Shown here: piece by piece, positions 1 through 64,000 of the stretch
How positions within the stretch are numbered: position 1 is the first letter of the stretch
Layout: each line of letters opens with the position of its first letter
From: Oscillatoria sp. FACHB-1407
Lineage (GTDB): Bacteria > Cyanobacteriota > Cyanobacteriia > Elainellales > Elainellaceae
Assembly: GCF_014697545.1 (NCBI RefSeq)
Contig: NZ_JACJSA010000016.1
Coordinates: 62,001 to 126,000, forward strand
DNA length: 64,000 nucleotides
Direction: 5' to 3'
Position numbers and translations under genes: made by a program
Notes under the pieces: model-generated
Databases searched by the model: none
What the model saw: only the letters and a program-made list of their open reading frames with translations
Told to the model about the DNA's origin: nothing

Positions 1-3
1 AAT

Positions 4-720
4 CTAAGCTCCCTCTAAGGGCATATCTTCAAATTTGTATCCCACTCCAATAACCGTTTTAACAAAGGTCGGATTAGCGGGGTCAGGCTCAATCTTTTTG
101 CGCAGGCGTGCTACATGGGTATCTACGACCCGTTCATCTCCATAAAAGTCCCCTCCCCACAATTTTTCGATGAGTTGGGCACGATTCCAGACGCGACCCG
201 GTTGGCTGATAAAGGTCGTCAACAGGTCAAACTCTAGTGTAGTCAAGTCGAGGGGATGTGACTCTTCTGGGCTGATTTGGCGTTGTGCCAACCGTTGATC
301 AACATCGACCCAAAAGTGTTGGGTTTGATAATTGCGTCCCTGTCCGCCCTGCCGGAGCGTTCGCCGAAACAAGGCTCGAACCCGCGCAACCAGTTCTCTG
401 GGGCTAAACGGTTTGACCATGTAGTCATCTGCTCCCGTTGACAGCCCAATGATGCGGTCGATCTCTTCACTTTTGGCAGTGAGCATGAGGATGTAGGGGT
501 CTTTGATGTCTGATTTTTGCCGGATGCGAGCGCATACCTCCAAGCCATCCATGCCTGGAATCATCAGATCGAGGATGATCAAGTCGGGTTGTTGTTCCTG
601 AACGATTTGCAGTGCGGTCAGACCATCCCGGCAGGTGCGACAGGCAAAGCCCTCTTTTTCTAGATAAAGCTGGATTAACTGAGAGATCTCAATTTCGTCT
701 TCAACGATTAAAATATCCAT
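4..720 (-). CDS. OmpR/PhoB-family response regulator
   Basis: A 238-residue two-component response regulator that should bind DNA when phosphorylated by a partner kinase. The receiver domain fills about residues 1-120: the acidic pair follows MDILIVEDE, the phospho-acceptor Asp is in LIILDLMIPGMDG, and the switch Thr and Lys are in LMLTAKS and DYMVKPFSP. A winged-helix output domain fills about residues 130-232, ending in RVVDTHVARLRKKIE and VGYKFE. The frame runs upstream to 879, but the receiver fold begins exactly at the ATG at 720, so I chose that start. It is divergent from the next gene with about 80 bases shared between them. No kinase gene lies beside it, and I cannot tell which cyanobacterial OmpR-type regulator it is. 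Confidence 0.93.
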   Translation of the reverse strand: MDILIVEDEIEISQLIQLYLEKEGFACRTCRDGLTALQIVQEQQPDLIILDLMIPGMDGLEVCARIRQKSDIKDPYILMLTAKSEEIDRIIGLSTGADDYMVKPFSPRELVARVRALFRRTLRQGGQGRNYQTQHFWVDVDQRLAQRQISPEESHPLDLTTLEFDLLTTFISQPGRVWNRAQLIEKLWGGDFYGDERVVDTHVARLRKKIEPDPANPTFVKTVIGVGYKFEDMPLEGA

Positions 721-803
721 AATTTTGCAGGGGTAAATCCCTCTTGTCGATTTTGCCTCTCTTAGTCCAGTATTGAACAAAACTTTGAAAGTGATATTGC
801 TCA

Positions 804-2660
804 ATGAGAACAGCCGAACACCAGAATGAACTCCGATCGCTTGAGCGGTGGTTACAGGGAGAGCTAGAGGCTGAAACACTACATCCCTCGTGGCAGGTGC
901 GTTGTGCTCTCAAGCAAGGCTCACTGATTGTCGTTGCCCAACATCCTACGACGATCGCCCCCGCTCCTCAGCCAACCTTTGAGATTGTGGAACACGCTCT
1001 TCGGCAAGCAGACCCCGATTGGCTGGAGCGGATCCTGATGCAGCTTCAGGACTCCCACGAACCATCAGCAGTACTGCCTGTGCGGCTCTTTCTCAGAGTT
1101 GTGGGACAACAGCCCTATGCCACAACCCAATTGATGTTGGAGATGACGTCTTTTGAGGTGGGCGATCGCCTGGATGAGGCTACCACGTCCACAAATGACG
1201 CTGATGCCACGACAGAGGCAATCGTTGAACCACTCGCCGCAGTGGAACTCCCTACCACGGCAACGGATGCAACAGGTGATGTTTCGGGTGCGGGAGTCTC
1301 GGTGTCGGTTGCTAAAGAATCCTCTGATTGGTTCGATCGCATCCCATTGTTAGCTCGGATTCCAATTCCTGTGTTGGTCGTGAGTACGGCGATCGGCTTC
1401 TTTGCGCTGGGAAGCGGCTTATACGTGTTGACCCGTCCCTGTGTGGTGGGCGGATGTGCCCCCCTGGAAACCGCACAACAGTTAAGCCAGCAGTCGGCTG
1501 AACTGGCGAAGCCAACTGCCTCGGCTCAGGAGGTGTTGGATGCCTATCAACAGCTGTTGGAAGCCAATTATTTGTTGAGCACAATTCCCAGTTGGTCGGG
1601 ACATTACTCCACTGCCCAAACCTTGCTCAAGAGCTACGAAACGCGCACAGCCGTATTTGAGCAAGTGGTCACTGCTTTAAAGACGGCTCAGACGGCAGCC
1701 GAAAAAAGCCAAAATGCTCCCCATCCGTTGGCAACCTGGCGCGAGGTGCAGATGCTCTGGAAGGAGGCGATCGCCCTGTTAGAGGATGTCCCTTCTGATA
1801 GCCCGATCTATCTCCTATCGCAGCGCAAGCGTGGAGAATACGAGGCAAACCTGGCATCGATCAACCACCGCATCCAGGTCGAACACCAGGCGCACGAGCG
1901 GATTGAGGCGGCTCGTGATGTGGCAAAGGTAGCGGAAGCCCGCGAAACGGCGGCTACTTCTGTGGCAACCTGGAAATCTGCCTATGAGACCTGGCAAGTG
2001 GTGATTAATGCCTTAAAAAACATCCCTCAGGGGACAATGGCGTATGCTGAGGCGCAGCAGTTGTTGGGCATTTATCAGCCCCGTTTGACAGCAACTCGCG
2101 ATCGCCACGATCAAGAAGTCCGTTCTGCGACGGCTTACAATCAGGCGTTGACCCTGGCGGAGCAAGCCCGTCGAGCAGAACAACGCCAGCAGTGGTCTGA
2201 AGCTGTTGACCAGTGGCGGGATGCGTTATCGACCGCTGAGCAGGTTTCCAACGGAACGTCTTATCACAGCCAGGTTCAACCGCTCGTCACCACCTATCAA
2301 ACAGCACTGGCTTCTGCCCAAAACCATATGAGAGCCGCATCGGCGATTCAGTCAGCCACTACGGAACTCGATCGCGTCTGTGTCGCTACGTCTCGAATTT
2401 GTACCTATGCGGTTCAGCCGAATGTGATTCAGGTGCAACTCACCACGGAGTATGACTGGGCGATCGAAGCGGTGCTGTCAAATGCCCCCCTGACAGGCGA
2501 TGCCAACACCCAGGCTGCCTTAAAGGATTACGTGGATATGTTGCTGAGCACCTTCTCAGAGGTGAGCAATCAGGCTCAGTTGCCCCTTGACTTGTATAAC
2601 GCTGATGGCAGGGTCTTCGGCACTTATGACCCCCAGTTGGGCGGGTTTGCAAGACGGTGA
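804..2660 (+). CDS. Single-pass membrane protein with helical, Ala/Gln-rich C-terminal half
   Basis: A 618-residue protein I do not recognise by name. Residues 1-115 look like a small globular domain. An acidic Thr/Ala-rich linker follows. One membrane segment is visible near residues 190-210 (IPVLVVSTAIGFFALGSGLY). After it comes a long Ala/Gln/Glu-rich region of repeated helices with TPR- or coiled-coil-like character to about residue 500, then a compact C-terminal domain. A cytoplasmic N-terminus with the helical part on the other side of the membrane is plausible. The gene is divergent from the response regulator and convergent with galE. Codon use and HIP1 sites look native. Confidence 0.8.
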   Translation: MRTAEHQNELRSLERWLQGELEAETLHPSWQVRCALKQGSLIVVAQHPTTIAPAPQPTFEIVEHALRQADPDWLERILMQLQDSHEPSAVLPVRLFLRVVGQQPYATTQLMLEMTSFEVGDRLDEATTSTNDADATTEAIVEPLAAVELPTTATDATGDVSGAGVSVSVAKESSDWFDRIPLLARIPIPVLVVSTAIGFFALGSGLYVLTRPCVVGGCAPLETAQQLSQQSAELAKPTASAQEVLDAYQQLLEANYLLSTIPSWSGHYSTAQTLLKSYETRTAVFEQVVTALKTAQTAAEKSQNAPHPLATWREVQMLWKEAIALLEDVPSDSPIYLLSQRKRGEYEANLASINHRIQVEHQAHERIEAARDVAKVAEARETAATSVATWKSAYETWQVVINALKNIPQGTMAYAEAQQLLGIYQPRLTATRDRHDQEVRSATAYNQALTLAEQARRAEQRQQWSEAVDQWRDALSTAEQVSNGTSYHSQVQPLVTTYQTALASAQNHMRAASAIQSATTELDRVCVATSRICTYAVQPNVIQVQLTTEYDWAIEAVLSNAPLTGDANTQAALKDYVDMLLSTFSEVSNQAQLPLDLYNADGRVFGTYDPQLGGFARR

Positions 2661-2712
2661 CGAACTGATAGACAATGCGTCCCATATTCCGTCCCACATA
2701 CCATCGGGTGAT

Positions 2713-3711
2713 TTAGCCGTGTCGCCTCTGGTGCCAGTTCCACGCATGGGTGATGATCTGCTCCAGATCAGCGTATTGGGGTTGCCAACCCAGAACGGTT
2801 CTGGCTTTATCGCCGCTACCGACTAGAGCGGGTGGATCTCCAGGTCGGCGATCGCCCTCTACAACGGTGATCGATCTGCCAGTCACCCGTTGAGCCGTTT
2901 CGATCACCTCTTTGACGGAGAACCCATTGCCGTTGCCCAGATTGAACACATCAGTTTTCCCACCTTTGAGCAAATATTCCAACCCTAAAACATGGGCGGT
3001 TGCAAGGTCACTAACGTGAATATAATCGCGAATGCAGGTGCCATCGGGGGTGGGATAGTCAGTGCCAAAGACTGAGACTGCGCTGCGTCTGCCCAGAGCC
3101 GTTTGCAACACGAGAGGAATCAGGTGAGTCTCTGGGTTGTGGTCTTCACCGATGCGTCCTAGTGGGTCTGCCCCAGCCGCGTTGAAGTAGCGGAAGAAGA
3201 CTGACCGGAAGTTGTAGGCGGCATCAAAATCCAGCAAGATCCGCTCGACCATCAGCTTGGTCGCCCCATAGGGGTTGATTGGGTGCTGGGGGTGGTCTTC
3301 AGGAATGGGTACAGTCTTGGGAATGCCGTAGGTCGCGCAGGTTGATGAAAAGACAAATGTTTTGATGTCGGCTTCCAGCATTGCCTCTAGCAAGGTCAAA
3401 GTGCCTAAGACGTTGTTGCGATAGTACTTTGCTGGCGTCGCGACTGACTCACCCACGTAGGCATAGGCAGCAAAGTGCATGACGGCAGCGATGTCGTGAC
3501 TGGCAAACAGGTTGCTCAAAAGCTGGCGATCGCCCGTATCGCCGATCACTAACTCCGTCTTTAATACTTCTTCGACTAACTCTCGATGACCATAAACCAG
3601 ATTATCAAGGACGACAACGCCATAACCGGCTTGCTGTAGAGCTAAAACGGCATGAGAACCGATATACCCTGCTCCGCCAGTTACCAAAATGGTTGGTTTT
3701 GCGTCTGCCAT
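2713..3711 (-). CDS. galE: UDP-glucose 4-epimerase
   Basis: A 332-residue short-chain dehydrogenase/reductase that interconverts UDP-glucose and UDP-galactose with bound NAD. It supplies galactose for polysaccharides and galactolipids. The NAD-binding loop is in TILVTGGAGYIGSH near the N-terminus, the catalytic Tyr and Lys are in NPYGATKLMVE, and the conserved FRYFNAAGADP block follows. The length is normal for GalE. The frame has an upstream ATG at 3753, but the Rossmann fold starts just after the ATG at 3711, so the shorter start is preferred. It is convergent with the preceding membrane-protein gene and only about 50 bases apart. Confidence 0.96.
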   Translation of the reverse strand: MADAKPTILVTGGAGYIGSHAVLALQQAGYGVVVLDNLVYGHRELVEEVLKTELVIGDTGDRQLLSNLFASHDIAAVMHFAAYAYVGESVATPAKYYRNNVLGTLTLLEAMLEADIKTFVFSSTCATYGIPKTVPIPEDHPQHPINPYGATKLMVERILLDFDAAYNFRSVFFRYFNAAGADPLGRIGEDHNPETHLIPLVLQTALGRRSAVSVFGTDYPTPDGTCIRDYIHVSDLATAHVLGLEYLLKGGKTDVFNLGNGNGFSVKEVIETAQRVTGRSITVVEGDRRPGDPPALVGSGDKARTVLGWQPQYADLEQIITHAWNWHQRRHG

Positions 3712-4028
3712 AGTGCCCTCTACTGCCTCGTGAAATTCTTTGTGCTGGAACATATGTCCTTTCGAGTTATATCAGCAGAAATTCCCGAGTTGCCACCTCA
3801 GAGCGAGCACTTCGCTTAATCTTTACGACCCTGCTTTTGACCAATTGATGTTGCAGTTTTAGCGTGGATGTTTTCTGTGTTTACAGGATACTCAACCTAA
3901 AGATTTTCTAAAGAATTGCGAACACGTCATGCCTCATGAAAATTAATTCTCACTGCCCTTCAGAATAAAATTCAACCAGTACAATAGTGAACAGTCGAGT
4001 TTGCGCCAGATGACTGGCTTAGAGATTT
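3712..4028. other. Intergenic region between galE and hflX
   Basis: AT-rich divergent spacer. A -10-like TACAAT lies at 3980-3985 facing hflX, with no clear -35 box. That position would put the transcript start near 3992, upstream of the in-frame HflX extension that opens at 4023. I see no gene here. Confidence 0.4.
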
Positions 4029-4211
4029 ATCGAGACGATTTACGGCAATATTCAAGGTTTAAAGGCTAGTCAGCTGAAGCAGTTACAGCGGCTCTATCAC
4101 CAGCGATTACCGGGCGATCGCCTCACTACCCCTGAATTTGCCCAGCGACTAGCGGCTGTTAGCACTGACATTAATGAACCCATCTGCACCTATATCAATC
4201 GGCGGGGGCAG

Positions 4212-5711
4212 GTGATTCGAGTGGGGGTAGGTACGGTGCGCCAAACCCAGATTCCCCCGTTAGAACTGCCACGCTATGGGGCTGAGCGGTTGAGTGGTAT
4301 TCGCTGCGTAGCAACAGATTTGAAGCGAGAGACTCCAACCGAATCGACATTGACCGCGATGGCATTGCAACGACTCGATGCGCTGATAGTGCTAACCCTT
4401 TCGGGGGGCGGTTTTGAGCGTCGTGGCGGTGGAGCTACAGGGTATGTCCACGAAACCTATCTGGCGCACCTTGTTCCGGGTGCAGGGCAAACCTGGACAG
4501 TCTCTCCGCCACTGAGCTTGGATGCGCTGACCAAGCAAGATTTTCTCGACCTGGCAGAAGGGCTCGAAGAAGAATTTCGGCGAGAATACGTTGCTCAACA
4601 GGTCGGTGGCAAGCAAGATCGAGTCCTGATTGTGGGGGTGATGACTGAAAATGTTGCTTCACAGCAGTTTCACGATAGCTTGGCGGAACTGGGTCGGTTA
4701 GTAGACACCGCTGGGGGTGAGGTGCTGCAAGTGTTGCATCAGAAACGCCCTCGTCCCCATCCTCAAACGGTTGTAGGTGAGGGAAAAGTGCAAGAAATTG
4801 CGCTTACAGTGCAGACGCTTGGTGTCAATCTGGTTGTGTTCGATCGCGATCTGTCTCCGGCACAAGCCCGCAATCTAGAGGAACAGATTGGAGTTCGAGT
4901 GGTCGATCGCACCGAGGTTATTCTCGACATCTTCGCGCAACGGGCACAGTCCGGTGCGGGGAAGTTGCAGGTCGAACTGGCACAGTTGGAGTACATGCTA
5001 CCACGCCTCACGGGACGTGGACGCGCCATGTCTCGACTGGGGGGCGGTATTGGGACGAGAGGCCCAGGGGAAACGAAGCTAGAAACGGAGCGTCGAGCCA
5101 TTCAACGCCGCATCTCGCATTTGCAACACGATGTAAATCAGTTGCAAGCCCATCGTTCTCGCTTGCGCCAACAGCGACAACATCAAGAAGTACCATCCGT
5201 GGCGATCGTGGGTTACACCAACGCAGGCAAATCGACCTTACTCAACGTGTTGACCAACGCAGAGGTCTATACCGCTGACCAGTTGTTTGCCACCCTTGAT
5301 CCGACGACTCGTCGGCTCGTGGTGACAGATGCGGTCACTCACAAACCCATCTCTATTGTCTTAACTGACACGGTTGGCTTCATCCACGAACTGCCTCCCT
5401 CCCTGATGGATGCCTTTCGTGCCACGCTGGAAGAAGTCACCGAGGCAGATGCTCTGCTGCACGTCGTTGACCTGTCTCATCCCGCCTGGCAGAGTCAGAT
5501 TGAGTCGGTCAAAGATATCTTGTCAGAGATGCCGATGACTCCCGGCCCAGCCTTATTGGCATTTAATAAGATTGATCAGGTAGACGGTGACACTTTGGCA
5601 CTGGCGCAGTCCGAGTTTCCAGAGGCGTTGTTTATCTCAGCGAGCGATCGCCTCGGACTAGAAACGTTACGTCAACGATTGGTGCAACTGGTGCAATATT
5701 CGACAGTATGA
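4212..5711 (+). CDS. hflX: Ribosome-associated GTPase HflX
   Basis: HflX binds the 50S subunit and splits stalled or hibernating ribosomes. The conserved HflX N-domain is visible, including DRVLIVGVM, HPQTVVGEGKVQEI and VFDRDLSPAQARNLE. A Gly-rich linker with SRLGGGIGTRGPGETK and a coiled coil follow, then the GTPase domain with P-loop GYTNAGKST, switch motif DTVG and base-recognition NKID. The first standard start is the GTG at 4212. The same frame continues upstream to 4023 and encodes ETIYGNIQGLKASQLKQLQR and CTYINRRGQ, which I recall as the normal N-terminus of cyanobacterial HflX. No ATG, GTG or TTG is available there; an ATC at 4029 or ATT at 4038 sits where ATG would be expected. The real protein may therefore be about 560 residues and start at a non-standard codon. 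Confidence 0.93.
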   Translation: MIRVGVGTVRQTQIPPLELPRYGAERLSGIRCVATDLKRETPTESTLTAMALQRLDALIVLTLSGGGFERRGGGATGYVHETYLAHLVPGAGQTWTVSPPLSLDALTKQDFLDLAEGLEEEFRREYVAQQVGGKQDRVLIVGVMTENVASQQFHDSLAELGRLVDTAGGEVLQVLHQKRPRPHPQTVVGEGKVQEIALTVQTLGVNLVVFDRDLSPAQARNLEEQIGVRVVDRTEVILDIFAQRAQSGAGKLQVELAQLEYMLPRLTGRGRAMSRLGGGIGTRGPGETKLETERRAIQRRISHLQHDVNQLQAHRSRLRQQRQHQEVPSVAIVGYTNAGKSTLLNVLTNAEVYTADQLFATLDPTTRRLVVTDAVTHKPISIVLTDTVGFIHELPPSLMDAFRATLEEVTEADALLHVVDLSHPAWQSQIESVKDILSEMPMTPGPALLAFNKIDQVDGDTLALAQSEFPEALFISASDRLGLETLRQRLVQLVQYSTV

Positions 5712-5729
5712 AGCGAGTCAACAAGTTCT

Positions 5730-6974
5730 CTATGCCTGCCACCAGGTTGAGATATCGGGATTCTTGTACTTGAAGCCGTTTTGGAAGGCAAAGTTCATGA
5801 ATGAAAGAGAAATACTGACATCCAATGCTTTGACATAGTGCCACCAGCCCACGGGAACGAAGATCAGTTCACCCGGTTTTAACACAACGTCCAGAACGTC
5901 AACATCTTTGAACAAGGGATATTTCTCATAATCTGGGTTGTCCAAATCAACCTTGCTGAAATAGTAGTGGTAGTTGTAGATCTTGGGAGTTTGATGTGGT
6001 GAAATCAAACGCCAACGTTTGCGTCCACAGACATGAGCTGCTAACACGTTTGATTGGTCGTGGTGCACTGGAGTAATCGTTCCACCGGGACCAAACCAAA
6101 GTTTGACCGACCCTTGAGGGATGTTTGAGTTTAGGAAATCAGGGAGAGGTTTGAGATCGTTGAGCAATACTTGAAACTCTGGCTTATCCATCGTGCGATT
6201 CGTCGCAACCATGTAGTAATCGTTAGTGTCGCCACCACGAGTCACCATATCAACATAGTCAGCAAAACGAATTTTTTTCTTATGCCGTTCTTTCTTAATT
6301 TCATACTGTGAGTTTTGCTCACGACCACTTTGAACTTCTACTTCAACCTCTCCAAATTGAGCCTTAAAGTACTCAGGAGTCCAGGTTTCGATCGCCTTCC
6401 AATCATGCATCATGTCTGTGATGATGACGGGGGTGTTAGTTGCGTAATACTTCTCCAAAAACTCTTCTTTGGAAATATGGCTACGCCGTTCGATTGTTCT
6501 AGCTTGAGGGGCAAGACGAGTTAATTTGTGCTCAACCTCCAACATAGATTCCAGTTTTCGTAGTAGTTGCACGAAATTGTGACCTGCTTGATAGCAAGGG
6601 TCAGACTCAATCTCCTTGATCAACTGAGCAGCGACCACATGATCGGCACCTTTAGCGAGTAAATCTCGCAAAACTTCCTCATCTGATTGCCCATGAAACT
6701 TGCTCTCGGCGATCGCACGTTTCCAGCTTTGAGCTACTGAATTGTTTGCAATAGGAGCAGAGGCGATCGCTGGATTAGATTGATCAGAATTTGGGTCTGC
6801 TTGCTCGACCTCTAAAACTCGAGATGCGATTTGAACGCGCTCTTGAACTGATAAAGATTCGTCTTCTAAAATTGTCTCAAGTGTCTCAACTGCTCGATTA
6901 ACCAGTCTTTGTAGTCTCTCTTTCGGCAAAGCAATTTCAAATGATGGTTTTCCCAATAACCCTTGGTCTTGCAT
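5730..6974 (-). CDS. Cupin-8/JmjC-like Fe(II) oxygenase with N-terminal helical domain
   Basis: A 414-residue protein. The C-terminal part (about residues 160-405) is a JmjC-related cupin of the FIH/hydroxylase type: TPVIITDMMHDWKA begins the domain, HHDQSN provides the Fe-binding His-x-Asp, and VPVGWWHYV provides the distal His. Such enzymes use 2-oxoglutarate and O2 to hydroxylate protein or small-molecule substrates; the substrate here is unknown. Residues 15-60 contain RLQRLVNRAVETLETI followed by VQERVQIASRVLEV, closely resembling the N-terminus of the next oxygenase gene. The ATG at 6974 is chosen because GAGG lies six bases upstream; a TTG lies four codons earlier. It is convergent with hflX and oriented like the two downstream genes. 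Confidence 0.88.
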   Translation of the reverse strand: MQDQGLLGKPSFEIALPKERLQRLVNRAVETLETILEDESLSVQERVQIASRVLEVEQADPNSDQSNPAIASAPIANNSVAQSWKRAIAESKFHGQSDEEVLRDLLAKGADHVVAAQLIKEIESDPCYQAGHNFVQLLRKLESMLEVEHKLTRLAPQARTIERRSHISKEEFLEKYYATNTPVIITDMMHDWKAIETWTPEYFKAQFGEVEVEVQSGREQNSQYEIKKERHKKKIRFADYVDMVTRGGDTNDYYMVATNRTMDKPEFQVLLNDLKPLPDFLNSNIPQGSVKLWFGPGGTITPVHHDQSNVLAAHVCGRKRWRLISPHQTPKIYNYHYYFSKVDLDNPDYEKYPLFKDVDVLDVVLKPGELIFVPVGWWHYVKALDVSISLSFMNFAFQNGFKYKNPDISTWWQA

Positions 6975-7046
6975 AATTAGCCTCAATTTTTAGTGGATCA
7001 GTGACTTTAGAGATGAAGTGGAAAGTGAGCCATGTTGATGTAATGT

Positions 7047-8039
7047 TTATCGGTGTATCCAGCCGTTAAAGGTGAAGCGGCTATCTTCAAAGCGTTTAGA
7101 TGGGCAGCTGACAGGCATGACCTCGTGCAGGTGACGACTTGGGAAGAAGACAATGCTATTGTTTCGAGGCTCAATATTTTCAAACTTAGCCCGCTTAAAC
7201 AAATCTTTGCCACGAACCTCTGTTTCATACATTCTTAATTCACCGCCTGAGAATGCCTTTGGTTCTTGATAGAAGTAATAGACATAGGTCATTGTTCTGG
7301 TCATGGTTACTTCAGTATTGGCATCACTGTGAACTGTGAAGAAAGCACCATCATTATGAGCGGTTAACTGAATTGAAATGTCAGTGACGTCAAAGTGGGG
7401 GCGTTTCAACTGATCTAGCATTGATGGCAATGTTGCCAAAACCTTTTGCCTGAAAAAGTCAGCAAACTCTAGATAGTGTTTGTGGTGCAACATTGATGAC
7501 TGGCGGTATTTCTTGATTTCCGCAGTTGGTTTGTTGTAAACCATCGAATCACCAAAATTTTTCTGATTTTTGAAGGCGATTTTGAGGGCTTCTTCTAATT
7601 CGCCAGGATTTAAGAAATTATCAATTTGAATAAAAGTAATAGGCAGAATCTGTTTATCTGAATCAACTGTTGGAGTTGTTAAAACTGTTGGAGTTGTTAA
7701 AACTGTTGGAGTTGTTAAAACTGTTGCGAATTCAGAAATTTTAGTGTCAGAGGTAGATGCATTTCCTTGGGCTGCAATAGTTTTGTTGACTTTTTCTGCA
7801 ACCTCGCTCTGAGACAATTGTTTGAGTTCTGAAATGCTCTTATTCGGTGCTAGTGCATTTGGAATACCCAAAATTTGGAATGCAACATTTGCTCTCTCCA
7901 CAGGCGGGATTGTCTCATCCGACAAAATTGCCTCTAACGTTTCCAATGACGCATTAACAAGCTCTTGAAGTCTCTTAGAAACTAGAGTTCTTGCATCAAT
8001 CTCTTGTGTGGTAAGAGCAGACAATTGTTGTTGCAACAT
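7047..8039 (-). CDS. 2-oxoglutarate/Fe(II) oxygenase (prolyl-4-hydroxylase-like) with N-terminal helical domain
   Basis: A 330-residue protein. The C-terminal about 200 residues form a 2OG-FeII oxygenase of the prolyl-4-hydroxylase superfamily: FFTVHSDAN gives the His-x-Asp pair, FFPSRHLHEV the distal His, and SRFTFNGWIHR the Arg that should bind 2-oxoglutarate. The N-terminus carries RLQELVNASLETLEAI and VERANVAFQILGI, matching the neighbouring cupin oxygenase although the catalytic domains belong to different families. A linker contains three perfect copies of a six-residue unit (TTPTVL-like). I chose the ATG at 8039; a TTG 78 bases upstream is possible. Substrate unknown; the shared N-terminal region suggests a common docking partner. 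Confidence 0.85.
   Translation of the reverse strand: MLQQQLSALTTQEIDARTLVSKRLQELVNASLETLEAILSDETIPPVERANVAFQILGIPNALAPNKSISELKQLSQSEVAEKVNKTIAAQGNASTSDTKISEFATVLTTPTVLTTPTVLTTPTVDSDKQILPITFIQIDNFLNPGELEEALKIAFKNQKNFGDSMVYNKPTAEIKKYRQSSMLHHKHYLEFADFFRQKVLATLPSMLDQLKRPHFDVTDISIQLTAHNDGAFFTVHSDANTEVTMTRTMTYVYYFYQEPKAFSGGELRMYETEVRGKDLFKRAKFENIEPRNNSIVFFPSRHLHEVMPVSCPSKRFEDSRFTFNGWIHR
7665..7726 (-). repeat. 18-bp tandem repeat inside oxygenase linker
   Basis: Three perfect copies of AACTGTTGGAGTTGTTAA (7665-7682, 7683-7700, 7701-7718) followed by an eight-base partial fourth copy. The unit is a multiple of three, so length changes keep the frame and vary only the Thr/Pro/Val linker between the N-terminal domain and the oxygenase domain. 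Confidence 0.9.
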
Positions 8040-8185
8040 GGTTGATGACTTAGGTGAGGTTGAGATGAATGAAGATATGCTTTGGTCAGAGAGCTTAGAA
8101 CAAAGACAATGACTCAAATACGGATGCTGAGGAGCTTCCTGACTTGCCTCTGCCCTATCAGATGTGGCGATGGCTGTATTTGTGC

Positions 8186-8222
8186 AGGAATATCTAGAGA
8201 CTAAGATTCTCTAGATATTCCT
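8186..8222 (-). terminator. Perfect 15-bp hairpin between PEP-CTERM and oxygenase genes
   Basis: AGGAATATCTAGAGA at 8186-8200 and its exact reverse complement at 8208-8222 enclose a seven-base loop. It lies about 35 bases beyond the stop of the PEP-CTERM gene and could end or protect that transcript. There is no T-run after the stem, so an intrinsic terminator is not proven. Confidence 0.45.
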
Positions 8223-8257
8223 TGAGCTAATCTATTGCTGGTTTACTAGCAACTTGG

Positions 8258-9753
<1,496 letters not shown>

Positions 9754-10521
9754 ATGGCATTTGATCGAGTGTGGCAGCGGCAGTGGTCATCACGAGTATG
9801 TGCGTGCTTGATGTGTTTCTTTGCAATCCTCTTAACTGCCTGCAATGGGGCAACCCTCAGTACCGTCACCCAGGATGGCGTTTATCAAGTTCGCACAATT
9901 CATAACCCTGACGGCATCGGCAAGTTTTATATGGGGCGAGAGATTGCCCAAATCATGGGGCATCAGGGAGCCGCATGGTTAGAGCGACCCAGTCGCACCT
10001 GGGAAGAGCAACCCGACCAGGTGATTGAAGCTTTGCATTTGCAACCGACGGATGTTGTTGCGGATATTGGGGCAGGCACGGGCTATTTTAGCTTTCGGAT
10101 CAGTCCGCTAGTGTTTGAAGGGAAAGTGCTGGCGGTGGATGTGCAACCGGAAATGATCGATATTCTTACCATGTTTAAAGAAGAAACCCAAACGGAGAAT
10201 GTCGAGCCTGTGCTGGGTAGTGATACAGACCCTCACTTATCTGCCTCCAGTGTGGATTTAGCGTTGATGGTGGATGCTTACCACGAGTTTGAATATCCCA
10301 GGGAGATGATGGAGGCGATCGCCCAAGCCTTAAAACCAGGGGGAAGAGTCGCGTTAGTGGAATATCGCGGTGAAAATCCCCTCATTCCCATTAAGGGGTT
10401 ACACAAAATGACTCAGCGGCAGACCCGTCAAGAAATGGCAGCAGTTGGATTGGTGTGGATGGAAACTCAAGAGTTTTTACCGCAACAACATCTGATGATC
10501 TTTCAAAAACCGATTGAGTAA
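9754..10521 (+). CDS. Class I SAM-dependent methyltransferase with lipoprotein signal
   Basis: About 255 residues. The N-terminus is basic then hydrophobic and ends FFAILLTACNG, a good lipobox with Cys as the lipidated residue. The enzyme would therefore sit on the periplasmic side of a membrane, which is unusual for a SAM enzyme. The methyltransferase core follows, with motif I VVADIGAGTGYFSFRI, then LAVDVQPEMIDIL and the ALKPGGRVALVEY strand. Substrate unknown. I prefer the ATG at 9754 because GGAGGG precedes it; an in-frame ATG at 9715 would add 13 residues. No operon partner is evident. Confidence 0.85.
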   Translation: MAFDRVWQRQWSSRVCACLMCFFAILLTACNGATLSTVTQDGVYQVRTIHNPDGIGKFYMGREIAQIMGHQGAAWLERPSRTWEEQPDQVIEALHLQPTDVVADIGAGTGYFSFRISPLVFEGKVLAVDVQPEMIDILTMFKEETQTENVEPVLGSDTDPHLSASSVDLALMVDAYHEFEYPREMMEAIAQALKPGGRVALVEYRGENPLIPIKGLHKMTQRQTRQEMAAVGLVWMETQEFLPQQHLMIFQKPIE

Positions 10522-10536
10522 AGGTGTAGCGTCTTT

Positions 10537-10755
10537 TTAAGCGATCGCTGACAGGTCACTCACGAGTCGCACTCGTCCTTTACACACTGAATGCAGAATG
10601 CGATCGATCGCCCCCAGTTCTTCTGAGCTAAGTGAGCCATCTAACAACGCTGCCAACAAGCCATACTGGTCTGCTACAGTCACTTGACCGGAAGTACTCA
10701 CGTCAACAAACAAGTCTGCCAGGGCTGATTGGAGTAAACACAGTTGAGTGGACAT
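10537..10755 (-). CDS. Small conserved-looking hypothetical protein
   Basis: A 72-residue protein from an ATG at 10755, not recognised. It appears all-helical, with LADLFVDVSTSGQVTVADQ, YGLLAALLDGSLSSEELGAI and ILHSVCKGRVRLVSDL. It carries native HIP1-like bases near its end and sits just downstream of, and convergent with, the methyltransferase gene. The balanced composition argues for a real gene, but nothing indicates function. Confidence 0.5.
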   Translation of the reverse strand: MSTQLCLLQSALADLFVDVSTSGQVTVADQYGLLAALLDGSLSSEELGAIDRILHSVCKGRVRLVSDLSAIA

Positions 10756-10901
10756 AGCAGTTTTGGCAAAGGTTGATATTCAAACTATCGAACATTTTGA
10801 GTGCGGCAAACGTGACCCAAAGAAGTACTTTTGAGTGACGTTCATCGGTGTTTAACGTGATGACGATCCGGTAGAAGTGTGACGGAAATGTTTGCAATAG
10901 C

Positions 10902-10915
10902 GTGATGAGCATCAC
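10902..10915. promoter_or_regulatory. Perfect inverted repeat upstream of hemB
   Basis: GTGATG-AG-CATCAC is a perfect 14-base dyad about 110 bases before the hemB start, in the 270-base spacer between two divergent genes. It has the size of a dimeric-regulator site. No regulator can be named from sequence. Confidence 0.3.
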
Positions 10916-11027
10916 ATTGATTCACAGAACTTAATGTGTAGAGCAAGTTTTGCACCAATCTAAGTTTTAGACTGGATCACACGACTAACACCAACCGATT
11001 TCATTCCTTACCCCTTTGAAAAAAGCT

Positions 11028-12011
11028 ATGTTTCCAGTTCATCGTCCTCGCCGTCTCCGTAGTCATCCTCAACTCAGACGGATGGTACGAGAAACGACGC
11101 TGACCACGAGTGATTTGATCTACCCCTTGTTTGCGGTACCGGGTGAGGGAATTGCAAATGAAGTTCGCTCGATGCCCGGTGTATACCAGCTTTCCATTGA
11201 CAAGATCGTAGAAGAAGCAAAAGAAGTCTACGATTTGGGGATTCCTGCCATTATTTTGTTTGGCATTCCAGCCGATAAAGACGTGGATGCGACGGGTGCG
11301 TGGCATGACCACGGTATCGTGCAACAAGCCGCAACTGCTGTTAAAAATGCCGTCCCCGATTTGATTGTGATTGCTGACACTTGTTTGTGTGAGTATACCT
11401 CTCACGGTCACTGCGGTTATCTAGAAGTAGGCGACTTAACCGGACGGGTGCTCAATGATCCAACCTTGGAGTTGCTGAAGAAAACGGCTGTTGCTCAGGT
11501 CAAAGCAGGCACCGACATTATTGCGCCATCAGGCATGATGGATGGGTTTGTGCAGGCAATTCGGCAGGGATTGGATGAAGCGGGATATCACGACACGCCG
11601 ATTCTCTCCTATGCAGCGAAGTATGCCTCGGCTTACTATGGCCCCTTCCGGGATGCAGCAGAATCGACTCCCCAGTTTGGCGATCGCCGCACCTATCAAA
11701 TGGATCCCGGCAACTCTCGCGAAGCTCTCAAAGAGATTGAACTGGACATTGCAGAAGGGGCTGACATGCTGATGGTCAAACCTGCGCTTGCCTACATGGA
11801 CATCATCTGGCGGGTGAAGGAAGCCAGCAATTTGCCTGTTGCAGCCTACAACGTCTCTGGTGAATATTCGATGGTCAAAGCCGCTGCGCTGAATGGCTGG
11901 GTTGATGAGGAGCGGGTTGTGATGGAAACTCTGACCAGCTTCAAACGAGCCGGAGCGGATTTGATTTTGACCTATCACGCTAAAGATGCGGCTCGTTGGT
12001 TGGGGGCATAA
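11028..12011 (+). CDS. hemB: Porphobilinogen synthase (delta-aminolevulinate dehydratase)
   Basis: A 327-residue cytoplasmic enzyme that condenses two 5-aminolevulinate molecules into porphobilinogen, an early step for heme, chlorophyll and bilins. Conserved blocks include ARG-rich [23 protein letters not shown], the Cys-rich metal site [20 protein letters not shown]-equivalent PSGMMDG, and [12 protein letters not shown] with the Schiff-base Lys. The Cys cluster predicts a zinc-type active site. The first ATG of the enzyme is at 11028; a TTG four codons earlier is less likely. Tetrapyrrole output is relevant to the GUN4 domains at 35.9-36.9 kb only in a general way. Confidence 0.97.
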
Positions 12012-12037
12012 CTCCTCTTACAGACGCTACAAAGTAT

Positions 12038-12457
12038 TTAAAGGTGGGGCGTGATCGTTACGATCGCGCCCGCTTCTTCTAAATGGCGTTTGATCGTTGT
12101 GGCTTTTTCCAGGGGCGATCGCGTCTGAAGTAGAACGGGTGCAGATTCGACCAGTTCCTTGGCATCTTTGAGTCTCAAGCTAGTTAGCTCACGAACAGTC
12201 TTAATGACTGAAATTTTGTGGGTTGGGGGCACCTCTGCCAGAATGACATCAAACTCAGTGGCATCAAGTTGGATACCCAGGTGCTCCAGAATTAGATCTA
12301 ACTTGCGCTCCATGCGATCGAGTTGCCATCGTGTATCGGGTTTGAGCGGGTTTTGTAGCAAACTACGACGCGGTGGCGACGATGGAATGAAATTGCTCAG
12401 GACAATCAAAGCCGTTACCAATCCGCCGAGCAGGGATACAACAAGCCAAAAATCCAT
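12038..12457 (-). CDS. Membrane-tethered protein with ribosomal L7/L12-like C-terminal domain
   Basis: A 139-residue protein. Residues 1-25 form one membrane segment (VVSLLGGLVTALIVLSNFI), followed by a Pro/Arg linker and a short helix with RMERKLDLILEHLGI. Residues 70-139 match the L7/L12 C-terminal fold: FDVILAEVPPTHKISVIKTV, LRLKDAKELVESAP and AGAIVTI. In the ribosome this fold recruits GTPases; outside it the role is unknown. The gene is convergent with hemB; a 12-bp imperfect GC-rich hairpin at 12046-12071 overlaps its end and may help stop hemB transcription. Confidence 0.82.
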   Translation of the reverse strand: MDFWLVVSLLGGLVTALIVLSNFIPSSPPRRSLLQNPLKPDTRWQLDRMERKLDLILEHLGIQLDATEFDVILAEVPPTHKISVIKTVRELTSLRLKDAKELVESAPVLLQTRSPLEKATTIKRHLEEAGAIVTITPHL

Positions 12458-12617
12458 AGTTGATAGAATCTGTCCATATTCTCTATTGCCATGCTATAGC
12501 AACTGTCGAGACAGGTGAGACAAGGAGGAGTGGGAACATTCCCCCAACTATAAGCTCCACCGTTCGGACGTTTGGCGAAGCCTCAGTTCAAAGCATTGTG
12601 GGCAGCATACAACGGGG

Positions 12618-14297
12618 TTAATCGGTAAATTGTTGATCTGGAGAGAGGGTAGGCATGTTTGTAGTCGGAGATGATACCTGCCTCAGGTAATTCAATAAAG
12701 GCTGAAGGGCGATCGCTTGAGCCTCTGCAAACTGCCCATAGGTAAACACATAGGGAATGTGAGGAGGTAGTTTGGGGATGAAGTGCTCCAGGATATAAGG
12801 GCTACCGTAGATCACCAATGCCTGTAACCGATCAATATTGAGCAACCGATGGAAAACACTGCTGGCGAGTTGAGTCAGGTTGGCACTACCGCGAAAGGGA
12901 TTGCCGCGAATAAACAGTTGCAGTAGGGTGGCGGGTTGGTCTGTGTCTGCGGCGATTGTTGGCGTATAGCTGTCTACCATCTGCAACTGATAGCCCAGAT
13001 GTTGTGGCAGGGCGATCGCCGGAGCCTGTCGTCCTAAAAAAGCACAGTTCACCGCTTCATCCACCACAATCAAATTTTGTAAAGGGGTGGAATGGGTCAC
13101 TGGTGCCGGTTCATGGGGGAGATGTACCTGCATGGAAGCTTGCAAAATCTCTGCCACAGTCTCTCGCGCTAGAGGTTGCGCCAGATGCTCCAGTTGCACA
13201 GGTGCGGGAGGCACATTTTCCCAGGCGTGAGAGGTTCCCCCCTGTAATGGAGCAGAACAGACTTTGTGCTTGGCTTGCCAGATCCGCTCAACGGAATGAG
13301 CAATTTGCTCTTGTGCAATGCGTCCCTCTTCTACGGCATGCAGGATCGCTGCGATCGCCCCCTCCGGATCCGCAGGCATCAGCACAATATCGGCTCCCGC
13401 TTCCACTGCCAGCACAGCGGCTTCATTGGTTCCATACTGGTTGGCGATCGCCCCCATGATCAGCGCATCGGTGACAATCAGCCCCTCAAACTGCATCTGT
13501 CGCCGCAGTAATCCGGTCAAAATCGGCTCAGATAGGGTTGCCGGATAGGTCGTATCCAGCGATGGAATCCGGAGATGAGCCGTCATTACCGCATCAACTC
13601 CCGTGGCGATCGCGGTTTGAAACGGGACTAGCTCCAGTTCCTCCAGCCGTTCTCGCGTGTGAGCTAAAACGGGCAACTCTAGATGGGAGTCGATCGCTGT
13701 GTCGCCATGTCCTGGAAAGTGCTTCGCAGCGGTCAAAACGGGATGTTGTTGCGTACCCCGAATAAAGGCTGTGGTCAATTGGCTGACGATATCCGCCGTT
13801 TCCCCAAACGCCCGCACATTGATCACCGGGTTCTGGGGATTGTTATTCACATCCACCACCGGAGCCAGCACCCAGTTAATGCCGATCGCCAGTGCCTCTT
13901 GAGCGATCGCTGACCCCATCGCTTCCGCCAGTTGAATTGCTTTAGGTAAATCGTGAGCGGCGATCGCCCCCAGAGCCATCGGTGGTGGAAACCAGATCGC
14001 TCCTGTGAACCGTTGCCCCACGCCTTCTTCAATATCGGCAGCAATCAGCAGGGGAATGCTTGCCCACTCCTGAAGCTGGTGCGATCGCAACCCCACCTCA
14101 GCCGCACTACCCCCTAATAAAATCACCCCACCCACCCCCAGATCCGTCACCCAATGCTGGAGTATGGCAGTAGTGGGTTCCCACTGGGGATATTGAATTT
14201 GATGATCAAACAAGTAGCCAGAGGCACGCACCACAATCATCTGGGCGACTTGCTCTGCTAGCGATAACTCCTCCCAGGGGGGCAACTGAGCACTCAT
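12618..14297 (-). CDS. Glycoside hydrolase family 3, beta-N-acetylhexosaminidase-like
   Basis: A 559-residue enzyme. About residues 1-340 form a GH3 barrel: the diagnostic AKHFPGHGDTAIDSH block, the substrate loop around VINVRAFGE, and the nucleophile Asp in GLIVTDALIMGAI. This pattern fits NagZ-type enzymes that remove N-acetylglucosamine during cell-wall recycling. The C-terminal 200 residues form an extra alpha/beta domain, as in long NagZ-like proteins. No signal peptide is visible. Nine bases separate its start from the rbfA stop, so they are probably cotranscribed with DUF751 upstream. Confidence 0.9.
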   Translation of the reverse strand: MSAQLPPWEELSLAEQVAQMIVVRASGYLFDHQIQYPQWEPTTAILQHWVTDLGVGGVILLGGSAAEVGLRSHQLQEWASIPLLIAADIEEGVGQRFTGAIWFPPPMALGAIAAHDLPKAIQLAEAMGSAIAQEALAIGINWVLAPVVDVNNNPQNPVINVRAFGETADIVSQLTTAFIRGTQQHPVLTAAKHFPGHGDTAIDSHLELPVLAHTRERLEELELVPFQTAIATGVDAVMTAHLRIPSLDTTYPATLSEPILTGLLRRQMQFEGLIVTDALIMGAIANQYGTNEAAVLAVEAGADIVLMPADPEGAIAAILHAVEEGRIAQEQIAHSVERIWQAKHKVCSAPLQGGTSHAWENVPPAPVQLEHLAQPLARETVAEILQASMQVHLPHEPAPVTHSTPLQNLIVVDEAVNCAFLGRQAPAIALPQHLGYQLQMVDSYTPTIAADTDQPATLLQLFIRGNPFRGSANLTQLASSVFHRLLNIDRLQALVIYGSPYILEHFIPKLPPHIPYVFTYGQFAEAQAIALQPLLNYLRQVSSPTTNMPTLSPDQQFTD

Positions 14298-14305
14298 GGC
14301 GATCG

Positions 14306-14725
14306 CTAATCTTCCGCTGAGGGAATGTCTGTGTCATCCTCTAAGTCGCTTGTCCCATCGGGGATGTCTTTGCGTTCCTGGCTCAAGCGATTGAGTAGCG
14401 ACAATACCTGTGTTCCCCGTTCGATTGAGCGATCTTCCAGGAAGATCACCTCTGGGGTGCGGCGTAGACGAATCCGATGCCCTAACTCACTCCGGACAAA
14501 GCCCGTTGCCGACTTCAGCCCTTCCATCGTCCTGGCACGGGCTTCGTCAGACCCGTAGATGCTGACAAAAATCTTGGCATGTTGCAAATCACCCGATACA
14601 TCCACATCGGTTACGCTCACCATGCCCTCACCGACGCGATCGTCTTTGATGCCTGTGAGTAATAGCTGGCTAACCTCGCGTTTGATTAACTCCGCGACGC
14701 GAGCCACTCGACGGTCAGTCGCCAT
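14306..14725 (-). CDS. rbfA: Ribosome-binding factor A
   Basis: A 139-residue small-subunit maturation factor. The KH-like fold is clear: [38 protein letters not shown], and [19 protein letters not shown]. It assists 16S rRNA 5-prime processing and is important in the cold. The acidic tail is typical of cyanobacterial versions. It lies between DUF751 and the GH3 gene in an apparent three-gene operon, a common cyanobacterial order. Confidence 0.95.
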
Positions 14726-14745
14726 CGGTTTTCCTCCCTTCCAAC

Positions 14746-14949
14746 TTAGGCTGCTCCTAGCCCTAGCATAGCGCGGAGGGTAAAGGCGATAAAGGCAAAC
14801 CCGGCAATCAAAAAGCCAATGGTGGGAATAGCAGTGATGGGACGCTGAAACAACGGCAGAATTGGGCGCAGAGCAGCCAACAAAGTGCCCAGGGTAAAGG
14901 AGATGAAATAGCGGGGATAGCGCGAAACGTTTTCAAAAAAGTCTTTCAT
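14746..14949 (-). CDS. DUF751 family small membrane protein
   Basis: A 67-residue protein with two predicted membrane segments ([16 protein letters not shown] and [20 protein letters not shown]). It matches the DUF751/Ycf33-like family found in cyanobacteria and some plastids, characteristically next to rbfA. Function is not established. Twenty bases separate it from rbfA. Confidence 0.85.
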
Positions 14950-15630
14950 CGGTCGGCTCTAAAAACTCGAATATTTTCACATTAACAGGATTTGGAGGGG
15001 TCAGATCCCTGGCTTCTGGCAGAAGCAGGGGAGCCAGCACCACAAATTTTCGCTTTATTGTGGCTTCAATTTTGCCATCTCCCCAGATGCTTAAAGTAAC
15101 CGGAGAGCTAAATTAAACGCTACTGATAGTGCAAAGTCTTAATTATTTTCTAATACAAACGCTATAGATATAATTTCACTCATTTTGAATCAGCAAAGAT
15201 CGAGCTGTTGAGATCAAGTTTTGAAAAGCACTGAAAACGATCAAAATCCGTTTGGTCTTAACTGATTTTCTCTAGCAACGCCGAGAACTAAGCTGATCAA
15301 AATCTCTTGGCAATGTAGGAGATCTCAAGAAGCAAAAAATTGTTGAAGTGATAGATCACGTTTCCAGAAAACACTCAAATAGTTGCTGCGATCGCCTTCT
15401 AGCTTGTTTTTGAAGATTTGTTAGAAGTTTCAAAATCCTTACTTTGATGAATTGAAGGTTTAATTTTGATCAAACTGTGATTAATATAAATTCAGTAGTT
15501 TGCTGATTGAGTTTACTGGGTAGTCTATTCCCATGAACTAGCTTTTTGATCAGCTTAAATGATTGAATTCAGCCGTTAGCGATCACCTATCGGGAAACTG
15601 TCTCGCATCGCTCTATTTTCTGGCTCACCT
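14950..15630. other. AT-rich spacer with clustered GATC sites
   Basis: No gene seen. Eleven GATC tetramers lie between 15004 and 15595, where about two or three are expected; several share TTGATCAAA or GATCAAAAT context and only one overlaps a HIP1-like site. The spacer precedes the interrupted dam gene, whose product would methylate GATC. Confidence 0.6.
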
Positions 15631-16134
15631 ATGTTTAACTCCGCCTCCTCTGTTGCCCCGCTTTATGTAGATGTACCCCGTCCCTTCCTAAAGTGGGCAG
15701 GGGGAAAAGGGCGGTTGTTAGAGCAATATCGATCGCACTTTCCCCGCTACTTTGAAACGTATTACGAACCTTTTTTGGGAGGTGGAGCGGTTTTCTTTCA
15801 TCTGTTGCCGCCGCGATCGCTCCTGACCGACATCAATCCTGAGCTCGTGAATGTCTATCGCTGTGTGCGCGACCAAGTTGAAGAGGTGATCGCGCTATTG
15901 AGAGAACATGAGCGATCGCACAGTCAGGAGTATTACTATCAAATTCGCTCGATGCTCTATTGCAACCCGATTGAGCGGGCTGCGAGGTTAATCTATCTCA
16001 ACCGCACGTGTAAATGTCCACAAAACAACACTATTCAAAATGTTCAAAAAGAACAACAACATTTCAGATTTAAAAATTTATTGACCACTACTCGTTTTGC
16101 TCAAAAAGTAGCTCTCGCTCAAATATTGCTTTAA
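15631..16134 (+). pseudogene. dam: DNA adenine methyltransferase Dam, 3-prime truncated
   Basis: The first about 127 residues are good Dam: PFLKWAGGKGRLL (SAM motif X), YYEPFLGGGAVFFHLL (motif I), LLTDINPELVNVY, and ARLIYLNRTC. In intact Dam the next residues are YNGLYR, with DPPY about 50 residues later. Here homology stops after the TGT Cys codon at 16009-16011 and the remaining 41 codons are unrelated element sequence. Without DPPY the product cannot methylate. The cut coincides with the left end of the recombinase element, so insertion explains the break. The true 3-prime half is not recognisable at the other end. Confidence 0.88.
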
Positions 16135-16254
16135 TTGGCTTGGTAAGCTTACTTGCCCATCAACAAAATGTGGGACAAAAGATGAGGATGTAACGCCCAA
16201 TTAATTGTCAGATGATGAGTTGATCTCCACTTGTTCTTCTACGCATGTTGTGGT

Positions 16255-16301
16255 ATTGGAAAAACAAGCTTCTGTAGCCGGGATCAATAGCAAGAAGCTT
16301 G
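16255..16301 (-). terminator. Intrinsic terminator of the recombinase operon
   Basis: On the minus strand a perfect nine-base stem (CAAGCTTCT / AGAAGCTTG, plus-strand arms 16265-16273 and 16293-16301) with a 19-base loop is followed at once by TTTTT. It lies about 100 bases past the last recombinase-operon stop codon, near the left element end. Confidence 0.6.
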
Positions 16302-16398
16302 ACGCAGATATGCGCAGGGTTAGTCGCAACAACAGGGTAAGATTGTTGTCGAGGTAGGATGAACCCTTGTGACTGGTTATAATAATCGCCCTCTCAGC

Positions 16399-17364
16399 TT
16401 AGACTTGATTACTCATTTGCTGCTTAGCTTCCCTCCAAGGAATTAAATGTGGGGAGCTCGCAGGGCGTATATGTAGTTCTTGATTAATGACAGGGAGATA
16501 ATTCATAGGAATGTCAGAACAGAAGCCTTGAGCGATCGCTTCTGCATACCACTCTTCAAATTCTTCTTGGGCAGAAATATTGACAGTCTCAGGAACGTTA
16601 GGTTTCCAAAGTTCTTTGATTGCCTGACGTAAAGCACCACCGGGATTATTAATAACGATCCCCTCACCTGATCGGTATTGAACGAAGGCTGCGATTGCGT
16701 CTAAAACAACACTTTCTCCTTTTTCCCTAAAAGTTTGTTGAATTAGCTGCCTCAGGGATTTGCTTATTGTGACGCGCGTTTCGCGTAAAGCTTCCTCTAC
16801 TTTCACAGGTAGATTTGAAGGATGCGTATTTTCTCCTTGGGGAAGCAAATTACTTTGAGTCTCTCGAAACGAATGATATTCTGACAAAGTGCTACCCTCT
16901 CTTTTGTCAGTGGTTATTTGAGATTGCAGAGCAGTAAGTTGTTGTTCTAAACGCTCTATAGTCCTTTGTTTTTGAGGTAGCTGAGCCGCCGCTGCCGCTA
17001 GAACTTTATTCTGTTGCTTCAAGGTTTGATTTTCTTGTAACAACTGCTTCAGCCGAGCACGTAAGCTATTGACTTCATCATTGAAGATTTCAGATTTACT
17101 TTTACTTTCATTATAAATAATTCCTTTCTTCTGATTTTCGATCGCATTCTCAACTAATTCACGATATTTCTTGTGATTGTTAAGAGTATTACGTGCAACC
17201 CCAAGTTGAAGAGCAACTTCTGAAAAAGTAATTTTGGTTCCGCTTGCCTCTAGTGATGCCAAAATTTGCTCTAGCTGAGGCAATCGGTTTTCAGCTTTAC
17301 GAGCACCAGCCTCTTTACCCCCCTTAGAGATTTTGGCTCGATGATTTTCACTTAGCACTCTCAT
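16399..17364 (-). CDS. TnpC-like coiled-coil helper of the recombinase element
   Basis: A 321-residue protein. The basic N-terminus is followed by a helix-turn-helix-like part (ITFSEVALQLGVARNTLNNH), then a long Gln/Leu coiled coil around residues 95-150 with heptad-like LKQLLQENQTLKQQNK. The C-terminal half resembles no enzyme I know. This matches the layout of TnpC-type proteins, which assist or orient recombination in Tn554-like elements, though it is longer than classical TnpC (about 125 residues). It starts four bases after the 626-residue recombinase stops, so it is the last gene of the operon. Confidence 0.75.
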   Translation of the reverse strand: MRVLSENHRAKISKGGKEAGARKAENRLPQLEQILASLEASGTKITFSEVALQLGVARNTLNNHKKYRELVENAIENQKKGIIYNESKSKSEIFNDEVNSLRARLKQLLQENQTLKQQNKVLAAAAAQLPQKQRTIERLEQQLTALQSQITTDKREGSTLSEYHSFRETQSNLLPQGENTHPSNLPVKVEEALRETRVTISKSLRQLIQQTFREKGESVVLDAIAAFVQYRSGEGIVINNPGGALRQAIKELWKPNVPETVNISAQEEFEEWYAEAIAQGFCSDIPMNYLPVINQELHIRPASSPHLIPWREAKQQMSNQV

Positions 17365-17368
17365 AGAA

Positions 17369-19249
17369 CTACTGTTTTAGAGTATCTAACTTGGCACGAG
17401 TAATAGATGCCTGCTCTTCAAGATCATCTGCCAAGCGTTCGTCAAAACCCTCTTGTCGAGCACGAACGGCAGCCTGTTCCAGTCCAGAAATCATCTCTTC
17501 TGCACGGCTGATCTTGTTGGACTCTAAGATATGATTTGGACACTTCAAGCACTGTCCCAGATGCAAACACGGTTGGTCGTATAAGCACCGTCCTACAATT
17601 GCGATATTCCAACTGTTTGTTACTGGATACTGCTCAATAAATTCACCAATCACTGCCTGACCTGGACTTTCAAGATCAATGGATAACCGGCGAACTAATT
17701 CAATTTCATCAGGGGGCGGAGGTAAGATAGGAGATTGTCGCCCCAGCATACGAGCAGCGACTACTGGTTTTACTTCGACTGTTGAAACTTTGGCGTAAGA
17801 TTGAAAGGTTGTGTTGGGGTCTTTATGTCCCAACCACTTGTGGATAAAAAGAATACTGAACCCGTTTTCAGATAGCTCTGTAGCGCGAGTTGAACGCAGC
17901 GACTTAGCAACAAAGGTGGCAAGCCTTCCGCTAGAGTCACGAATTTCGTGGGCTTCTATCAACCACTCGATCGCCATAGGAAGCGCGTTACTTTTGTCTC
18001 CGGTCGTAGGCGGTTTTAATTGTTTAATAGTTCCTTGATGGAGAGATTGAATCTTCTCTTCTGCTGTAGCACTTTTCCAAGTTCTAGCTTTGGAGATTTT
18101 GTAGAAAAGGTAAGGATAATCCGGATCTAATTGCCGAACTCTTTGCTGTTGTTGACGAATCATTTCGACTAAAGCGTTAGGGAGACGAAGACTATGAGTG
18201 TCTTCTACCTTGCTTCGCTCTAGCTTTAAAAGGTAGTAGGTTTGCCTAGCATCTTTATGCAATTCTAAGCAATCAAAAGATAGTTTATATGTTTCATTGG
18301 GACGACTGGCAGCGTAATGCATTAGGAGGAATTGCAGTTGCAAATCGCTTGGTAGATCACCTAAATGCGCGAAAATTTCGTCCATTACCTCTGACTCTAC
18401 TGGATTTGGAATTCTTCGTTCTCTAGTCCAATAGTGCCCTTCGTTGATTAAGAAAGCTAAGGAAGGATTATTAGTTTTACCAGCACACCAAACGAGAAAA
18501 ATCCTTAAGAGCGAGAGCCGAACATTTCTTGAATCAATCGTTAAAGATTGTAATCTTTGCCGATACTGAAGAATTGAAGAAGAATTGATCTGCTGTAGTG
18601 AAACAAAATTGCTATTGCTCTTGGCATAGTCTGTGATAACGAACAAATCAAGTTTTACAGACTCAGCTTTAAACTGAAGCGATCGCTCTTGACAATACTG
18701 CTTTGCCAAGGGCTTTAACCACGGCGGTAGCTTATCGAAATATAGAGCTTTAATATTCCCTTGCCCGTCGTAACCCCAACTCTTATCTGGTGGTCCGAGA
18801 TGCCGGATATCCCACTCCTCACTATCAAAGTTAAAAGGTGCAAGAGGATATGCAAGCCCTCTTTTGCTATAAGACAGCCGAGAGAATTTTTTGCTTAGTT
18901 CTGGAGGTGTGACATGAGTACCACAAGTCACACAGGCAAAGACAAGCCTTTGACCCCCGTTAAATCCTACTGTTTGATGAACCCTTGATTCTATGCAGTG
19001 TAGGTTGGGGCAAGATAGATCGTGACGTGGATGACGGAAAACTTCCGAAGCAGATTCGCAATCGGGATTTTGACAGGCTCTAACAGTTGTACAAGTTTCT
19101 GGCTTGTAGAGCTTAGTAGGTTGAGAACAATTTAGACAAAGGCTGGCAACGAAGTGGGAACGGCACTTTTTGCACGATAAAGTATTTTTGTGCCTTATTG
19201 CAATATAAACAGTGCTAGTTGTTTGACATTTAGGACAAGGATCACTCAT
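17369..19249 (-). CDS. Tyrosine recombinase, TnpB-like, with N-terminal zinc ribbons
   Basis: A 626-residue integrase-family recombinase. Residues 1-115 hold several CxxC pairs (CPKC, CKKC, CLNC, CGTH) forming zinc ribbons that probably bind element ends. The catalytic domain lies at about residues 290-500: first Arg in HYAASRPNETYKL, second Arg in LRSTRATELSENG, WLGHKD, and the nucleophile Tyr in FQSYAKV. The usual His of the HxxR box is replaced (SLRSTR). A Cys cluster near the C-terminus (CLYDQPCLHLGQCLKCPNH) may bind another metal. It overlaps the preceding recombinase gene by eight bases. Confidence 0.85.
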   Translation of the reverse strand: MSDPCPKCQTTSTVYIAIRHKNTLSCKKCRSHFVASLCLNCSQPTKLYKPETCTTVRACQNPDCESASEVFRHPRHDLSCPNLHCIESRVHQTVGFNGGQRLVFACVTCGTHVTPPELSKKFSRLSYSKRGLAYPLAPFNFDSEEWDIRHLGPPDKSWGYDGQGNIKALYFDKLPPWLKPLAKQYCQERSLQFKAESVKLDLFVITDYAKSNSNFVSLQQINSSSILQYRQRLQSLTIDSRNVRLSLLRIFLVWCAGKTNNPSLAFLINEGHYWTRERRIPNPVESEVMDEIFAHLGDLPSDLQLQFLLMHYAASRPNETYKLSFDCLELHKDARQTYYLLKLERSKVEDTHSLRLPNALVEMIRQQQQRVRQLDPDYPYLFYKISKARTWKSATAEEKIQSLHQGTIKQLKPPTTGDKSNALPMAIEWLIEAHEIRDSSGRLATFVAKSLRSTRATELSENGFSILFIHKWLGHKDPNTTFQSYAKVSTVEVKPVVAARMLGRQSPILPPPPDEIELVRRLSIDLESPGQAVIGEFIEQYPVTNSWNIAIVGRCLYDQPCLHLGQCLKCPNHILESNKISRAEEMISGLEQAAVRARQEGFDERLADDLEEQASITRAKLDTLKQ

Positions 19250-20702
19250 TTCTTTGCTTTAAATCTTTCGCTTGTTCTATTCTGTTCTGTAGTAAATTGA
19301 GTTGCTGTCTAATACTTTCAGCAGCTAACGTATCGCTCTGTCCTCTTTCATGAAGCTGACTCAGGAGATCGAGCAAGGTTTGCTCACGCTCGTGTAGAAA
19401 CAGTAAATCTTCTGGTCCTACAAAGTTATAACTACAGCCCCAACAAGCCTGTTCATGCTGACAATCAGTGAGCGGATCTCGTGCACACAGCCCCAAACCA
19501 ACCAGATAGTAAGTTGTTTTTTCTAAAAGCAGATCAATTTCTGCAACCTTATAAGCAGTGATTTTTCCCTCAGGATTCACTTTACGAATTAAATTTGCTG
19601 TTGCTGAACCCGTATAAACTTGGGTCATGCGGTAATTGCGATGCCCCAGAAAGCGTGAAATTACCTCTACCCGTATACCCACCTCATTCAAGGCATCGGA
19701 TAAAGAGTGGCGGAACATATGGGACGTGACATAAGCGAGTTCGCCATTCTCCTCTAAAATGCCACAATGTTGAATGTATTGCTCTAACCAACTATTAATT
19801 CTTATACTTGGACAGTCCATTAATTCAGGCTTGAATCCCAGGCTTCTAACCCCTGAATGTCCATTGTGAAAGATCCTCATCCAGCAAAATAGCTTATCAA
19901 AGTTAGGACAATTTTCACGAACCCATCGTTGCTGTTTGCGAATCAAGGGAACTAGTTCTTCAGGAATATCAATTTCATCAATTCCAGCATGTTTTGCAAA
20001 GCCTAAACGGAGTTTATACCCTGAATTCCGTTTCACCAGACACTCGTGGGGCATTCTACCGATTTCGACTGCTCGCCGACCCAAAAAAGCAGCCACAAGA
20101 ATAGCTCGTCGAATAGGATCGGGAAAAAAATTCAAATTTTTAGCATCAATTAGCTGCTGCCAAACGAATTCAGAGATTACCTTCTTCTCATGGCTAAGCT
20201 GGCGTTCTGCTTGAGTAGGATAACGTACAGACCAGGGGATGAGTCCGCCATAAAGTCCGTAGTCAGTCCAGCGTAACAGCAATGCACGAACACTGATTTT
20301 GGCAGATTGAACTAACACTTTTGCCCATTGGCTTAGCTCTTCGGGTTCAATATCCCAAAGGCGAGTATAGTTTTTCTCATACAGAAATTGATCAATCTTT
20401 CTGGCATTCGGGTGGTGTCCAGCAATACTACCTGCTCCCCAACGACCTGGGCTATTATCTAGAATCGTTGCTTGCCAAAGCTTGCAGAACCAGTCTAGCT
20501 GGAAACCGTCAAAGTTTAAGTTCTTGAGAATTAGAGGCTGTAACTCTTCTCGACTGAAATGAAGGTCGTTCTGAAAATTCCAGCTAATTTCTTGGAGTAG
20601 AGGATACTCTAAATACTGCTCAAGAGGTTGAACTAGTATTCGGTATTGTTCATCCCCCAGATCTGTAAGGTTACGAAACGAGGTGATCGTACCGTTGGTC
20701 AT
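19242..20702 (-). CDS. Tyrosine recombinase, second of the trio
   Basis: A 486-residue integrase-family enzyme. Catalytic residues are in FLGRRAVEIGRMPHE (first Arg), TSHMFRHSLSDALNE (His-x-x-Arg box), SRFLGHRNYRMTQVYTG (last His and nucleophile Tyr). A Cys motif near residue 420 (CARDPLTDCQHEQACWGC) resembles the metal site of the 626-residue partner. The C-terminal helix is Gln/Leu-rich. Start ATG at 20702 overlaps the end of the first recombinase by 32 bases, so the three are translated as a set, as expected for enzymes acting in one complex. Confidence 0.85.
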   Translation of the reverse strand: MTNGTITSFRNLTDLGDEQYRILVQPLEQYLEYPLLQEISWNFQNDLHFSREELQPLILKNLNFDGFQLDWFCKLWQATILDNSPGRWGAGSIAGHHPNARKIDQFLYEKNYTRLWDIEPEELSQWAKVLVQSAKISVRALLLRWTDYGLYGGLIPWSVRYPTQAERQLSHEKKVISEFVWQQLIDAKNLNFFPDPIRRAILVAAFLGRRAVEIGRMPHECLVKRNSGYKLRLGFAKHAGIDEIDIPEELVPLIRKQQRWVRENCPNFDKLFCWMRIFHNGHSGVRSLGFKPELMDCPSIRINSWLEQYIQHCGILEENGELAYVTSHMFRHSLSDALNEVGIRVEVISRFLGHRNYRMTQVYTGSATANLIRKVNPEGKITAYKVAEIDLLLEKTTYYLVGLGLCARDPLTDCQHEQACWGCSYNFVGPEDLLFLHEREQTLLDLLSQLHERGQSDTLAAESIRQQLNLLQNRIEQAKDLKQRNE

Positions 20703-21885
20703 TCAATTGCTCCATATAATCGCCCATGTCGATCGCGTCAAAAAAGTGACAGTAAATCTCTAAGGTTGTTTGAATACTGCTATGCCCTAGCCATTCCTGG
20801 AGTAATTGAGCAGTACCAATTCTGTCTTTATAAGTTCGTGTTTCAAAAAATAGTTCTTCGGGATTTGCTTGATATAGTCTCTTAAGCAGTGAAGTAGCGA
20901 ACGTGTGTCTAAGTTGATGGGGTGTAACTGTAAAATTTAGCTTGGCGCACTCACGCATCAACATGTTGTAGAAATAGCTATAGCTCAAGGGGCGACCGTT
21001 GCGAATATTGACGAAGTAGGGAAGGTGAGGATCTTTGCGAAGAAATTTATAAATCCGACTTAAATAGTCATCACGTAACTCAAGATAAGTATTGAAAACT
21101 CCCTGAAATTGCAAGAGCCAAGTCATTGGTATTATGCGGTCAACGACTTGCCTCCCGTCTAAGACCTCTTCCACATCAAGATAACGACTTGCCCCTTTTG
21201 CTCTCACTTTGGGGCGGGCTGGATCATCACGAGCAACGATATGCAAAAGCCTTTTTTGATTGTCGTGGATATCTTCGTGTCGAAAACCTAATAACTCTGC
21301 TTTTCGAGGTCCCAAATACCTCGCCAAAAAAACCATTAGCTTAAGGGTAGGATTACTAATTGCTTGCATGAGTAAAGCAAACTGCTCCTCAGAGACAACT
21401 TTCGGAACAGTGTTTACTTTGCTTCTAAATGCTCTCCTGTGATTGCCGTTGCTTCGATTATTACGAATGTGCCCCTCTAGCAAACTACCACGAGTAGTTT
21501 TGATGCCTGCTGAATGAGCCGCTGAAGCTTCAATTGTCAACCTATTCTGTCTTTTCCAAAAATCTAGAAAAGCACAGATTGAAGCGTTTGCTAATTCCAG
21601 GGATTGTTTTGACAAATAATCACCTGACTCAATCTTTCGTGTATTGCTATACCAACTTAAAAATTGAGTTCTGTCTGAAGGACGAAGATCAAACCAATCT
21701 AGTTCTAATTCGTCAAGAAATCTCCACAAATAATAGAGGTGACGAGCGTTGTATTCTTGTGTGCTGGGAGCAACGATTCGTGCCCGTAGGAAATCTTCGA
21801 TAGGCTCAACTGGATAGCCTTCATCTTGGAAAACATGCCATTGTTTTTGCTGGTTACTATCAATTGATTGTTGCAAAAACACCAT
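20671..21885 (-). CDS. Tyrosine recombinase, TnpA-like, first of the trio
   Basis: A 404-residue XerC/D-like recombinase with an N-terminal SAM-like core-binding domain (VEPIEDFLRARIVAPST to about residue 130). The catalytic set is complete: ARYLGPRKAELLGF, TPHQLRHTFATSLL, EWLGHSSIQTTLEIYCHFF. The ATG at 21885 follows AAAGG and is preferred over a TTG six bases upstream. It leads the operon and lies nearest the right end of the element, as TnpA does in Tn554. Confidence 0.88.
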   Translation of the reverse strand: MVFLQQSIDSNQQKQWHVFQDEGYPVEPIEDFLRARIVAPSTQEYNARHLYYLWRFLDELELDWFDLRPSDRTQFLSWYSNTRKIESGDYLSKQSLELANASICAFLDFWKRQNRLTIEASAAHSAGIKTTRGSLLEGHIRNNRSNGNHRRAFRSKVNTVPKVVSEEQFALLMQAISNPTLKLMVFLARYLGPRKAELLGFRHEDIHDNQKRLLHIVARDDPARPKVRAKGASRYLDVEEVLDGRQVVDRIIPMTWLLQFQGVFNTYLELRDDYLSRIYKFLRKDPHLPYFVNIRNGRPLSYSYFYNMLMRECAKLNFTVTPHQLRHTFATSLLKRLYQANPEELFFETRTYKDRIGTAQLLQEWLGHSSIQTTLEIYCHFFDAIDMGDYMEQLNDQRYDHLVS

Positions 21886-22301
21886 TAGCAAAGAACCTTT
21901 CTGATTAGAAAAAGCTTTTTTTCGCGATCAAATTTTTCCAACTCTTGGTCAAGTTAGAGATTTTAGAGTGGCTTTTTGGATGGAAGCCAAAAATCCGGGC
22001 GCATTTCTTTTAGATGCACTGCACAGTTAAGACTGAGGGCGTAGGCTTCAAATCGAGGCTGGTTTAAAGAGTGCATTCCACCGACAGGTAGAGCAGAAAA
22101 AATATTTGCTGCAAGAGAAGGTGTAACTACATAGTCCTGTTAACAGCTGATCAGAAGGGCGATCGCTCGTCGCAGGATAAGAGACGTAACAACGAATCGA
22201 CTTGGTGTCTTTGTGGCTCAGCGCACGAATAATCTCGCTTTGGTCTTGGTTTAAACCCATACTCTAGCCTCAAAATTAGCTTTTAGAGAACGAGAGCAAT
22301 A
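21886..22301. other. Right-end non-coding part of the recombinase element
   Basis: Presumed promoter and end-binding region upstream of the TnpA-like gene. A 70-codon minus-strand frame (22048-22260) has no recognisable protein character and I do not call it a gene. Confidence 0.35.
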
Positions 22302-22320
22302 ATAACGTGCAGCACGTTAT
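22302..22320. repeat. Perfect 19-bp palindrome at the right element end
   Basis: ATAACGTGC-A-GCACGTTAT is fully symmetrical and contains the second GCACGT core (22312-22317). A dyad here is what a pair of recombinase protomers would bind. Confidence 0.6.
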
Positions 22321-22491
22321 AATGCAATAGTTCTACAAATTTCAATCACCACGTCTCAAATTTCCATTGGCTTTCTGCCTTGGCAAGACGTATTTGCTAA
22401 AGAAGTTATTGCACGGGAGCAAGATGCAATGCCTACTCAACTTGGATTAAGAGGTAGAGCAACTAAAGCAATATGGCATCCCATCTATTGA
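22318..22491 (+). pseudogene. Gene 3-prime remnant right of the recombinase element
   Basis: Starting at the TAT-AAT of the proposed right junction, one frame stays open for 57 codons to a TGA at 22489-22491. It reads protein-like: FLPWQDVFAKEVIARE, DAMPTQLGLRGRATKAIWHP. There is no start codon at the junction, and the sequence does not resemble the missing half of Dam. It is probably the tail of another gene joined here by deletion or by exchange between element copies. Family not recognised. Confidence 0.35.
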
Positions 22492-22574
22492 AGTTGTGTT
22501 TTGTTATTAGTAGACAGTTGAACGCTGTGAAATACAAAGAGTTGAAGTATCTATACCGACCACTACAGTTTCCC

Positions 22575-23696
22575 TCAGTTCTTATTTACATGAAGGGAAC
22601 GCATTACATTTAATTTTTCCTCTAGATCGCCTTCCTCAGGAGTTAGGCTTAATCCTAAAAGGCTCTTTAGATAGGAAGCTACCAAGAGAGAACTACTTTT
22701 TGCTTTAGAAATTCGACCTTCAGTTATGATTCGTCCATCCCATTCCGGGTTAGAACGCGACCAATTAATATGAGCGATCGCCTCTAAACGTTTTTCCCAA
22801 TTAATGGGATCTTCCTGAAGCAAAGCTGCTCCAAAATATCCTAAACCAAGCAGTACAGGAGCATGGCTATGAACATAATCTCGACGAATTTCTCCCGCGC
22901 TTACTTCCCGCTTGATAACTCGCCACCATTCAGGCATGTATTTGCTGATTGTATGCCAGTAACTAATTGCTAATTCTGCTTGCTGAAGAGTGCTGATATT
23001 ACTCATGTTTGCTAACAAAGCAGAAGTAGCTAGCCTGATACTACTTAGAGTAAATAATTTACTGGAGCGAGATGGTAAGCTACTGTTCTCAATATCTGTT
23101 AGTAATTTAAAGGGTTCTACTGCCTCAATTACTACTTTGGCAATCAATAATTTCTTCTTAGAATAGTTAGACAAAAGCTCATTTATTAAATCACTAAGCT
23201 CATCAGACTCTTCGTTATCGAAACAAGAGTGGTTTATATTATTAGAGCCAGATTTAGGCACTAAAATTTTAAGCTCGATGGCTACATTCCAGCACTCTGG
23301 TATTTCAGAGATGTGTGACTTTATAGCATTCAAAGCTCGGAGTCCTTTAATGACTATAAAATCAGTTTCCATTGATATTCGTAGTTGACCTTGTTGCTCA
23401 TCTGAGGTTTCGGCAGTAAATGGCTCAAACGTAGCGGAAGAGCTAAGGCTGACGACTATAGAATCGATATGATTTAGTACTCTTTCCATCAAGACTTTAT
23501 TAACATCTATTGATAGTACTTTTTCAAAAAGATCACGGGTCATCTTTTCGCGAGTAATCTTAGGACGGTAGTTAGTTAATAGTAGCTTTTGTAGAATATT
23601 TAATGGAATCACTACTGTATAACAATCGCTTGAATCATCCTGTGAGTCTCCATTTATTTTGGTCACTTGTAGAACATATTCAAATGCGTTATACAT
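22575..23696 (-). CDS. Orphan DndB-like protein with degenerate DGQHR motif
   Basis: A 373-residue protein matching DndB along its length. The C-terminal two thirds are the clearest: SKLFTLSSIRLATSALL, YWHTISKYMPEWWRVIK, EIRRDYVHSHAPVLLGLG, HINWSRSNPEWDGR and GRISKAKSSSLL. DndB is an ATP-using, DNA-binding negative regulator of phosphorothioate modification; the related DpdB works with DpdA to insert preQ0 into DNA. The family hallmark DGQHRRAAI is replaced by KGLRALNAI, so the putative nucleotide-hydrolysis site is lost. No dndA, C, D or E is nearby, but a dpdA-type operon lies 7 kb away. It could be a DNA-binding remnant of DpdB function or an independent regulator. Confidence 0.8.
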   Translation of the reverse strand: MYNAFEYVLQVTKINGDSQDDSSDCYTVVIPLNILQKLLLTNYRPKITREKMTRDLFEKVLSIDVNKVLMERVLNHIDSIVVSLSSSATFEPFTAETSDEQQGQLRISMETDFIVIKGLRALNAIKSHISEIPECWNVAIELKILVPKSGSNNINHSCFDNEESDELSDLINELLSNYSKKKLLIAKVVIEAVEPFKLLTDIENSSLPSRSSKLFTLSSIRLATSALLANMSNISTLQQAELAISYWHTISKYMPEWWRVIKREVSAGEIRRDYVHSHAPVLLGLGYFGAALLQEDPINWEKRLEAIAHINWSRSNPEWDGRIITEGRISKAKSSSLLVASYLKSLLGLSLTPEEGDLEEKLNVMRSLHVNKN

Positions 23697-23757
23697 GTCT
23701 TTGGGTTTGAAGTTACTACAAATAAGGCTTTACTAACTGAAGGCATTATATTCTGCC

Positions 23758-24102
23758 TTAGGACTCAGATTTGCTTTACCTGCCACTGCCAGATCCACAC
23801 CTTTACAACAACTCTCATTTAGTATTGAGTTTAAACATTTTGAAGAGGCTACAGTAGAACCCGCAGCTTCAAAATCTCTAATTTTCAGTGGATCACAAAT
23901 TGACAAAGAAAGGCGTAGCAATCAGGAAGCGATCGCTGAAAGATTGTATTTACCTAAAAGCAACCCCGAATCAATTTTTGATTCCGTTATCCATCTCAAT
24001 CACTTAAACGTCTGCTCACCCGATTGGGCACCCTTGATTAAGCTAACCATTCTCAAGGTCTTATGCGCTTCCTCCTCCTTGACCTACCTATCCTGCTGCT
24101 GA
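23758..24102 (+). pseudogene. Possible gene remnant without start codon
   Basis: A frame open from about 23737 to a TGA at 24100-24102 has protein-like composition (EFKHFEEATVEPAASKSLIF, IDKERRSNQEAIAERL) but no ATG or GTG, and overlaps the start of the transglutaminase gene. It contains one HIP1 site. It may be the tail of a disrupted gene; no family recognised. Confidence 0.2.
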
Positions 24103-25532
24103 AAGGATTATTGACCTTGCTGGTCTTCCTGACACCTGTGCTAGGTGTGTGGTTAGCCTCCTCCCTGGTCGCGTATACGAATGGTACAACTTGGTTGGTC
24201 GTCTTCTCTGGCATTCTCCTATTTCCCCTGCTCCCGATCGCCTGGGATCTGTGGGGTAGGAAACGGCGCAACCTCAAACCGCAAATTTTGACCTGGGGCG
24301 ATCGCATTATCCTGCGAACCCTATTGCTCAACCTCATTTTTCTGATTTGCCTGCTGGCACTCCGTCCCCAAACCTCATTTCTCGCCCTTTCAACACGGGG
24401 CGACTGGATGTTGGATGGCAGGCAGGAACCCCGAATCGAACTGGTACGGAGATCGTTGTTCAAACTGGCAAACGGACTGGAATGGCTGTATCTGGCAGTT
24501 CATCAGAATCCCTACACGCAGTACGCCGACACCAGAGATATTCGCCCGACTCTCCAACCTGAAGTTCAACCCTCTCCGCAACCAACCCAAAGCAGTCAAA
24601 CTTCCCCACAACCACAGCCGACATCACAACCTGCTCCAAGCCCCTCTACAACGGATCGGACAAACCTGTGGTCGGTTGATGCAAGCATCCATCCTGCGGT
24701 TGCTCAGATGCCTCCCTCTGTCGAAACCAGCATTGCATCGGTTGCCCAATACATCGCTCAACAGGAAAAAGACCCATTTTTACGGGTAAAGGCGCTGCAC
24801 GATTATGTTGCTGATCGCATCGCCTATGATGCGCCTGCCTACTTTGGACAAGCGCCTCGTCCGCCTCAAGATGCGGAGACTGTCTTTCGCACCCGGAAAG
24901 CAGTTTGTGCTGGGTATGCCAAGCTACTGGAAGCATTGGGGCAGGCGATCGGGGAAGAAATCGTGTATGTCGTCGGGGATTCCCGGAGTCAGATTAGTGA
25001 CCTCAATGGTAGTGGTCATGCCTGGAATGCCGCCAAGATTGAAGGAAATTGGTATTTAATCGATGCCACCTGGAATAGCGGTTATGTGGATGCATCTGGC
25101 TTCACTAAACGATATAGCGCGAGCTATCTCTTTCCGCCGCCAGAAGTCATGATTATTAGCCACTTTCCTGACGATCCGGCTTGGCAGCTTTTGCCGCAAC
25201 CCCTGTCTCGCGGAGACTTTCTACGGCAACCCATGTTGCGCCCTAATTTCTTCGCTCAAGGGCTGAAACTCATCTCACCGACGCGATCGCAAACGGATGT
25301 TCGAGATGATGCTGTGATCCAGCTTCAAAATCCGAATCAGCGGTGGTTAATGGCGATTTATGGAGTCAAGGGAAGTGGGCAAGCTGAAAAATGTTCCGAG
25401 CAAATCAGCCAAGACCCTCAGTTATCTTGTTCTTTACCGGGTACTGGCACCTACGAAGTGCGCTTGTTTAGCGGCAATCAACAGTATGGGCAATACGAGT
25501 ACGTCGGGCAACTAGAATTCAACAAGGGTTAG
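24063..25532 (+). CDS. Transglutaminase-like domain membrane protein
   Basis: A 489-residue protein. The first 110 residues contain two or three hydrophobic segments (LLKGLLTLLVFLTPVLGVWL, WLVVFSGILLFPLLPIAW, LLLNLIFLICLLAL), so it is membrane-anchored. A Pro/Gln/Ser-rich linker follows around residues 165-200. A transglutaminase-like papain fold lies at about residues 230-370: Cys in TRKAVCAGYAKLLEALG, His in GSGHAWNAAKI, Asp in YLIDATWNSGYVD. This kyphoscoliosis-type family is thought to act as a protease or cross-linker. The last 110 residues form a beta-rich domain. Start ATG at 24063. Function in this island is unknown; it may be ordinary envelope biology. Confidence 0.85.
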   Translation: MRFLLLDLPILLLKGLLTLLVFLTPVLGVWLASSLVAYTNGTTWLVVFSGILLFPLLPIAWDLWGRKRRNLKPQILTWGDRIILRTLLLNLIFLICLLALRPQTSFLALSTRGDWMLDGRQEPRIELVRRSLFKLANGLEWLYLAVHQNPYTQYADTRDIRPTLQPEVQPSPQPTQSSQTSPQPQPTSQPAPSPSTTDRTNLWSVDASIHPAVAQMPPSVETSIASVAQYIAQQEKDPFLRVKALHDYVADRIAYDAPAYFGQAPRPPQDAETVFRTRKAVCAGYAKLLEALGQAIGEEIVYVVGDSRSQISDLNGSGHAWNAAKIEGNWYLIDATWNSGYVDASGFTKRYSASYLFPPPEVMIISHFPDDPAWQLLPQPLSRGDFLRQPMLRPNFFAQGLKLISPTRSQTDVRDDAVIQLQNPNQRWLMAIYGVKGSGQAEKCSEQISQDPQLSCSLPGTGTYEVRLFSGNQQYGQYEYVGQLEFNKG

Positions 25533-25639
25533 TTATTCATCATCTCTAAAATCCAGCAGAAGGTATCAATGATTCAACGCAAAAGCTAGTTTCCAGAAAA
25601 GCCGTCATCAACCTAAAACCGATCTGGTTCAGGAACTCA

Positions 25640-26145
25640 CGGCGTTCCTGGTCTAACTTGGTGATCTCCTTCTTATTCAGGCAAACTGGCAGCAACTACG
25701 TGCACCACAATTTACAAGCCTAATGTATCAGCTAAGGTAAAGCGGTTGCGACCTCTGATTCTCTTGTCGCCATCATAGGCTATCACTTGATGCACGATGA
25801 CAGCGATGGGAAGGGTTTGGAAATCTAAACTTACTACCGTTGGGCTATCGTCACAAGTGGCTTCCAGCCTAACCTATTGCACGAGATGATTGTAAATACG
25901 GTTCCACGTTCCGTCACCGTGCCACTCGCAGAAGTAGTAATAAACCGTTGAATAGGGTGGGTAATCGTTGGGCAGTAACTACAGCACAACTGCTCATCAG
26001 CACGTATAGGATCTCTTGCAGCGCCAACTCAGATTGGCTGTACGATGTCTTCTACACTTGGATTAAGGGGTAAATTGGATTAAGGGGTAAAGAGGTCTTC
26101 AAAGAATTCGTATTGTTCAGGTGTGAGTTCACTGAATGTAGGCTA
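25640..26145 (-). pseudogene. Decayed IS5-family transposase
   Basis: Read on the minus strand, pieces of a split-frame IS5-type transposase are recognisable in order: ELTPEQYEFFEDLFTP near 26120-26080, YPPYSTVYYYFCEWHGDGTW and NRIYNHL ending at a TAG at 25874, then YDGDKRIRGRNR and ADTLGL near 25790-25720. The frame is broken by stops, at least one frameshift and a 17-bp duplication. The catalytic core is incomplete. It lies directly beyond the truncated nurA-like gene. Confidence 0.75.
26058..26091. repeat. 17-bp tandem duplication in the IS remnant
   Basis: TTGGATTAAGGGGTAAA occurs twice head to tail (26058-26074 and 26075-26091). Seventeen is not a multiple of three, so the duplication shifts the transposase frame. 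Confidence 0.85.
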
Positions 26146-26185
26146 GATTCACGGCTTCTTGGAGGGCTGGTCGGATTAAATATAT

Positions 26186-26809
26186 TCAGCTTAAAACCCA
26201 AGGAAGCTTTTCTACATACTGGCTGATGCCCTTTGCTAATCTCCAAATATTTTCTAGGGCTGAAGAGGTCGCGACGTTATAGGCAAGGTAGATTTCAGCC
26301 AATTCCATTATGCGGGTGTCAATGTTGGAGAGGTCTACCCGTTCGCTGTCGGAGACAAGAAAGGTTTCGGGGCGATCCTGGTCAACGACATCGGCGAATT
26401 CGGAAAAGGGAACCGGGATGTAAGTCACCATCGACACATCTTTGTCCATTGTCCACTTCTTGTATTGAACCGTCGGTGGATCGTCGTCTAAATTGATCTG
26501 TCCTTTGGCTCCATAAGCACAGGCGGAGAAGACAACGAAATCCTGGAAGGGGTCTTTGCCGCAGGTGCCATCGATCGCAACGAAGTCCAACTGACGGGTG
26601 CCAAAGAACTGTTCGATTTGACGGTGGAGGGTGCGGAGGGAGGCAGGATCAGTGAAGTGGTGGTTAAGGGGGCAGATGAGTTGGTGGAAGAAAGTGTGGT
26701 AGAAGTCGCTGGCGTTGCGGGCGCGACTGGTGTAGAGATCATCAAACTTCTCACGGGAGAAGTCGAGAGCATCACTGTAGCTGCTGTAGATGTGGGAGAT
26801 GTTGGACAT
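26186..26809 (-). CDS. NurA-like nuclease domain, C-terminally truncated
   Basis: A 207-residue protein. LDFVAIDGTCGKDPFQDFVV followed by FSACAYGAKG matches the first catalytic block of NurA, a 5-prime nuclease that works with the HerA translocase in end resection and in several phage-defence systems. The distal catalytic block and C-terminal half are missing; the frame ends LEKLPWVLS-like just before the decayed IS5 transposase, so insertion probably truncated it. Start ATG at 26809. A HerA-like C-terminal fragment occurs at 60.2 kb. Whether the fragment is still expressed is unknown. Confidence 0.6.
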   Translation of the reverse strand: MSNISHIYSSYSDALDFSREKFDDLYTSRARNASDFYHTFFHQLICPLNHHFTDPASLRTLHRQIEQFFGTRQLDFVAIDGTCGKDPFQDFVVFSACAYGAKGQINLDDDPPTVQYKKWTMDKDVSMVTYIPVPFSEFADVVDQDRPETFLVSDSERVDLSNIDTRIMELAEIYLAYNVATSSALENIWRLAKGISQYVEKLPWVLS

Positions 26810-26827
26810 ACACTGCTTATATTTGCC

Positions 26828-27169
26828 CTATTCCCATGGAGGAATTTCTCCAACAGACTCTGATCCCTCATCATTCCCTTTAAAGATAGCCTCGATACTT
26901 TGTTTAACACTTGAGGGCACTTGACCTAGAGGAGAGAGTTTTACTCTTAACACCTGTACATTATTTTGCTCCTCACCCTTTACATTAGTGGTAACAACAT
27001 CAGTTCTGATATTTCCTTTATCGTCCCTCTTTACAGCGACTTTGAGTTCAAGCTCAACCGAATCAACAAGTAACGGTGAAACTTCCCCTGCCTCTCCGGG
27101 AACGGATTTCAGTAATTCTTGTTTCACATGCTCGATAAATTCAGAGAGACTAATGGCGTTATCTTCCAT
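26828..27169 (-). CDS. Trypco2-like conflict-system component
   Basis: A 113-residue protein. ISLSEFIEHVKQELLKS followed by VDSVELELKVAVKRDDKGN is the pattern of trypsin-co-occurring domain 2, a small domain found with effectors in bacterial conflict systems that also use EACC1 and caspase or trypsin proteases. The role is thought to be as an adaptor. It ends GEIPPWE, and the next gene upstream ends AEIPPWEEL. It belongs to a minus-strand group with the 135-residue gene, the EACC1-like gene and the TPR membrane protein. No trypsin gene is adjacent. HIP1 sites are absent from the group. Confidence 0.65.
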   Translation of the reverse strand: MEDNAISLSEFIEHVKQELLKSVPGEAGEVSPLLVDSVELELKVAVKRDDKGNIRTDVVTTNVKGEEQNNVQVLRVKLSPLGQVPSSVKQSIEAIFKGNDEGSESVGEIPPWE

Positions 27170-27240
27170 ATGTGATCATACGAATTAATTGATCTCAAAC
27201 AAGAATTAGCTTATTTTAGAAGTCGATCTGCTTTTAGTTC

Positions 27241-27648
27241 TTATAATTCCTCCCATGGTGGAATTTCCGCAGCAATATTTCCTGTTGATTCAAAATCTCT
27301 TGTTATTTCAAGCTTTACACTTTTTGTTAATATTTCATTTTTTACATCACTACTTACGGGCAGGGCTTCACCTTCGTTAATAGGGTGAACCGCTTGGGAA
27401 AGTAAGTCGGGTAACCTTTCTTTTATAGACAGTTGTTGCTCAGGATTAAGATAGCTAATAATGAAGAGAATTGCTTCTACGTTGGTGGAATCAGTTGAAA
27501 AATCCTCTTCGCGAATCAAATTTATCAAATTAGTTCTTTCTGTGGAGGTTAAATACTTATTGACAAGATCTAAAACTGCTTCAACAACCTGTATGGAACT
27601 AAGGTTTCGAATTGAATTCAAAATCTTTATTGCGTTTAGCTCAGGCAT
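27241..27648 (-). CDS. Helical hypothetical protein sharing EIPPWE tail
   Basis: A 135-residue protein not recognised. Residues 1-90 form an all-helical domain (IQVVEAVLDLVNKYLTSTER, VEAILFIISYLNPEQQLS), the size and style of effector-associated death-like or adaptor domains. The C-terminal part is beta-like and ends AEIPPWEEL, nearly the same as the end of the Trypco2-like protein 70 bases downstream. The shared tail suggests a common binding partner or processing protease. Confidence 0.6.
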   Translation of the reverse strand: MPELNAIKILNSIRNLSSIQVVEAVLDLVNKYLTSTERTNLINLIREEDFSTDSTNVEAILFIISYLNPEQQLSIKERLPDLLSQAVHPINEGEALPVSSDVKNEILTKSVKLEITRDFESTGNIAAEIPPWEEL

Positions 27649-27743
27649 GGTGGTGATTCCAGTAAAGACGACTTACTTTCTCTGATGTGTTAATTGTATG
27701 GTCTATCTTGATTTCACCCAAGAAGGTATATCCCCTGCATAAA

Positions 27744-27929
27744 CTATTGAGCCGCTTTTATGGCAGATTCAAGCCCCTCACGGCTAGAGGCTTCCACTTT
27801 AATCTCTCTACCATTAGCTTCCACCGTTATTTCGATAAGTTTTTCACCTAATCGATCTTTTACATAGCGGAGCAAAGACTTGATGCTTTTTGGGTTAATA
27901 TCGACAGTCAAAATATCAATAAACTTCAT
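27744..27929 (-). CDS. Half-length EACC1-like protein
   Basis: A 61-residue protein starting at an ATG at 27929 with AAGGAAG upstream. SIKSLLRYVKDRLGEKLIEI then VEANGREIKVEASSREGLES aligns with the C-terminal half of the EACC1 protein at 34.3 kb (NIQALMGVLQDRFGSKPIEL, GEKNGNKFSIKV). EACC1 is a constant component of effector-associated defence cassettes. Only the C-terminal beta-rich half is present, so it is a natural minimal version or a truncated one. It sits about 50 bases after the stop of the TPR membrane protein. Confidence 0.65.
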   Translation of the reverse strand: MKFIDILTVDINPKSIKSLLRYVKDRLGEKLIEITVEANGREIKVEASSREGLESAIKAAQ

Positions 27930-27980
27930 CACTTACTTCCTTTTCGTTGTTAACTTTGCGCATTTTATTCGATTCTAAAT

Positions 27981-29561
27981 TCAGTAATTCTCAGCAAATT
28001 TCCAGCCTATCTTTTCAAATATCTTGTTTATTATCTCTTCAAATTCCTTGTCTATGCATTTGTTTATATCTGGCATCTCTCTCAAGCTTCTTGACAGGTG
28101 AAATTGCAAATCTGGTAGGTCGTTACGAATTTCTTCTAGGTCTGGATCTTTGATAGCCCAATCCCAAAACTTGCGGCTTCTTGCTAAACTGTAAGCTAAA
28201 TAAAGACGGGCTAATTGGACTGTACTCTTATCTCCAAATCCTTGGCTTTTATAAGTTAAATGCCAAACTGCCAAATTGTATAAAAAGCGGCTGTCTAATT
28301 CTGCAACCGGATTCCATTTCTTTTTAATAAGCTCTATTTCATTATTTGCTTCATCAATAGAATCTTTATCAGCAAGTAATAGAAGTGCTATAGCTTTACT
28401 GAGCCTGATACGATTTGCTACAGGTTCATCTATTACTCTTTCAAGTGCAGAATTATAATTCAGAATAGCCTTTCTTTGTAAATCAATCTTTATCTTCCCT
28501 TGCTCCTCTCGACCTTTAGTACTGTAAGTATCAGCTAAGTTTTCATAAGGCTGATACCAATTAGGACAAAGTTCAATTGCTTGCTGTAAGTCCTCAATTG
28601 CTAATTGATAGAAGAAGTTACCGTGCGTTTGTGCACTGGCATAGTTAAGCACTCCAAAAAAATTGTGTATTTGCCCCTGATATCGTTTTCGATCTTGACC
28701 TAAAGGTACTTTTACTACCATTTCTCTTCTAGACAGTTCAAGAGCTAGCCAACGAGCTACTGGTCTCAACAAAGTAATGTAACGATCTTTGATAGTCAAC
28801 TCAGGCAAAACAACTTCTGAATCTACAGCTTTCTTGCTTTGTGGTTCCCAGATGGTGTAAAGCCGAGGAACTAATTCTCCTTGAATATCTGTAATTTCAA
28901 TTGTCAATCCTAACTTTTCTGGAGAACTATCTTTGCTTTGAAGTAGCCCTGTTACTTTTGTGCCAAATGGCGGAAATAGAATATTGATTAGTTGAAAGAT
29001 AGGACTAAGTTGTGTCGGTGCAAACTCCTTAATAGAAGCCAAAAGGCTAGTTAGGCGTTGATCAGAAGTCGCTTGTGGTAGGGGAGACACATCAGAGGGA
29101 CGATATCTTTCTGGACCAACACACCTGACATGCTCTTTAACCCTTTGCCGGACTCCTTTAATTTCTCGTATCAGTTCTTGTCGTGCTAACTGAGTCAGCC
29201 CTGGCAATACTTTGCTTAACTCATCTTTACCAGATGCGTCAGCAAAGTTTTCAATTACTAACTCCGGTCTGCGGCGAAGCATGAGCCACAATAATCTTTG
29301 GAGTAGAACAAGACTAAATAGCAACGCTCCCACTTTAACTACAACAGAAATAACTGTCGTGGTGGCGTTGTTAAAGCTCTCTAACTGCTTCCCAAAGTTC
29401 TCAATATCAGTTGTTGTAGTCCACGTAGCAGGTGAGGATGTTGCTGTAGGTTGTGGTGAAGGACTTACGGGGAGACTAGGCGAAGGGTTTTGAGCCAGTA
29501 CCGAGTTGGGTGGCACTAATACCAATGCGGTAATCAGACAAGCACGAGCAGCACGATGCAT
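27981..29561 (-). CDS. Exported or membrane-anchored TPR protein
   Basis: A 526-residue protein. Residues 1-23 look like a signal peptide (ARACLITALVLVPPNSVLA|Q), followed by a Pro/Ser/Thr linker and a strong membrane segment near residues 70-95 (VISVVVKVGALLFSLVLL). Residues 100-280 are a soluble domain I do not recognise. From about residue 290 the sequence looks like TPR or TPR-like repeats: YQLAIEDLQQAIELCPNWYQ, YENLADTY, ILNYNSALERV. Members of conflict cassettes with such layout often act as sensors or scaffolds at the membrane. It is first in the minus-strand group and reads away from queD. Confidence 0.7.
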   Translation of the reverse strand: MHRAARACLITALVLVPPNSVLAQNPSPSLPVSPSPQPTATSSPATWTTTTDIENFGKQLESFNNATTTVISVVVKVGALLFSLVLLQRLLWLMLRRRPELVIENFADASGKDELSKVLPGLTQLARQELIREIKGVRQRVKEHVRCVGPERYRPSDVSPLPQATSDQRLTSLLASIKEFAPTQLSPIFQLINILFPPFGTKVTGLLQSKDSSPEKLGLTIEITDIQGELVPRLYTIWEPQSKKAVDSEVVLPELTIKDRYITLLRPVARWLALELSRREMVVKVPLGQDRKRYQGQIHNFFGVLNYASAQTHGNFFYQLAIEDLQQAIELCPNWYQPYENLADTYSTKGREEQGKIKIDLQRKAILNYNSALERVIDEPVANRIRLSKAIALLLLADKDSIDEANNEIELIKKKWNPVAELDSRFLYNLAVWHLTYKSQGFGDKSTVQLARLYLAYSLARSRKFWDWAIKDPDLEEIRNDLPDLQFHLSRSLREMPDINKCIDKEFEEIINKIFEKIGWKFAENY

Positions 29562-29720
29562 TCTTCCTTTACAAAGCCACTAATCCCAACAGGGTACTAA
29601 TTTCTACCTAGTTTTAACCCAGCAAGACAACACTTGCTTAGAATCTTACAAAATATTCATCTCTAAACATTTGTACTATTATGATGATTGTATTATTGAC
29701 TGAAGTGCAAACTGAAATCC

Positions 29721-29738
29721 AACGCTACACATAGCGTT
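29721..29738. promoter_or_regulatory. Inverted repeat upstream of queD
   Basis: AACGCTA-CACA-TAGCGTT is a perfect 18-base dyad in the 297-base divergent spacer between the TPR gene and queD. Its core TAGCGT/ACGCTA is also the core of the repeats upstream of the helicase operon at 38.1 kb. A TATAAG -10-like box lies at 29776-29781 with a weak TTTCAT 17 bases before it, so the dyad would sit just upstream of the promoter. Confidence 0.4.
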
Positions 29739-29858
29739 TAGTTTCGTACTGATTTCATATATGGTGTGAAGATGGTATAAGTTAGCATTCTGTTCGTTCT
29801 ACAGCTTCTGGTCGTTGTTTCAGTCTTTATTAAAATTCCTGTCTAGAAAATAATTGCG

Positions 29859-30248
29859 ATGCCCAAGTGGAAGCTCACCACTGAATTTACCTTTGATGCC
29901 GCTCACTATATCCGGGACTACGACGGTCCATGTGGGCGGATGCATGGGCATACCTATAGGGTGCGGATTGAGGCAACCTCCAGCCAGCTTCATGCCTCGG
30001 AGTACTGTCCTCATCCTGTTATGGTTGCTGATTTCCGCACACTGCGTTGGGCAAAGCAAGACTTACTCAAAGGAGGGTTTGACCACTCAGTTCTGAACGA
30101 GGTTCTGCCCGAAGGCTACGAAACCACTGCCGAGATGATCGCCCAATACATTTACGACAAGACGAAAAAGCAATTACCCCCGGATGTGAAGCTGAAGGTC
30201 GCTGTGTCTGAGACTCCTAACTCTTGGGCGGAGTATGAGGACGACTAG
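29859..30248 (+). CDS. queD: 6-carboxy-5,6,7,8-tetrahydropterin synthase
   Basis: A 129-residue enzyme converting dihydroneopterin triphosphate to 6-carboxy-tetrahydropterin, the first committed step to preQ0. Zinc-binding His residues are in FDAAHYIRD and GRMHGHTYRV; the catalytic Cys is in GPCGRMHGH; the terminal Glu is in VSETPNSWAEY. First gene of a plus-strand operon queD-queE-small gene-queC-dpdA. GTP cyclohydrolase I, which supplies the precursor, is not in the window and presumably comes from the folate pathway. Confidence 0.93.
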   Translation: MPKWKLTTEFTFDAAHYIRDYDGPCGRMHGHTYRVRIEATSSQLHASEYCPHPVMVADFRTLRWAKQDLLKGGFDHSVLNEVLPEGYETTAEMIAQYIYDKTKKQLPPDVKLKVAVSETPNSWAEYEDD

Positions 30249-30259
30249 GAGCAACCGTT

Positions 30260-30898
30260 ATGACAAGCTTGATTCCCGCTACCCCAACTTCTAAAACAGC
30301 CTCAGCAGTCCTGCCAGTAGTGGAAACCTTCCATTCAGTCCAAGGTGAGGGAGTCTGGGCAGGCACGAACGCCTTCTTTATTCGGCTAGCTGGATGTGAC
30401 GTGGGCTGTCCCTGGTGTGACACTAAGCATTCCTGGAATGCGCGTCGCCATCCTCAACGCCTCACTACCGACCTGATTGCGGAAGCTAAAGCAGCAAATC
30501 CGGCGATCGTTGTCATTACGGGTGGCGAACCCCTGATGTATGACCTCTCTTCTCTCAGCAATGGGTTGAGAGCCGCAGGGCTGCGAGTCCATCTAGAAAC
30601 CTCTGGCGCACATCCCTTCAGTGGCAGCTTCGACTGGATTACCTTCTCCCCTAAGCGATCCAAGCCTCCTCACGAAAGCATTTATCCACGAGTCAGTGAA
30701 CTGAAGGTCGTAGTTTCTGAACAGGCTGATTTGACCTGGGCAGAGGATCAGGCAACCAAAATCCCAACTGATGCAATCTGGCTCCTCCAACCAGAATGGG
30801 GCACACCTGATAGCTACTCGCTCATCTTCGAGTACGTTCTCAGCCACCCAGAATGGAGAATCAGCTTGCAGACCCACAAATTCACCAATATTCGATGA
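30260..30898 (+). CDS. queE: 7-carboxy-7-deazaguanine synthase (radical SAM)
   Basis: A 212-residue radical-SAM enzyme that contracts 6-carboxy-tetrahydropterin to 7-carboxy-7-deazaguanine. The cluster motif CDVGCPWCDTKHSWN (C-x3-C-x2-C) is intact, preceded by FHSVQGEGVWAGTNAFFIRL and followed by VVITGGEPLMY. AGGAG overlapping the queD stop region precedes its ATG, so the two genes are closely coupled. Confidence 0.93.
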   Translation: MTSLIPATPTSKTASAVLPVVETFHSVQGEGVWAGTNAFFIRLAGCDVGCPWCDTKHSWNARRHPQRLTTDLIAEAKAANPAIVVITGGEPLMYDLSSLSNGLRAAGLRVHLETSGAHPFSGSFDWITFSPKRSKPPHESIYPRVSELKVVVSEQADLTWAEDQATKIPTDAIWLLQPEWGTPDSYSLIFEYVLSHPEWRISLQTHKFTNIR

Positions 30899-30909
30899 GG
30901 GTAAAAACT

Positions 30910-31140
30910 ATGGCTCAGGTTGACTTATCCCCTCGTGAACTCTCCATCATCCTCGCGTCGCTGGAGTATTGGGCTGATAACCACGACGATGATGATCCCT
31001 ATGACCAAATGAGCGAGGACATGGAGCAAGAAACGTTTGGAGAAGCCGGACAACCTCGCAATGATGAGATTGGTCAACTTTACCGCAAGCTCTATCAGTT
31101 TGATAGCGGTGTCCAACCCGTTTGGCGATCGCGCCGCTAA
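30910..31140 (+). CDS. Small acidic protein within the preQ0 operon
   Basis: A 76-residue protein, not recognised. It reads LSPRELSIILASLEYWADNH, then an acidic stretch DDDDPYDQMSEDMEQE, then IGQLYRKLYQFDSG. I chose the ATG at 30910 because GAGGG lies eight bases upstream and just after the queE stop; an ATG at 30895 would overlap that stop. Its place between queE and queC suggests a helper of the pathway or of the modification enzyme. It could also be an unrelated regulator. Confidence 0.7.
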   Translation: MAQVDLSPRELSIILASLEYWADNHDDDDPYDQMSEDMEQETFGEAGQPRNDEIGQLYRKLYQFDSGVQPVWRSRR

Positions 31141-31164
31141 TGCCCCTTTACCATGAGGTGAACT

Positions 31165-31887
31165 ATGAGTGCCCCCAAAGCTGTTGTTTTGTTGTCTGGT
31201 GGTCTGGATTCAGCAACCTCTGCTGCCCAGGCGATCGCTGACGGTTACGAACTGATTGCCCTGTCGCTCCATTATGGTCAACGCCACGATCGCGAACTAA
31301 TTGCCGCTAAACGGGTGGCTGAGCATCTAGGGATCAAAGAACACTTCGTGGTGGATGTGAACCTGGCAAAGTGGGGTGGTTCTGCTCTCACTGACCAGGC
31401 TGTAGACCTGCCCACTGACGGTGTGAAGCCTGGTGTCATTCCCATTACCTATGTACCAGGACGGAATACGGTCTTTCTGGCGATCGCTCTTTCCTTAGCA
31501 GAAGCCAAAGGAGCGGAAGCAATTTATTTGGGGATCAATGCCGTGGACTACTCCGGCTACCCTGACTGCCGACCGGAGTACCTGGACGCTGTTCAGCATC
31601 TTGCCACTCTCTCTTCCAAGGCTGGATTAGAAGGAAATGCGCCTAAGCTCGTTGCTCCATTGGTGATGGATTCCAAAGTAGACATTGTGCAACGGGCATT
31701 GCGATTGGGCTTACCCATCCAACTTACCTGGTCTTGCTATCAGGGAGACGATGAACCCTGTGGGTTGTGTGATTCCTGCCGAATTCGCGATCGTGCCTTG
31801 ATTGAGGCAGGCAGACCAGACTTAGCAACGTCGATTGGACGGGGACTGTATAACCAGGAATTAGCCCCCTCCGTTCCGGTATCCTAG
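31165..31887 (+). CDS. queC: 7-cyano-7-deazaguanine (preQ0) synthase
   Basis: A 240-residue ATP-dependent enzyme that turns 7-carboxy-7-deazaguanine and ammonia into preQ0. The PP-loop is [13 protein letters not shown]; later blocks are [19 protein letters not shown] and [15 protein letters not shown]; the zinc site is [23 protein letters not shown] precedes the ATG. The product preQ0 is the substrate expected for the DpdA-type enzyme encoded 30 bases downstream. Confidence 0.95.
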
Positions 31888-31917
31888 TCATTTGGTCGCT
31901 GTTTGTAAGGAGCTTTA

Positions 31918-34074
31918 ATGCCCCATCCTCGTGTTCTCGTTGTTACCTCCTGTACTGGAGAAAAATGTGCTAAGCCTGAAAATCAACTGACTCTGGCAGA
32001 CTTCAAAGATCCGGAACAGCTTCAGCGACGGGAAGCAGAGTTAGCCGAGTTTGTTTGTGCTGCCGGGAAAATGTATACGGGGATGCAACACCTTCGACTC
32101 ATGGAGGGCGTGCAACTGCTGCGCCAGTCCTTAGGGCAGGATGCAGTAGATGTCGCGATTTTGTCAGCAGGGTACGGGCTGGTTGAAGAGAACCGGGCGA
32201 TCGCTCCCTACGAGGTCACCTTTAACGGGATGAAGGGGTATGAGGTGGATTCGTGGGCGCAACATCTGAACGTGCATGAAGCCTTGGAGCAAGCCGTGCA
32301 GGGCTACGACCTGATATTTCTCCTGCTTGGTGACAACTACTTACGAGCTATTAAGTTACCTGTTGAAACCAAACCAAACCAAACCATTATCGCCCTGACC
32401 TCACAGGGAAGTGCCAAACTCGTTAAAGGGCTGTCTGCCAAAACCTTTGTACTCCCTCTAACAAACCAGGATGCCCAGAAGTATTCCTACGGTTTGGTTG
32501 GATTGAAAGGTTTCCTATTTAAGCGGTTTGCAGAGACAGCTAGTAAAGATTCGGATTGGCTACCAAAGGTTTACCAAACTCCAGAGCTATTCACCGAAAC
32601 TTTAGTTCAGGCGATCGCGCAACTTGAATTGGCGTTACCTGAAGTAGTGGCGCAACCTAAACCAGCTAAAGCATCGAAAGCAAAAACAGCAAAGACCTTA
32701 GAAGTAGAAGACGAAGATGTAGAAGATAGTGAGTTTTTGCCCATTCCAGAAGTTCCTGCGGCTGCCAACTTACACTTAGGAATGCAGTACTTCATCCCCG
32801 AATGGGACGACCATGTAGACCCAGGCTACGACTTCTTAAACAATCGCTTGACTCCAGGTCGCGATCCCTATGCCGATGAAGTTTATGCTCACCAAATCTA
32901 TCCCACCCCTAACTATGACGGGATTTTGGTCTCGAAAGTTGTCGTCGATAGCAGTAAGAAGAAGCGAGCCAGAGTGGAGATTGTAGGCATTCACAACTTC
33001 ATTCGCTTTCCTGGGAAGGTGATGGGAGACTGCGGTGCGTTTGGATACATCAAAGAGGATGTACCTCCTTACAACACAACTGAAATTTTGGATTATTACC
33101 AGAATTTAGGCTTTGACTTTGGCGTAAGCATTGACCACCTGATCGTAGGACCTTTCGCGCAACCTGGAATTCGCGAACGACGCTATGAACTGACGAAGCG
33201 AAATGCTCAAGACTTTCTTAAGAAGCACCAGATGGGAGGATACACGTTTACCCCCATTGGAGTGGCTCAAGGTTGGAGTCCAGAAACCTATGCAGAAGCG
33301 GTCAAGGACAATATCAGCATGGGTTATGACTACATTGCGTTGGGTGGACTTGCCCGTGCCACCAGCAAAGAAATTATTTCTATCCTGGCGGAGATTCGTC
33401 CTCACCTAACTGACAAAACTCGTTTGCACCTGTTTGGGGTAGCACGCATCAATGCAATTCCTGTATTTCGTCATCTGGGAGTTACCAGTTTTGACTCTGC
33501 GAGTCCTTTGCGTCGTGCTTGGTTAGGTTCGGGGGCTAACTACCATACTCTTACAAGCAAGATGTACACAGCCGCTCGGATTCCACCAGTCGATAGTCAT
33601 GGAGTAAGGATCAAACGGTTGCTAGAAGCAGGTGTGTCGGATCAAGATACGCTGAGGGGAATGGAGCAATCGGCTCTGAAGGCTCTGAGAGAATTTGATG
33701 CGGGAACTTTAGGCTTAGAAGCAACATTAGAGGCGTTACTTACCTATGATGAACTACTAGAATTGCCCCGCGATGGTAAAGTAGACCCGATCGATCAGGC
33801 AAAGCGTCGGGTCAAGCATGAGCGGATGTATCGGGATTTGCTCCAAGACAAACCTTGGAAGAACTGTAATTGTGTGATCTGCGAAGAAATCGGTGTTGAG
33901 GTGATTATATTTCGAGGGAACGATCGTAATCGTCGCAGAGGTTTTCACAATACCTATGTGTTCTACAAACGGTTCCAAGAATTGCTGCGACAATTGAAAG
34001 ACCCCTTAACGAACGGTAGCCAGCCTAGTACGGATAATTTGGCTCCGTTGGTAGCTCCAGATGGCGTAGTCTAG
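31918..34074 (+). CDS. dpdA: DpdA-type DNA 7-deazaguanine transglycosylase with fused N-terminal domain
   Basis: A 718-residue protein. Residues 1-250 form an alpha/beta domain beginning VLVVTSCTGEKCAKP, resembling DUF6884-type domains often attached to DpdA. A Lys/Ala/Glu linker (about 250-280) leads to a tRNA-guanine-transglycosylase fold. The first catalytic Asp is D371 in GDCGAFGYI, the nucleophile-position Asp is D526 in SFDSASPLRRAWLG, and the zinc site is C650, C652, C655 (CNCVIC) plus H677. DpdA enzymes exchange guanine in DNA for preQ0; position right after queC supports DNA over tRNA as the target. AAGGAG precedes the ATG. DpdC, which further processes the base, is not seen. Confidence in family is high; activity is inferred. 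Confidence 0.9.
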   Translation: MPHPRVLVVTSCTGEKCAKPENQLTLADFKDPEQLQRREAELAEFVCAAGKMYTGMQHLRLMEGVQLLRQSLGQDAVDVAILSAGYGLVEENRAIAPYEVTFNGMKGYEVDSWAQHLNVHEALEQAVQGYDLIFLLLGDNYLRAIKLPVETKPNQTIIALTSQGSAKLVKGLSAKTFVLPLTNQDAQKYSYGLVGLKGFLFKRFAETASKDSDWLPKVYQTPELFTETLVQAIAQLELALPEVVAQPKPAKASKAKTAKTLEVEDEDVEDSEFLPIPEVPAAANLHLGMQYFIPEWDDHVDPGYDFLNNRLTPGRDPYADEVYAHQIYPTPNYDGILVSKVVVDSSKKKRARVEIVGIHNFIRFPGKVMGDCGAFGYIKEDVPPYNTTEILDYYQNLGFDFGVSIDHLIVGPFAQPGIRERRYELTKRNAQDFLKKHQMGGYTFTPIGVAQGWSPETYAEAVKDNISMGYDYIALGGLARATSKEIISILAEIRPHLTDKTRLHLFGVARINAIPVFRHLGVTSFDSASPLRRAWLGSGANYHTLTSKMYTAARIPPVDSHGVRIKRLLEAGVSDQDTLRGMEQSALKALREFDAGTLGLEATLEALLTYDELLELPRDGKVDPIDQAKRRVKHERMYRDLLQDKPWKNCNCVICEEIGVEVIIFRGNDRNRRRGFHNTYVFYKRFQELLRQLKDPLTNGSQPSTDNLAPLVAPDGVV

Positions 34075-34271
34075 CAGCAGCTATGTTGTGAGTTGTGTTT
34101 AATGTTAGGAATCCACAACAATTACGGATTTACCTGCTCGTGCTTAATAGCAAGCTTCATCTAATACATACCAAAATTTAATTTGTTTCCGGAAGTAAGT
34201 CTTGAGAATCAGTATCCCAAGAAGTAAACTCTAGAAATAAACTCCCAATAAAATATTTAGGAGTGTACTAA

Positions 34272-34658
34272 GTGGCAGATACATCTGATCTAAAGATCAT
34301 GATTGACATCAGCCAGGTAGATCCCGACCTGGAGCCAGAAGAACTGGAAAGCCTGACAGATAGCCTGAAGAACGAAATTTCAGAATTAGTAGAGGATGCT
34401 GAGTTAGTTCGAGAGTCAGAGATTCCGGAGGGAGGCAAACCTGCTCTAGCAGGTTTTGTGCTGGGGATATTGAAAACGGAGGTGAGTGTCAAGAATATCC
34501 AGGCATTAATGGGAGTTTTGCAGGATCGATTTGGGTCTAAACCGATTGAACTAACGGGTGAAAAGAATGGCAATAAGTTTAGTATCAAAGTGGGCAAGCC
34601 AGAAGATTTGGATCAGGCAGTAGCAGCATTTCAGAAATTGGCTGAGGCGGTTGAGTAA
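34272..34658 (+). CDS. EACC1 (effector-associated constant component 1)
   Basis: A 128-residue protein. It has the EACC1 pattern: an N-terminal half with ISQVDPDLEPEELESLTDSL, LVEDAELVRESEIPEGGKPA, then a C-terminal half with LQDRFGSKPIEL and NGNKFSIKVGKPEDLDQAV. EACC1 proteins accompany caspase- or trypsin-like effectors in prokaryotic conflict systems and probably act as adaptors or assembly factors. The start is GTG at 34272 with AGGAG eight bases upstream. The caspase gene follows 31 bases later, so they form an operon. Confidence 0.82.
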   Translation: MADTSDLKIMIDISQVDPDLEPEELESLTDSLKNEISELVEDAELVRESEIPEGGKPALAGFVLGILKTEVSVKNIQALMGVLQDRFGSKPIELTGEKNGNKFSIKVGKPEDLDQAVAAFQKLAEAVE

Positions 34659-34689
34659 GCGGTTATTTCAGAAATAAAGAGCAAAACCG

Positions 34690-36924
34690 ATGGCAAAAGT
34701 AGCACTCCTGATCGGTGTAACCGATTACAAAATTGAAGGTAGCAATTTAGGTTTTACCAATCTACCCAGTGCGAAGCTGGATGTAGAAGGGATGAAACGG
34801 ATTCTGGAATCTCCAGATTTGGGGGCTTTTGATGAAGTGGAATCTCTGCTGAATCCTACATATTCGGAAATGAGTGGGGCTATAGAGGATTTTTTAGGCA
34901 AGCCTCAGAAGAATGATACTGTCCTACTTTATTTCTCTGGACATGGTGCAAAAGACGGAAAGCGGAGATTGTATTTTGCTGCGAAAGGAACGGTAAAGAA
35001 TGAGAAAGATCAATTAAAGATAACAACGGCTGTATCTTCTCAAGTTGTTAGTGAACAACTGGAAGACTGCAAAGCTACAAAAAAGATTATGATTTTGGAT
35101 TGTTGCTTTAGTGGCGCGATCGATCCCAATGCTAAAGGTGATGATACATCAGAGGTCTTAGAATCATCGCTATCGGAAGCTAAAGGAAGTATTATTCTTA
35201 CGTCTTCTAGTTCTACTGAGATCTCCTACGGTGATGCAACTCAAATGTCGTTTTATACACGCTACCTCGTTCAGGGAGTTGAGAGTGGTGAAGCCGACCG
35301 AGATGCTAATGGTCAGCTTTCTATCAGTGAATTGCACGCTTATGTGACAGCGAAACTGCGAGTAGAAAAAGCAACGATGAATCCTAAAGTTTTCCTTCCA
35401 CGGGAAGAGGGATTTTATAATGCTCCATTTATTAGCGTGCCGATCACTGACCCCAGACAAGCATATCGCAAGAAGGTAAAAGATTACATAGACCGGGGAT
35501 TGGCAAAACAAGGAAAGTTTGATTTCAACATGGAACAGGTGCTAAAAAGTGACCGAGATCAGATTAACCAAGTCAGTAAATCTGAACTTTCACTAGACGA
35601 TGCTAAAGCAATTGAAAACGAACTTTTACATCCGATTCTACAACGTCTGAAGAATCTAAGCGACTATAGAAAAGCTTTTCGTGAACATCTGGAAACTCAA
35701 ACACTAGATCAGTCTCACCAAAGCCTAAAGCTATGGCGAGAGAATGTCTTGAAACTGACCGATGCAGACGTCGCTGAGATTGAGCAAGAGGAGCGGCAAC
35801 GGCAAGAACAACTCAAACGGGAGGCGGCTGAACAGCAACGGCAGGCGGAAGAGGAGGAAAGACAACGGTGGCAATCCGAGCAACTAAGGCAACAGCAAGC
35901 AGCAGAGGCGGACAGACTAAAAGGGAATTATGCCCACTTAGAAGCTCTGCTGAAGGCAGAAAACTGGCAAGAGGCAGACCAGGAAACCGTTAAGCAGATG
36001 TGCCAGATCATGGGGCGACAGCAAGAAGGCTATCTAAAAGTTGAGGATGCTGAGCAGTTTCCCGGTGCTGACATGCGGGCGATCGATCAACTTTGGGTGA
36101 AGTATAGCAACGGCAAGTTTGGCTTCAGTGTTCAGAAAGAAATTTGGCAGCAGTGCAATACCCCCACGAGCTTTGATCTGGAGAAGTTTGGGAAAGAGGT
36201 GATGTGGCTGAAGTTTGTAAATGAGTGGAAATGGAAGATTTACCGTGAATTAACTTGGGATATCTCTGCTCCCAAGGGACACCTCCCGTCGTGGAGAGGG
36301 CTCACGACGGGGAGACGTCATGAGGGGCTAGCATTCGTGGGGAGCGGTATATGGGCGAGGTGGGCAGACGGGGAGGGGTTCCCAGGGGAGAGGATGGAGG
36401 CTCTTCTCTCACGCATTGCAGCAGAAGCAGAAAAAGGGAATTATGCCCACTTAGAAGCTCTGCTGAAGGCAGGAAACTGGCAAGAGGCAGATCAGGAAAC
36501 CTTTAAGCAGATGTGCCAGGTCATGGGGCGACAGCAAGAAGGCTATCTAAAAGTTGAGGATATTGAGCAGTTTCCCTGTGCTGACATGCGGGCGATCGAT
36601 CAACTCTGGGTGAGGTATAGCAACGGCAAGTTTGGCTTCAGTGTTCAGAAAAAAATTTGGCAAGGGTGCGGTAGCCCTACAGAATATAATAAGCAGTGGG
36701 AAAAGTTTGGGATAGAGGTGGGGTGGCGATCGAAGGGGATGATGGGACGGGGGGCATCGTGGAAAGGGTGTGGCGACTTAGCTTTTACCGTAGGTGCTCC
36801 CGTGGGACACCTCCCTTGGAGGGTGGGTTTTGGAGATTGGGTGGTGAGGGGTGAGGTGGGAGAGGTAGGGGTGGAAGTGGAGTGGTGTAGTCTCTTCTCT
36901 CGTGTACGAAGATGTAAACTGTAG
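34690..36924 (+). CDS. Caspase-like protease fused to two GUN4 domains
   Basis: A 744-residue protein. Residues 1-255 form a caspase fold: H85 in LLYFSGHGAKDG and C139 in MILDCCFSGAID are the catalytic pair. Residues 260-400 are helical, ending in a Glu/Gln/Arg-rich coiled coil. Two GUN4 domains follow, starting near residues 411 and 582, each with NWQEADQET, ADMRAIDQLWV and YSNGKFGFSVQK. GUN4 binds porphyrins or bilins and activates Mg-chelatase when free-standing; fused to a protease it may sense tetrapyrroles or hold the effector inactive. EACC1 lies just upstream. Activation, substrate and ligand binding are inferences. Bases 36280-36420 are more GC-rich than the rest. Confidence 0.88.
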   Translation: MAKVALLIGVTDYKIEGSNLGFTNLPSAKLDVEGMKRILESPDLGAFDEVESLLNPTYSEMSGAIEDFLGKPQKNDTVLLYFSGHGAKDGKRRLYFAAKGTVKNEKDQLKITTAVSSQVVSEQLEDCKATKKIMILDCCFSGAIDPNAKGDDTSEVLESSLSEAKGSIILTSSSSTEISYGDATQMSFYTRYLVQGVESGEADRDANGQLSISELHAYVTAKLRVEKATMNPKVFLPREEGFYNAPFISVPITDPRQAYRKKVKDYIDRGLAKQGKFDFNMEQVLKSDRDQINQVSKSELSLDDAKAIENELLHPILQRLKNLSDYRKAFREHLETQTLDQSHQSLKLWRENVLKLTDADVAEIEQEERQRQEQLKREAAEQQRQAEEEERQRWQSEQLRQQQAAEADRLKGNYAHLEALLKAENWQEADQETVKQMCQIMGRQQEGYLKVEDAEQFPGADMRAIDQLWVKYSNGKFGFSVQKEIWQQCNTPTSFDLEKFGKEVMWLKFVNEWKWKIYRELTWDISAPKGHLPSWRGLTTGRRHEGLAFVGSGIWARWADGEGFPGERMEALLSRIAAEAEKGNYAHLEALLKAGNWQEADQETFKQMCQVMGRQQEGYLKVEDIEQFPCADMRAIDQLWVRYSNGKFGFSVQKKIWQGCGSPTEYNKQWEKFGIEVGWRSKGMMGRGASWKGCGDLAFTVGAPVGHLPWRVGFGDWVVRGEVGEVGVEVEWCSLFSRVRRCKL
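35919..36660 (+). repeat. 229-bp direct repeat encoding the two GUN4 N-terminal halves
   Basis: Bases 35919-36147 and 36432-36660 differ at only ten positions by my count, about 96 percent identity. The following C-terminal halves of the two GUN4 domains are clearly more different, so the N-terminal halves were duplicated recently or homogenised by gene conversion. Confidence 0.9.
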
Positions 36925-37512
36925 CATTTAACAGTTTTAGTCGTTCCTAGAATTTGTAATAGCCTGCTTTTTTAATGGGTTACCTACATTTCAGCCCTTC
37001 ATTACCTGGTATCAAATTAAGGTTTTGATGGGGTCATTGCAAATTGGAGGTTGTAGCAATTTGCCTCAATAAATTTCTTTGCCACCTCATGGATTTTTAA
37101 AGGAACTGTCCACTCATCCCACAGGTTTATCTGTCCTGAGCTGATTTTCTGGGGTTTACCCTTCTTCTTGATCTTTTCTAGCAACCGACTTTCCAATACG
37201 TTTTCTTTTCCGGTTTTGGTTTTGGTCTATACCTTTGACAAAGCTTACGATAAATTGCTGTATAGAGTTTCAGGGTCTTGCCTAATGCTAAAAACGCTGG
37301 ATGCTATTGAGTGATCCCATCATTGGTGAGACGATCATAAGTGCCATAGTTGCTGAAATCGTAAAGCCATCCCTGCTGCATGTTCGTAGCTTTATGACTG
37401 CTGTGAATGTATCGCAACGTATTTAATACCCTGCAAGTATCGGTATTGGCAGACAAGACTCGATCGCATTACTCCATCAGTTCACTTTTTGCAGCGCATC
37501 CACTTTCTCTTT
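36925..37512 (-). pseudogene. Degenerate coding remnant between caspase and XRE regulator
   Basis: No intact gene. On the minus strand, protein-like pieces appear in broken frames: GWLYDFSNYGTYDRLTNDG near 37390-37310, ALGKTLKLYTAIYRKL near 37290-37240, and INLWDEWTVPLKIHEVAKKF near 37130-37060. Stops and frameshifts separate them. The family is not recognised. Confidence 0.35.
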
Positions 37513-38100
37513 TTATAGAACTTTCAGAAGTCGTTCCAGTGCTGGAAAAAGTTGCTGAATCGTACGATCGCTCATCTCTCTAAACCTCTCCTCCAACCAA
37601 GCTCTCTGTTCCATCACATCAACAGGGCTAGGCGATAGAAATAGAGGTTCTTCTTTGAGATCCGTATAGCTGTAGGGTCTAAAAAACTTGCAGATCCTTA
37701 AAGCTTTATCGGAGTCTGGAAAAAATTTACCACTAGCCCACCGAGAAACAGTGGTTGCGTCAACCCCGATCGCCTGAGCAAATTCTTGTTTGCGCCCCTT
37801 CTTTAGCTCCTTCACCGACCGAAGCAAGTATCTTAGGTTCTCCTCGTAGATGCTAATGCCGCTTTGATCCAGTAAATTTGTTTGCCAAAATGCCACAACG
37901 TCATCTTCGGGCAAATTTAGCTGGTTAGCGATCGCCTGCAATTCCTCCTGACGCAGTTGTTCTTCCCCCCGAAGAAGCCTTTCTGCCCTCAACAGGTCGC
38001 AGCCTAACCAGTTAGCGAGTTTGTTTGCCCAGGTTTGCCTGGGTTCATTCTCCCGCCATAAGAGAAAACACAAGTTTTGCGAAGTTGATCCGTCAGGCAT
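37513..38100 (-). CDS. XRE-family helix-turn-helix regulator
   Basis: A 195-residue protein with two HTH-like segments: LRQEELQAIANQLNLPEDDV at about residues 49-68 and the stronger GRKQEFAQAIGVDATTVSRW with SGKFFPDSDKAL at about residues 100-135. The C-terminal helical region may dimerise. The gene is divergent from the helicase operon with 109 bases between, and that spacer holds repeated TTATTAGCGTAA sites, so this protein is the obvious candidate regulator of both itself and the operon. Confidence 0.82.
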   Translation of the reverse strand: MPDGSTSQNLCFLLWRENEPRQTWANKLANWLGCDLLRAERLLRGEEQLRQEELQAIANQLNLPEDDVVAFWQTNLLDQSGISIYEENLRYLLRSVKELKKGRKQEFAQAIGVDATTVSRWASGKFFPDSDKALRICKFFRPYSYTDLKEEPLFLSPSPVDVMEQRAWLEERFREMSDRTIQQLFPALERLLKVL

Positions 38101-38138
38101 AGGGTATCACACCACTGCCCATAGTATCTTCTTATAGA

Positions 38139-38192
38139 TTATTAGCGTAAATAGAGTTGTGCGCTAATTTTCTGACATTATTATTAGCGTAA
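38139..38192. promoter_or_regulatory. Operator-like repeats controlling the XRE gene and helicase operon
   Basis: TTATTAGCGTAA occurs exactly at 38139-38150 and 38181-38192, start to start 42 bases, four helical turns. An inverted core GCGCTAA lies between them at 38161-38167. A -35-like TTGTGC (38157-38162) and a -10-like TATTAT (38179-38184) facing the helicase operon overlap these sites, so a bound repressor would block transcription. Confidence 0.55.
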
Positions 38193-38209
38193 GCGATGGG
38201 CGTTGTGAG

Positions 38210-40588
38210 ATGGTAGCAGACTTACAGCTTTCTCCTTGGGAGAGTTCCCTTTCCCAAGCACAGCAGGAGATTCTGCAAAGCGGCTTGTTGACTTCTGGCT
38301 TCAACTGCATTCTTCAGATGCCAACAGGTAGCGGCAAAACCTGGTTGGCAGAGCAAGCGATCGCTCATACTCTCAACCAAAACCGTCGTGCTATCTATCT
38401 CACTCCCCTCCGTGCCCTTGCTAGTGAGTTAACAACTCGGTGGCAGAAGCGTTTTGCGCCCAATCAAGTTGGCATCTTTACCGGAGATTATGCCAACAGT
38501 AACTATCCGGTCTCCTACCAAAATGCTCAATTGCTGGTCATGACCCCAGAAAAGCTAGATGTCTGCACCCGTAATTGGCGTAATCACTGGTCGTGGCTTC
38601 CTGATGTCGATTTAGTTGTTGTAGATGAATTCCATTTATTAGGGGACTCTAATCGGGGTGCGCGGCTGGAAGCTGCTTTGCTCAGGTTTATGCGCCTTAA
38701 TCCGTTCGTCCGGGTCATTGGTTTGTCTGCCACATTGGGAAATCGGCAGGAGCTTGCTGACTGGCTACGAGGACTCGACTACTGCTCCAATCAACGGGTT
38801 GTTCCTCTCCAATGGAATGTGGTGCGATACAAACGAGCGCAGGACAAGCCTGATCTCCTCATTGGAGAGCTTCAGCGCAACTTGGCGACTGGCGGAAAAA
38901 GCCTAGTGTTTGTTCAGAGCCGCAGACGGGCTGAGTGGCTGGCTCAAACGTTACAAGAAGCAGGCTTTCATGCGGCTCATCACCATGCTGGACTCGATCG
39001 CTCTTCTCGTAGCCAAATAGAGACACAATTCCGAAACGGGAACCTGGATGTCCTGATCGCCACGGCAACTTTGGAAATGGGTTTGAACTTACCTGCACGT
39101 CAGGTTGTACTTTATGACCTACAAGGCTTTGATGGAACTGACTTCGTACCCCTTCCAGTAAACAATGTCTGGCAACGAGCAGGTCGGGCAGGTCGTCCGG
39201 GACTAGATCCTGTTGGGGAAGTGGTTCTTCTTGCTCCCGTTTGGGATCGGCAGGCAGACCACTATGCCAAGGGACAGTTTGAGCCGATACGGTCTGGACT
39301 TAGTTCAGCGATCGCCCTAGCTGAGCAAGTGATCACCGAGATTGCCAGTGGACTATGCCGCACGCACGCTCAACTGGAGGCTGTTTTTAGCCGAACATTG
39401 GCAGCAGTGCAGAACAGACTGTCTTCAATTGATCGAGTAGTCGATGAAATGTTACAGGCTGGGATGCTGGTGCAGCAGGAAGTTTCTGGCTATCTTCAGG
39501 CAACACGATTAGGCTTCATCGCAGTACGCCACCTGATTTCCCCTGCTACCGTTCAACTCTTTCAGAGAGTTTTTCAGGAATACCCAGACCTAACGTTTTT
39601 AGATTTGCTCCTTATTGCTGTTAGCAGCATCGACTGCCAACCACTGATTCCTGTCGATTACGAGCAGCTAGATGAACTGGCAACAGCCCTCTCCACCGAA
39701 CCCTCCGTTCTTCTGACGTTGCCCCAACAGGAGTTGAGCCAGCTACTTGGGATCGATGGCAAACAGCTTTTAGCTGCTATGAACACGGCATTGGTAGCCC
39801 GTACTTGGACTCGGTTAGGAGACGCAGAGCAGGTTGCAGAAATGCGAGGCTGTTATGCCTTTGAAGTGCAATGCCTATGCGACTCGGTTCAGCGGTTGCT
39901 CCTGGCGATGAAGGCGATTCTGCAAGTTTTGGAATCAGAAAAAGCGATCGCACAAGATCCAGAACGGGTGCCACTGATTGAACGAATTGGAGCACTGGAA
40001 AGGATGGTTAGTGGTGGGTTAGATGAGGGTGCCGCAACACTAACCTTAATTCGAGGAATTGGCGCAAAAACAGCAAAACGACTCAAGCAAGCAGGAATTG
40101 CTGATATCGAAGATTTGGCGTTAGCAGAGCTAGAGGAATTAGTAGCAATCCCCGGAATCTCAGAAAAGCGGGCAACTCAGTGGCTAGAGCAGGCTTTAGA
40201 AGTTGTGGGTAGCCACTCATCTGCCTTCCGCTACAGAGAGGAGCCTACCCAAAATCTACTGACTCGAACTCAATTTCCGATTGACATTGACCCCTATCGG
40301 CTACGTCGGGCAATGGATTTGAGAATTGTGAACCGAGAAGGAACATCCTTCAGAGTAGTGGGCGGAACCGATCCGCACACGGTCACAGTTTCCTCAAAAA
40401 AACAAGGATGTGATTGTCCTGATTCGGCTAAAGGGCATACCTGCAAACATATTCTGGCTGTACTGCTGCATCTGGGCGATAAGACTATACGGAACTTAGT
40501 ACAAGCCCTATCTAATTCCGTCGCTTGTGGGTTAGACCTGTTACAGCTATGGGTAGGAACACCTTTAGGCTCTGTGAGGTGGGGTTAA
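38210..40588 (+). CDS. Hel308/Ski2-like DNA helicase with HhH and SWIM zinc finger
   Basis: A 792-residue SF2 helicase. The motor occupies about residues 1-400: Walker A MPTGSGKTWLAEQ, TPLRALASE, TPEKLD, Walker B VVVDEFHLLGD, GLSATLGN, TLEMGLNLPARQVV, and motif VI WQRAGRAGRPG. Winged-helix and ratchet-like regions follow. Near residue 620 tandem helix-hairpin-helix units appear (LIRGIGAKTAKRLKQAG, VAIPGISEKRATQWL). Near residues 730-750 is a SWIM finger, CDCPDSAKGHTCKH. Hel308-type enzymes unwind 3-prime-tailed DNA at forks; the SWIM finger may contact DNA or a partner. The stop overlaps the start of the next gene in TAATG. Role here is inferred to be opening or scanning DNA for the TGT-fold partner. 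Confidence 0.88.
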   Translation: MVADLQLSPWESSLSQAQQEILQSGLLTSGFNCILQMPTGSGKTWLAEQAIAHTLNQNRRAIYLTPLRALASELTTRWQKRFAPNQVGIFTGDYANSNYPVSYQNAQLLVMTPEKLDVCTRNWRNHWSWLPDVDLVVVDEFHLLGDSNRGARLEAALLRFMRLNPFVRVIGLSATLGNRQELADWLRGLDYCSNQRVVPLQWNVVRYKRAQDKPDLLIGELQRNLATGGKSLVFVQSRRRAEWLAQTLQEAGFHAAHHHAGLDRSSRSQIETQFRNGNLDVLIATATLEMGLNLPARQVVLYDLQGFDGTDFVPLPVNNVWQRAGRAGRPGLDPVGEVVLLAPVWDRQADHYAKGQFEPIRSGLSSAIALAEQVITEIASGLCRTHAQLEAVFSRTLAAVQNRLSSIDRVVDEMLQAGMLVQQEVSGYLQATRLGFIAVRHLISPATVQLFQRVFQEYPDLTFLDLLLIAVSSIDCQPLIPVDYEQLDELATALSTEPSVLLTLPQQELSQLLGIDGKQLLAAMNTALVARTWTRLGDAEQVAEMRGCYAFEVQCLCDSVQRLLLAMKAILQVLESEKAIAQDPERVPLIERIGALERMVSGGLDEGAATLTLIRGIGAKTAKRLKQAGIADIEDLALAELEELVAIPGISEKRATQWLEQALEVVGSHSSAFRYREEPTQNLLTRTQFPIDIDPYRLRRAMDLRIVNREGTSFRVVGGTDPHTVTVSSKKQGCDCPDSAKGHTCKHILAVLLHLGDKTIRNLVQALSNSVACGLDLLQLWVGTPLGSVRWG

Positions 40589-41526
40589 TGGCAATGCAAG
40601 CACCTGCGGCTAACTTGAAAAGGCGATCGCTCAAAACTCGACGGGGAGATATTCCTTTTCCTGCCTATGTTCCTGTGACGACCTTTGGCGACAAATATCC
40701 ATTAGATAAGCTAATCCAGCCTTACCTACCTCGATTAGCTTCAGCCATCATGGTTAGCTACCACTACGCCAAGGAGGTCTCGGTAGACAAACTGCCCCGG
40801 TTGCCCTTATTTGTTGATTCTAGTGGTTTTGCAGCCCTCTTTGCTGGCACAGAAATCTGCGAGCAGGACGGATTAGGCGTTTTGAAGATTCCGCAGGGTG
40901 AGGGTTCAGAAACAGTTCATCCACGGGACGTGCTGACGCTGCAAGAGGCGATTGCTGATGTCGCCTTTACTCTGGATTTTCCGATTCCACCCAGTCTAGA
41001 GTTAGCTGAAGCTCGAACCCGTCAACGGCTGACCATTGCCAACGCTCACTGGGCACTCCAAAATCGACGCAGACGAGACTTACCTCTCTACGCCTGTATC
41101 CAAGCATGGAATGTGGATTCGGCAAGAGACTGCGCGAGGAAGTATGCAAAAGCGGGTTTTGATGGAGTAGCGATCGGGGGATTGGTACCCAGAGCAAAGG
41201 ATCACTCGCTCGTGCTATCAATAGTCGAAGTCGTGCGTAGTGAGATTGGAGAGTTGCCTCTGCACGTACTGGGGTTGGGCAACCTTGAGCTTGTTCGGGA
41301 TCTCTATAAAGCTGGCGTAGACTCAGTAGACAGCAGTTCCTACGTCAAATATGCTGCCGATGGCAAACTGTTGGCTAATCCAGCTTTTCAGCTTGCGGAC
41401 CCAACCGTGACCGATCGCCTGCATTTAGCTCTTTGCAACTTGGCAACTGCGACTGGAAAAACCTTACCCCTTTCAACGTCAGAAATTCTCTTTTCAACCT
41501 TTTCTACGGAATCCCGCTCATCGTGA
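40588..41526 (+). CDS. Compact TGT-fold (DpdA-like) transglycosylase
   Basis: A 312-residue protein with a queuine-tRNA-ribosyltransferase-type barrel and little else. Matches to the family are in order: IMVSYHYAKE, D77 in LFVDSSGFAALF (the DSGGFQ position), PLYACIQAWN, AGFDGVAIGGL, HVLGLGNLELV, and D248 in GVDSVDSSSY (nucleophile position). The CxCxxC zinc site seen in DpdA and bacterial TGT is absent. It is a second, distinct TGT-fold protein beside the dpdA operon. The ATG overlaps the helicase stop (TAATG) with GAGGTGGGG upstream, and its end overlaps the next start (GTGA). This strict coupling with two helicases points to DNA as substrate; the base inserted is unknown. Confidence 0.85.
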   Translation: MAMQAPAANLKRRSLKTRRGDIPFPAYVPVTTFGDKYPLDKLIQPYLPRLASAIMVSYHYAKEVSVDKLPRLPLFVDSSGFAALFAGTEICEQDGLGVLKIPQGEGSETVHPRDVLTLQEAIADVAFTLDFPIPPSLELAEARTRQRLTIANAHWALQNRRRRDLPLYACIQAWNVDSARDCARKYAKAGFDGVAIGGLVPRAKDHSLVLSIVEVVRSEIGELPLHVLGLGNLELVRDLYKAGVDSVDSSSYVKYAADGKLLANPAFQLADPTVTDRLHLALCNLATATGKTLPLSTSEILFSTFSTESRSS

Positions 41527-43868
41527 GACCCATCCATTGCGGTACATCAGGCACTTTCCAAACCCCTAACGGGATAACTTGGGCTGACCTGGATTTGGAA
41601 CCTCACTGGCAGAAGGCGATCGCTATCCTAAATCCTGGAACCCAACCTCGCCCAGCGCAAGTTCTAGCTTTGGGGGAGCAGAAGATCCTGAAGCATTCCC
41701 GCAATCTGATTGTTTCGGCTCCAACCAATAGCGGTAAGAGTTTGCTTGGCTTGTTGGTATTGCTTGATGCTGTGAGGCGAGGAGGTCGAGCATTGCTGTT
41801 AGAGCCGCTAAGGGCATTGGCACGAGAGAAGGCAGACGAACTAGAAAGCGTATCAGATGCTCTTGGTTTGGAGTTGGGAATAAAGCTGTCGGTGCAAATC
41901 TCCACAGGCGATTACCGTTTAGAGGATGAACTGCTTTCAGACCCGCCCCCCGGAGGAGAAATCATCGTTGCGACCCCAGAACGAGTGGAAGCTTTACTCC
42001 GTAACCCTGCCAATGCCGAATGGCTAAAAACAATCAAAGCTGTTTGTGTCGATGAAGCTCATCTAATCAGTTCCCCGCAACGAGGACTGACGCTAGAGTG
42101 CTTGATTACGTCCCTCCTCTGCCTTCAAAACCCACCCAGACTGGTTCTCTTGTCAGCAACCTTAGGTGATTTGGAACCTGCTCAAACCTGGTTAGCTCCC
42201 TGCGATGTGGTGCGTGTGGAGGAAAGGCAACCACCTCTGGACAAGTGGGCGATCGCCCTTACCGAAGATGATGATGCGAACGATACCGTTCTTTCCTTGA
42301 CTGCCAACCACTTACAAGACCAGAAGGCTCAGATCCTGATTTTTGTTTACCAAACCCGATCGACCCAACATTTAGTAAAACTGCTGAATGACAAGTTGGG
42401 CACTACATTAGGAGATTTAGGGGCTTTGGCGTATCACGCCCAAATGAGCCAACAGCAACGGGAGAAAGTTCGACAAGCGTTCCTGGCTGGACAGTCCAGG
42501 GTAATGGTAACAACAATGGCTCTGGCATTAGGAATCAATCTGCCTGCGACCCACGTACTAATTCGGGACAATACCTTTCCAGGAGTCGGTCGGCTGAGTA
42601 CATCTGAGTTACTGCAAATGATGGGTAGGGCAGGACGAGGTGATCGCCCCGGAACGGCTGCTGTGCTAGTGCGCCCGAAAGACGGGTGGCGGGTTGAGGA
42701 ATTAGTGACAGCCCTCCAAACAGAGGAACTTCCCTCGTTGCAGTCTGCTCTGGAAAAAGGGACGGGTCGTCCCGTTCAATCTGGTGAGATGCCAGCGATC
42801 GCTCCCCAAGTGGCTGCCCTACTGTCTCGTTGGCATGAGCGAGGAACGACAACAGAAGAGTTGAAGACGTTTTTGGGGCGATCGCTAGGTGGGCAAAACT
42901 TAGTGAATCAGGTTGATCAAGGATTAGCCTGGTTAGAAGGTCATTGGCTGGCGTATCGGGAACCAGAACAAGGACGGTACTTTTTGACGGTGCTGGGCAA
43001 GAAGGCAACTCGCGCGGTTCTGCCGTTGCCCATTGCAGCCAGCTACGCCCAACTGCTACGGGATTTAATGAGCGTTGATCCAGATGATGAGTTACTGAAG
43101 CAGTGGCGATCGCTCGATCATTTGCTGATCTTGAATCTTCTGTCCGAACGTCCACCTAACTTAAGGCGTTACAGTGCCAAACTTATGCAACAGGTAGATG
43201 CTTGGTGCGAAGCACATCCTGCCCAAACCCCATTGCTCTTCCGAAAGTGGATTTGGGGACAGCCTAGCAACTCTCGTGCTTCTGAAGTGCTAGGGTCACT
43301 AGGGCTACAGGCTCCCAAAAATGGCAAAGAAGCTGAGGAATGGGCACATCGAACTGGCTACCTCGCCATGTTTCGGTCAATTGTCTTGTGGGAGCGATCG
43401 CAGGGACTCAAGCTCGAAGAAGTGGAGCGTCAATTCAGTGTCCAGGGCTTAGAAGGAATTGAGGAACGTTGGCGTGATGAGTTGCTATGGCTACTGGCTG
43501 GATTAGCAAAACTATTGGACGTTCGCACGTTCTACTTTCACCTTAAGGGTAACTGCCAAGCTGACTTGAGACGAGTGAAAAGAATGAAGCTTTGCTTGAA
43601 GCAGATGGAAAACCAGATTTACAAGTTGCAGGAACAGTTGAAGTATTGTTCTCCTCTAGGTTCTTTACTATATGAAATTCGTAGATTTGCTTCTCAAGGC
43701 AACATCAAAACCAAAGTTGGTTTCCAGTCGATTCGCAAGCTAGAAGAGGCTGGGATTGTTAGCTTAAAAGAGTTAATTTCTGTAGAGATTGAGGATTTAA
43801 TGAAACTGGGAATTCACCGTAGACTAGCTGAGCAGGTTAAGACGTATGTGCGGCGACGGTTGGGGTAG
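41523..43868 (+). CDS. Second SF2 (Ski2-like) helicase of the operon
   Basis: A 781-residue helicase. Walker A is APTNSGKSLLGLLVLLDAV, followed by EPLRALAREKADEL, TPERVEALL, Walker B CVDEAHLIS, LLSATLGDL, ALALGINLPATHVL and motif VI LQMMGRAGRGDRPG. The C-terminal half is helical with winged-helix-like and HhH-like parts (VGFQSIRKLEEAGIVSLKEL). The frame opens at 41433, but the GTG at 41523 overlaps the preceding stop in GTGA and is the natural coupled start. It differs in sequence from the first helicase of the operon, lacks the SWIM finger, and is not a recent duplicate. Confidence 0.86.
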   Translation: MRPIHCGTSGTFQTPNGITWADLDLEPHWQKAIAILNPGTQPRPAQVLALGEQKILKHSRNLIVSAPTNSGKSLLGLLVLLDAVRRGGRALLLEPLRALAREKADELESVSDALGLELGIKLSVQISTGDYRLEDELLSDPPPGGEIIVATPERVEALLRNPANAEWLKTIKAVCVDEAHLISSPQRGLTLECLITSLLCLQNPPRLVLLSATLGDLEPAQTWLAPCDVVRVEERQPPLDKWAIALTEDDDANDTVLSLTANHLQDQKAQILIFVYQTRSTQHLVKLLNDKLGTTLGDLGALAYHAQMSQQQREKVRQAFLAGQSRVMVTTMALALGINLPATHVLIRDNTFPGVGRLSTSELLQMMGRAGRGDRPGTAAVLVRPKDGWRVEELVTALQTEELPSLQSALEKGTGRPVQSGEMPAIAPQVAALLSRWHERGTTTEELKTFLGRSLGGQNLVNQVDQGLAWLEGHWLAYREPEQGRYFLTVLGKKATRAVLPLPIAASYAQLLRDLMSVDPDDELLKQWRSLDHLLILNLLSERPPNLRRYSAKLMQQVDAWCEAHPAQTPLLFRKWIWGQPSNSRASEVLGSLGLQAPKNGKEAEEWAHRTGYLAMFRSIVLWERSQGLKLEEVERQFSVQGLEGIEERWRDELLWLLAGLAKLLDVRTFYFHLKGNCQADLRRVKRMKLCLKQMENQIYKLQEQLKYCSPLGSLLYEIRRFASQGNIKTKVGFQSIRKLEEAGIVSLKELISVEIEDLMKLGIHRRLAEQVKTYVRRRLG

Positions 43869-44221
43869 AGATAGATAGAAGTGAGGGGAAAAAAGCTGTT
43901 TAGAAAAGGAAATAGTGTGAGTGCTTATGTAGAGGAAAAAGATGGGTTGAATTGGCTAGGATTTTCAACTGAAGAAATGGATATATGTTTTGCACAACTT
44001 CAATTTCAAAAATAAAAGTCAAAGTAATTGAGCAAGATTTTTCAGTTGCTCAGAAAATGCAAATCTGCTTTGATTTTAAGAGAAGTTGTTTTAGAGAAAG
44101 CCAATACGCTTAGACGTAACAGTACTCCATATTCATCCATTAAAAGTAATCAATGGTAATTGTCAATTTACAGAAATATAGATGTTCTATATATAGAGCT
44201 AATGAAACAATAGCTTTAAAT
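43869..44221. other. Spacer after the helicase operon
   Basis: A 353-base AT-rich spacer between convergent genes. Apart from the possible small frame at 43917-44015 I see nothing here, and no hairpin-T-run terminator is obvious. Confidence 0.3.
43917..44015 (+). CDS. Possible 32-residue small protein
   Basis: GTG at 43917 is preceded by AAAGGAAA and opens a frame encoding SAYVEEKDGLNWLGFSTEEM and ending FAQLQFQK. Acidic and soluble. It lies 48 bases after the second helicase and could be the operon's last gene or chance. Confidence 0.2.
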   Translation: MSAYVEEKDGLNWLGFSTEEMDICFAQLQFQK

Positions 44222-45007
44222 CTATTGATCATCTAATGTAGGGGAGAAACTCATAATCCCGACGCTACTTAAATCTTCTAAAAATTTTTCGCTCTGCTCA
44301 GAACCTGTTGAAATACTGTTTTGAACAAGGGTTGTAATATGAAGCCTTTTTGCAAGAATACCTGCAAGAGCTTCATAAAAACGAGCAGCAAAAGCCTTAT
44401 CTCTTTTTAATTTTCTGTTCAATCGGGAACAAGGAATTGCCCAAACACACGAATCTTCTGTAGCTATAACACTAGCGGAAGGTGGATATCCTTGTACGAA
44501 GGACATTTCTCCAACTACATCACCTGGTTGTAACAGTGCAACTTTACGGTCAGGCAAAGCACTAATTCGGACTTCTAATTCTCCTTCTAAGACAATATAT
44601 AACGCATCAATAGTTTCACCTTCGATAATTAAATTGTCACCTTCCAACAAAGACTTGCTTTTACCTGTACTAATAAGCCATGCACGAGCATTACTGTCTA
44701 GCTGTTTCCAACCTCTTAACACTGAAATTACAGTTTGCTTACTTGTATCTAAACCAGTAGTGTGATTTAACTGAAAAATCTGCTGTTGCCGAAGTAATCT
44801 TCTGGTCTTTTTAATAGCAAAGAATGCTGTCCCCAGGAAGAATACGAGGGTGATTGTAAAACCTGAAGGATTACCACCTGTAAGTATAAGTATGGAAAAA
44901 ACGCCAATAGTTCCTAAAATCAAGTTTTCTAAGATAGGAGCTAGTCTTTGATTTCTTATAACAGGAAATGAAATTTGCTTATGTCCTTTCATTGCAGAAA
45001 TGACCAT
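44222..45007 (-). CDS. Membrane protein with cyclic-nucleotide-binding domain
   Basis: A 261-residue protein. Two membrane segments lie near residues 25-65 (ENLILGTIGVFSILILTGG, FTITLVFFLGTAFFAI). A CNB/CRP-like domain covers about residues 95-225: NLIIEGETIDALYIVLEGEL, LLQPGDVVGEMSFVQGYPPS and ASVIATEDSCVWAI. The usual Arg of the phosphate-binding cassette (RxA) is replaced by PPSASV, so binding of cAMP or cGMP is doubtful. No HTH follows. It starts immediately after the stop of the 149-residue membrane protein, so the two are a pair. Role unknown; nucleotide sensing in defence is possible. Confidence 0.75.
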   Translation of the reverse strand: MVISAMKGHKQISFPVIRNQRLAPILENLILGTIGVFSILILTGGNPSGFTITLVFFLGTAFFAIKKTRRLLRQQQIFQLNHTTGLDTSKQTVISVLRGWKQLDSNARAWLISTGKSKSLLEGDNLIIEGETIDALYIVLEGELEVRISALPDRKVALLQPGDVVGEMSFVQGYPPSASVIATEDSCVWAIPCSRLNRKLKRDKAFAARFYEALAGILAKRLHITTLVQNSISTGSEQSEKFLEDLSSVGIMSFSPTLDDQ

Positions 45008-45457
45008 TCAACTACCTCTTTTCTTCGACTTAGTGAAAGACTTTAGTATGCCACCTGAAGCACGTCCCAAAACAGTGCCCGCAATACTTATCCAAAGCAG
45101 GAAATCAGAACCAACAATTGTGTAGCAAGCGTAACGGTTAACATTTAGTGGACTTATATCTTGACATACTTCAAAACTGGAAAAATGCAGCCCAAGAAGT
45201 AATTTACCAATTAGGTCAGGCAATTGAAGGATTAGAGCATAGGCAATAGTTTCCTGTACTTCCTCCCATACTTGACGGGTCATCTCCTCTCCCATTAGAG
45301 AGATGGCTAAAAAATACATCGGTTCTTTGATACTGAAAATTACTTTCTTAACGAATTTTCCAGCTGCGGTATTCGCTTCTTTATTTGCTAAGGGGTCAGG
45401 AATTTCTTGTTCAAACTCGTTTGATGCTACCTCTGTATTATTTGGTTCTGAAGTCAT
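45008..45457 (-). CDS. Small membrane-associated hypothetical protein
   Basis: A 149-residue protein not recognised. The acidic N-terminus (EFEQEIPDPLANKEANTAAG) is followed by amphipathic or membrane-embedded helices (YFLAISLMGEEMTRQVWEEV, YALILQLPDLIGKLLLGLHF) and a likely membrane segment near residue 120 (GSDFLLWISIAGTVLG). The tail is basic. It abuts the CNB membrane protein gene with no gap, implying a complex. Confidence 0.6.
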   Translation of the reverse strand: MTSEPNNTEVASNEFEQEIPDPLANKEANTAAGKFVKKVIFSIKEPMYFLAISLMGEEMTRQVWEEVQETIAYALILQLPDLIGKLLLGLHFSSFEVCQDISPLNVNRYACYTIVGSDFLLWISIAGTVLGRASGGILKSFTKSKKRGS

Positions 45458-45998
45458 TGCAAATTTAGGTGGTTAACCACGAGTACATAGAGTTTTACGC
45501 TGTTCTGAGAGTTAAATCTCTCAAAACTCTTACCAACAAAAGTTTGTTGCTCTACGTCCAAATAACCACACTTTTTCTTTGATTGCCAATAAATAGTGGG
45601 AAATTTACAAACAACTACATATAGATGAGTAGTATGCTAAGACAATCGCTTTTTCTTTTCCCTCCCATCTGATTAGGTAATATGTACTCTACTCGTACTC
45701 TGTCATGTTTCGTTAGGCTCGTGTAGAAGCTCTTGCACTAACAAAGACTTCTACATCTAATGAATAACGAACTGCCGAATCAGCCAACCTAAGAACACTT
45801 ATCACTGTAGGCAAATTATAAACACTACATTTTGGTCTGCCAAGAGTTAATGTGCTGATATTGCAGTATCTTGACTTAAAGCTTTTGCACAATACATTAG
45901 TACTAAAAGTAAACCAGGTTAATGCTTCTTGTTGCTGCCATTTTCCCTAGCTCAAAATCTTACTCAAGTAACTTCAAGACTAATACATGTGTATGGTT
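45458..45998. other. Intergenic region without recognised features
   Basis: A 541-base AT-rich spacer upstream of the small membrane-protein pair and downstream of the 579-residue gene. No gene, RNA or clear hairpin is visible. It probably holds the promoter of the pair. Confidence 0.3.
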
Positions 45999-47738
45999 CT
46001 ATAACTGGTTAATCAGTTGAGGAATCTCGTCAGGATAAACGATGATATCCCAGCCAGACGAGGAGAGTGTTTGGAGGTGTCGATCGCTCCAATCCCCATC
46101 CACAATCAGGGCTAACTGAGTGACTCCAGCACGGGGGGTAAAAGTTTTTGTAGCTGGATGATATTGATATTTAACACTACGTGCTCTAGCAGAGAGTTCT
46201 TTAGTTTTGTCATTAGGATGGCTAGCGTGGGCACTTTTCCAATGAATTAGAGTGCTGCCAACCTTGACGAAAGGAGTCGTTGCGCTGTTTTTGCCTGTAC
46301 CCGCATATTCATTTACCCAACCTATGTAGGGAACTTTGGGGCTGTAGGGTTTGCCTTGCTTCGTCAACTCAGCCTCCAGTAGCCAAAGCAGTGGCTCAAA
46401 GTTTCGGTAGGGAATTAGCCGATCTTCCAGATTTTCTTTGATCACCCACTGTTCCACTTTAGTTCTGAGTTTTCCAATGTCCGAATGACTAACATTTTGT
46501 GCAAAGCGTTTGGCAAGCCCAGTAGCTAAAGCTTGCAAACGTTCAGGTGATAGCATCTTCTCTCGCTGGATAAATGGCGGAATCACGAAACCACCTGCCC
46601 CAAAATCTGGAACTCCTGTATCGGTCGCCAGTTGAGCAAGACCATACCCTTGAAGTCTGCCTGATTTCGCTTTCAATAAGGAAATCATAATTTCGTAAAT
46701 CCAGACCTTCTCATCCCCTGCTACGCCCGATAACCCTGCTGGGTCGTTAAAGCATTGAACCAGCAATTGCTCTAGTGAATCTGGATCAGTCACCTGGTCA
46801 TAGTGGTTCTCGATAAACTCTACATGAGCATCGACCCGTCCCAAATCTCGCAACGGGTTAATCCAGATACTCATCGACTGGGGAGCTTTCTGCAACACGG
46901 TTTCACAGGCTGTAGCCCCAAGCAGAGCCAAAGCTCCGTCGATTTCTTTGTCAGCCACTTTCGCACCGACCAGTGACTTCTTAAAGAAACCCAAATCCCA
47001 GGCATACTGAGGTACGTTGTCTACATGAACTCCCGTTGGTTTGTTATAGCCCGCATAAACGAGTTGCCGCAGTTGCGGTTCCAACACCAGCAGCTTACCC
47101 AGCCCACGACGAACCGATGTATTCTTGGCTTTTGGTGGATTATGAGGTTTGGCGTAATCAATCTGCATCAATGCCCATACGGGATCAAGCTCGGTTTTGC
47201 GCCGTTGCAGGGCTTGAGCAAGATCTTGAGCGAGAGAGGCGATCGCAGATGATAAACCTTGATCTGATTTCAAGCAAGTATCAAGAAAGGCAAGCTTTTC
47301 TTCTTTATTTATTAAATTTCTGCGGGCGGCTAAAGCTATCCACTCAAAGACTTTATTAGAGTATGGATAGTCATCAATATGAAATCCATAATCTACTATT
47401 TCATCAATCAATGATCTAACCATCTCTTTTTGTCTTGATAAAGCGTAGATGCTGATTAAAGCTGCTGTCGAATGCGTATGTGATTTGCCTTCAAAAACTT
47501 CAGCCAAATTACGCCACATCTTCATGTGACTATTGTGAGACGCTCCGCTTGCAGTAACTAAGATTAAATGAGATGGCTCTTCTGAATTCAAGCCAATGGT
47601 GAAATCCGGATTGATAGTGAGAGTACTGGGTTTTTGGTTCCAATAAATATTCCCTTCTATCCCTGAAATTTCTACAGCCCTTTGTAAGGCTTTGTAAACG
47701 ATGACCTCAGCCAATATTCCTCTAATTTCATTCGCCAT
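45999..47738 (-). CDS. Putative restriction-endonuclease-like protein (paralog of the 701-residue gene)
   Basis: A 579-residue protein. The N-terminus resembles a PD-(D/E)xK fold: Glu in ILAEVIVYKALQRA, then NPDFTIGLN, HLILVTASGASHNSHMKMWR and NLAEVFEGKS. The middle 350 residues are helical and unrecognised. The C-terminus has DKTKELSARARSVKY and QLALIVDGDWSD with LSSSGWDII. Both ends match the 701-residue protein at 58.1-60.2 kb (PDIVI, ILYVTHWSD, KFWRTWEEL; DKTKELAGRCRAL, QLALVLDGDWD, AGWDWV). The pair flanks the sacsin-UvrD module. Nuclease activity is inferred from these motifs only. Confidence 0.6.
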   Translation of the reverse strand: MANEIRGILAEVIVYKALQRAVEISGIEGNIYWNQKPSTLTINPDFTIGLNSEEPSHLILVTASGASHNSHMKMWRNLAEVFEGKSHTHSTAALISIYALSRQKEMVRSLIDEIVDYGFHIDDYPYSNKVFEWIALAARRNLINKEEKLAFLDTCLKSDQGLSSAIASLAQDLAQALQRRKTELDPVWALMQIDYAKPHNPPKAKNTSVRRGLGKLLVLEPQLRQLVYAGYNKPTGVHVDNVPQYAWDLGFFKKSLVGAKVADKEIDGALALLGATACETVLQKAPQSMSIWINPLRDLGRVDAHVEFIENHYDQVTDPDSLEQLLVQCFNDPAGLSGVAGDEKVWIYEIMISLLKAKSGRLQGYGLAQLATDTGVPDFGAGGFVIPPFIQREKMLSPERLQALATGLAKRFAQNVSHSDIGKLRTKVEQWVIKENLEDRLIPYRNFEPLLWLLEAELTKQGKPYSPKVPYIGWVNEYAGTGKNSATTPFVKVGSTLIHWKSAHASHPNDKTKELSARARSVKYQYHPATKTFTPRAGVTQLALIVDGDWSDRHLQTLSSSGWDIIVYPDEIPQLINQL

Positions 47739-47778
47739 AATCTGTTCCCTCTGCCACTGCTTCTACAGCACCTCACAA

Positions 47779-48009
47779 TTATTTAGATGAATTTAAGAAA
47801 GCTATCGCTTTGATTATGCTTGCCATACCTCCGAGGATTACTGAAACTAGGATAGATACTGCAACGATGACTTCTGTCGGACTATATCCAGTCTTGATCC
47901 ACTCAAGGGACGTATCAGCAGGAAAATGATTATCTGAAATTTGGGTAGTTGAAAGGTGCTTGTTTGAAGTAGTCGAAGTCGAGTTAGTTTCAAATTGCTC
48001 TGGGTTCAT
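47779..48009 (-). CDS. Small single-pass membrane protein
   Basis: A 76-residue protein with a Ser/Thr/Asn-rich hydrophilic N-terminus and one membrane segment near residues 45-70 (EVIVAVSILVSVILGGMASI). Not recognised. It lies between the MerR-like regulator and the 579-residue gene on the same strand with short gaps, so it is probably in the same transcript. Confidence 0.55.
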   Translation of the reverse strand: MNPEQFETNSTSTTSNKHLSTTQISDNHFPADTSLEWIKTGYSPTEVIVAVSILVSVILGGMASIIKAIAFLNSSK

Positions 48010-48052
48010 CAGAAAATCCTTTCGTTGAGAATGTTATTAAGTACTTTTGAAG

Positions 48053-48478
48053 TCAACCTTCCCAGTCTTCACTATCAGGATCAATAGTTTCATCGCCTTT
48101 TAGCTTTGCATGTATTCGAGAGATTTCGATTTGGATATCTTGAAGAGCGTCTTGTAAAATCTCCTCATGTTTTCTCATTTCTTCGAGGACATAGCTAAGT
48201 TCATCTGTATCTTCTGCATCAATTAGTGCAATAAGATCAATGACCTCAGCTTTTAGAAGGCAACTCTTATACCTTAGAAATCTCTCTAATCGACTGATCT
48301 GGCTAGCCTCAATAGCCAACATTTCTCGTCCACGGCTTCTATGACTTCGTCCTTTAAAGACATGTTTGGTTATCTTTAACACGCCTGCATCAACCCAATC
48401 CATCAAAGTTGCTCTTTTAATCCCGTAAGATTCAAGAACATCAGGAAGTTTTTGGGGCTCAGAGGATTGGTCAAGCAT
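48053..48478 (-). CDS. MerR-like DNA-binding regulator
   Basis: A 141-residue protein. The N-terminal winged HTH reads LPDVLESYGIKRATLMDWVD then AGVLKITKHVFKGRSHRSRG and RLERFLRYKSCLL, as in MerR or excisionase-type domains. The C-terminal half is a coiled-coil helix (ISRIHAKLKGDETIDP region) with no Cys ligands, so metal sensing is unlikely. The upstream spacer carries TAACGG repeats that could be its operator. It lies inside the nuclease-helicase module and may time its expression. Confidence 0.75.
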   Translation of the reverse strand: MLDQSSEPQKLPDVLESYGIKRATLMDWVDAGVLKITKHVFKGRSHRSRGREMLAIEASQISRLERFLRYKSCLLKAEVIDLIALIDAEDTDELSYVLEEMRKHEEILQDALQDIQIEISRIHAKLKGDETIDPDSEDWEG

Positions 48479-48557
48479 TTAATGTGAACTAAATCTATGT
48501 TGACATTCTCAAATTAGCAGCAGGTAGAAAGCAGTAGTATGTAATGCTTATCTACTA

Positions 48558-48609
48558 TAACGGTGTGTAATAGAGACACGTGACATCAAAACGTAACGGC
48601 CATCCGTTA
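48558..48609. promoter_or_regulatory. TAACGG repeats upstream of the MerR-like gene
   Basis: TAACGG occurs at 48558-48563 and 48594-48599, and inverted (CCGTTA) at 48604-48609; the last two form the dyad TAACGG-CCAT-CCGTTA. They lie 80-130 bases before the MerR-like start codon, in the 162-base gap after the Cas4/AddB-like gene. Confidence 0.35.
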
Positions 48610-48640
48610 AAACTTGTCATTCAAATATCATCTAGTTACC

Positions 48641-49831
48641 TCAATCTAAAGACTTGATTTCTGGTAATTTTGGAGTACTCTCCTTTGTGTAACTTGGGCA
48701 AAATGTTCGAGCGTCACAGGCAGTGCAGGTACTCTCATCCTCCGCATTTTTCTCCCACGTGGACAATACCCGCCCCTGCTGCAACTCCTTCCCCCGGCAA
48801 ATTTCAATCCGGGCAACAGCATTGTCAAACTCCTGTAATGCATGAGCGATCGTTGCTTCCGACACTGGTAGAACTCGCAAAGCCCGCTTCAGTCGAAACT
48901 CAAACGGCAAAATCGGAGGCTCTTCCCCCTTACGATCTTTCCACTCCCGCAGCAACTGTTCTGTTTCACTTCCCGGTTCTGGCACTACATCCGTTTCCCC
49001 ACTAGCAATCTCCTCCCGTAGTCGCCGCAGGTCTCCCTTCGTCGGCAGCAACTCATTCAGGTAGATAATCACTCCAGCCATGACGGGCAAACTATCTTCC
49101 TGTGCCTGTCGCAAGTGAGCATAGGTTTGAGCCTGCCAACCATAAATGTCCCAAAAGCTGGGCTTACCGGGGTCAATTGGCTTCTGCGACGGGCGACGCA
49201 TTCCCTTGTAGTCGATAATCACCTCAAACTCACCGGGAGGCTTGAGCGATCGCGCCTTAAAATCTGTTAGAAGCTCTTTCACCAACAGATTGCCCCACAG
49301 ATCCGGGTCGTAAAGCTGCACATTCGTCACAACGTCAATTACGCCCATCATCTCGTAGCGATCGGCTTCTCGGAAGCGATACTGAGCCGGAATCTGAGCA
49401 AGTGGTAGTGGTCGTGCCCCTGTCAACCGAACCTCTGCCCGATGAATCAGGGGAAACAATTGCGGTCCCAATTCGTTTACAGCCGCTTTAGCCCTGGCGT
49501 ATCCTAATTCCTCCAGGTCTGTTCCCCAGGGAAAAAGCTGCTGCGCTGCTAGTCGTTTCTTGATGAGTTCGCAGATTTCGGCGATCGTCTCCTCTGACCA
49601 GGGGGGCAACTCCACTGCTCCCCTTTTCCGAGACTCATCAAATCGGCGATAGGACTCCTCTAACACTCCATGAATAAACTGACCAAACCATGCCTGTACG
49701 GGGCGAGTTGAAGGTAGTTTGCCAATGCGCGTGTATCGATATTGAAGCCCGCACCGCAGGAAGCCAAGCAAATCTCCAGTCAGACTGTAGGAAGGAAGTG
49801 CATAAACCGCAGGACGTTTAGAAAGTTGCAT
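48641..49831 (-). CDS. Cas4/AddB-like PD-(D/E)xK nuclease with Fe-S cysteines
   Basis: A 396-residue RecB-family nuclease. Motifs in order: Cys in GFLRCGLQYRYTRIGKL, His in FGQFIHGVLEESY, Asp in MGVIDVVTNV, D-x-K in VIIDYKGMRR, the Gln motif in YGWQAQTYAHL, and a terminal C-x2-C-x5-C in CTACDARTFCPSY. One N-terminal plus three C-terminal cysteines is the 4Fe-4S arrangement of Cas4 and AddB. The ATG overlaps the sacsin-like gene stop (TAATG) with AAGGAGG upstream, so the two are translationally coupled. Together with the UvrD-like helicase it resembles an AddAB-type helicase-nuclease pair. Confidence 0.85.
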   Translation of the reverse strand: MQLSKRPAVYALPSYSLTGDLLGFLRCGLQYRYTRIGKLPSTRPVQAWFGQFIHGVLEESYRRFDESRKRGAVELPPWSEETIAEICELIKKRLAAQQLFPWGTDLEELGYARAKAAVNELGPQLFPLIHRAEVRLTGARPLPLAQIPAQYRFREADRYEMMGVIDVVTNVQLYDPDLWGNLLVKELLTDFKARSLKPPGEFEVIIDYKGMRRPSQKPIDPGKPSFWDIYGWQAQTYAHLRQAQEDSLPVMAGVIIYLNELLPTKGDLRRLREEIASGETDVVPEPGSETEQLLREWKDRKGEEPPILPFEFRLKRALRVLPVSEATIAHALQEFDNAVARIEICRGKELQQGRVLSTWEKNAEDESTCTACDARTFCPSYTKESTPKLPEIKSLD

Positions 49832-52800
49832 TAGCCCTCCTTGTTTGCTTCATCATCTGCTAACTGTCGCCAGCTATCGTCGTAGTAAAACTCACCCACT
49901 AACCCAACTGGGTTCTGAATGGGGGTTACTTTAGCTTCATCTGATTCGGCTTGTTCCACTACATATAGCCAGAATTTATCTTGCTCAACGTTCCCTGTTT
50001 CAAACTGCTTTAAGGTCATACAAACTCCACGTCTATCCCACACTCCTCGGAGTGACTTGACCTCGATGTAGCGCTCCTCGCCCGATCGCTGATCCGTTGA
50101 CTTAATGTCATAACCAGCGTGATTCGGGTCAATCTCATTCATATCCTGAGGGGCACGCCCATGCTGACGCTCATACTCCATTACCCGTGCCATTCCAGCC
50201 TGGTCAATTTTTCTCGCTTCGGATTCTGTCAGTTCCGTTTCTGCATTTTTGTTCGGATCGACCTCTAACCCAGAACGGACACGAACACCGTTGCGATACT
50301 GCTGGCTCGAATATGTTGTTCTCGGTTGAGATCGTCGTCTGCTAGCACTTTTCGATCGCCCCGATCCGCTCGATTGCCTTAACCGAATGACATTGTTTCT
50401 TCTAGAAACAGAGGGAGTTAGGGGAGGTCGGCGATCCCTCTCTTCAAAATCACTTTGACCAATACCCTCAGAATCATCTTGACCAGTGGACTGAGCAGCA
50501 GGTTTTACATCTAAAATGCCTCTTCTCTGTGGGGCTGCTGGGGTGGGCTTTGCAGGCTTAATGATTGGATTGGCAGTGGGCTGAGTGGGCGTGGAGGAAA
50601 CAGGAGATGAAACGGCTGGCGAGCTATTTGATGTAGATGGAGCAGGGGCAGGTTTAGGAATGGGTGGTTGTGGAGCATTGCCGTTAAAGGGTTTAGCAAT
50701 TGCTTGTCCTGTAGAACTACCATTAGAGGCTGAAGTTGCGGCAGAACTTGCTGGCTCCCGCCCATTGTTACTGCTTGTTGTACCATCATCCCCGTCATCT
50801 ATTGCAAACTCATCCAAGAAGTTACCATCAAAAATTTCATCAACTTCGTCTTCATCTGTTTCTTCAAACGATACTGTCACTAGAGGCGATCGCTTAAGGT
50901 GCTTAACTCGAAGCTCATCCAACAATTGTTCAATTTCGGATGGATGACTTTCAATAATTGTTTGTAGACGAGCGGTGTCAGCCAGCTTAAGCTTAAGGTT
51001 ATCCAATCGCTGATTGAGGCTATCAGTGAGATAGTTACGCATCAACTTTTCGCTTTTGTAGCTGAGGTAGAACACACACTTATTTGGCTCGAAGAAGTAG
51101 TTCCCTTGCAAACCAGAAGCAATGCAGCGATCGTGTAGAAGCAAATTGGTCGTAATTGTCGCTGCCGCTTTAACCTCTACCCTTGCCAGCCAACTCAGTT
51201 CTGCTTCAATATCTAGCCCATACTGGTCTATAATCAATCGCTCTAATCCGTTGATGAATTCTGATGATCTCAACAAGTTCTGCCACTTCTGACAAAATTT
51301 GTTTGCATTCTGGTGATTTAATAACTCAATCTTTGTTGGTTTTTCAACTACATCACTCAGTAAGGATCGGCTACCTGCATCAATTGCTAGACTATGTGGC
51401 ACTTCAGGATGCAAGATTTTGACTTGATCGCGACCAACGATCGCATCAAGTCGCCAGGGTGCATCAGGGATAAGAATTTGGTCGGGGGGCAATAGCAAAT
51501 TATCATCTGTTAGGAGTAGCAAGTCATAATCAGCCGCAGAACATTGCTCTGTCTCTAAATCCTGTGTTAGGAGCTTTAGAACCTCGCAGACACACTTCCC
51601 GTCATCCTCGCTGAGGGAATTTCCTTTGCAGTCTGCTGCCACCTCTTCCAAAAAGGCTACATAATCACTAATATCAGGCGATTTCTTCTGACCCAATAGT
51701 TCATAAACCTGGCGAATTTGCGGTTTGTCGATCAGAATTTTCTGCCTACGTTTGCCAAAAAATGGCACTTTCTTTTGAAACGTATGTTCTGGCAACCAAA
51801 ATTGTCCGTAATCCCACAAACATTCATAACCATCTAGCTGATCTCGTAACCATTGTTGCCCCTTCTCAGAAGATCCAGTGCTACAAAAGATGTTGTGAAA
51901 GTAACCATAAATGTTTTGCACTGACTTATGGAAGGCTTCATTATCAATACCGTTTCCACGAGTTTCACTCCACAAATCGATTAGTGTTTTGAAGTGATTA
52001 ACAACTGACTGTTGATCAGGATAGGTACTAAACCCCAACGCTGTTTGAAATTCTTTCGATGGTAGCTTACCAATAGGAAGTAGAGGCTTCTGACTAGCTA
52101 CGAGAGATCCGTAAGGACTAAAGCAGACTTCAGAACTGCGATATAGCTTATTCTGCGGAACTGTAAATGCTGGAAATCGATTAAGTTTCTCTGGATCTCT
52201 TTCAACAGGAAGCCAAGCCCGTATCTTCAATGCTTCAGCCAAAGATTTTTCGCTAGATATCTTCTTGTTTTCTAAACGATCCCAATGTTTTTCAATGTAG
52301 GTAAATATAGCTACTAAATGCTTAGCGATTTCAGATGTTACACCGTTCTGCGCTTGCTGAATTTGTCCATCTACATATGCCAATAAATCACTTGCACTAG
52401 GCGTTACCAGCATCCCTAACTTTTGGAAAAAGCCAAGCCAGTGCTCCACATTTTTGTAAATTGTCATGTCAGGAGTGTGAGCACGGTCTCCCAACACCTG
52501 TCGCACTTGATTATATGTTTTGGGGTTGTAAATAGCACTTGCTGGTCTCAAATGACCATCGGTACACCGTATTAAAGGTGCTCCTTGGACTTGCTTTTCC
52601 AAGTTAAGGCTTTGACTACGTTTCTCTAGTTCCGTTTGAGCGATACTTAAATGGTCACGTATCCACTCCAGAGCTTCTAACTGTTGATTTGACTGAAGAC
52701 TGGCATAATCCTTCAGCAAGTTCTGGATCATCGTCACATGATCTAGAACAGAAACCCCCAGGAAGTCATAAAACGCTTTCCATTCTTGGCTACTTTCACT

Positions 52801-55425
52801 AGGTCCCAAACAGAGCAGATTTAGAGAACCAGCAACTTTAGGAGGAATGTAGCCACCAGGTATATAAACATCCTTCTTCAAATCTGTTGGCTGATCCTCA
52901 ACGGTTGGATAGATTTGTAACTGACGCAGCTTTCGTTTGCGATCGGCATCATTCTTTCCTTCACCCCGCATCCAATCGCGATCGGCTAGAAAGCTAATCA
53001 ATCCCTTGTATAGCTCTGAATTGTAGGTAGGTAGGTTTTCCTGCGCTTCTAACGTATCAATTAAGCCAGGAACGGTGAGTCGAAAAATTAATGTGTCAGG
53101 ATGACGACTGCGAAATGTCGCGATCGCTCTTTGTAATGATTCCTGAGTCTTGATCAGTGGAATTTCAAAATACTGTAACGTATCTAAAATTTCTCTTGAA
53201 GTGCTGGAACCATGCCAGAGCGGTGTTTCAGCACTTCCTCCCACGTACAGTAAGCCATCATTACATGGAACTAGCGCAACCTCCCTCAATTCATCAATCG
53301 GCAACGTCTTCACATCTGCAAGATAGGCATAAACCTGTGTCAGCCAGGATGCATTAGGAATCTCTGTTCCATCAGGTTGCCATTCGATCGCAATATAATC
53401 TTCCGGATCAACGAAATCTTTTAGTCGTTTTGCGACCTCTACAGGAGTTAGTATTGATACACCTGAGCATTCGCTGATTTCTCGAACTTGATCGCTCAAA
53501 TTTGTATTTAGAAACCAATTAGGACAACTTGCAAAGATATAGTCCATCAATATTTGGCGTACACCCAGACTAACAGTGTAGATAAAGCCCGGAGGATTGT
53601 AGCCAAAGGTTTGCAGCGTTCCATCTGCCAGAATCGCTAGCGGCAAACCCCGTACATCACGGCAACCATCGCTTAAACAGTAGCGCAGCAGATTCACTAC
53701 CCACTCCCTCTGTCGAAGACACTCTTTAGGCGCATTTTCCACAGGCATCCCTAAAGGTTTGTTCGTTAGCAGTCGCGATCGCAAATCTGCTGGTTTAAAG
53801 ACAGTGAAGGGAGTTTGGGCACGTGCAAATGCCGTTTCCAGTTCAAAAGGTAGGGTTGGATCGGGCAGATCAATATTATCTAACCGTAGTGGTTCGAGTA
53901 GATGATCCCAACCTTTAGGAAGAATATTGATGGTCTGAGGCGTAACCCAGTGAGTCTTACCAACCTGCTGCTGACCATTCTGTTGAATAATATGCTCAAT
54001 TGCAGAGCGAATAACTCTTTTCGATTGGAGCAGTTTGATGACCAAGATTGGCAACTCTGCTAAAGCTTTAGTTGGACTTTGCGTGGGAAAAAACTTATAG
54101 AATCGTGCGGGATCTGTCTCCCCGATATCTTCGACTAAACTCAGAATCAGATTGGCATAAGCGTGCGACAAGACATGACGCACAAGCAATTGGTTCCAAA
54201 GCACCCGCTTTGTGTCTCTACCTGTAAGCGTATCGCTGGTTAACTCTCGCCGAGACGAATCCAGATCGAAAAAGCCATTAATGTGAACAGGAAGCCCTGT
54301 TTCCTGAGGCAGCGGAAGAAAGCAGTATGCTCGACCTACGAAGTCTTTTGGTTGTGAATTGCTTGTTCTAGAAATCAGAGCAGCGGTTCCTGCCCAAGGA
54401 ACTGCTTTTTCACCTTGTGTTGCCAGTTCCCGCATTAACCTGAGTAATTCGCCCTCTGCACGCATCAAGCTGGTGACGCGCCAAGTTGAGGTCGTTTGAT
54501 TTTGAGCGGTGTCAACCTTAATTTTGTGTTGATACGAAACTGCGGGAAGAGCGTTTGGATTGCTCTGGCAAAGGTTGAGGAGTGCCTCTGCGCCTTTTTG
54601 CAATGGAGCAAGCAGCTTACTCCGCTCAGCTTTAACTATCTGAGCATTTTGGGTAGTAATGCTAAGTAAATCATTCTTGTTTCCATTGGAACCAATCTCG
54701 CTAACCCGAATGGTGAGAACCGATTTAAGGAAGAGCAGCATCTCTTCCCCAACTTTGACAAACTCTGTCAAAAGTTGACGCACGTTCTCTTGAGTAAACG
54801 GTTCGTTCCGAATTTTGCTTTTCTTTGCCTGAATGGGGGTTCGTAAGGGCAGCCGGAAAAGCGTTCCTTGAAATTCTGATGTGCCTGGTTGTAATCCCCC
54901 TGGCTCGTAAACCTGCATGAAATCTGGATAATCCCACCATCCCTCCTCTGCAAAACGCCAGCTACGTCCTGGTTGTCCCGGAGTCGCATCGGGAATCGCA
55001 GTCGCATGAGGGTCCAAAAAGACAAGGCGATCGCGAGAAATAAAGCTTGGGTAGTCGGTGACGTGATAAACCGAATTAAATCCAACTCCGAATCGACCTG
55101 TTTTCCAAAGAGTTTCTCGCTTACCGCTATCTCCTAAGCTTTGAATGTTTTGGAAGTCTTGGTCAGTGAATGAGGAGTCGTTATAAACAAGCATGGCGGC
55201 TCCCATCAGAGCTTCCATGCGAGGGTCGGGTAACTGCTTAAAGTTATGGGTCCGCCAATCAAAAACGATTTCTACACAGGTTGCCCCAGCGTCGTCCGCA
55301 TTTTGGATTAATTCCTTGATAATGCCAACGCCTTCTGGGTAATCCCGAATCAAATTCTTCAACCGTGTAGTCAACGGTTCGCTTTGATACCAAGCCTCAC
55401 CCTTGCCCAACCCAATCCCGCCCAT
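49831..55425 (-). CDS. Giant sacsin/Hsp90-type ATPase with C-terminal DUF3883
   Basis: A 1864-residue protein. The first about 250 residues are a GHKL ATPase of the sacsin type: IIKELIQNADDAGATCVEIV, LVYNDSSFTDQDFQNIQSLG and TGRFGVGFNSVYHVTDYPSF. About 1250 residues of helical scaffold follow, with no clear repeat. Residues 1530-1740 are a low-complexity Ser/Pro/Thr/Ala linker. Residues 1745-1850 match DUF3883, a PD-(D/E)xK-like domain: HAGYDIKSTD, RYIEVKSLRGVW and FWLYVVEQA. Sacsin-type ATPases with nuclease-like tails occur in bacterial defence loci. GAGG precedes the ATG at 55425. Predicted role: ATP-driven assembly or DNA-remodelling platform for the adjoining nucleases. Confidence 0.85.
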   Translation of the reverse strand: MGGIGLGKGEAWYQSEPLTTRLKNLIRDYPEGVGIIKELIQNADDAGATCVEIVFDWRTHNFKQLPDPRMEALMGAAMLVYNDSSFTDQDFQNIQSLGDSGKRETLWKTGRFGVGFNSVYHVTDYPSFISRDRLVFLDPHATAIPDATPGQPGRSWRFAEEGWWDYPDFMQVYEPGGLQPGTSEFQGTLFRLPLRTPIQAKKSKIRNEPFTQENVRQLLTEFVKVGEEMLLFLKSVLTIRVSEIGSNGNKNDLLSITTQNAQIVKAERSKLLAPLQKGAEALLNLCQSNPNALPAVSYQHKIKVDTAQNQTTSTWRVTSLMRAEGELLRLMRELATQGEKAVPWAGTAALISRTSNSQPKDFVGRAYCFLPLPQETGLPVHINGFFDLDSSRRELTSDTLTGRDTKRVLWNQLLVRHVLSHAYANLILSLVEDIGETDPARFYKFFPTQSPTKALAELPILVIKLLQSKRVIRSAIEHIIQQNGQQQVGKTHWVTPQTINILPKGWDHLLEPLRLDNIDLPDPTLPFELETAFARAQTPFTVFKPADLRSRLLTNKPLGMPVENAPKECLRQREWVVNLLRYCLSDGCRDVRGLPLAILADGTLQTFGYNPPGFIYTVSLGVRQILMDYIFASCPNWFLNTNLSDQVREISECSGVSILTPVEVAKRLKDFVDPEDYIAIEWQPDGTEIPNASWLTQVYAYLADVKTLPIDELREVALVPCNDGLLYVGGSAETPLWHGSSTSREILDTLQYFEIPLIKTQESLQRAIATFRSRHPDTLIFRLTVPGLIDTLEAQENLPTYNSELYKGLISFLADRDWMRGEGKNDADRKRKLRQLQIYPTVEDQPTDLKKDVYIPGGYIPPKVAGSLNLLCLGPSESSQEWKAFYDFLGVSVLDHVTMIQNLLKDYASLQSNQQLEALEWIRDHLSIAQTELEKRSQSLNLEKQVQGAPLIRCTDGHLRPASAIYNPKTYNQVRQVLGDRAHTPDMTIYKNVEHWLGFFQKLGMLVTPSASDLLAYVDGQIQQAQNGVTSEIAKHLVAIFTYIEKHWDRLENKKISSEKSLAEALKIRAWLPVERDPEKLNRFPAFTVPQNKLYRSSEVCFSPYGSLVASQKPLLPIGKLPSKEFQTALGFSTYPDQQSVVNHFKTLIDLWSETRGNGIDNEAFHKSVQNIYGYFHNIFCSTGSSEKGQQWLRDQLDGYECLWDYGQFWLPEHTFQKKVPFFGKRRQKILIDKPQIRQVYELLGQKKSPDISDYVAFLEEVAADCKGNSLSEDDGKCVCEVLKLLTQDLETEQCSAADYDLLLLTDDNLLLPPDQILIPDAPWRLDAIVGRDQVKILHPEVPHSLAIDAGSRSLLSDVVEKPTKIELLNHQNANKFCQKWQNLLRSSEFINGLERLIIDQYGLDIEAELSWLARVEVKAAATITTNLLLHDRCIASGLQGNYFFEPNKCVFYLSYKSEKLMRNYLTDSLNQRLDNLKLKLADTARLQTIIESHPSEIEQLLDELRVKHLKRSPLVTVSFEETDEDEVDEIFDGNFLDEFAIDDGDDGTTSSNNGREPASSAATSASNGSSTGQAIAKPFNGNAPQPPIPKPAPAPSTSNSSPAVSSPVSSTPTQPTANPIIKPAKPTPAAPQRRGILDVKPAAQSTGQDDSEGIGQSDFEERDRRPPLTPSVSRRNNVIRLRQSSGSGRSKSASRRRSQPRTTYSSQQYRNGVRVRSGLEVDPNKNAETELTESEARKIDQAGMARVMEYERQHGRAPQDMNEIDPNHAGYDIKSTDQRSGEERYIEVKSLRGVWDRRGVCMTLKQFETGNVEQDKFWLYVVEQAESDEAKVTPIQNPVGLVGEFYYDDSWRQLADDEANKEG

Positions 55426-55554
55426 ATACTGACCTCGATCTTGTAATCTTTATTGCAACTTCAGTCCAAGCTATACGGATTTCGATTTCTCCTCCAATGG
55501 GTTTGCCGCACTCAAATGGCGTAGTTCTACGAAAACGGGTTAGCAAAATTATTC

Positions 55555-57915
55555 TCAAATCATCAGAAATGTCTGGTTGCTGCTCCAAACGCAAACACCA
55601 TTTCGATTCCATCCCGTTGCGATGTTGGGTACTCTGCCACCCGGTAGGGTTGGCGTTAGCCCAACTAGAAGTAGAACCTCCTGTGGACGGCTATAGGCAA
55701 CAAAGAACTGACGGTAGAGATCGTCAAACGTGCGATCGCGTCCTCCTCGAATCGGTGCGTTTAATGCTGTATGGGGTCGCAGCAAATCCTCCATTGTGTG
55801 TGGAGTTCCGCCCTTTTCTGGGAAGCGTTTGAAGCGGTGTGCTGCGTGGTTGCTCTTAAAGTCAGAGCCAACATCGACAATCGTGAGGGGGAATTCTAGC
55901 CCCTTTGACTGGTGAATCGACAGAATGCTGAGGCGATCGCGCGGGAACGCTTGCATCAAGTCTTCGTTGACTTTGACTGTGCCAGAGGCGATCGGTGCCA
56001 GGAAGTATCGCAATAGCTCTTTGATGGAAGCTTCGGATAAACCTGGTTCATCTGGGTCGGTTACAACCCTGCCAGAGAACTTGCCTACTTGCTGGCAAGC
56101 TGAGACTTGACGGGTGAACACCTCCAGATAAATTTGCCCTTCTGGGTCGTCGTGGAGAAATGGGAAATAGTGAACCAGTCCATAAATGAGTTCTAGAACC
56201 GGAACGCTGGGTGCCCAGCGAAAACCTGCTCTTCGTGGATCTCTTAATGCCCAGCATTGGGCAAATTCTAGAAGCCCTTGTGGTGCGGTGGCGGAGCTAA
56301 CAAGGTTAATGGCAGCATCTCGCCAAGCTATGAAGGTGTTTGTGATGCTGTCATTCAAGCCACTGGTGTTGGCTTCAACAATTCCCCCTGGATCAAGGCA
56401 TTCCAGCAATAGCCCACCAAATTGGGCAACAACCTCAATTTCAGTCAGGTCTTGCCCTCTAGGATTGAAGACTTCAATGGTTGGAGTCTTGCCCAGCAAT
56501 TGCTCTCGCAGAAGCAGGGGTAAGCGTGGGTTCCCGCTGGTGTTGTATTCTGCTGGACTGCTACAGAGCAGAGCACAGTCGCCTAAATCCCCTCCGTTGG
56601 CATTACACTCGATTCTTGTGCCATCAGGAAGGGTATAACCAGTGCCCCGAAAAATGCGGTGGACAAAGCTTGCCAAGTCGTTGGCGAGGGTATCCATGTC
56701 TTGCCGAAACATTCCTAAAATTGGAACGCCAACTTCGGCACTGGGTCCATGCAGAAGGGTGGGCTTGTTTTGGACTCTGACAGCCTGATAGCCAGGATCA
56801 AGCGTTGCGTAGTCGTTAACAAACTGGATGATGGTTTGGGTTGAGCGGTAGTTTGTCCTTAAGAAAATAGTGGTTGGCTGGCGATCGAACATTGCTTTGT
56901 AGCGATCGCCAAAGTTGCTGAATAGCTCAACGGTGGCTCCCCTGAAGCGGTAGAGGCTCTGGTCGTCGTCGCCTACAACAGTAATCGCCCCATCACAGGC
57001 TTTTGCCAACTCAAAGTAGATGCCTTCCTGGAGTAGGTTGGTGTCTTGGTACTCGTCTACCAGCACGACTTGAATCTGCTGAGAAAATTCGGTCAGTTTT
57101 CCCTGACGTAGACGGTTCAAGACCTCCTGTTCCAACAATGCAAAATCGACCATGAGCCGATCGCCCAGTTCTTGTTGGTAATCTGCGATCGCTTCTCCGA
57201 TTAGGTCGAGGGCTGATTGTTCGTTGTCAGAAGCTCCACTGGTGAGAAAATCGTCCCAATCAACTTGGTCTTGAAACCGACGATCCCAAATTTCTTGAAG
57301 CAGGTCAGTCTTTTTGCCAACGTTCCAGTCCCATTTGGAGCCTTGTAGGTTAAGGAGAAATTCGTCCAAGTCTCCGTTCTGGTCACGTCGATTGTTAAAA
57401 AGCCCTTCCTGGAGCAACAGGGTTTTAGAAACGAAGTCGTCAGCCAAAATCGGAGGTTGGGTGCCAGGATCTCGAAAGTCGCGTAGGATCTGTTCGCAGA
57501 GGCTATCGATCGTTCCTGTAAGAACCTGATTGATGTCTACTTTGGCAAGTTGGGCTTTCGCCTGGGCAGAAATTTGAGGATCATCCTGGAGTGCTTCAAG
57601 TAGCTGAAACCCCCACCCCAGGATGCGCGATCGCAATTCTGCCGCTGCTTTCTTGGTAAAGGTGGTAGCGAGGATGGTTTTGGGTAGAACACCATCTACC
57701 AGAATTAGCTTGAGGATGCGGAGGGTGAGGCAGGTTGTTTTGCCAGTGCCGGGTCCAGCCACAATGAAGAGCGGTTCGCTGGGAGGTTGGGCGATCGCCT
57801 CCGCCTGCTCATCATTAGGTCGGTTACGGAAGGTTGTGTAGGCACTGTAAAACTCTGCTAAGGTGACAACTCCAACGCTGTTACCTTGAGCAGGCGAAGA
57901 TTCAGTAAATGTCAT
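55555..57915 (-). CDS. UvrD/Rep-family SF1 helicase
   Basis: A 786-residue helicase. Motifs: Q-motif RPNDEQAEAIAQ, Walker A VAGPGTGKTTCLTLRIL, TFTKKAAAELRSRI, Walker B VVLVDEYQDTN, motif III VVGDDDQSLYRFRGA, motif IV LRTNYRST, motif V LSIHQSKGLEFPLTIVDVG and motif VI FFVAYSRPQEVLLLV. These give 3-to-5-prime translocation on single-stranded DNA. There is no fused nuclease domain, and the Cas4/AddB-like gene may supply that. The gene starts 177 bases after the 701-residue gene and ends 129 bases before the sacsin-like start, all on one strand. Confidence 0.92.
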   Translation of the reverse strand: MTFTESSPAQGNSVGVVTLAEFYSAYTTFRNRPNDEQAEAIAQPPSEPLFIVAGPGTGKTTCLTLRILKLILVDGVLPKTILATTFTKKAAAELRSRILGWGFQLLEALQDDPQISAQAKAQLAKVDINQVLTGTIDSLCEQILRDFRDPGTQPPILADDFVSKTLLLQEGLFNNRRDQNGDLDEFLLNLQGSKWDWNVGKKTDLLQEIWDRRFQDQVDWDDFLTSGASDNEQSALDLIGEAIADYQQELGDRLMVDFALLEQEVLNRLRQGKLTEFSQQIQVVLVDEYQDTNLLQEGIYFELAKACDGAITVVGDDDQSLYRFRGATVELFSNFGDRYKAMFDRQPTTIFLRTNYRSTQTIIQFVNDYATLDPGYQAVRVQNKPTLLHGPSAEVGVPILGMFRQDMDTLANDLASFVHRIFRGTGYTLPDGTRIECNANGGDLGDCALLCSSPAEYNTSGNPRLPLLLREQLLGKTPTIEVFNPRGQDLTEIEVVAQFGGLLLECLDPGGIVEANTSGLNDSITNTFIAWRDAAINLVSSATAPQGLLEFAQCWALRDPRRAGFRWAPSVPVLELIYGLVHYFPFLHDDPEGQIYLEVFTRQVSACQQVGKFSGRVVTDPDEPGLSEASIKELLRYFLAPIASGTVKVNEDLMQAFPRDRLSILSIHQSKGLEFPLTIVDVGSDFKSNHAAHRFKRFPEKGGTPHTMEDLLRPHTALNAPIRGGRDRTFDDLYRQFFVAYSRPQEVLLLVGLTPTLPGGRVPNIATGWNRNGVCVWSSNQTFLMI

Positions 57916-58092
57916 TTTCCTGCCTCAGACATAAGGGCAGCTTTTCCTACATAGGATTCCCTAGATCAGGTTTAACCTATCAATATTGCTGTCCAGGCAG
58001 AAAATGAGGGAAATAGTGCCGGATTTACGAAGTCTTTACTCAAACTGCTTCTTGATAAAGGCGAGCCAAAACTGGGCTTTTTGTGAGGGTGT

Positions 58093-60198
58093 TCAGGTTG
58101 GAGAAGTCCCTTGAATTAGTTGGCGAAGTTCATGAAGCTGTGAAACATCACCGACCCAATCCCATCCGGCTTCGTAGAGATTTCGTTTCTTGGTTGCGTC
58201 CCAATCTCCATCAAGGACGAGGGCAAGTTGTGGGAGAGGACGTTGGTTGAATAACCACTGAGTGTGATCGCGCGGCGCGGCTCCATGAAACCAGGCTAAA
58301 CGAAGCGCACGACACCGACCTGCCAGTTCTTTCGTTTTGTCAGATTCGTGTCCATCCTGCGAAGACTGAACTTTGATCATCCATTGACCACTGCGAGACA
58401 CACCTTCCATCCAGGTTTCTAGTGGTCTTCCATTCCAGATCTCCCCAATTACATCGGTTTGCCAAGAAGGACAAATTCGTTGGCTTCGTGAAGCGTCAGT
58501 AGCATTTTCATCAAAAGCAAAAGTACACAAAGCTCCTAGATAATGCTCAAGCAAGATATGGACGCTATTGAGGTCAGCACCAATTATTCGCATGGATTTG
58601 TTCTGAATGTATTTTCTGATAACCTCCTCCTGTCCGCGAATGGCTCCTCCCTTTTCTTGAAAAGCTTGGAGCATAGACCTAGCAACAGTTTGCCAACTAA
58701 AAGTACGAAATTCTGCTTCAGTTAATGTACGACTACGGCTCCTCGAAGACCAATGCTCACAAATGTTTCTTCCTTGAAGAAGGTATCGACTGAGCTTAGC
58801 CTCGTCTCCATAGGGAGCATGAGGTCGTAGACGATGCGGATAGGCAATTGCCTCAAAATTGTCTTTTAATCTGGTCTGAATATCTTCATCGCTATTTAAG
58901 CCTGTAAGATAAAGCAGCATTTCCAAAACCCAATTTTGCTGATGACTAGAAATGCTGCTTCTTGCAGTGCTAAGTTCTTTTGAATGAGTTTGTAGTAGAT
59001 TATTGAGAACAGCTTCATCTGCGCCTGTTAAAGCAGTTAAAAACGTTCGACGAACAAAATCTTCTTTAGAAATAATTAATTGTTGACTCGCAAGATCTTC
59101 AAAGCATTCATTAATACCAAGGGTCACATCAAAACGCTCGAAGGCTCTTTGAATTGCATCTACAAACCCTGGTTCGCTCAAATGCTGCCCCAGATCTTGA
59201 AGACAAAGCCGAAGATCCTGATTGAAGCTAATCCTATGTACACTGCCTCCTGCGATCGGATTGTTGAGGCTAGTCATTGTACAGAAGGTTTCTGCATTTT
59301 GGCTTTTGCGAACGTAAACTTGAGACAGTTCAGTGAAAACTTGAATTAACTGCTGTCTGGAAATTCTTAAAAAGGCTGGGGTTCGAGTTAGCGAATCCAG
59401 ATTAACTTGATTCTGACTAGCATTTGCTAAAGCATTTACAAAATCATCCAGAACTAAGTCTCCATCAGGAATAAGATGATGAAAAAGACGGTAAAAAAGA
59501 TATACATGGAGTAATCCAATTCTGTAGCGGCTTTGCGTACTTTGAAGATTTGTGGGGAGATTGCTAATAGCCTGCGTTTGAATAGATTGAAGCGTTTGCC
59601 ACTGTGATATGTGGTAAGGCTTTGCTGTTTTCGCTAAAGCTTGTTGTAATAAATTGCTAGTGGCAGCATCATGTTCTCCACTCAGGAAATCAAGCTGTCT
59701 GCTGCATGGCTCGTAACTGTTTGGGAAAATGAGAGAAACATCGAAAGACTCAACTAATGCCCAACTGATTGCTGCGTACCATCCATTAAATGCAATAGGC
59801 AGTTTATCGTCCCGTGTTGGATCTGGAGGTAGTTCATCGCTAGTGATGTAAGCAATAGGGTTGTGATTAGGGGGTAAGGCTTCAAAAACGCAGTTAATCG
59901 CTACAAAATCCGTTCCAACAGCTAATTTTTGTTGAGCTAATTCTTCCCAGGTTCTCCAAAACTTTTTCGCACTGGTTCGGCGATCACTCCAATGCGTTAC
60001 ATACAAAATGGCTCGAATGCTGGTGCCCTGAAGTATTACGATATCAGGCTGAATAAAAGTTCCAGGAATAATAACCTGCCCACGTATTGATGGACGAATA
60101 TAGTTCAGTCCAGTATCTCTGTCACGGGCATAGCCTAGATGCAATAAGGAAGCCTCTAGCAGTTGTTCGTAGCGATTTCCTGTCTTGTCTCTTGCCAT
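58093..60198 (-). CDS. Putative restriction-endonuclease-like protein next to HerA remnant
   Basis: A 701-residue protein. The N-terminal 160 residues look like a restriction endonuclease fold: NRYEQLLEASLLHLGYARD, QPDIVILQG, ILYVTHWSDRRTSAKKFWR and TWEELAQQK. The middle is helical. The C-terminus has KVQSSQDGHESDKTKELAGR, LALVLDGDWDATKK and GWDWVGDV. Both ends correspond to the 579-residue protein at 46.0-47.7 kb. Two bases separate its ATG from the HerA-fragment stop, so the original operon was herA then this gene. Function as nuclease is inferred. Confidence 0.6.
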   Translation of the reverse strand: MARDKTGNRYEQLLEASLLHLGYARDRDTGLNYIRPSIRGQVIIPGTFIQPDIVILQGTSIRAILYVTHWSDRRTSAKKFWRTWEELAQQKLAVGTDFVAINCVFEALPPNHNPIAYITSDELPPDPTRDDKLPIAFNGWYAAISWALVESFDVSLIFPNSYEPCSRQLDFLSGEHDAATSNLLQQALAKTAKPYHISQWQTLQSIQTQAISNLPTNLQSTQSRYRIGLLHVYLFYRLFHHLIPDGDLVLDDFVNALANASQNQVNLDSLTRTPAFLRISRQQLIQVFTELSQVYVRKSQNAETFCTMTSLNNPIAGGSVHRISFNQDLRLCLQDLGQHLSEPGFVDAIQRAFERFDVTLGINECFEDLASQQLIISKEDFVRRTFLTALTGADEAVLNNLLQTHSKELSTARSSISSHQQNWVLEMLLYLTGLNSDEDIQTRLKDNFEAIAYPHRLRPHAPYGDEAKLSRYLLQGRNICEHWSSRSRSRTLTEAEFRTFSWQTVARSMLQAFQEKGGAIRGQEEVIRKYIQNKSMRIIGADLNSVHILLEHYLGALCTFAFDENATDASRSQRICPSWQTDVIGEIWNGRPLETWMEGVSRSGQWMIKVQSSQDGHESDKTKELAGRCRALRLAWFHGAAPRDHTQWLFNQRPLPQLALVLDGDWDATKKRNLYEAGWDWVGDVSQLHELRQLIQGTSPT

Positions 60199-60200
60199 TT

Positions 60201-60737
60201 TTATTCCATCTGATCAAAATCCGGCACCTGCACAGGCAACGGCACATCTTTATAAGAAGCTGAGACAATTACCTGCCCCTTCCCCATCACCTGCAACTCC
60301 CGCTCAAACCCCGACAAATCTGCCGACGCATTGCGAATCGCCTCTTTCCGTTCTAACTCATTCCCCAGTGCCATCACCAGTTCTGTATTAATCTGCGACA
60401 GCACCCCATCATCAATCTCACTCACCTGCTGGCTCACCACCGTCAGCCCAATGCCAAACTTCCGACCCTGCCGCGAAATGTCCCGAAACACCGAGCCAAA
60501 CCGCATCCGTTGTGGGTTCAGCACACTCGGAGCCTCCTCCACAACTACATTTACGTAGGGCAACTGGTCTGGGCTTTTCAGCACACCTCCCTCCCCATAG
60601 GGCAACCGCCCATCCTCTACCCGGCGCACAAGCTCATCCGCCAAAGTTCGCAGCCCCACCTGTCCCTGTTCATCATCATTCCCAAATGCCTGCCGAATCG
60701 CACGAGGTAACTCATCCACCCTTGCCACACTCCGCAA
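60201..60737 (-). pseudogene. HerA-like translocase, C-terminal fragment
   Basis: Only the last about 180 residues of a HerA/FtsK-type ATPase remain: RSVARVDELPRAIRQAFG, VVVEEAPSVLNPQR (Walker-B-like acidic pair), DISRQGRKFGIGLTVVSQQV, INTELVMALGNELER and QVMGKGQVIVSASY. Walker A and the HAS barrel are missing. The frame is open a few codons further upstream but meets a stop near 60767, where the CHAP-protein gene ends. Full HerA is about 500-600 residues, so this is a 5-prime truncation and cannot translocate alone. Confidence 0.8.
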
Positions 60738-60771
60738 CGTGCGTCGTAGAGTGGTGCTTAACCGTTAAATT

Positions 60772-63700
60772 TTAAGGTATGCTATCAAGATTAAGTTCTG
60801 TCTCTCCGTCTTGTCTTACAACAATGTCTTCAGGATAATTGCTTAGGACAAAACTACCTATCCGCTCAACCGAAAAATCGACAGTATCAGCAAGCTTTTG
60901 AACTGTTTCCTGCTCTCTACGATTTGCTAGAGTAAGCAGTTCAAAATCGTCAGTAACCCGATCTTTGTAAGTGAAATCCAGTGCGTCGAAGAGTAATGAT
61001 CTTACTGAATCAAATTTCTCTGTAAAGTTCTCAACGACCTCTGCTGATTTAACTCCTGATTCAGCTAAGTTACTACTTATATAATTTGTCAGTGTTGCGG
61101 AAATATCCAAAACAGAAGAAACTATTGCAGCAGCTATGTAGCCCTTGTCAAACTCATTTGATACTTCAGCAAAGGAAGAGTGATTGGCTAAAACTGTAAG
61201 ATCAGAAAATTCTTTGATCTTCATACCTATCTCAATCAATTCTAGTGGTGTTTCAATTCCCTCAGGCACCACGCTTCCTAGTTTTTCTGTAATCTTTCCA
61301 TAAGTAGATGCAGCTTTAGATGCAGTCTCAAACACCTTTTGAAAATCACCTTTGGTAGCTGCGTCAACTAAATCGTTTGTCTGCTCCAAAAGCTCCGTAT
61401 GAACTACTGCAAAGGAAGTAGCAAAAGAAGCACCATAAACTGCATAACTGACTCCGGAGGTAGATTGCTCAACTCGATCCATTAATTCATCAAATAGTTG
61501 ACCAACTTTTAGAAAAGCCAAGACGAGTTTGCCACCAGCCTTACCTGCACCAGTAATCAAATTGCCTAAATCTACACGGGTTTCCTCTAAAGCATATGCC
61601 CAATTGTCTCCTGACAAAAAAGCATCCGTAAACGAGAAATTGTACTCCTGATATCGTTCTTCTTTATACTTTGCGTAGGTATTAAACTTGTCTGTAATCT
61701 CTTGTGCTAAATCCTTAGCACCTGACACAGTTGAATTGTTGAACTTCTCATGGATATCAGAAAGCCCTTGCTCAACCAACTCATTCTCTGCTTTATTTAT
61801 CAAATTTATTTGCTCTCTATGCCGTAACTTAAGTTGCAAGTAGTCTCGGTAGCTAAAATCCCGTCTTGCTCCAAACCACTGTCCTCGATTCTCAGCAATA
61901 TCCGAAAACTTCTTTGTGAGGAAATCATTTTCAGGTATGGTCGGGTGGCTGTAATTACCTTGTGAAGCATCATCAAGCAACTCATACACCGATACAAGTG
62001 ACTCATTATTCTGTGTAATCAAAGAAAAGCCAATTTCTTGAGTAGACGGCTGATTAATTACCGAAGAGGAGACAGTCTCTTGTAGGTCAGAAAATATATT
62101 TACTAACGTACTTGTACTTCTTTCAATAAATGTCTGAAATGTTTCGACAGCAGTAGTTTCAGTGTTATCAGATGGTGCTCCATTGGTTATTGTTGGAGGC
62201 TGGCTTTCGACTACATCAATGGGTGCTTCGATGACAGCAGGTTCAGTGTTCACCCCCGGAACACGGATAAATCGATCAGGATTATCCGCAGAATAATCCT
62301 TGACACTGTGAAGAATGCCGTTGTTACCGCCATAGTAGTGAGACTCCGAAATCTTGATGCGCCACTGCCCATCACCTGCTTGATAAACCTCTTCAACGAC
62401 GGCAACATGGTTCTGTCCATTGCGTGTCCACTGGGCAATATCACCAGGTTGAGGTAACTCCCCAGATTCAATGACTCTAGCTCCATTTGATAGCTGTGTA
62501 TGCCATTCGTTGGCGTTTCCATTCATTGATCGCAGTGCAGATGGATCACCCCCCATCTCCAGCACACGACCGTGAGCATACCAGGTGCAATTTCCTTCGG
62601 TGCTACCCATGCTATTTACAAGACTGGAGCCATATCCAGATTGAGCAAAAATATTGCCAGTCGTATAGAACTCTGGTCTCGCTAAGAAATAATCGGTTCC
62701 TACTGTCTCTGTGATTGCACCCTGGTAGGTTAAAGGTGCCCCTGATGATTCTTGAAGAGGTGCAGCAGGGGTTGGGAAGAGAGAACTTCCATCCAGATTG
62801 AAACCTTGTGCTACACCATCTTTCCAAAGTATGTAGCCATTTTCAAAGTTCTGTCGAAGCTGTCCATTCCCGGTTGGCTCTTCACCGCTAGTAGGTGCGC
62901 CCAAAGCCCCATTTAATCCCTGAGCCACATTCACGTAATAGCTGCGAATTCCACCGTAAAGGGGAAACGTCCCATGCTCACTTTGAACGATAGATAATTG
63001 CCCCAGCCCAGGTTTATCAAAATATTGAAACTTAACACCGCTGCTGTGGGTGATAACACCGGACGTAGGTTTACCAAAGTTTCCTTCTCGGAAAACCTGC
63101 AAAAACTCCCCACTAACCTCAAAGCCATTGATGACTTCTGAATTGCTTTGTACCCCAGGCACTATAGGATTTTCAACTACCAGCGTTTGGTTCTGAGGCT
63201 GGTTTGCTAGCAGATAGGGGATTTCAATCTGCTGCCCTGCGTAAATTACATCTGGGTTTGCAATACCATTGTGTTGAGCAATAAAGTTGTAGGCATCAGG
63301 AGAAGCATCACCCAACATATCTTGGGCGATTTGGCTCAATGTATCCCCAGAATTGATAGTGTAGGCTCCCCACACATAGACCTGACCTCTAAACTCTACA
63401 GAATTTGTCGGAGCAGCTGTACCAGAAATAGAGGAAGCCTCACCTGCTAAACGAGCGACGAAATCCTCCACAACAGGCACTGCAACCCTTTGAAAGTCCT
63501 CAACCTTCTCCCTGACGTTCTGCCACAAATTTTGGAGAAATGACTTTGAGTTCTGTAAGCCTGTTTGGAAGCGATCACTCTGAATAAAATTGTTCCAGGC
63601 ATCTCGCACGTTTTCGACGTTCTCTTCAATCAGCGCACGAGTCTGGTTATCAGGTGAATTCCAATTCTCAGTTGCTGTAGTTAGTGCCTGGTTGGTAAGA

Positions 63701-63975
63701 GCAGTTAAATCCTGGCGAATTTCTTCTAACTTAGGTGTTAGGGTCTCAACTAAATCTTCTTGAGTATGAGATATAGTGTCATGAACCTGAGCAATTTTAT
63801 CGATCACCGCATCAATTGGCGGGATGTTAGTGATTAGCTCATCTCCATAAACAGGTTGAATGTACCGATTGGCATTGGGAGAACCATCTAGCAACGCATC
63901 AGAAGACGCTAACGCATCGTTGCCCTCTTGGTCTCCACTTCCTGTGTCTCGCAAGAGATAGTTGGGGCTAAGCAT
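60772..63975 (-). CDS. Large LysM-LGFP-CHAP cell-wall protein
   Basis: A 1067-residue protein. Residues 1-200 are helical. A LysM domain follows near 205-255 (YTINSGDTLSQIAQDMLGDA, NPDVIYAGQQIEIP). LGFP-like repeats lie near 290-390 (LNGALGAPTSGEEPTGNGQL, NFENGYILW). A CHAP amidase/peptidase domain lies near 450-570: Cys in TEGNCTWYAHGR, His in GQNHVAVVEEV. The last 480 residues are helical and unrecognised; a toxin or adhesin role is possible. Neither a signal peptide nor HIP1 sites are visible. The first ATG is at 63975, but the frame remains open to the window edge, so the true start may be outside. It abuts the HerA remnant. Confidence 0.8.
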   Translation of the reverse strand: MLSPNYLLRDTGSGDQEGNDALASSDALLDGSPNANRYIQPVYGDELITNIPPIDAVIDKIAQVHDTISHTQEDLVETLTPKLEEIRQDLTALTNQALTTATENWNSPDNQTRALIEENVENVRDAWNNFIQSDRFQTGLQNSKSFLQNLWQNVREKVEDFQRVAVPVVEDFVARLAGEASSISGTAAPTNSVEFRGQVYVWGAYTINSGDTLSQIAQDMLGDASPDAYNFIAQHNGIANPDVIYAGQQIEIPYLLANQPQNQTLVVENPIVPGVQSNSEVINGFEVSGEFLQVFREGNFGKPTSGVITHSSGVKFQYFDKPGLGQLSIVQSEHGTFPLYGGIRSYYVNVAQGLNGALGAPTSGEEPTGNGQLRQNFENGYILWKDGVAQGFNLDGSSLFPTPAAPLQESSGAPLTYQGAITETVGTDYFLARPEFYTTGNIFAQSGYGSSLVNSMGSTEGNCTWYAHGRVLEMGGDPSALRSMNGNANEWHTQLSNGARVIESGELPQPGDIAQWTRNGQNHVAVVEEVYQAGDGQWRIKISESHYYGGNNGILHSVKDYSADNPDRFIRVPGVNTEPAVIEAPIDVVESQPPTITNGAPSDNTETTAVETFQTFIERSTSTLVNIFSDLQETVSSSVINQPSTQEIGFSLITQNNESLVSVYELLDDASQGNYSHPTIPENDFLTKKFSDIAENRGQWFGARRDFSYRDYLQLKLRHREQINLINKAENELVEQGLSDIHEKFNNSTVSGAKDLAQEITDKFNTYAKYKEERYQEYNFSFTDAFLSGDNWAYALEETRVDLGNLITGAGKAGGKLVLAFLKVGQLFDELMDRVEQSTSGVSYAVYGASFATSFAVVHTELLEQTNDLVDAATKGDFQKVFETASKAASTYGKITEKLGSVVPEGIETPLELIEIGMKIKEFSDLTVLANHSSFAEVSNEFDKGYIAAAIVSSVLDISATLTNYISSNLAESGVKSAEVVENFTEKFDSVRSLLFDALDFTYKDRVTDDFELLTLANRREQETVQKLADTVDFSVERIGSFVLSNYPEDIVVRQDGETELNLDSIP

Positions 63976-64000
63976 CGATTGCGGACTATGGTGAGGTAGT

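Follow-up and report, generated by a model that had tools for sequence, protein, structure and literature searches.

The window analysed here, the whole stretch of 64,000 nucleotides, comes from a contig of the cyanobacterium Oscillatoria sp. FACHB-1407. It contains a compact run of three genes, which we call Hel1, TGT2 and Hel2 (the trio), together with a divergent regulator-like gene:

37513..38100, reverse strand: XRE/HTH regulator-like gene (HTH_3, E = 2e-9), divergent from Hel1
38136..38192, no strand: operator-like repeats in the XRE–Hel1 gap, two copies of ATTATTAGCGTAA 42 nt apart and an inverted partial copy
38210..40588, forward strand: Hel1, Ski2/Hel308-like SF2 helicase with HHH and a C-terminal SWIM zinc finger, 792 aa
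40588..41526, forward strand: TGT2, compact TGT-fold protein without a zinc motif, 312 aa (Pfam TGT, E = 2e-19)
41523..43868, forward strand: Hel2, second Ski2/Hel308-like SF2 helicase, 781 aa from GTG

The codon positions agree with the coordinates and the TAATG and GTGA overlaps that an earlier note on this DNA had given for the three genes. Hel1 starts with ATG at 38210 and ends with a stop codon at 40586–40588, sharing TAATG with the start of TGT2, an ATG at 40588; the TTG at 40525 is merely the mechanical start of the TGT2 open reading frame. The stop codon of TGT2 (41524–41526) overlaps the GTG of Hel2 at 41523, forming GTGA.

Both helicases have intact P-loop, DE[FA]H, SATL and QxxGRAGR motifs. 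Hel1 matches the Pfam families DEAD, Helicase_C, HHH_5 and SWIM, and Hel2 matches DEAD and Helicase_C. The best-scoring solved relatives of Hel1 are ASCC3, SLH1, Brr2 and Hel308, with ASCC3 (PDB 8alz, E = 5e-80) as the best-scoring chain and Hel308 (2p6r) at E = 1e-64; those of Hel2 are Hel308 (9b15, E = 4e-37) and Brr2-like helicases. Hel1 scores below the cut-off of the Hel308 family model NF040935 (229 versus 1200 bits). Its top PADLOC family is HamB of the Hachiman system (150 bits), but no HamA appears among the families listed for the window proteins scanned.

Judged by profile cut-offs and by its retained nucleophile and pocket residues, TGT2 is a member of the TGT superfamily. It exceeds the cut-offs of Pfam TGT (70.3 versus 26.3 bits) and TIGR00449 (74.1 versus 47.6 bits) and stays below those of the DpdA model NF041059 (56 versus 200 bits) and the tRNA Tgt model TIGR00430 (49.6 versus 306.75 bits). 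Its structural model (pLDDT 87.2) superimposes on Thermotoga maritima Tgt (2ash) with a Z-score of 29.8, at 2.3 Å over 275 residues. The aspartates at 77 and 248 that the earlier note had pointed out do occupy these positions in the 312-aa protein. D77, D130, G197, G198 and D248 are kept in all 18 homologues and Q172 in 17 of them; in tRNA Tgt and DpdA the corresponding columns are conserved as well, and we take them to be the base-recognition and nucleophile positions of TGT enzymes. The DSGG[FY] motif is common to TGT2 and tRNA Tgt. At residue 79, two residues after D77, the TGT2 of the window has Ser and the other 17 homologues have Gly. The lack of a zinc site, likewise claimed before, extends to the whole group: the CxCxxC motif is found in none of the 18 TGT2 homologues, compared with 23 of 25 DpdA rows (the remaining two being truncated) and seven of eight full-length tRNA Tgt rows.

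In a tree of 51 rows, from which four Tgt fragments and L115 were left out, TGT2 (support 94/93, slightly below the tool's mark of 95), DpdA (100/99) and Tgt (100/100) each form one clade; the long branches of the three meet, so that their branching order is unsure. TGT2 is accordingly distinct from the DpdA product encoded at 31918–34074, as had been claimed, and does not fall with tRNA Tgt, a grouping that the earlier note had regarded as speaking against its own reading. When profiles are compared, TGT2 matches Tgt over 249 columns (E = 7e-22) and DpdA over 146 columns (E = 2e-17). The genome (8.13 Mb) contains three TGT-fold genes, namely tRNA Tgt (510 bits), TGT2 (68 bits) and DpdA (46 bits).

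The trio is part of a larger island. Its other genes are the following:

29859..30248, forward strand: QueD-like, preQ0 synthesis (best NCBIfam model QueD, 77 bits, under the cut-off of 89)
30260..30898, forward strand: QueE-like, preQ0 synthesis (best NCBIfam model QueE, 129 bits, under the cut-off of 200)
31165..31887, forward strand: QueC, preQ0 synthesis (NCBIfam QueC, 223 bits, cut-off 150)
31918..34074, forward strand: DpdA with an N-terminal DUF6884/DpdC-like domain (NCBIfam DpdA, 484 bits, cut-off 200)
45999..47738, reverse strand: R1, tentatively predicted two-lobed PD-(D/E)xK-like endonuclease (model pLDDT 85.9)
48641..49831, reverse strand: PD-(D/E)xK nuclease (Pfam PDDEXK_1, E = 2e-12)
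55555..57915, reverse strand: UvrD-like helicase (Pfam UvrD-helicase, E = 2e-50)
58093..60198, reverse strand: R2, diverged full-length homologue of R1 (hhalign probability 99, 559 columns)
60201..60737, reverse strand: C-terminal fragment of HerA (PADLOC HerA, E = 3.5e-16)
L103:1836-3626 and 3635-4858, just beyond the window end: complete HerA-like and NurA-like genes

The N-terminal domain of DpdA matches DUF6884 (E = 3.5e-11) and, weakly, PADLOC DpdC (E = 1e-7, residues 7–103); PMC11888242 names DUF6884 as the domain of dpdC. R1 has no match in Pfam, NCBIfam or PADLOC, and Foldseek with its model returned nothing at E ≤ 0.001. VIA-align matched the N lobe (residues 1–181) to Can2, BpuSI and McrBC and the C lobe (198–579) to BsoBI, PspGI and BstEII, in both cases with Z of 7.3–8.6. 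Most of the top matches are nucleases; unrelated folds, such as receiver domains and methylmalonyl-CoA mutase, appear further down the ranking. On these scores, about 8 being middling by the tool's own scale, we tentatively predict that R1 and R2 are endonucleases. The HerA copy of L049 is over the Pfam DUF87 cut-off, and that of the window genome is far under the NCBIfam HerA cut-offs. The NurA-like name is drawn mainly from the record of Picosynechococcus PCC 73109: the L049 copy scores 17 bits on Pfam NurA (cut-off 21), and the copy of the window genome has no NCBIfam match.

Among the 388 genomes of the window's class, TGT2 is present in six at E ≤ 1e-57 and in 12 at E ≤ 1e-8. Hel1 orthologues (E ≤ 1e-60) occur in five and Hel2 orthologues (E ≤ 1e-60) in four, and every one of these genomes belongs to the six with a strong TGT2 match. 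DpdA is above its cut-off in 18 genomes, including five of the six with strong TGT2 matches. The hypergeometric probabilities of co-occurrence with TGT2, in which kinship is ignored, are 8e-11 for Hel1, 2e-8 for Hel2 and 7e-7 for DpdA. The trio thus co-occurs more than by chance, which weakens the view that its members are chance neighbours, and the rare co-occurrence that the earlier note had named as a possible objection is not what we see. DpdA is also above its cut-off in nine of the 12 distinct TGT2 genomes (13 entries less one genome present twice, with the same places and scores). In the class of Noviherbaspirillum (229 genomes, E ≤ 1e-30), the query genome alone matched.

Scanning genome contigs for TGT2 yielded seven loci, in Pseudanabaena, Singulisphaera, Noviherbaspirillum, Desulfosporosinus, a betaproteobacterial MAG, a Holophagaceae MAG and a 'Deltaproteobacteria' MAG that is placed in Myxococcota in the tree set. 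All seven have Hel1 (41–63% identity) and Hel2 (38–60%; the L051 copy consists of 150 residues up to the contig end). Plasmids contributed further loci, two from Nostoc, one from Picosynechococcus and three from Deinococcus; the plasmids carrying two of the cyanobacterial versions are 38 and 76 kb long. The GC-rich Deinococcus stretches were examined by tblastn, as the ORF caller chose wrong strands there. In total, 18 distinct TGT2 loci were assembled, L048 and L057 (one contig) being counted once. The TGT2–Hel1 pair is found in seven phyla and the full trio in six. Hel1 directly adjoins TGT2, overlap and fusion included, in 15 of the 18 loci, and in a 16th (L057) they are separated by the Septu pair PtuA/PtuB. 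TGT2 overlaps Hel1 in D. ficus and D. grandis, and a single frame of 430 aa on a D. gobiensis plasmid joins TGT2 with the N-terminal region of Hel1.

Twelve of these loci bear Hel2 (the window, L049–L057, L081 and L083); Hel2 matches at 27–31% in L059, L084 and L086 were taken as Hel1 cross-matches and left uncounted. The earlier note had treated the three genes as one unit. They are indeed conserved together, but the unit was drawn too small: travelling with the trio are XRE, the DpdA–DpdC-like fusion, QueDEC, R1/R2, HerA–NurA-like and UvrD/PD-(D/E)xK genes. The divergent XRE gene, present in 11 of the 12 Hel2-bearing loci, belongs to the conserved unit, with no operator motif between XRE and Hel1 shared across 12 loci. 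The DpdA fusion is found in ten, HerA in nine (the L053 copy at 25% identity), NurA-like genes in eight, R1 or R2 in eight, UvrD in seven and PD-(D/E)xK in six (one an 81-aa piece). Restriction genes occur in ten of the 12, the other two (L051, L052) being short contigs; since L051, L052 and L057 end near the trio, absences there say little.

The six TGT2 loci without Hel2 (L058, L059, L082, L084–L086) look different. At E ≤ 1e-8 their fetched stretches contain no homologue of the window's DpdA, XRE, HerA, NurA-like, R1, R2, UvrD or PD-(D/E)xK genes, and most of them have TGT2 or TGT2–Hel1 close to replication genes, on plasmids or in phage-like stretches. In L058 one small ORF separates TGT2 from a phage-type DNA polymerase, and a different contig of that genome (L099) carries DpdA and QueDEC. 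TGT2 of L082 adjoins dnaB, with DNA methyltransferase genes close by, and in L084 TGT2 and Hel1 are near RNR and another UvrD gene. Hel1 is retained in L059 and in the Deinococcus plasmids, and the fetched stretches of these loci (L059 with its flanks) have no homologue of the window's DpdA or of QueC, QueD or QueE.

The island shares with Dpd systems (dpdA–K) the preQ0 genes, DpdA, a DpdC-like domain, several helicases and nucleases, and the marking logic. It differs in having a second TGT and two Ski2-like helicases, and in a restriction arm composed of R1/R2, HerA, NurA-like and UvrD/PD-(D/E)xK proteins. For 15 window proteins, no NCBIfam Dpd model besides DpdA scored above its cut-off (for Hel1 and Hel2, among the matches listed), PADLOC gave weak DpdF and DpdH matches only, and profiles of DpdE–H from L106 had no strong match in the window. 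The island resembles a 7-deazaguanine restriction-modification system of Dpd-like type, predicted from its genes to have a different restriction arm and, linked to helicases, an additional transglycosylase. In BREX-related capture (BRC), as described in PMC12839542, HerA is likewise found alongside a TGT-fold protein, but BRC has PglZ, DUF6079, STAND and DUF4007, and PglZ, DUF6079 and DUF4007 had no Pfam match among 24 window proteins. BRIGADE combines 7-deazaguanine genes with helicases and a nuclease, but its helicases are of the YprA family and it is reported only in halophilic archaea (PMC12458937), whereas the island here has Ski2/Hel308-like helicases and occurs in bacteria. DpdA2 of phage nt-1 resembles TGT2 in being a TGT-fold DNA-side enzyme distant from DpdA (PMC6884629), but it is a phage gene, and TGT2 had no match in the phage collection. 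Fifteen pattern matches to TGT2 in viral contigs of IMG/VR included none that was confirmed, and PHROG gave one weak match (phrog_7068, 25 bits); on the phage and viral-contig results, a viral origin of TGT2 was rejected. Among open-licence full texts, we recognised no paper describing the gene set of the island or the trio.

DpdA with the same N-terminal region is also found in 13 genomes of the class that lack the trio. Four of these loci (L036, L106, L107 and L109) have DpdE, DpdF, DpdG and DpdH, DpdH being partly cut by stretch ends in three of them; the L106 genes were named by PADLOC, and DpdH is above its NCBIfam cut-off. DndB-like genes are present in L035, L036, L037, L108, L112 and L113, and L112 and L035 also have UvrD and PD-(D/E)xK. 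DpdA thus joins several partner sets, one of which is marked by the trio. The DpdB model NF041060 matched in none of the 12 TGT2 genomes and in none of the 13 DpdA genomes without the trio. As DpdB is missing in both groups, its absence does not discriminate between them, and on the same grounds the idea that the helicases replace DpdB finds no support. The GATOR-GC survey (PMC11888242) demanded DpdA plus DpdB; surveys of this kind should miss these islands.

Of the readings considered here, base exchange on DNA with the help of helicases has the best support; the earlier note had placed modification and restriction next to each other without choosing. We give an even chance to the proposal that the trio works as a DNA transglycosylase coupled to helicases within a Dpd-like 7-deazaguanine restriction-modification island. 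In the mechanism that we infer, QueDEC would supply preQ0, and DpdA with its fused DpdC-like domain would introduce dPreQ0/dADG into DNA. TGT2 would be a second, unlike DNA-guanine exchanger acting on DNA opened by Hel1, an assignment that includes the base used and the strand state; Hel2 would serve as a second motor or couple the exchange to restriction. TGT2 with the helicases might thus extend or maintain the host mark, which would be the arm served by the trio. XRE would set expression, and the presumed role of R1/R2, HerA with the NurA-like protein and UvrD/PD-(D/E)xK would be to cut and degrade unmarked DNA. This proposal draws on the strict co-occurrence of Hel1 and Hel2 with TGT2, the TGT2–Hel1 linkage across seven phyla, the D. 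gobiensis fusion and the frequent presence of DpdA in the same loci and genomes. It draws also on the kept TGT fold and pocket and nucleophile residues in a genome with a separate tRNA Tgt. The chief argument comes from loci without Hel2, where TGT2 stands without nucleases beside replication genes, as a modifier of the element's own DNA might; this speaks more for modification of DNA than for cutting. An analogy is offered by ASCC3, the best-scoring solved relative of Hel1, whose opening of DNA serves the base-repair enzyme AlkBH3 (PMC7608686). In ASCC3–AlkBH3 and in Lhr an SF2 helicase either hands DNA to a base-acting enzyme or is fused to one, but these are repair enzymes and the likeness is one of analogy only. 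Several points count against the proposal. DpdA itself is expected to install 7-deazaguanine, leaving the need for a second enzyme to be explained; the TGT2 profile has its longer match with Tgt rather than DpdA; Ser79 suggests that the window copy may be altered; and no DpdA or QueC/D/E homologue accompanies TGT2–Hel1 in L059 and the Deinococcus plasmids.

Among our loci, Hel2 turns up in the larger islands alone, which also counts against this proposal and is the chief argument for placing the trio on the recognition side of a restriction arm. Hel1 and Hel2 would then scan DNA, TGT2 would attack unmodified guanine, leaving an abasic site or a covalent trap, and the nucleases would process the product. 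Restriction genes in ten of 12 Hel2-bearing loci against none of six Hel2-less ones fit this view, and E. coli Lhr offers a precedent for helicase–glycosylase coupling (PMC10953399). We nevertheless consider it unlikely, because the nuclease-less TGT2 or TGT2–Hel1 of replication-gene elements would attack their own element and because TGT2 retains the pocket residues for base exchange. That the island is the already described Dpd system with diverged dpd genes is distinctly improbable. DpdA above its NCBIfam cut-off, the DpdC-like domain, QueDEC, helicases and nucleases would all be expected of it, but Hel1 and Hel2 score only 34 and 35 bits on DpdF (cut-off 550), Hel1 scores 32 on DpdE (cut-off 500), and other DpdA loci of the class have clear DpdE, F, G and H; the lack of a DpdB match points the same way, yet is non-discriminating.

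Two further roles have been considered for TGT2 itself. As an eraser or counter-defence enzyme, it would turn 7-deazaguanine back to guanine or edit marks on incoming DNA, which would suit its occurrence in elements without the other genes; its sharing of an island with DpdA in ten loci makes this very unlikely, as does the reluctance of known TGTs, which to our knowledge do not readily remove 7-deazaguanine again. Modification of tRNA or other RNA, with the helicases acting on RNA, could account for the fold and the DSGG[FY] motif shared with tRNA Tgt and for the longer profile match, and RNA helicases do exist among the Ski2-like helicases. A tRNA enzyme is weakened by the separate TGT2 clade in the tree, and with a tRNA Tgt already in the genome, no zinc motif in TGT2 and a DNA-restriction neighbourhood we regard an RNA substrate as exceedingly improbable.

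Returning to base exchange on DNA, the island may represent a new class of 7-deazaguanine restriction-modification system, a suggestion to which we give slightly less than an even chance. It would combine two dissimilar DNA transglycosylases, the DpdA–DpdC-like fusion and a zinc-less TGT2 in physical contact with a Ski2-like helicase feeding it opened DNA, with a restriction arm of HerA, NurA-like, UvrD and two-lobed endonuclease proteins; plasmids and phage-like elements would have acquired TGT2, alone or together with Hel1, as a means of marking the DNA that they replicate. A TGT that overlaps a helicase or is joined to one by fusion offers a direct way to test how enzymes of this fold gain access to guanine in double-stranded DNA.

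Two minor observations concern neighbouring genes. A DndB-family gene lies in the window at 22575–23696, 8 kb ahead of DpdA; some DpdA loci without the trio likewise have DndB-like genes. Near the Noviherbaspirillum island (L089) there is a DpdE-like SNF2 gene that scores 61 bits on DpdE (cut-off 500), and L100 has a similar match.

Other genes in the window include a row of recombinases and a DndB-family gene upstream of DpdA:

16399-21891, minus strand: gene for a DUF6262 protein, then three consecutive tyrosine recombinase genes
22575-23696, minus strand: DndB-family gene (Pfam DndB, E 1.6e-54)
34272-36924, plus strand: caspase-like gene with GUN4 domains, preceded by a 128-aa gene (NCBIfam caspase_w_EACC1, PADLOC PD-T4-6)
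49831-55425, minus strand: gene for a 1864-aa sacsin/NOV protein (PADLOC TmtA, 770 bits)

The recombinase row, arranged as in recombinase-in-trio or Tn554-like elements, suggests mobility. Adjoining these recombinase genes, 8 kb upstream of DpdA, the DndB-family gene scores 198 bits on NCBIfam DndB, below the cut-off of 328. The 128-aa and caspase-like/GUN4 genes have DpdA on one side and the Hel1-TGT2-Hel2 trio on the other. The sacsin/NOV gene lies amid the predicted restriction-arm genes. Across window 60201-63975 and L103:1836-4858, just past the window end, a HerA C-terminal fragment is followed by a 1067-aa LysM-like gene and then by complete HerA-like and NurA-like genes, as if part of the stretch had been duplicated or something had been inserted.

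Among the fetched loci, the following features stood out:

L034:910-2772: TGT-fold protein, 620 aa
L035:10572-13632: small DpdA-like protein (334 aa) adjoining a full DpdA
L057:7886-9927: Septu pair PtuA/PtuB

The L034 protein forms a long branch outside both TGT2 and DpdA in the tree, and no helicase is among its listed neighbours. L035, which also carries UvrD, PD-(D/E)xK and DndB-like genes beside its two DpdA-type proteins, is another two-TGT island, different in make-up from that of the window. One genome (L058 and L100) has two TGT2 copies, one full and one a contig-edge piece. After each of them comes a gene in convergent orientation that matches phrog_8638, and the full copy lies near a phage-type DNA polymerase. 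In L057, a Hel2-bearing TGT2 locus, PtuA/PtuB separate Hel1 from TGT2.
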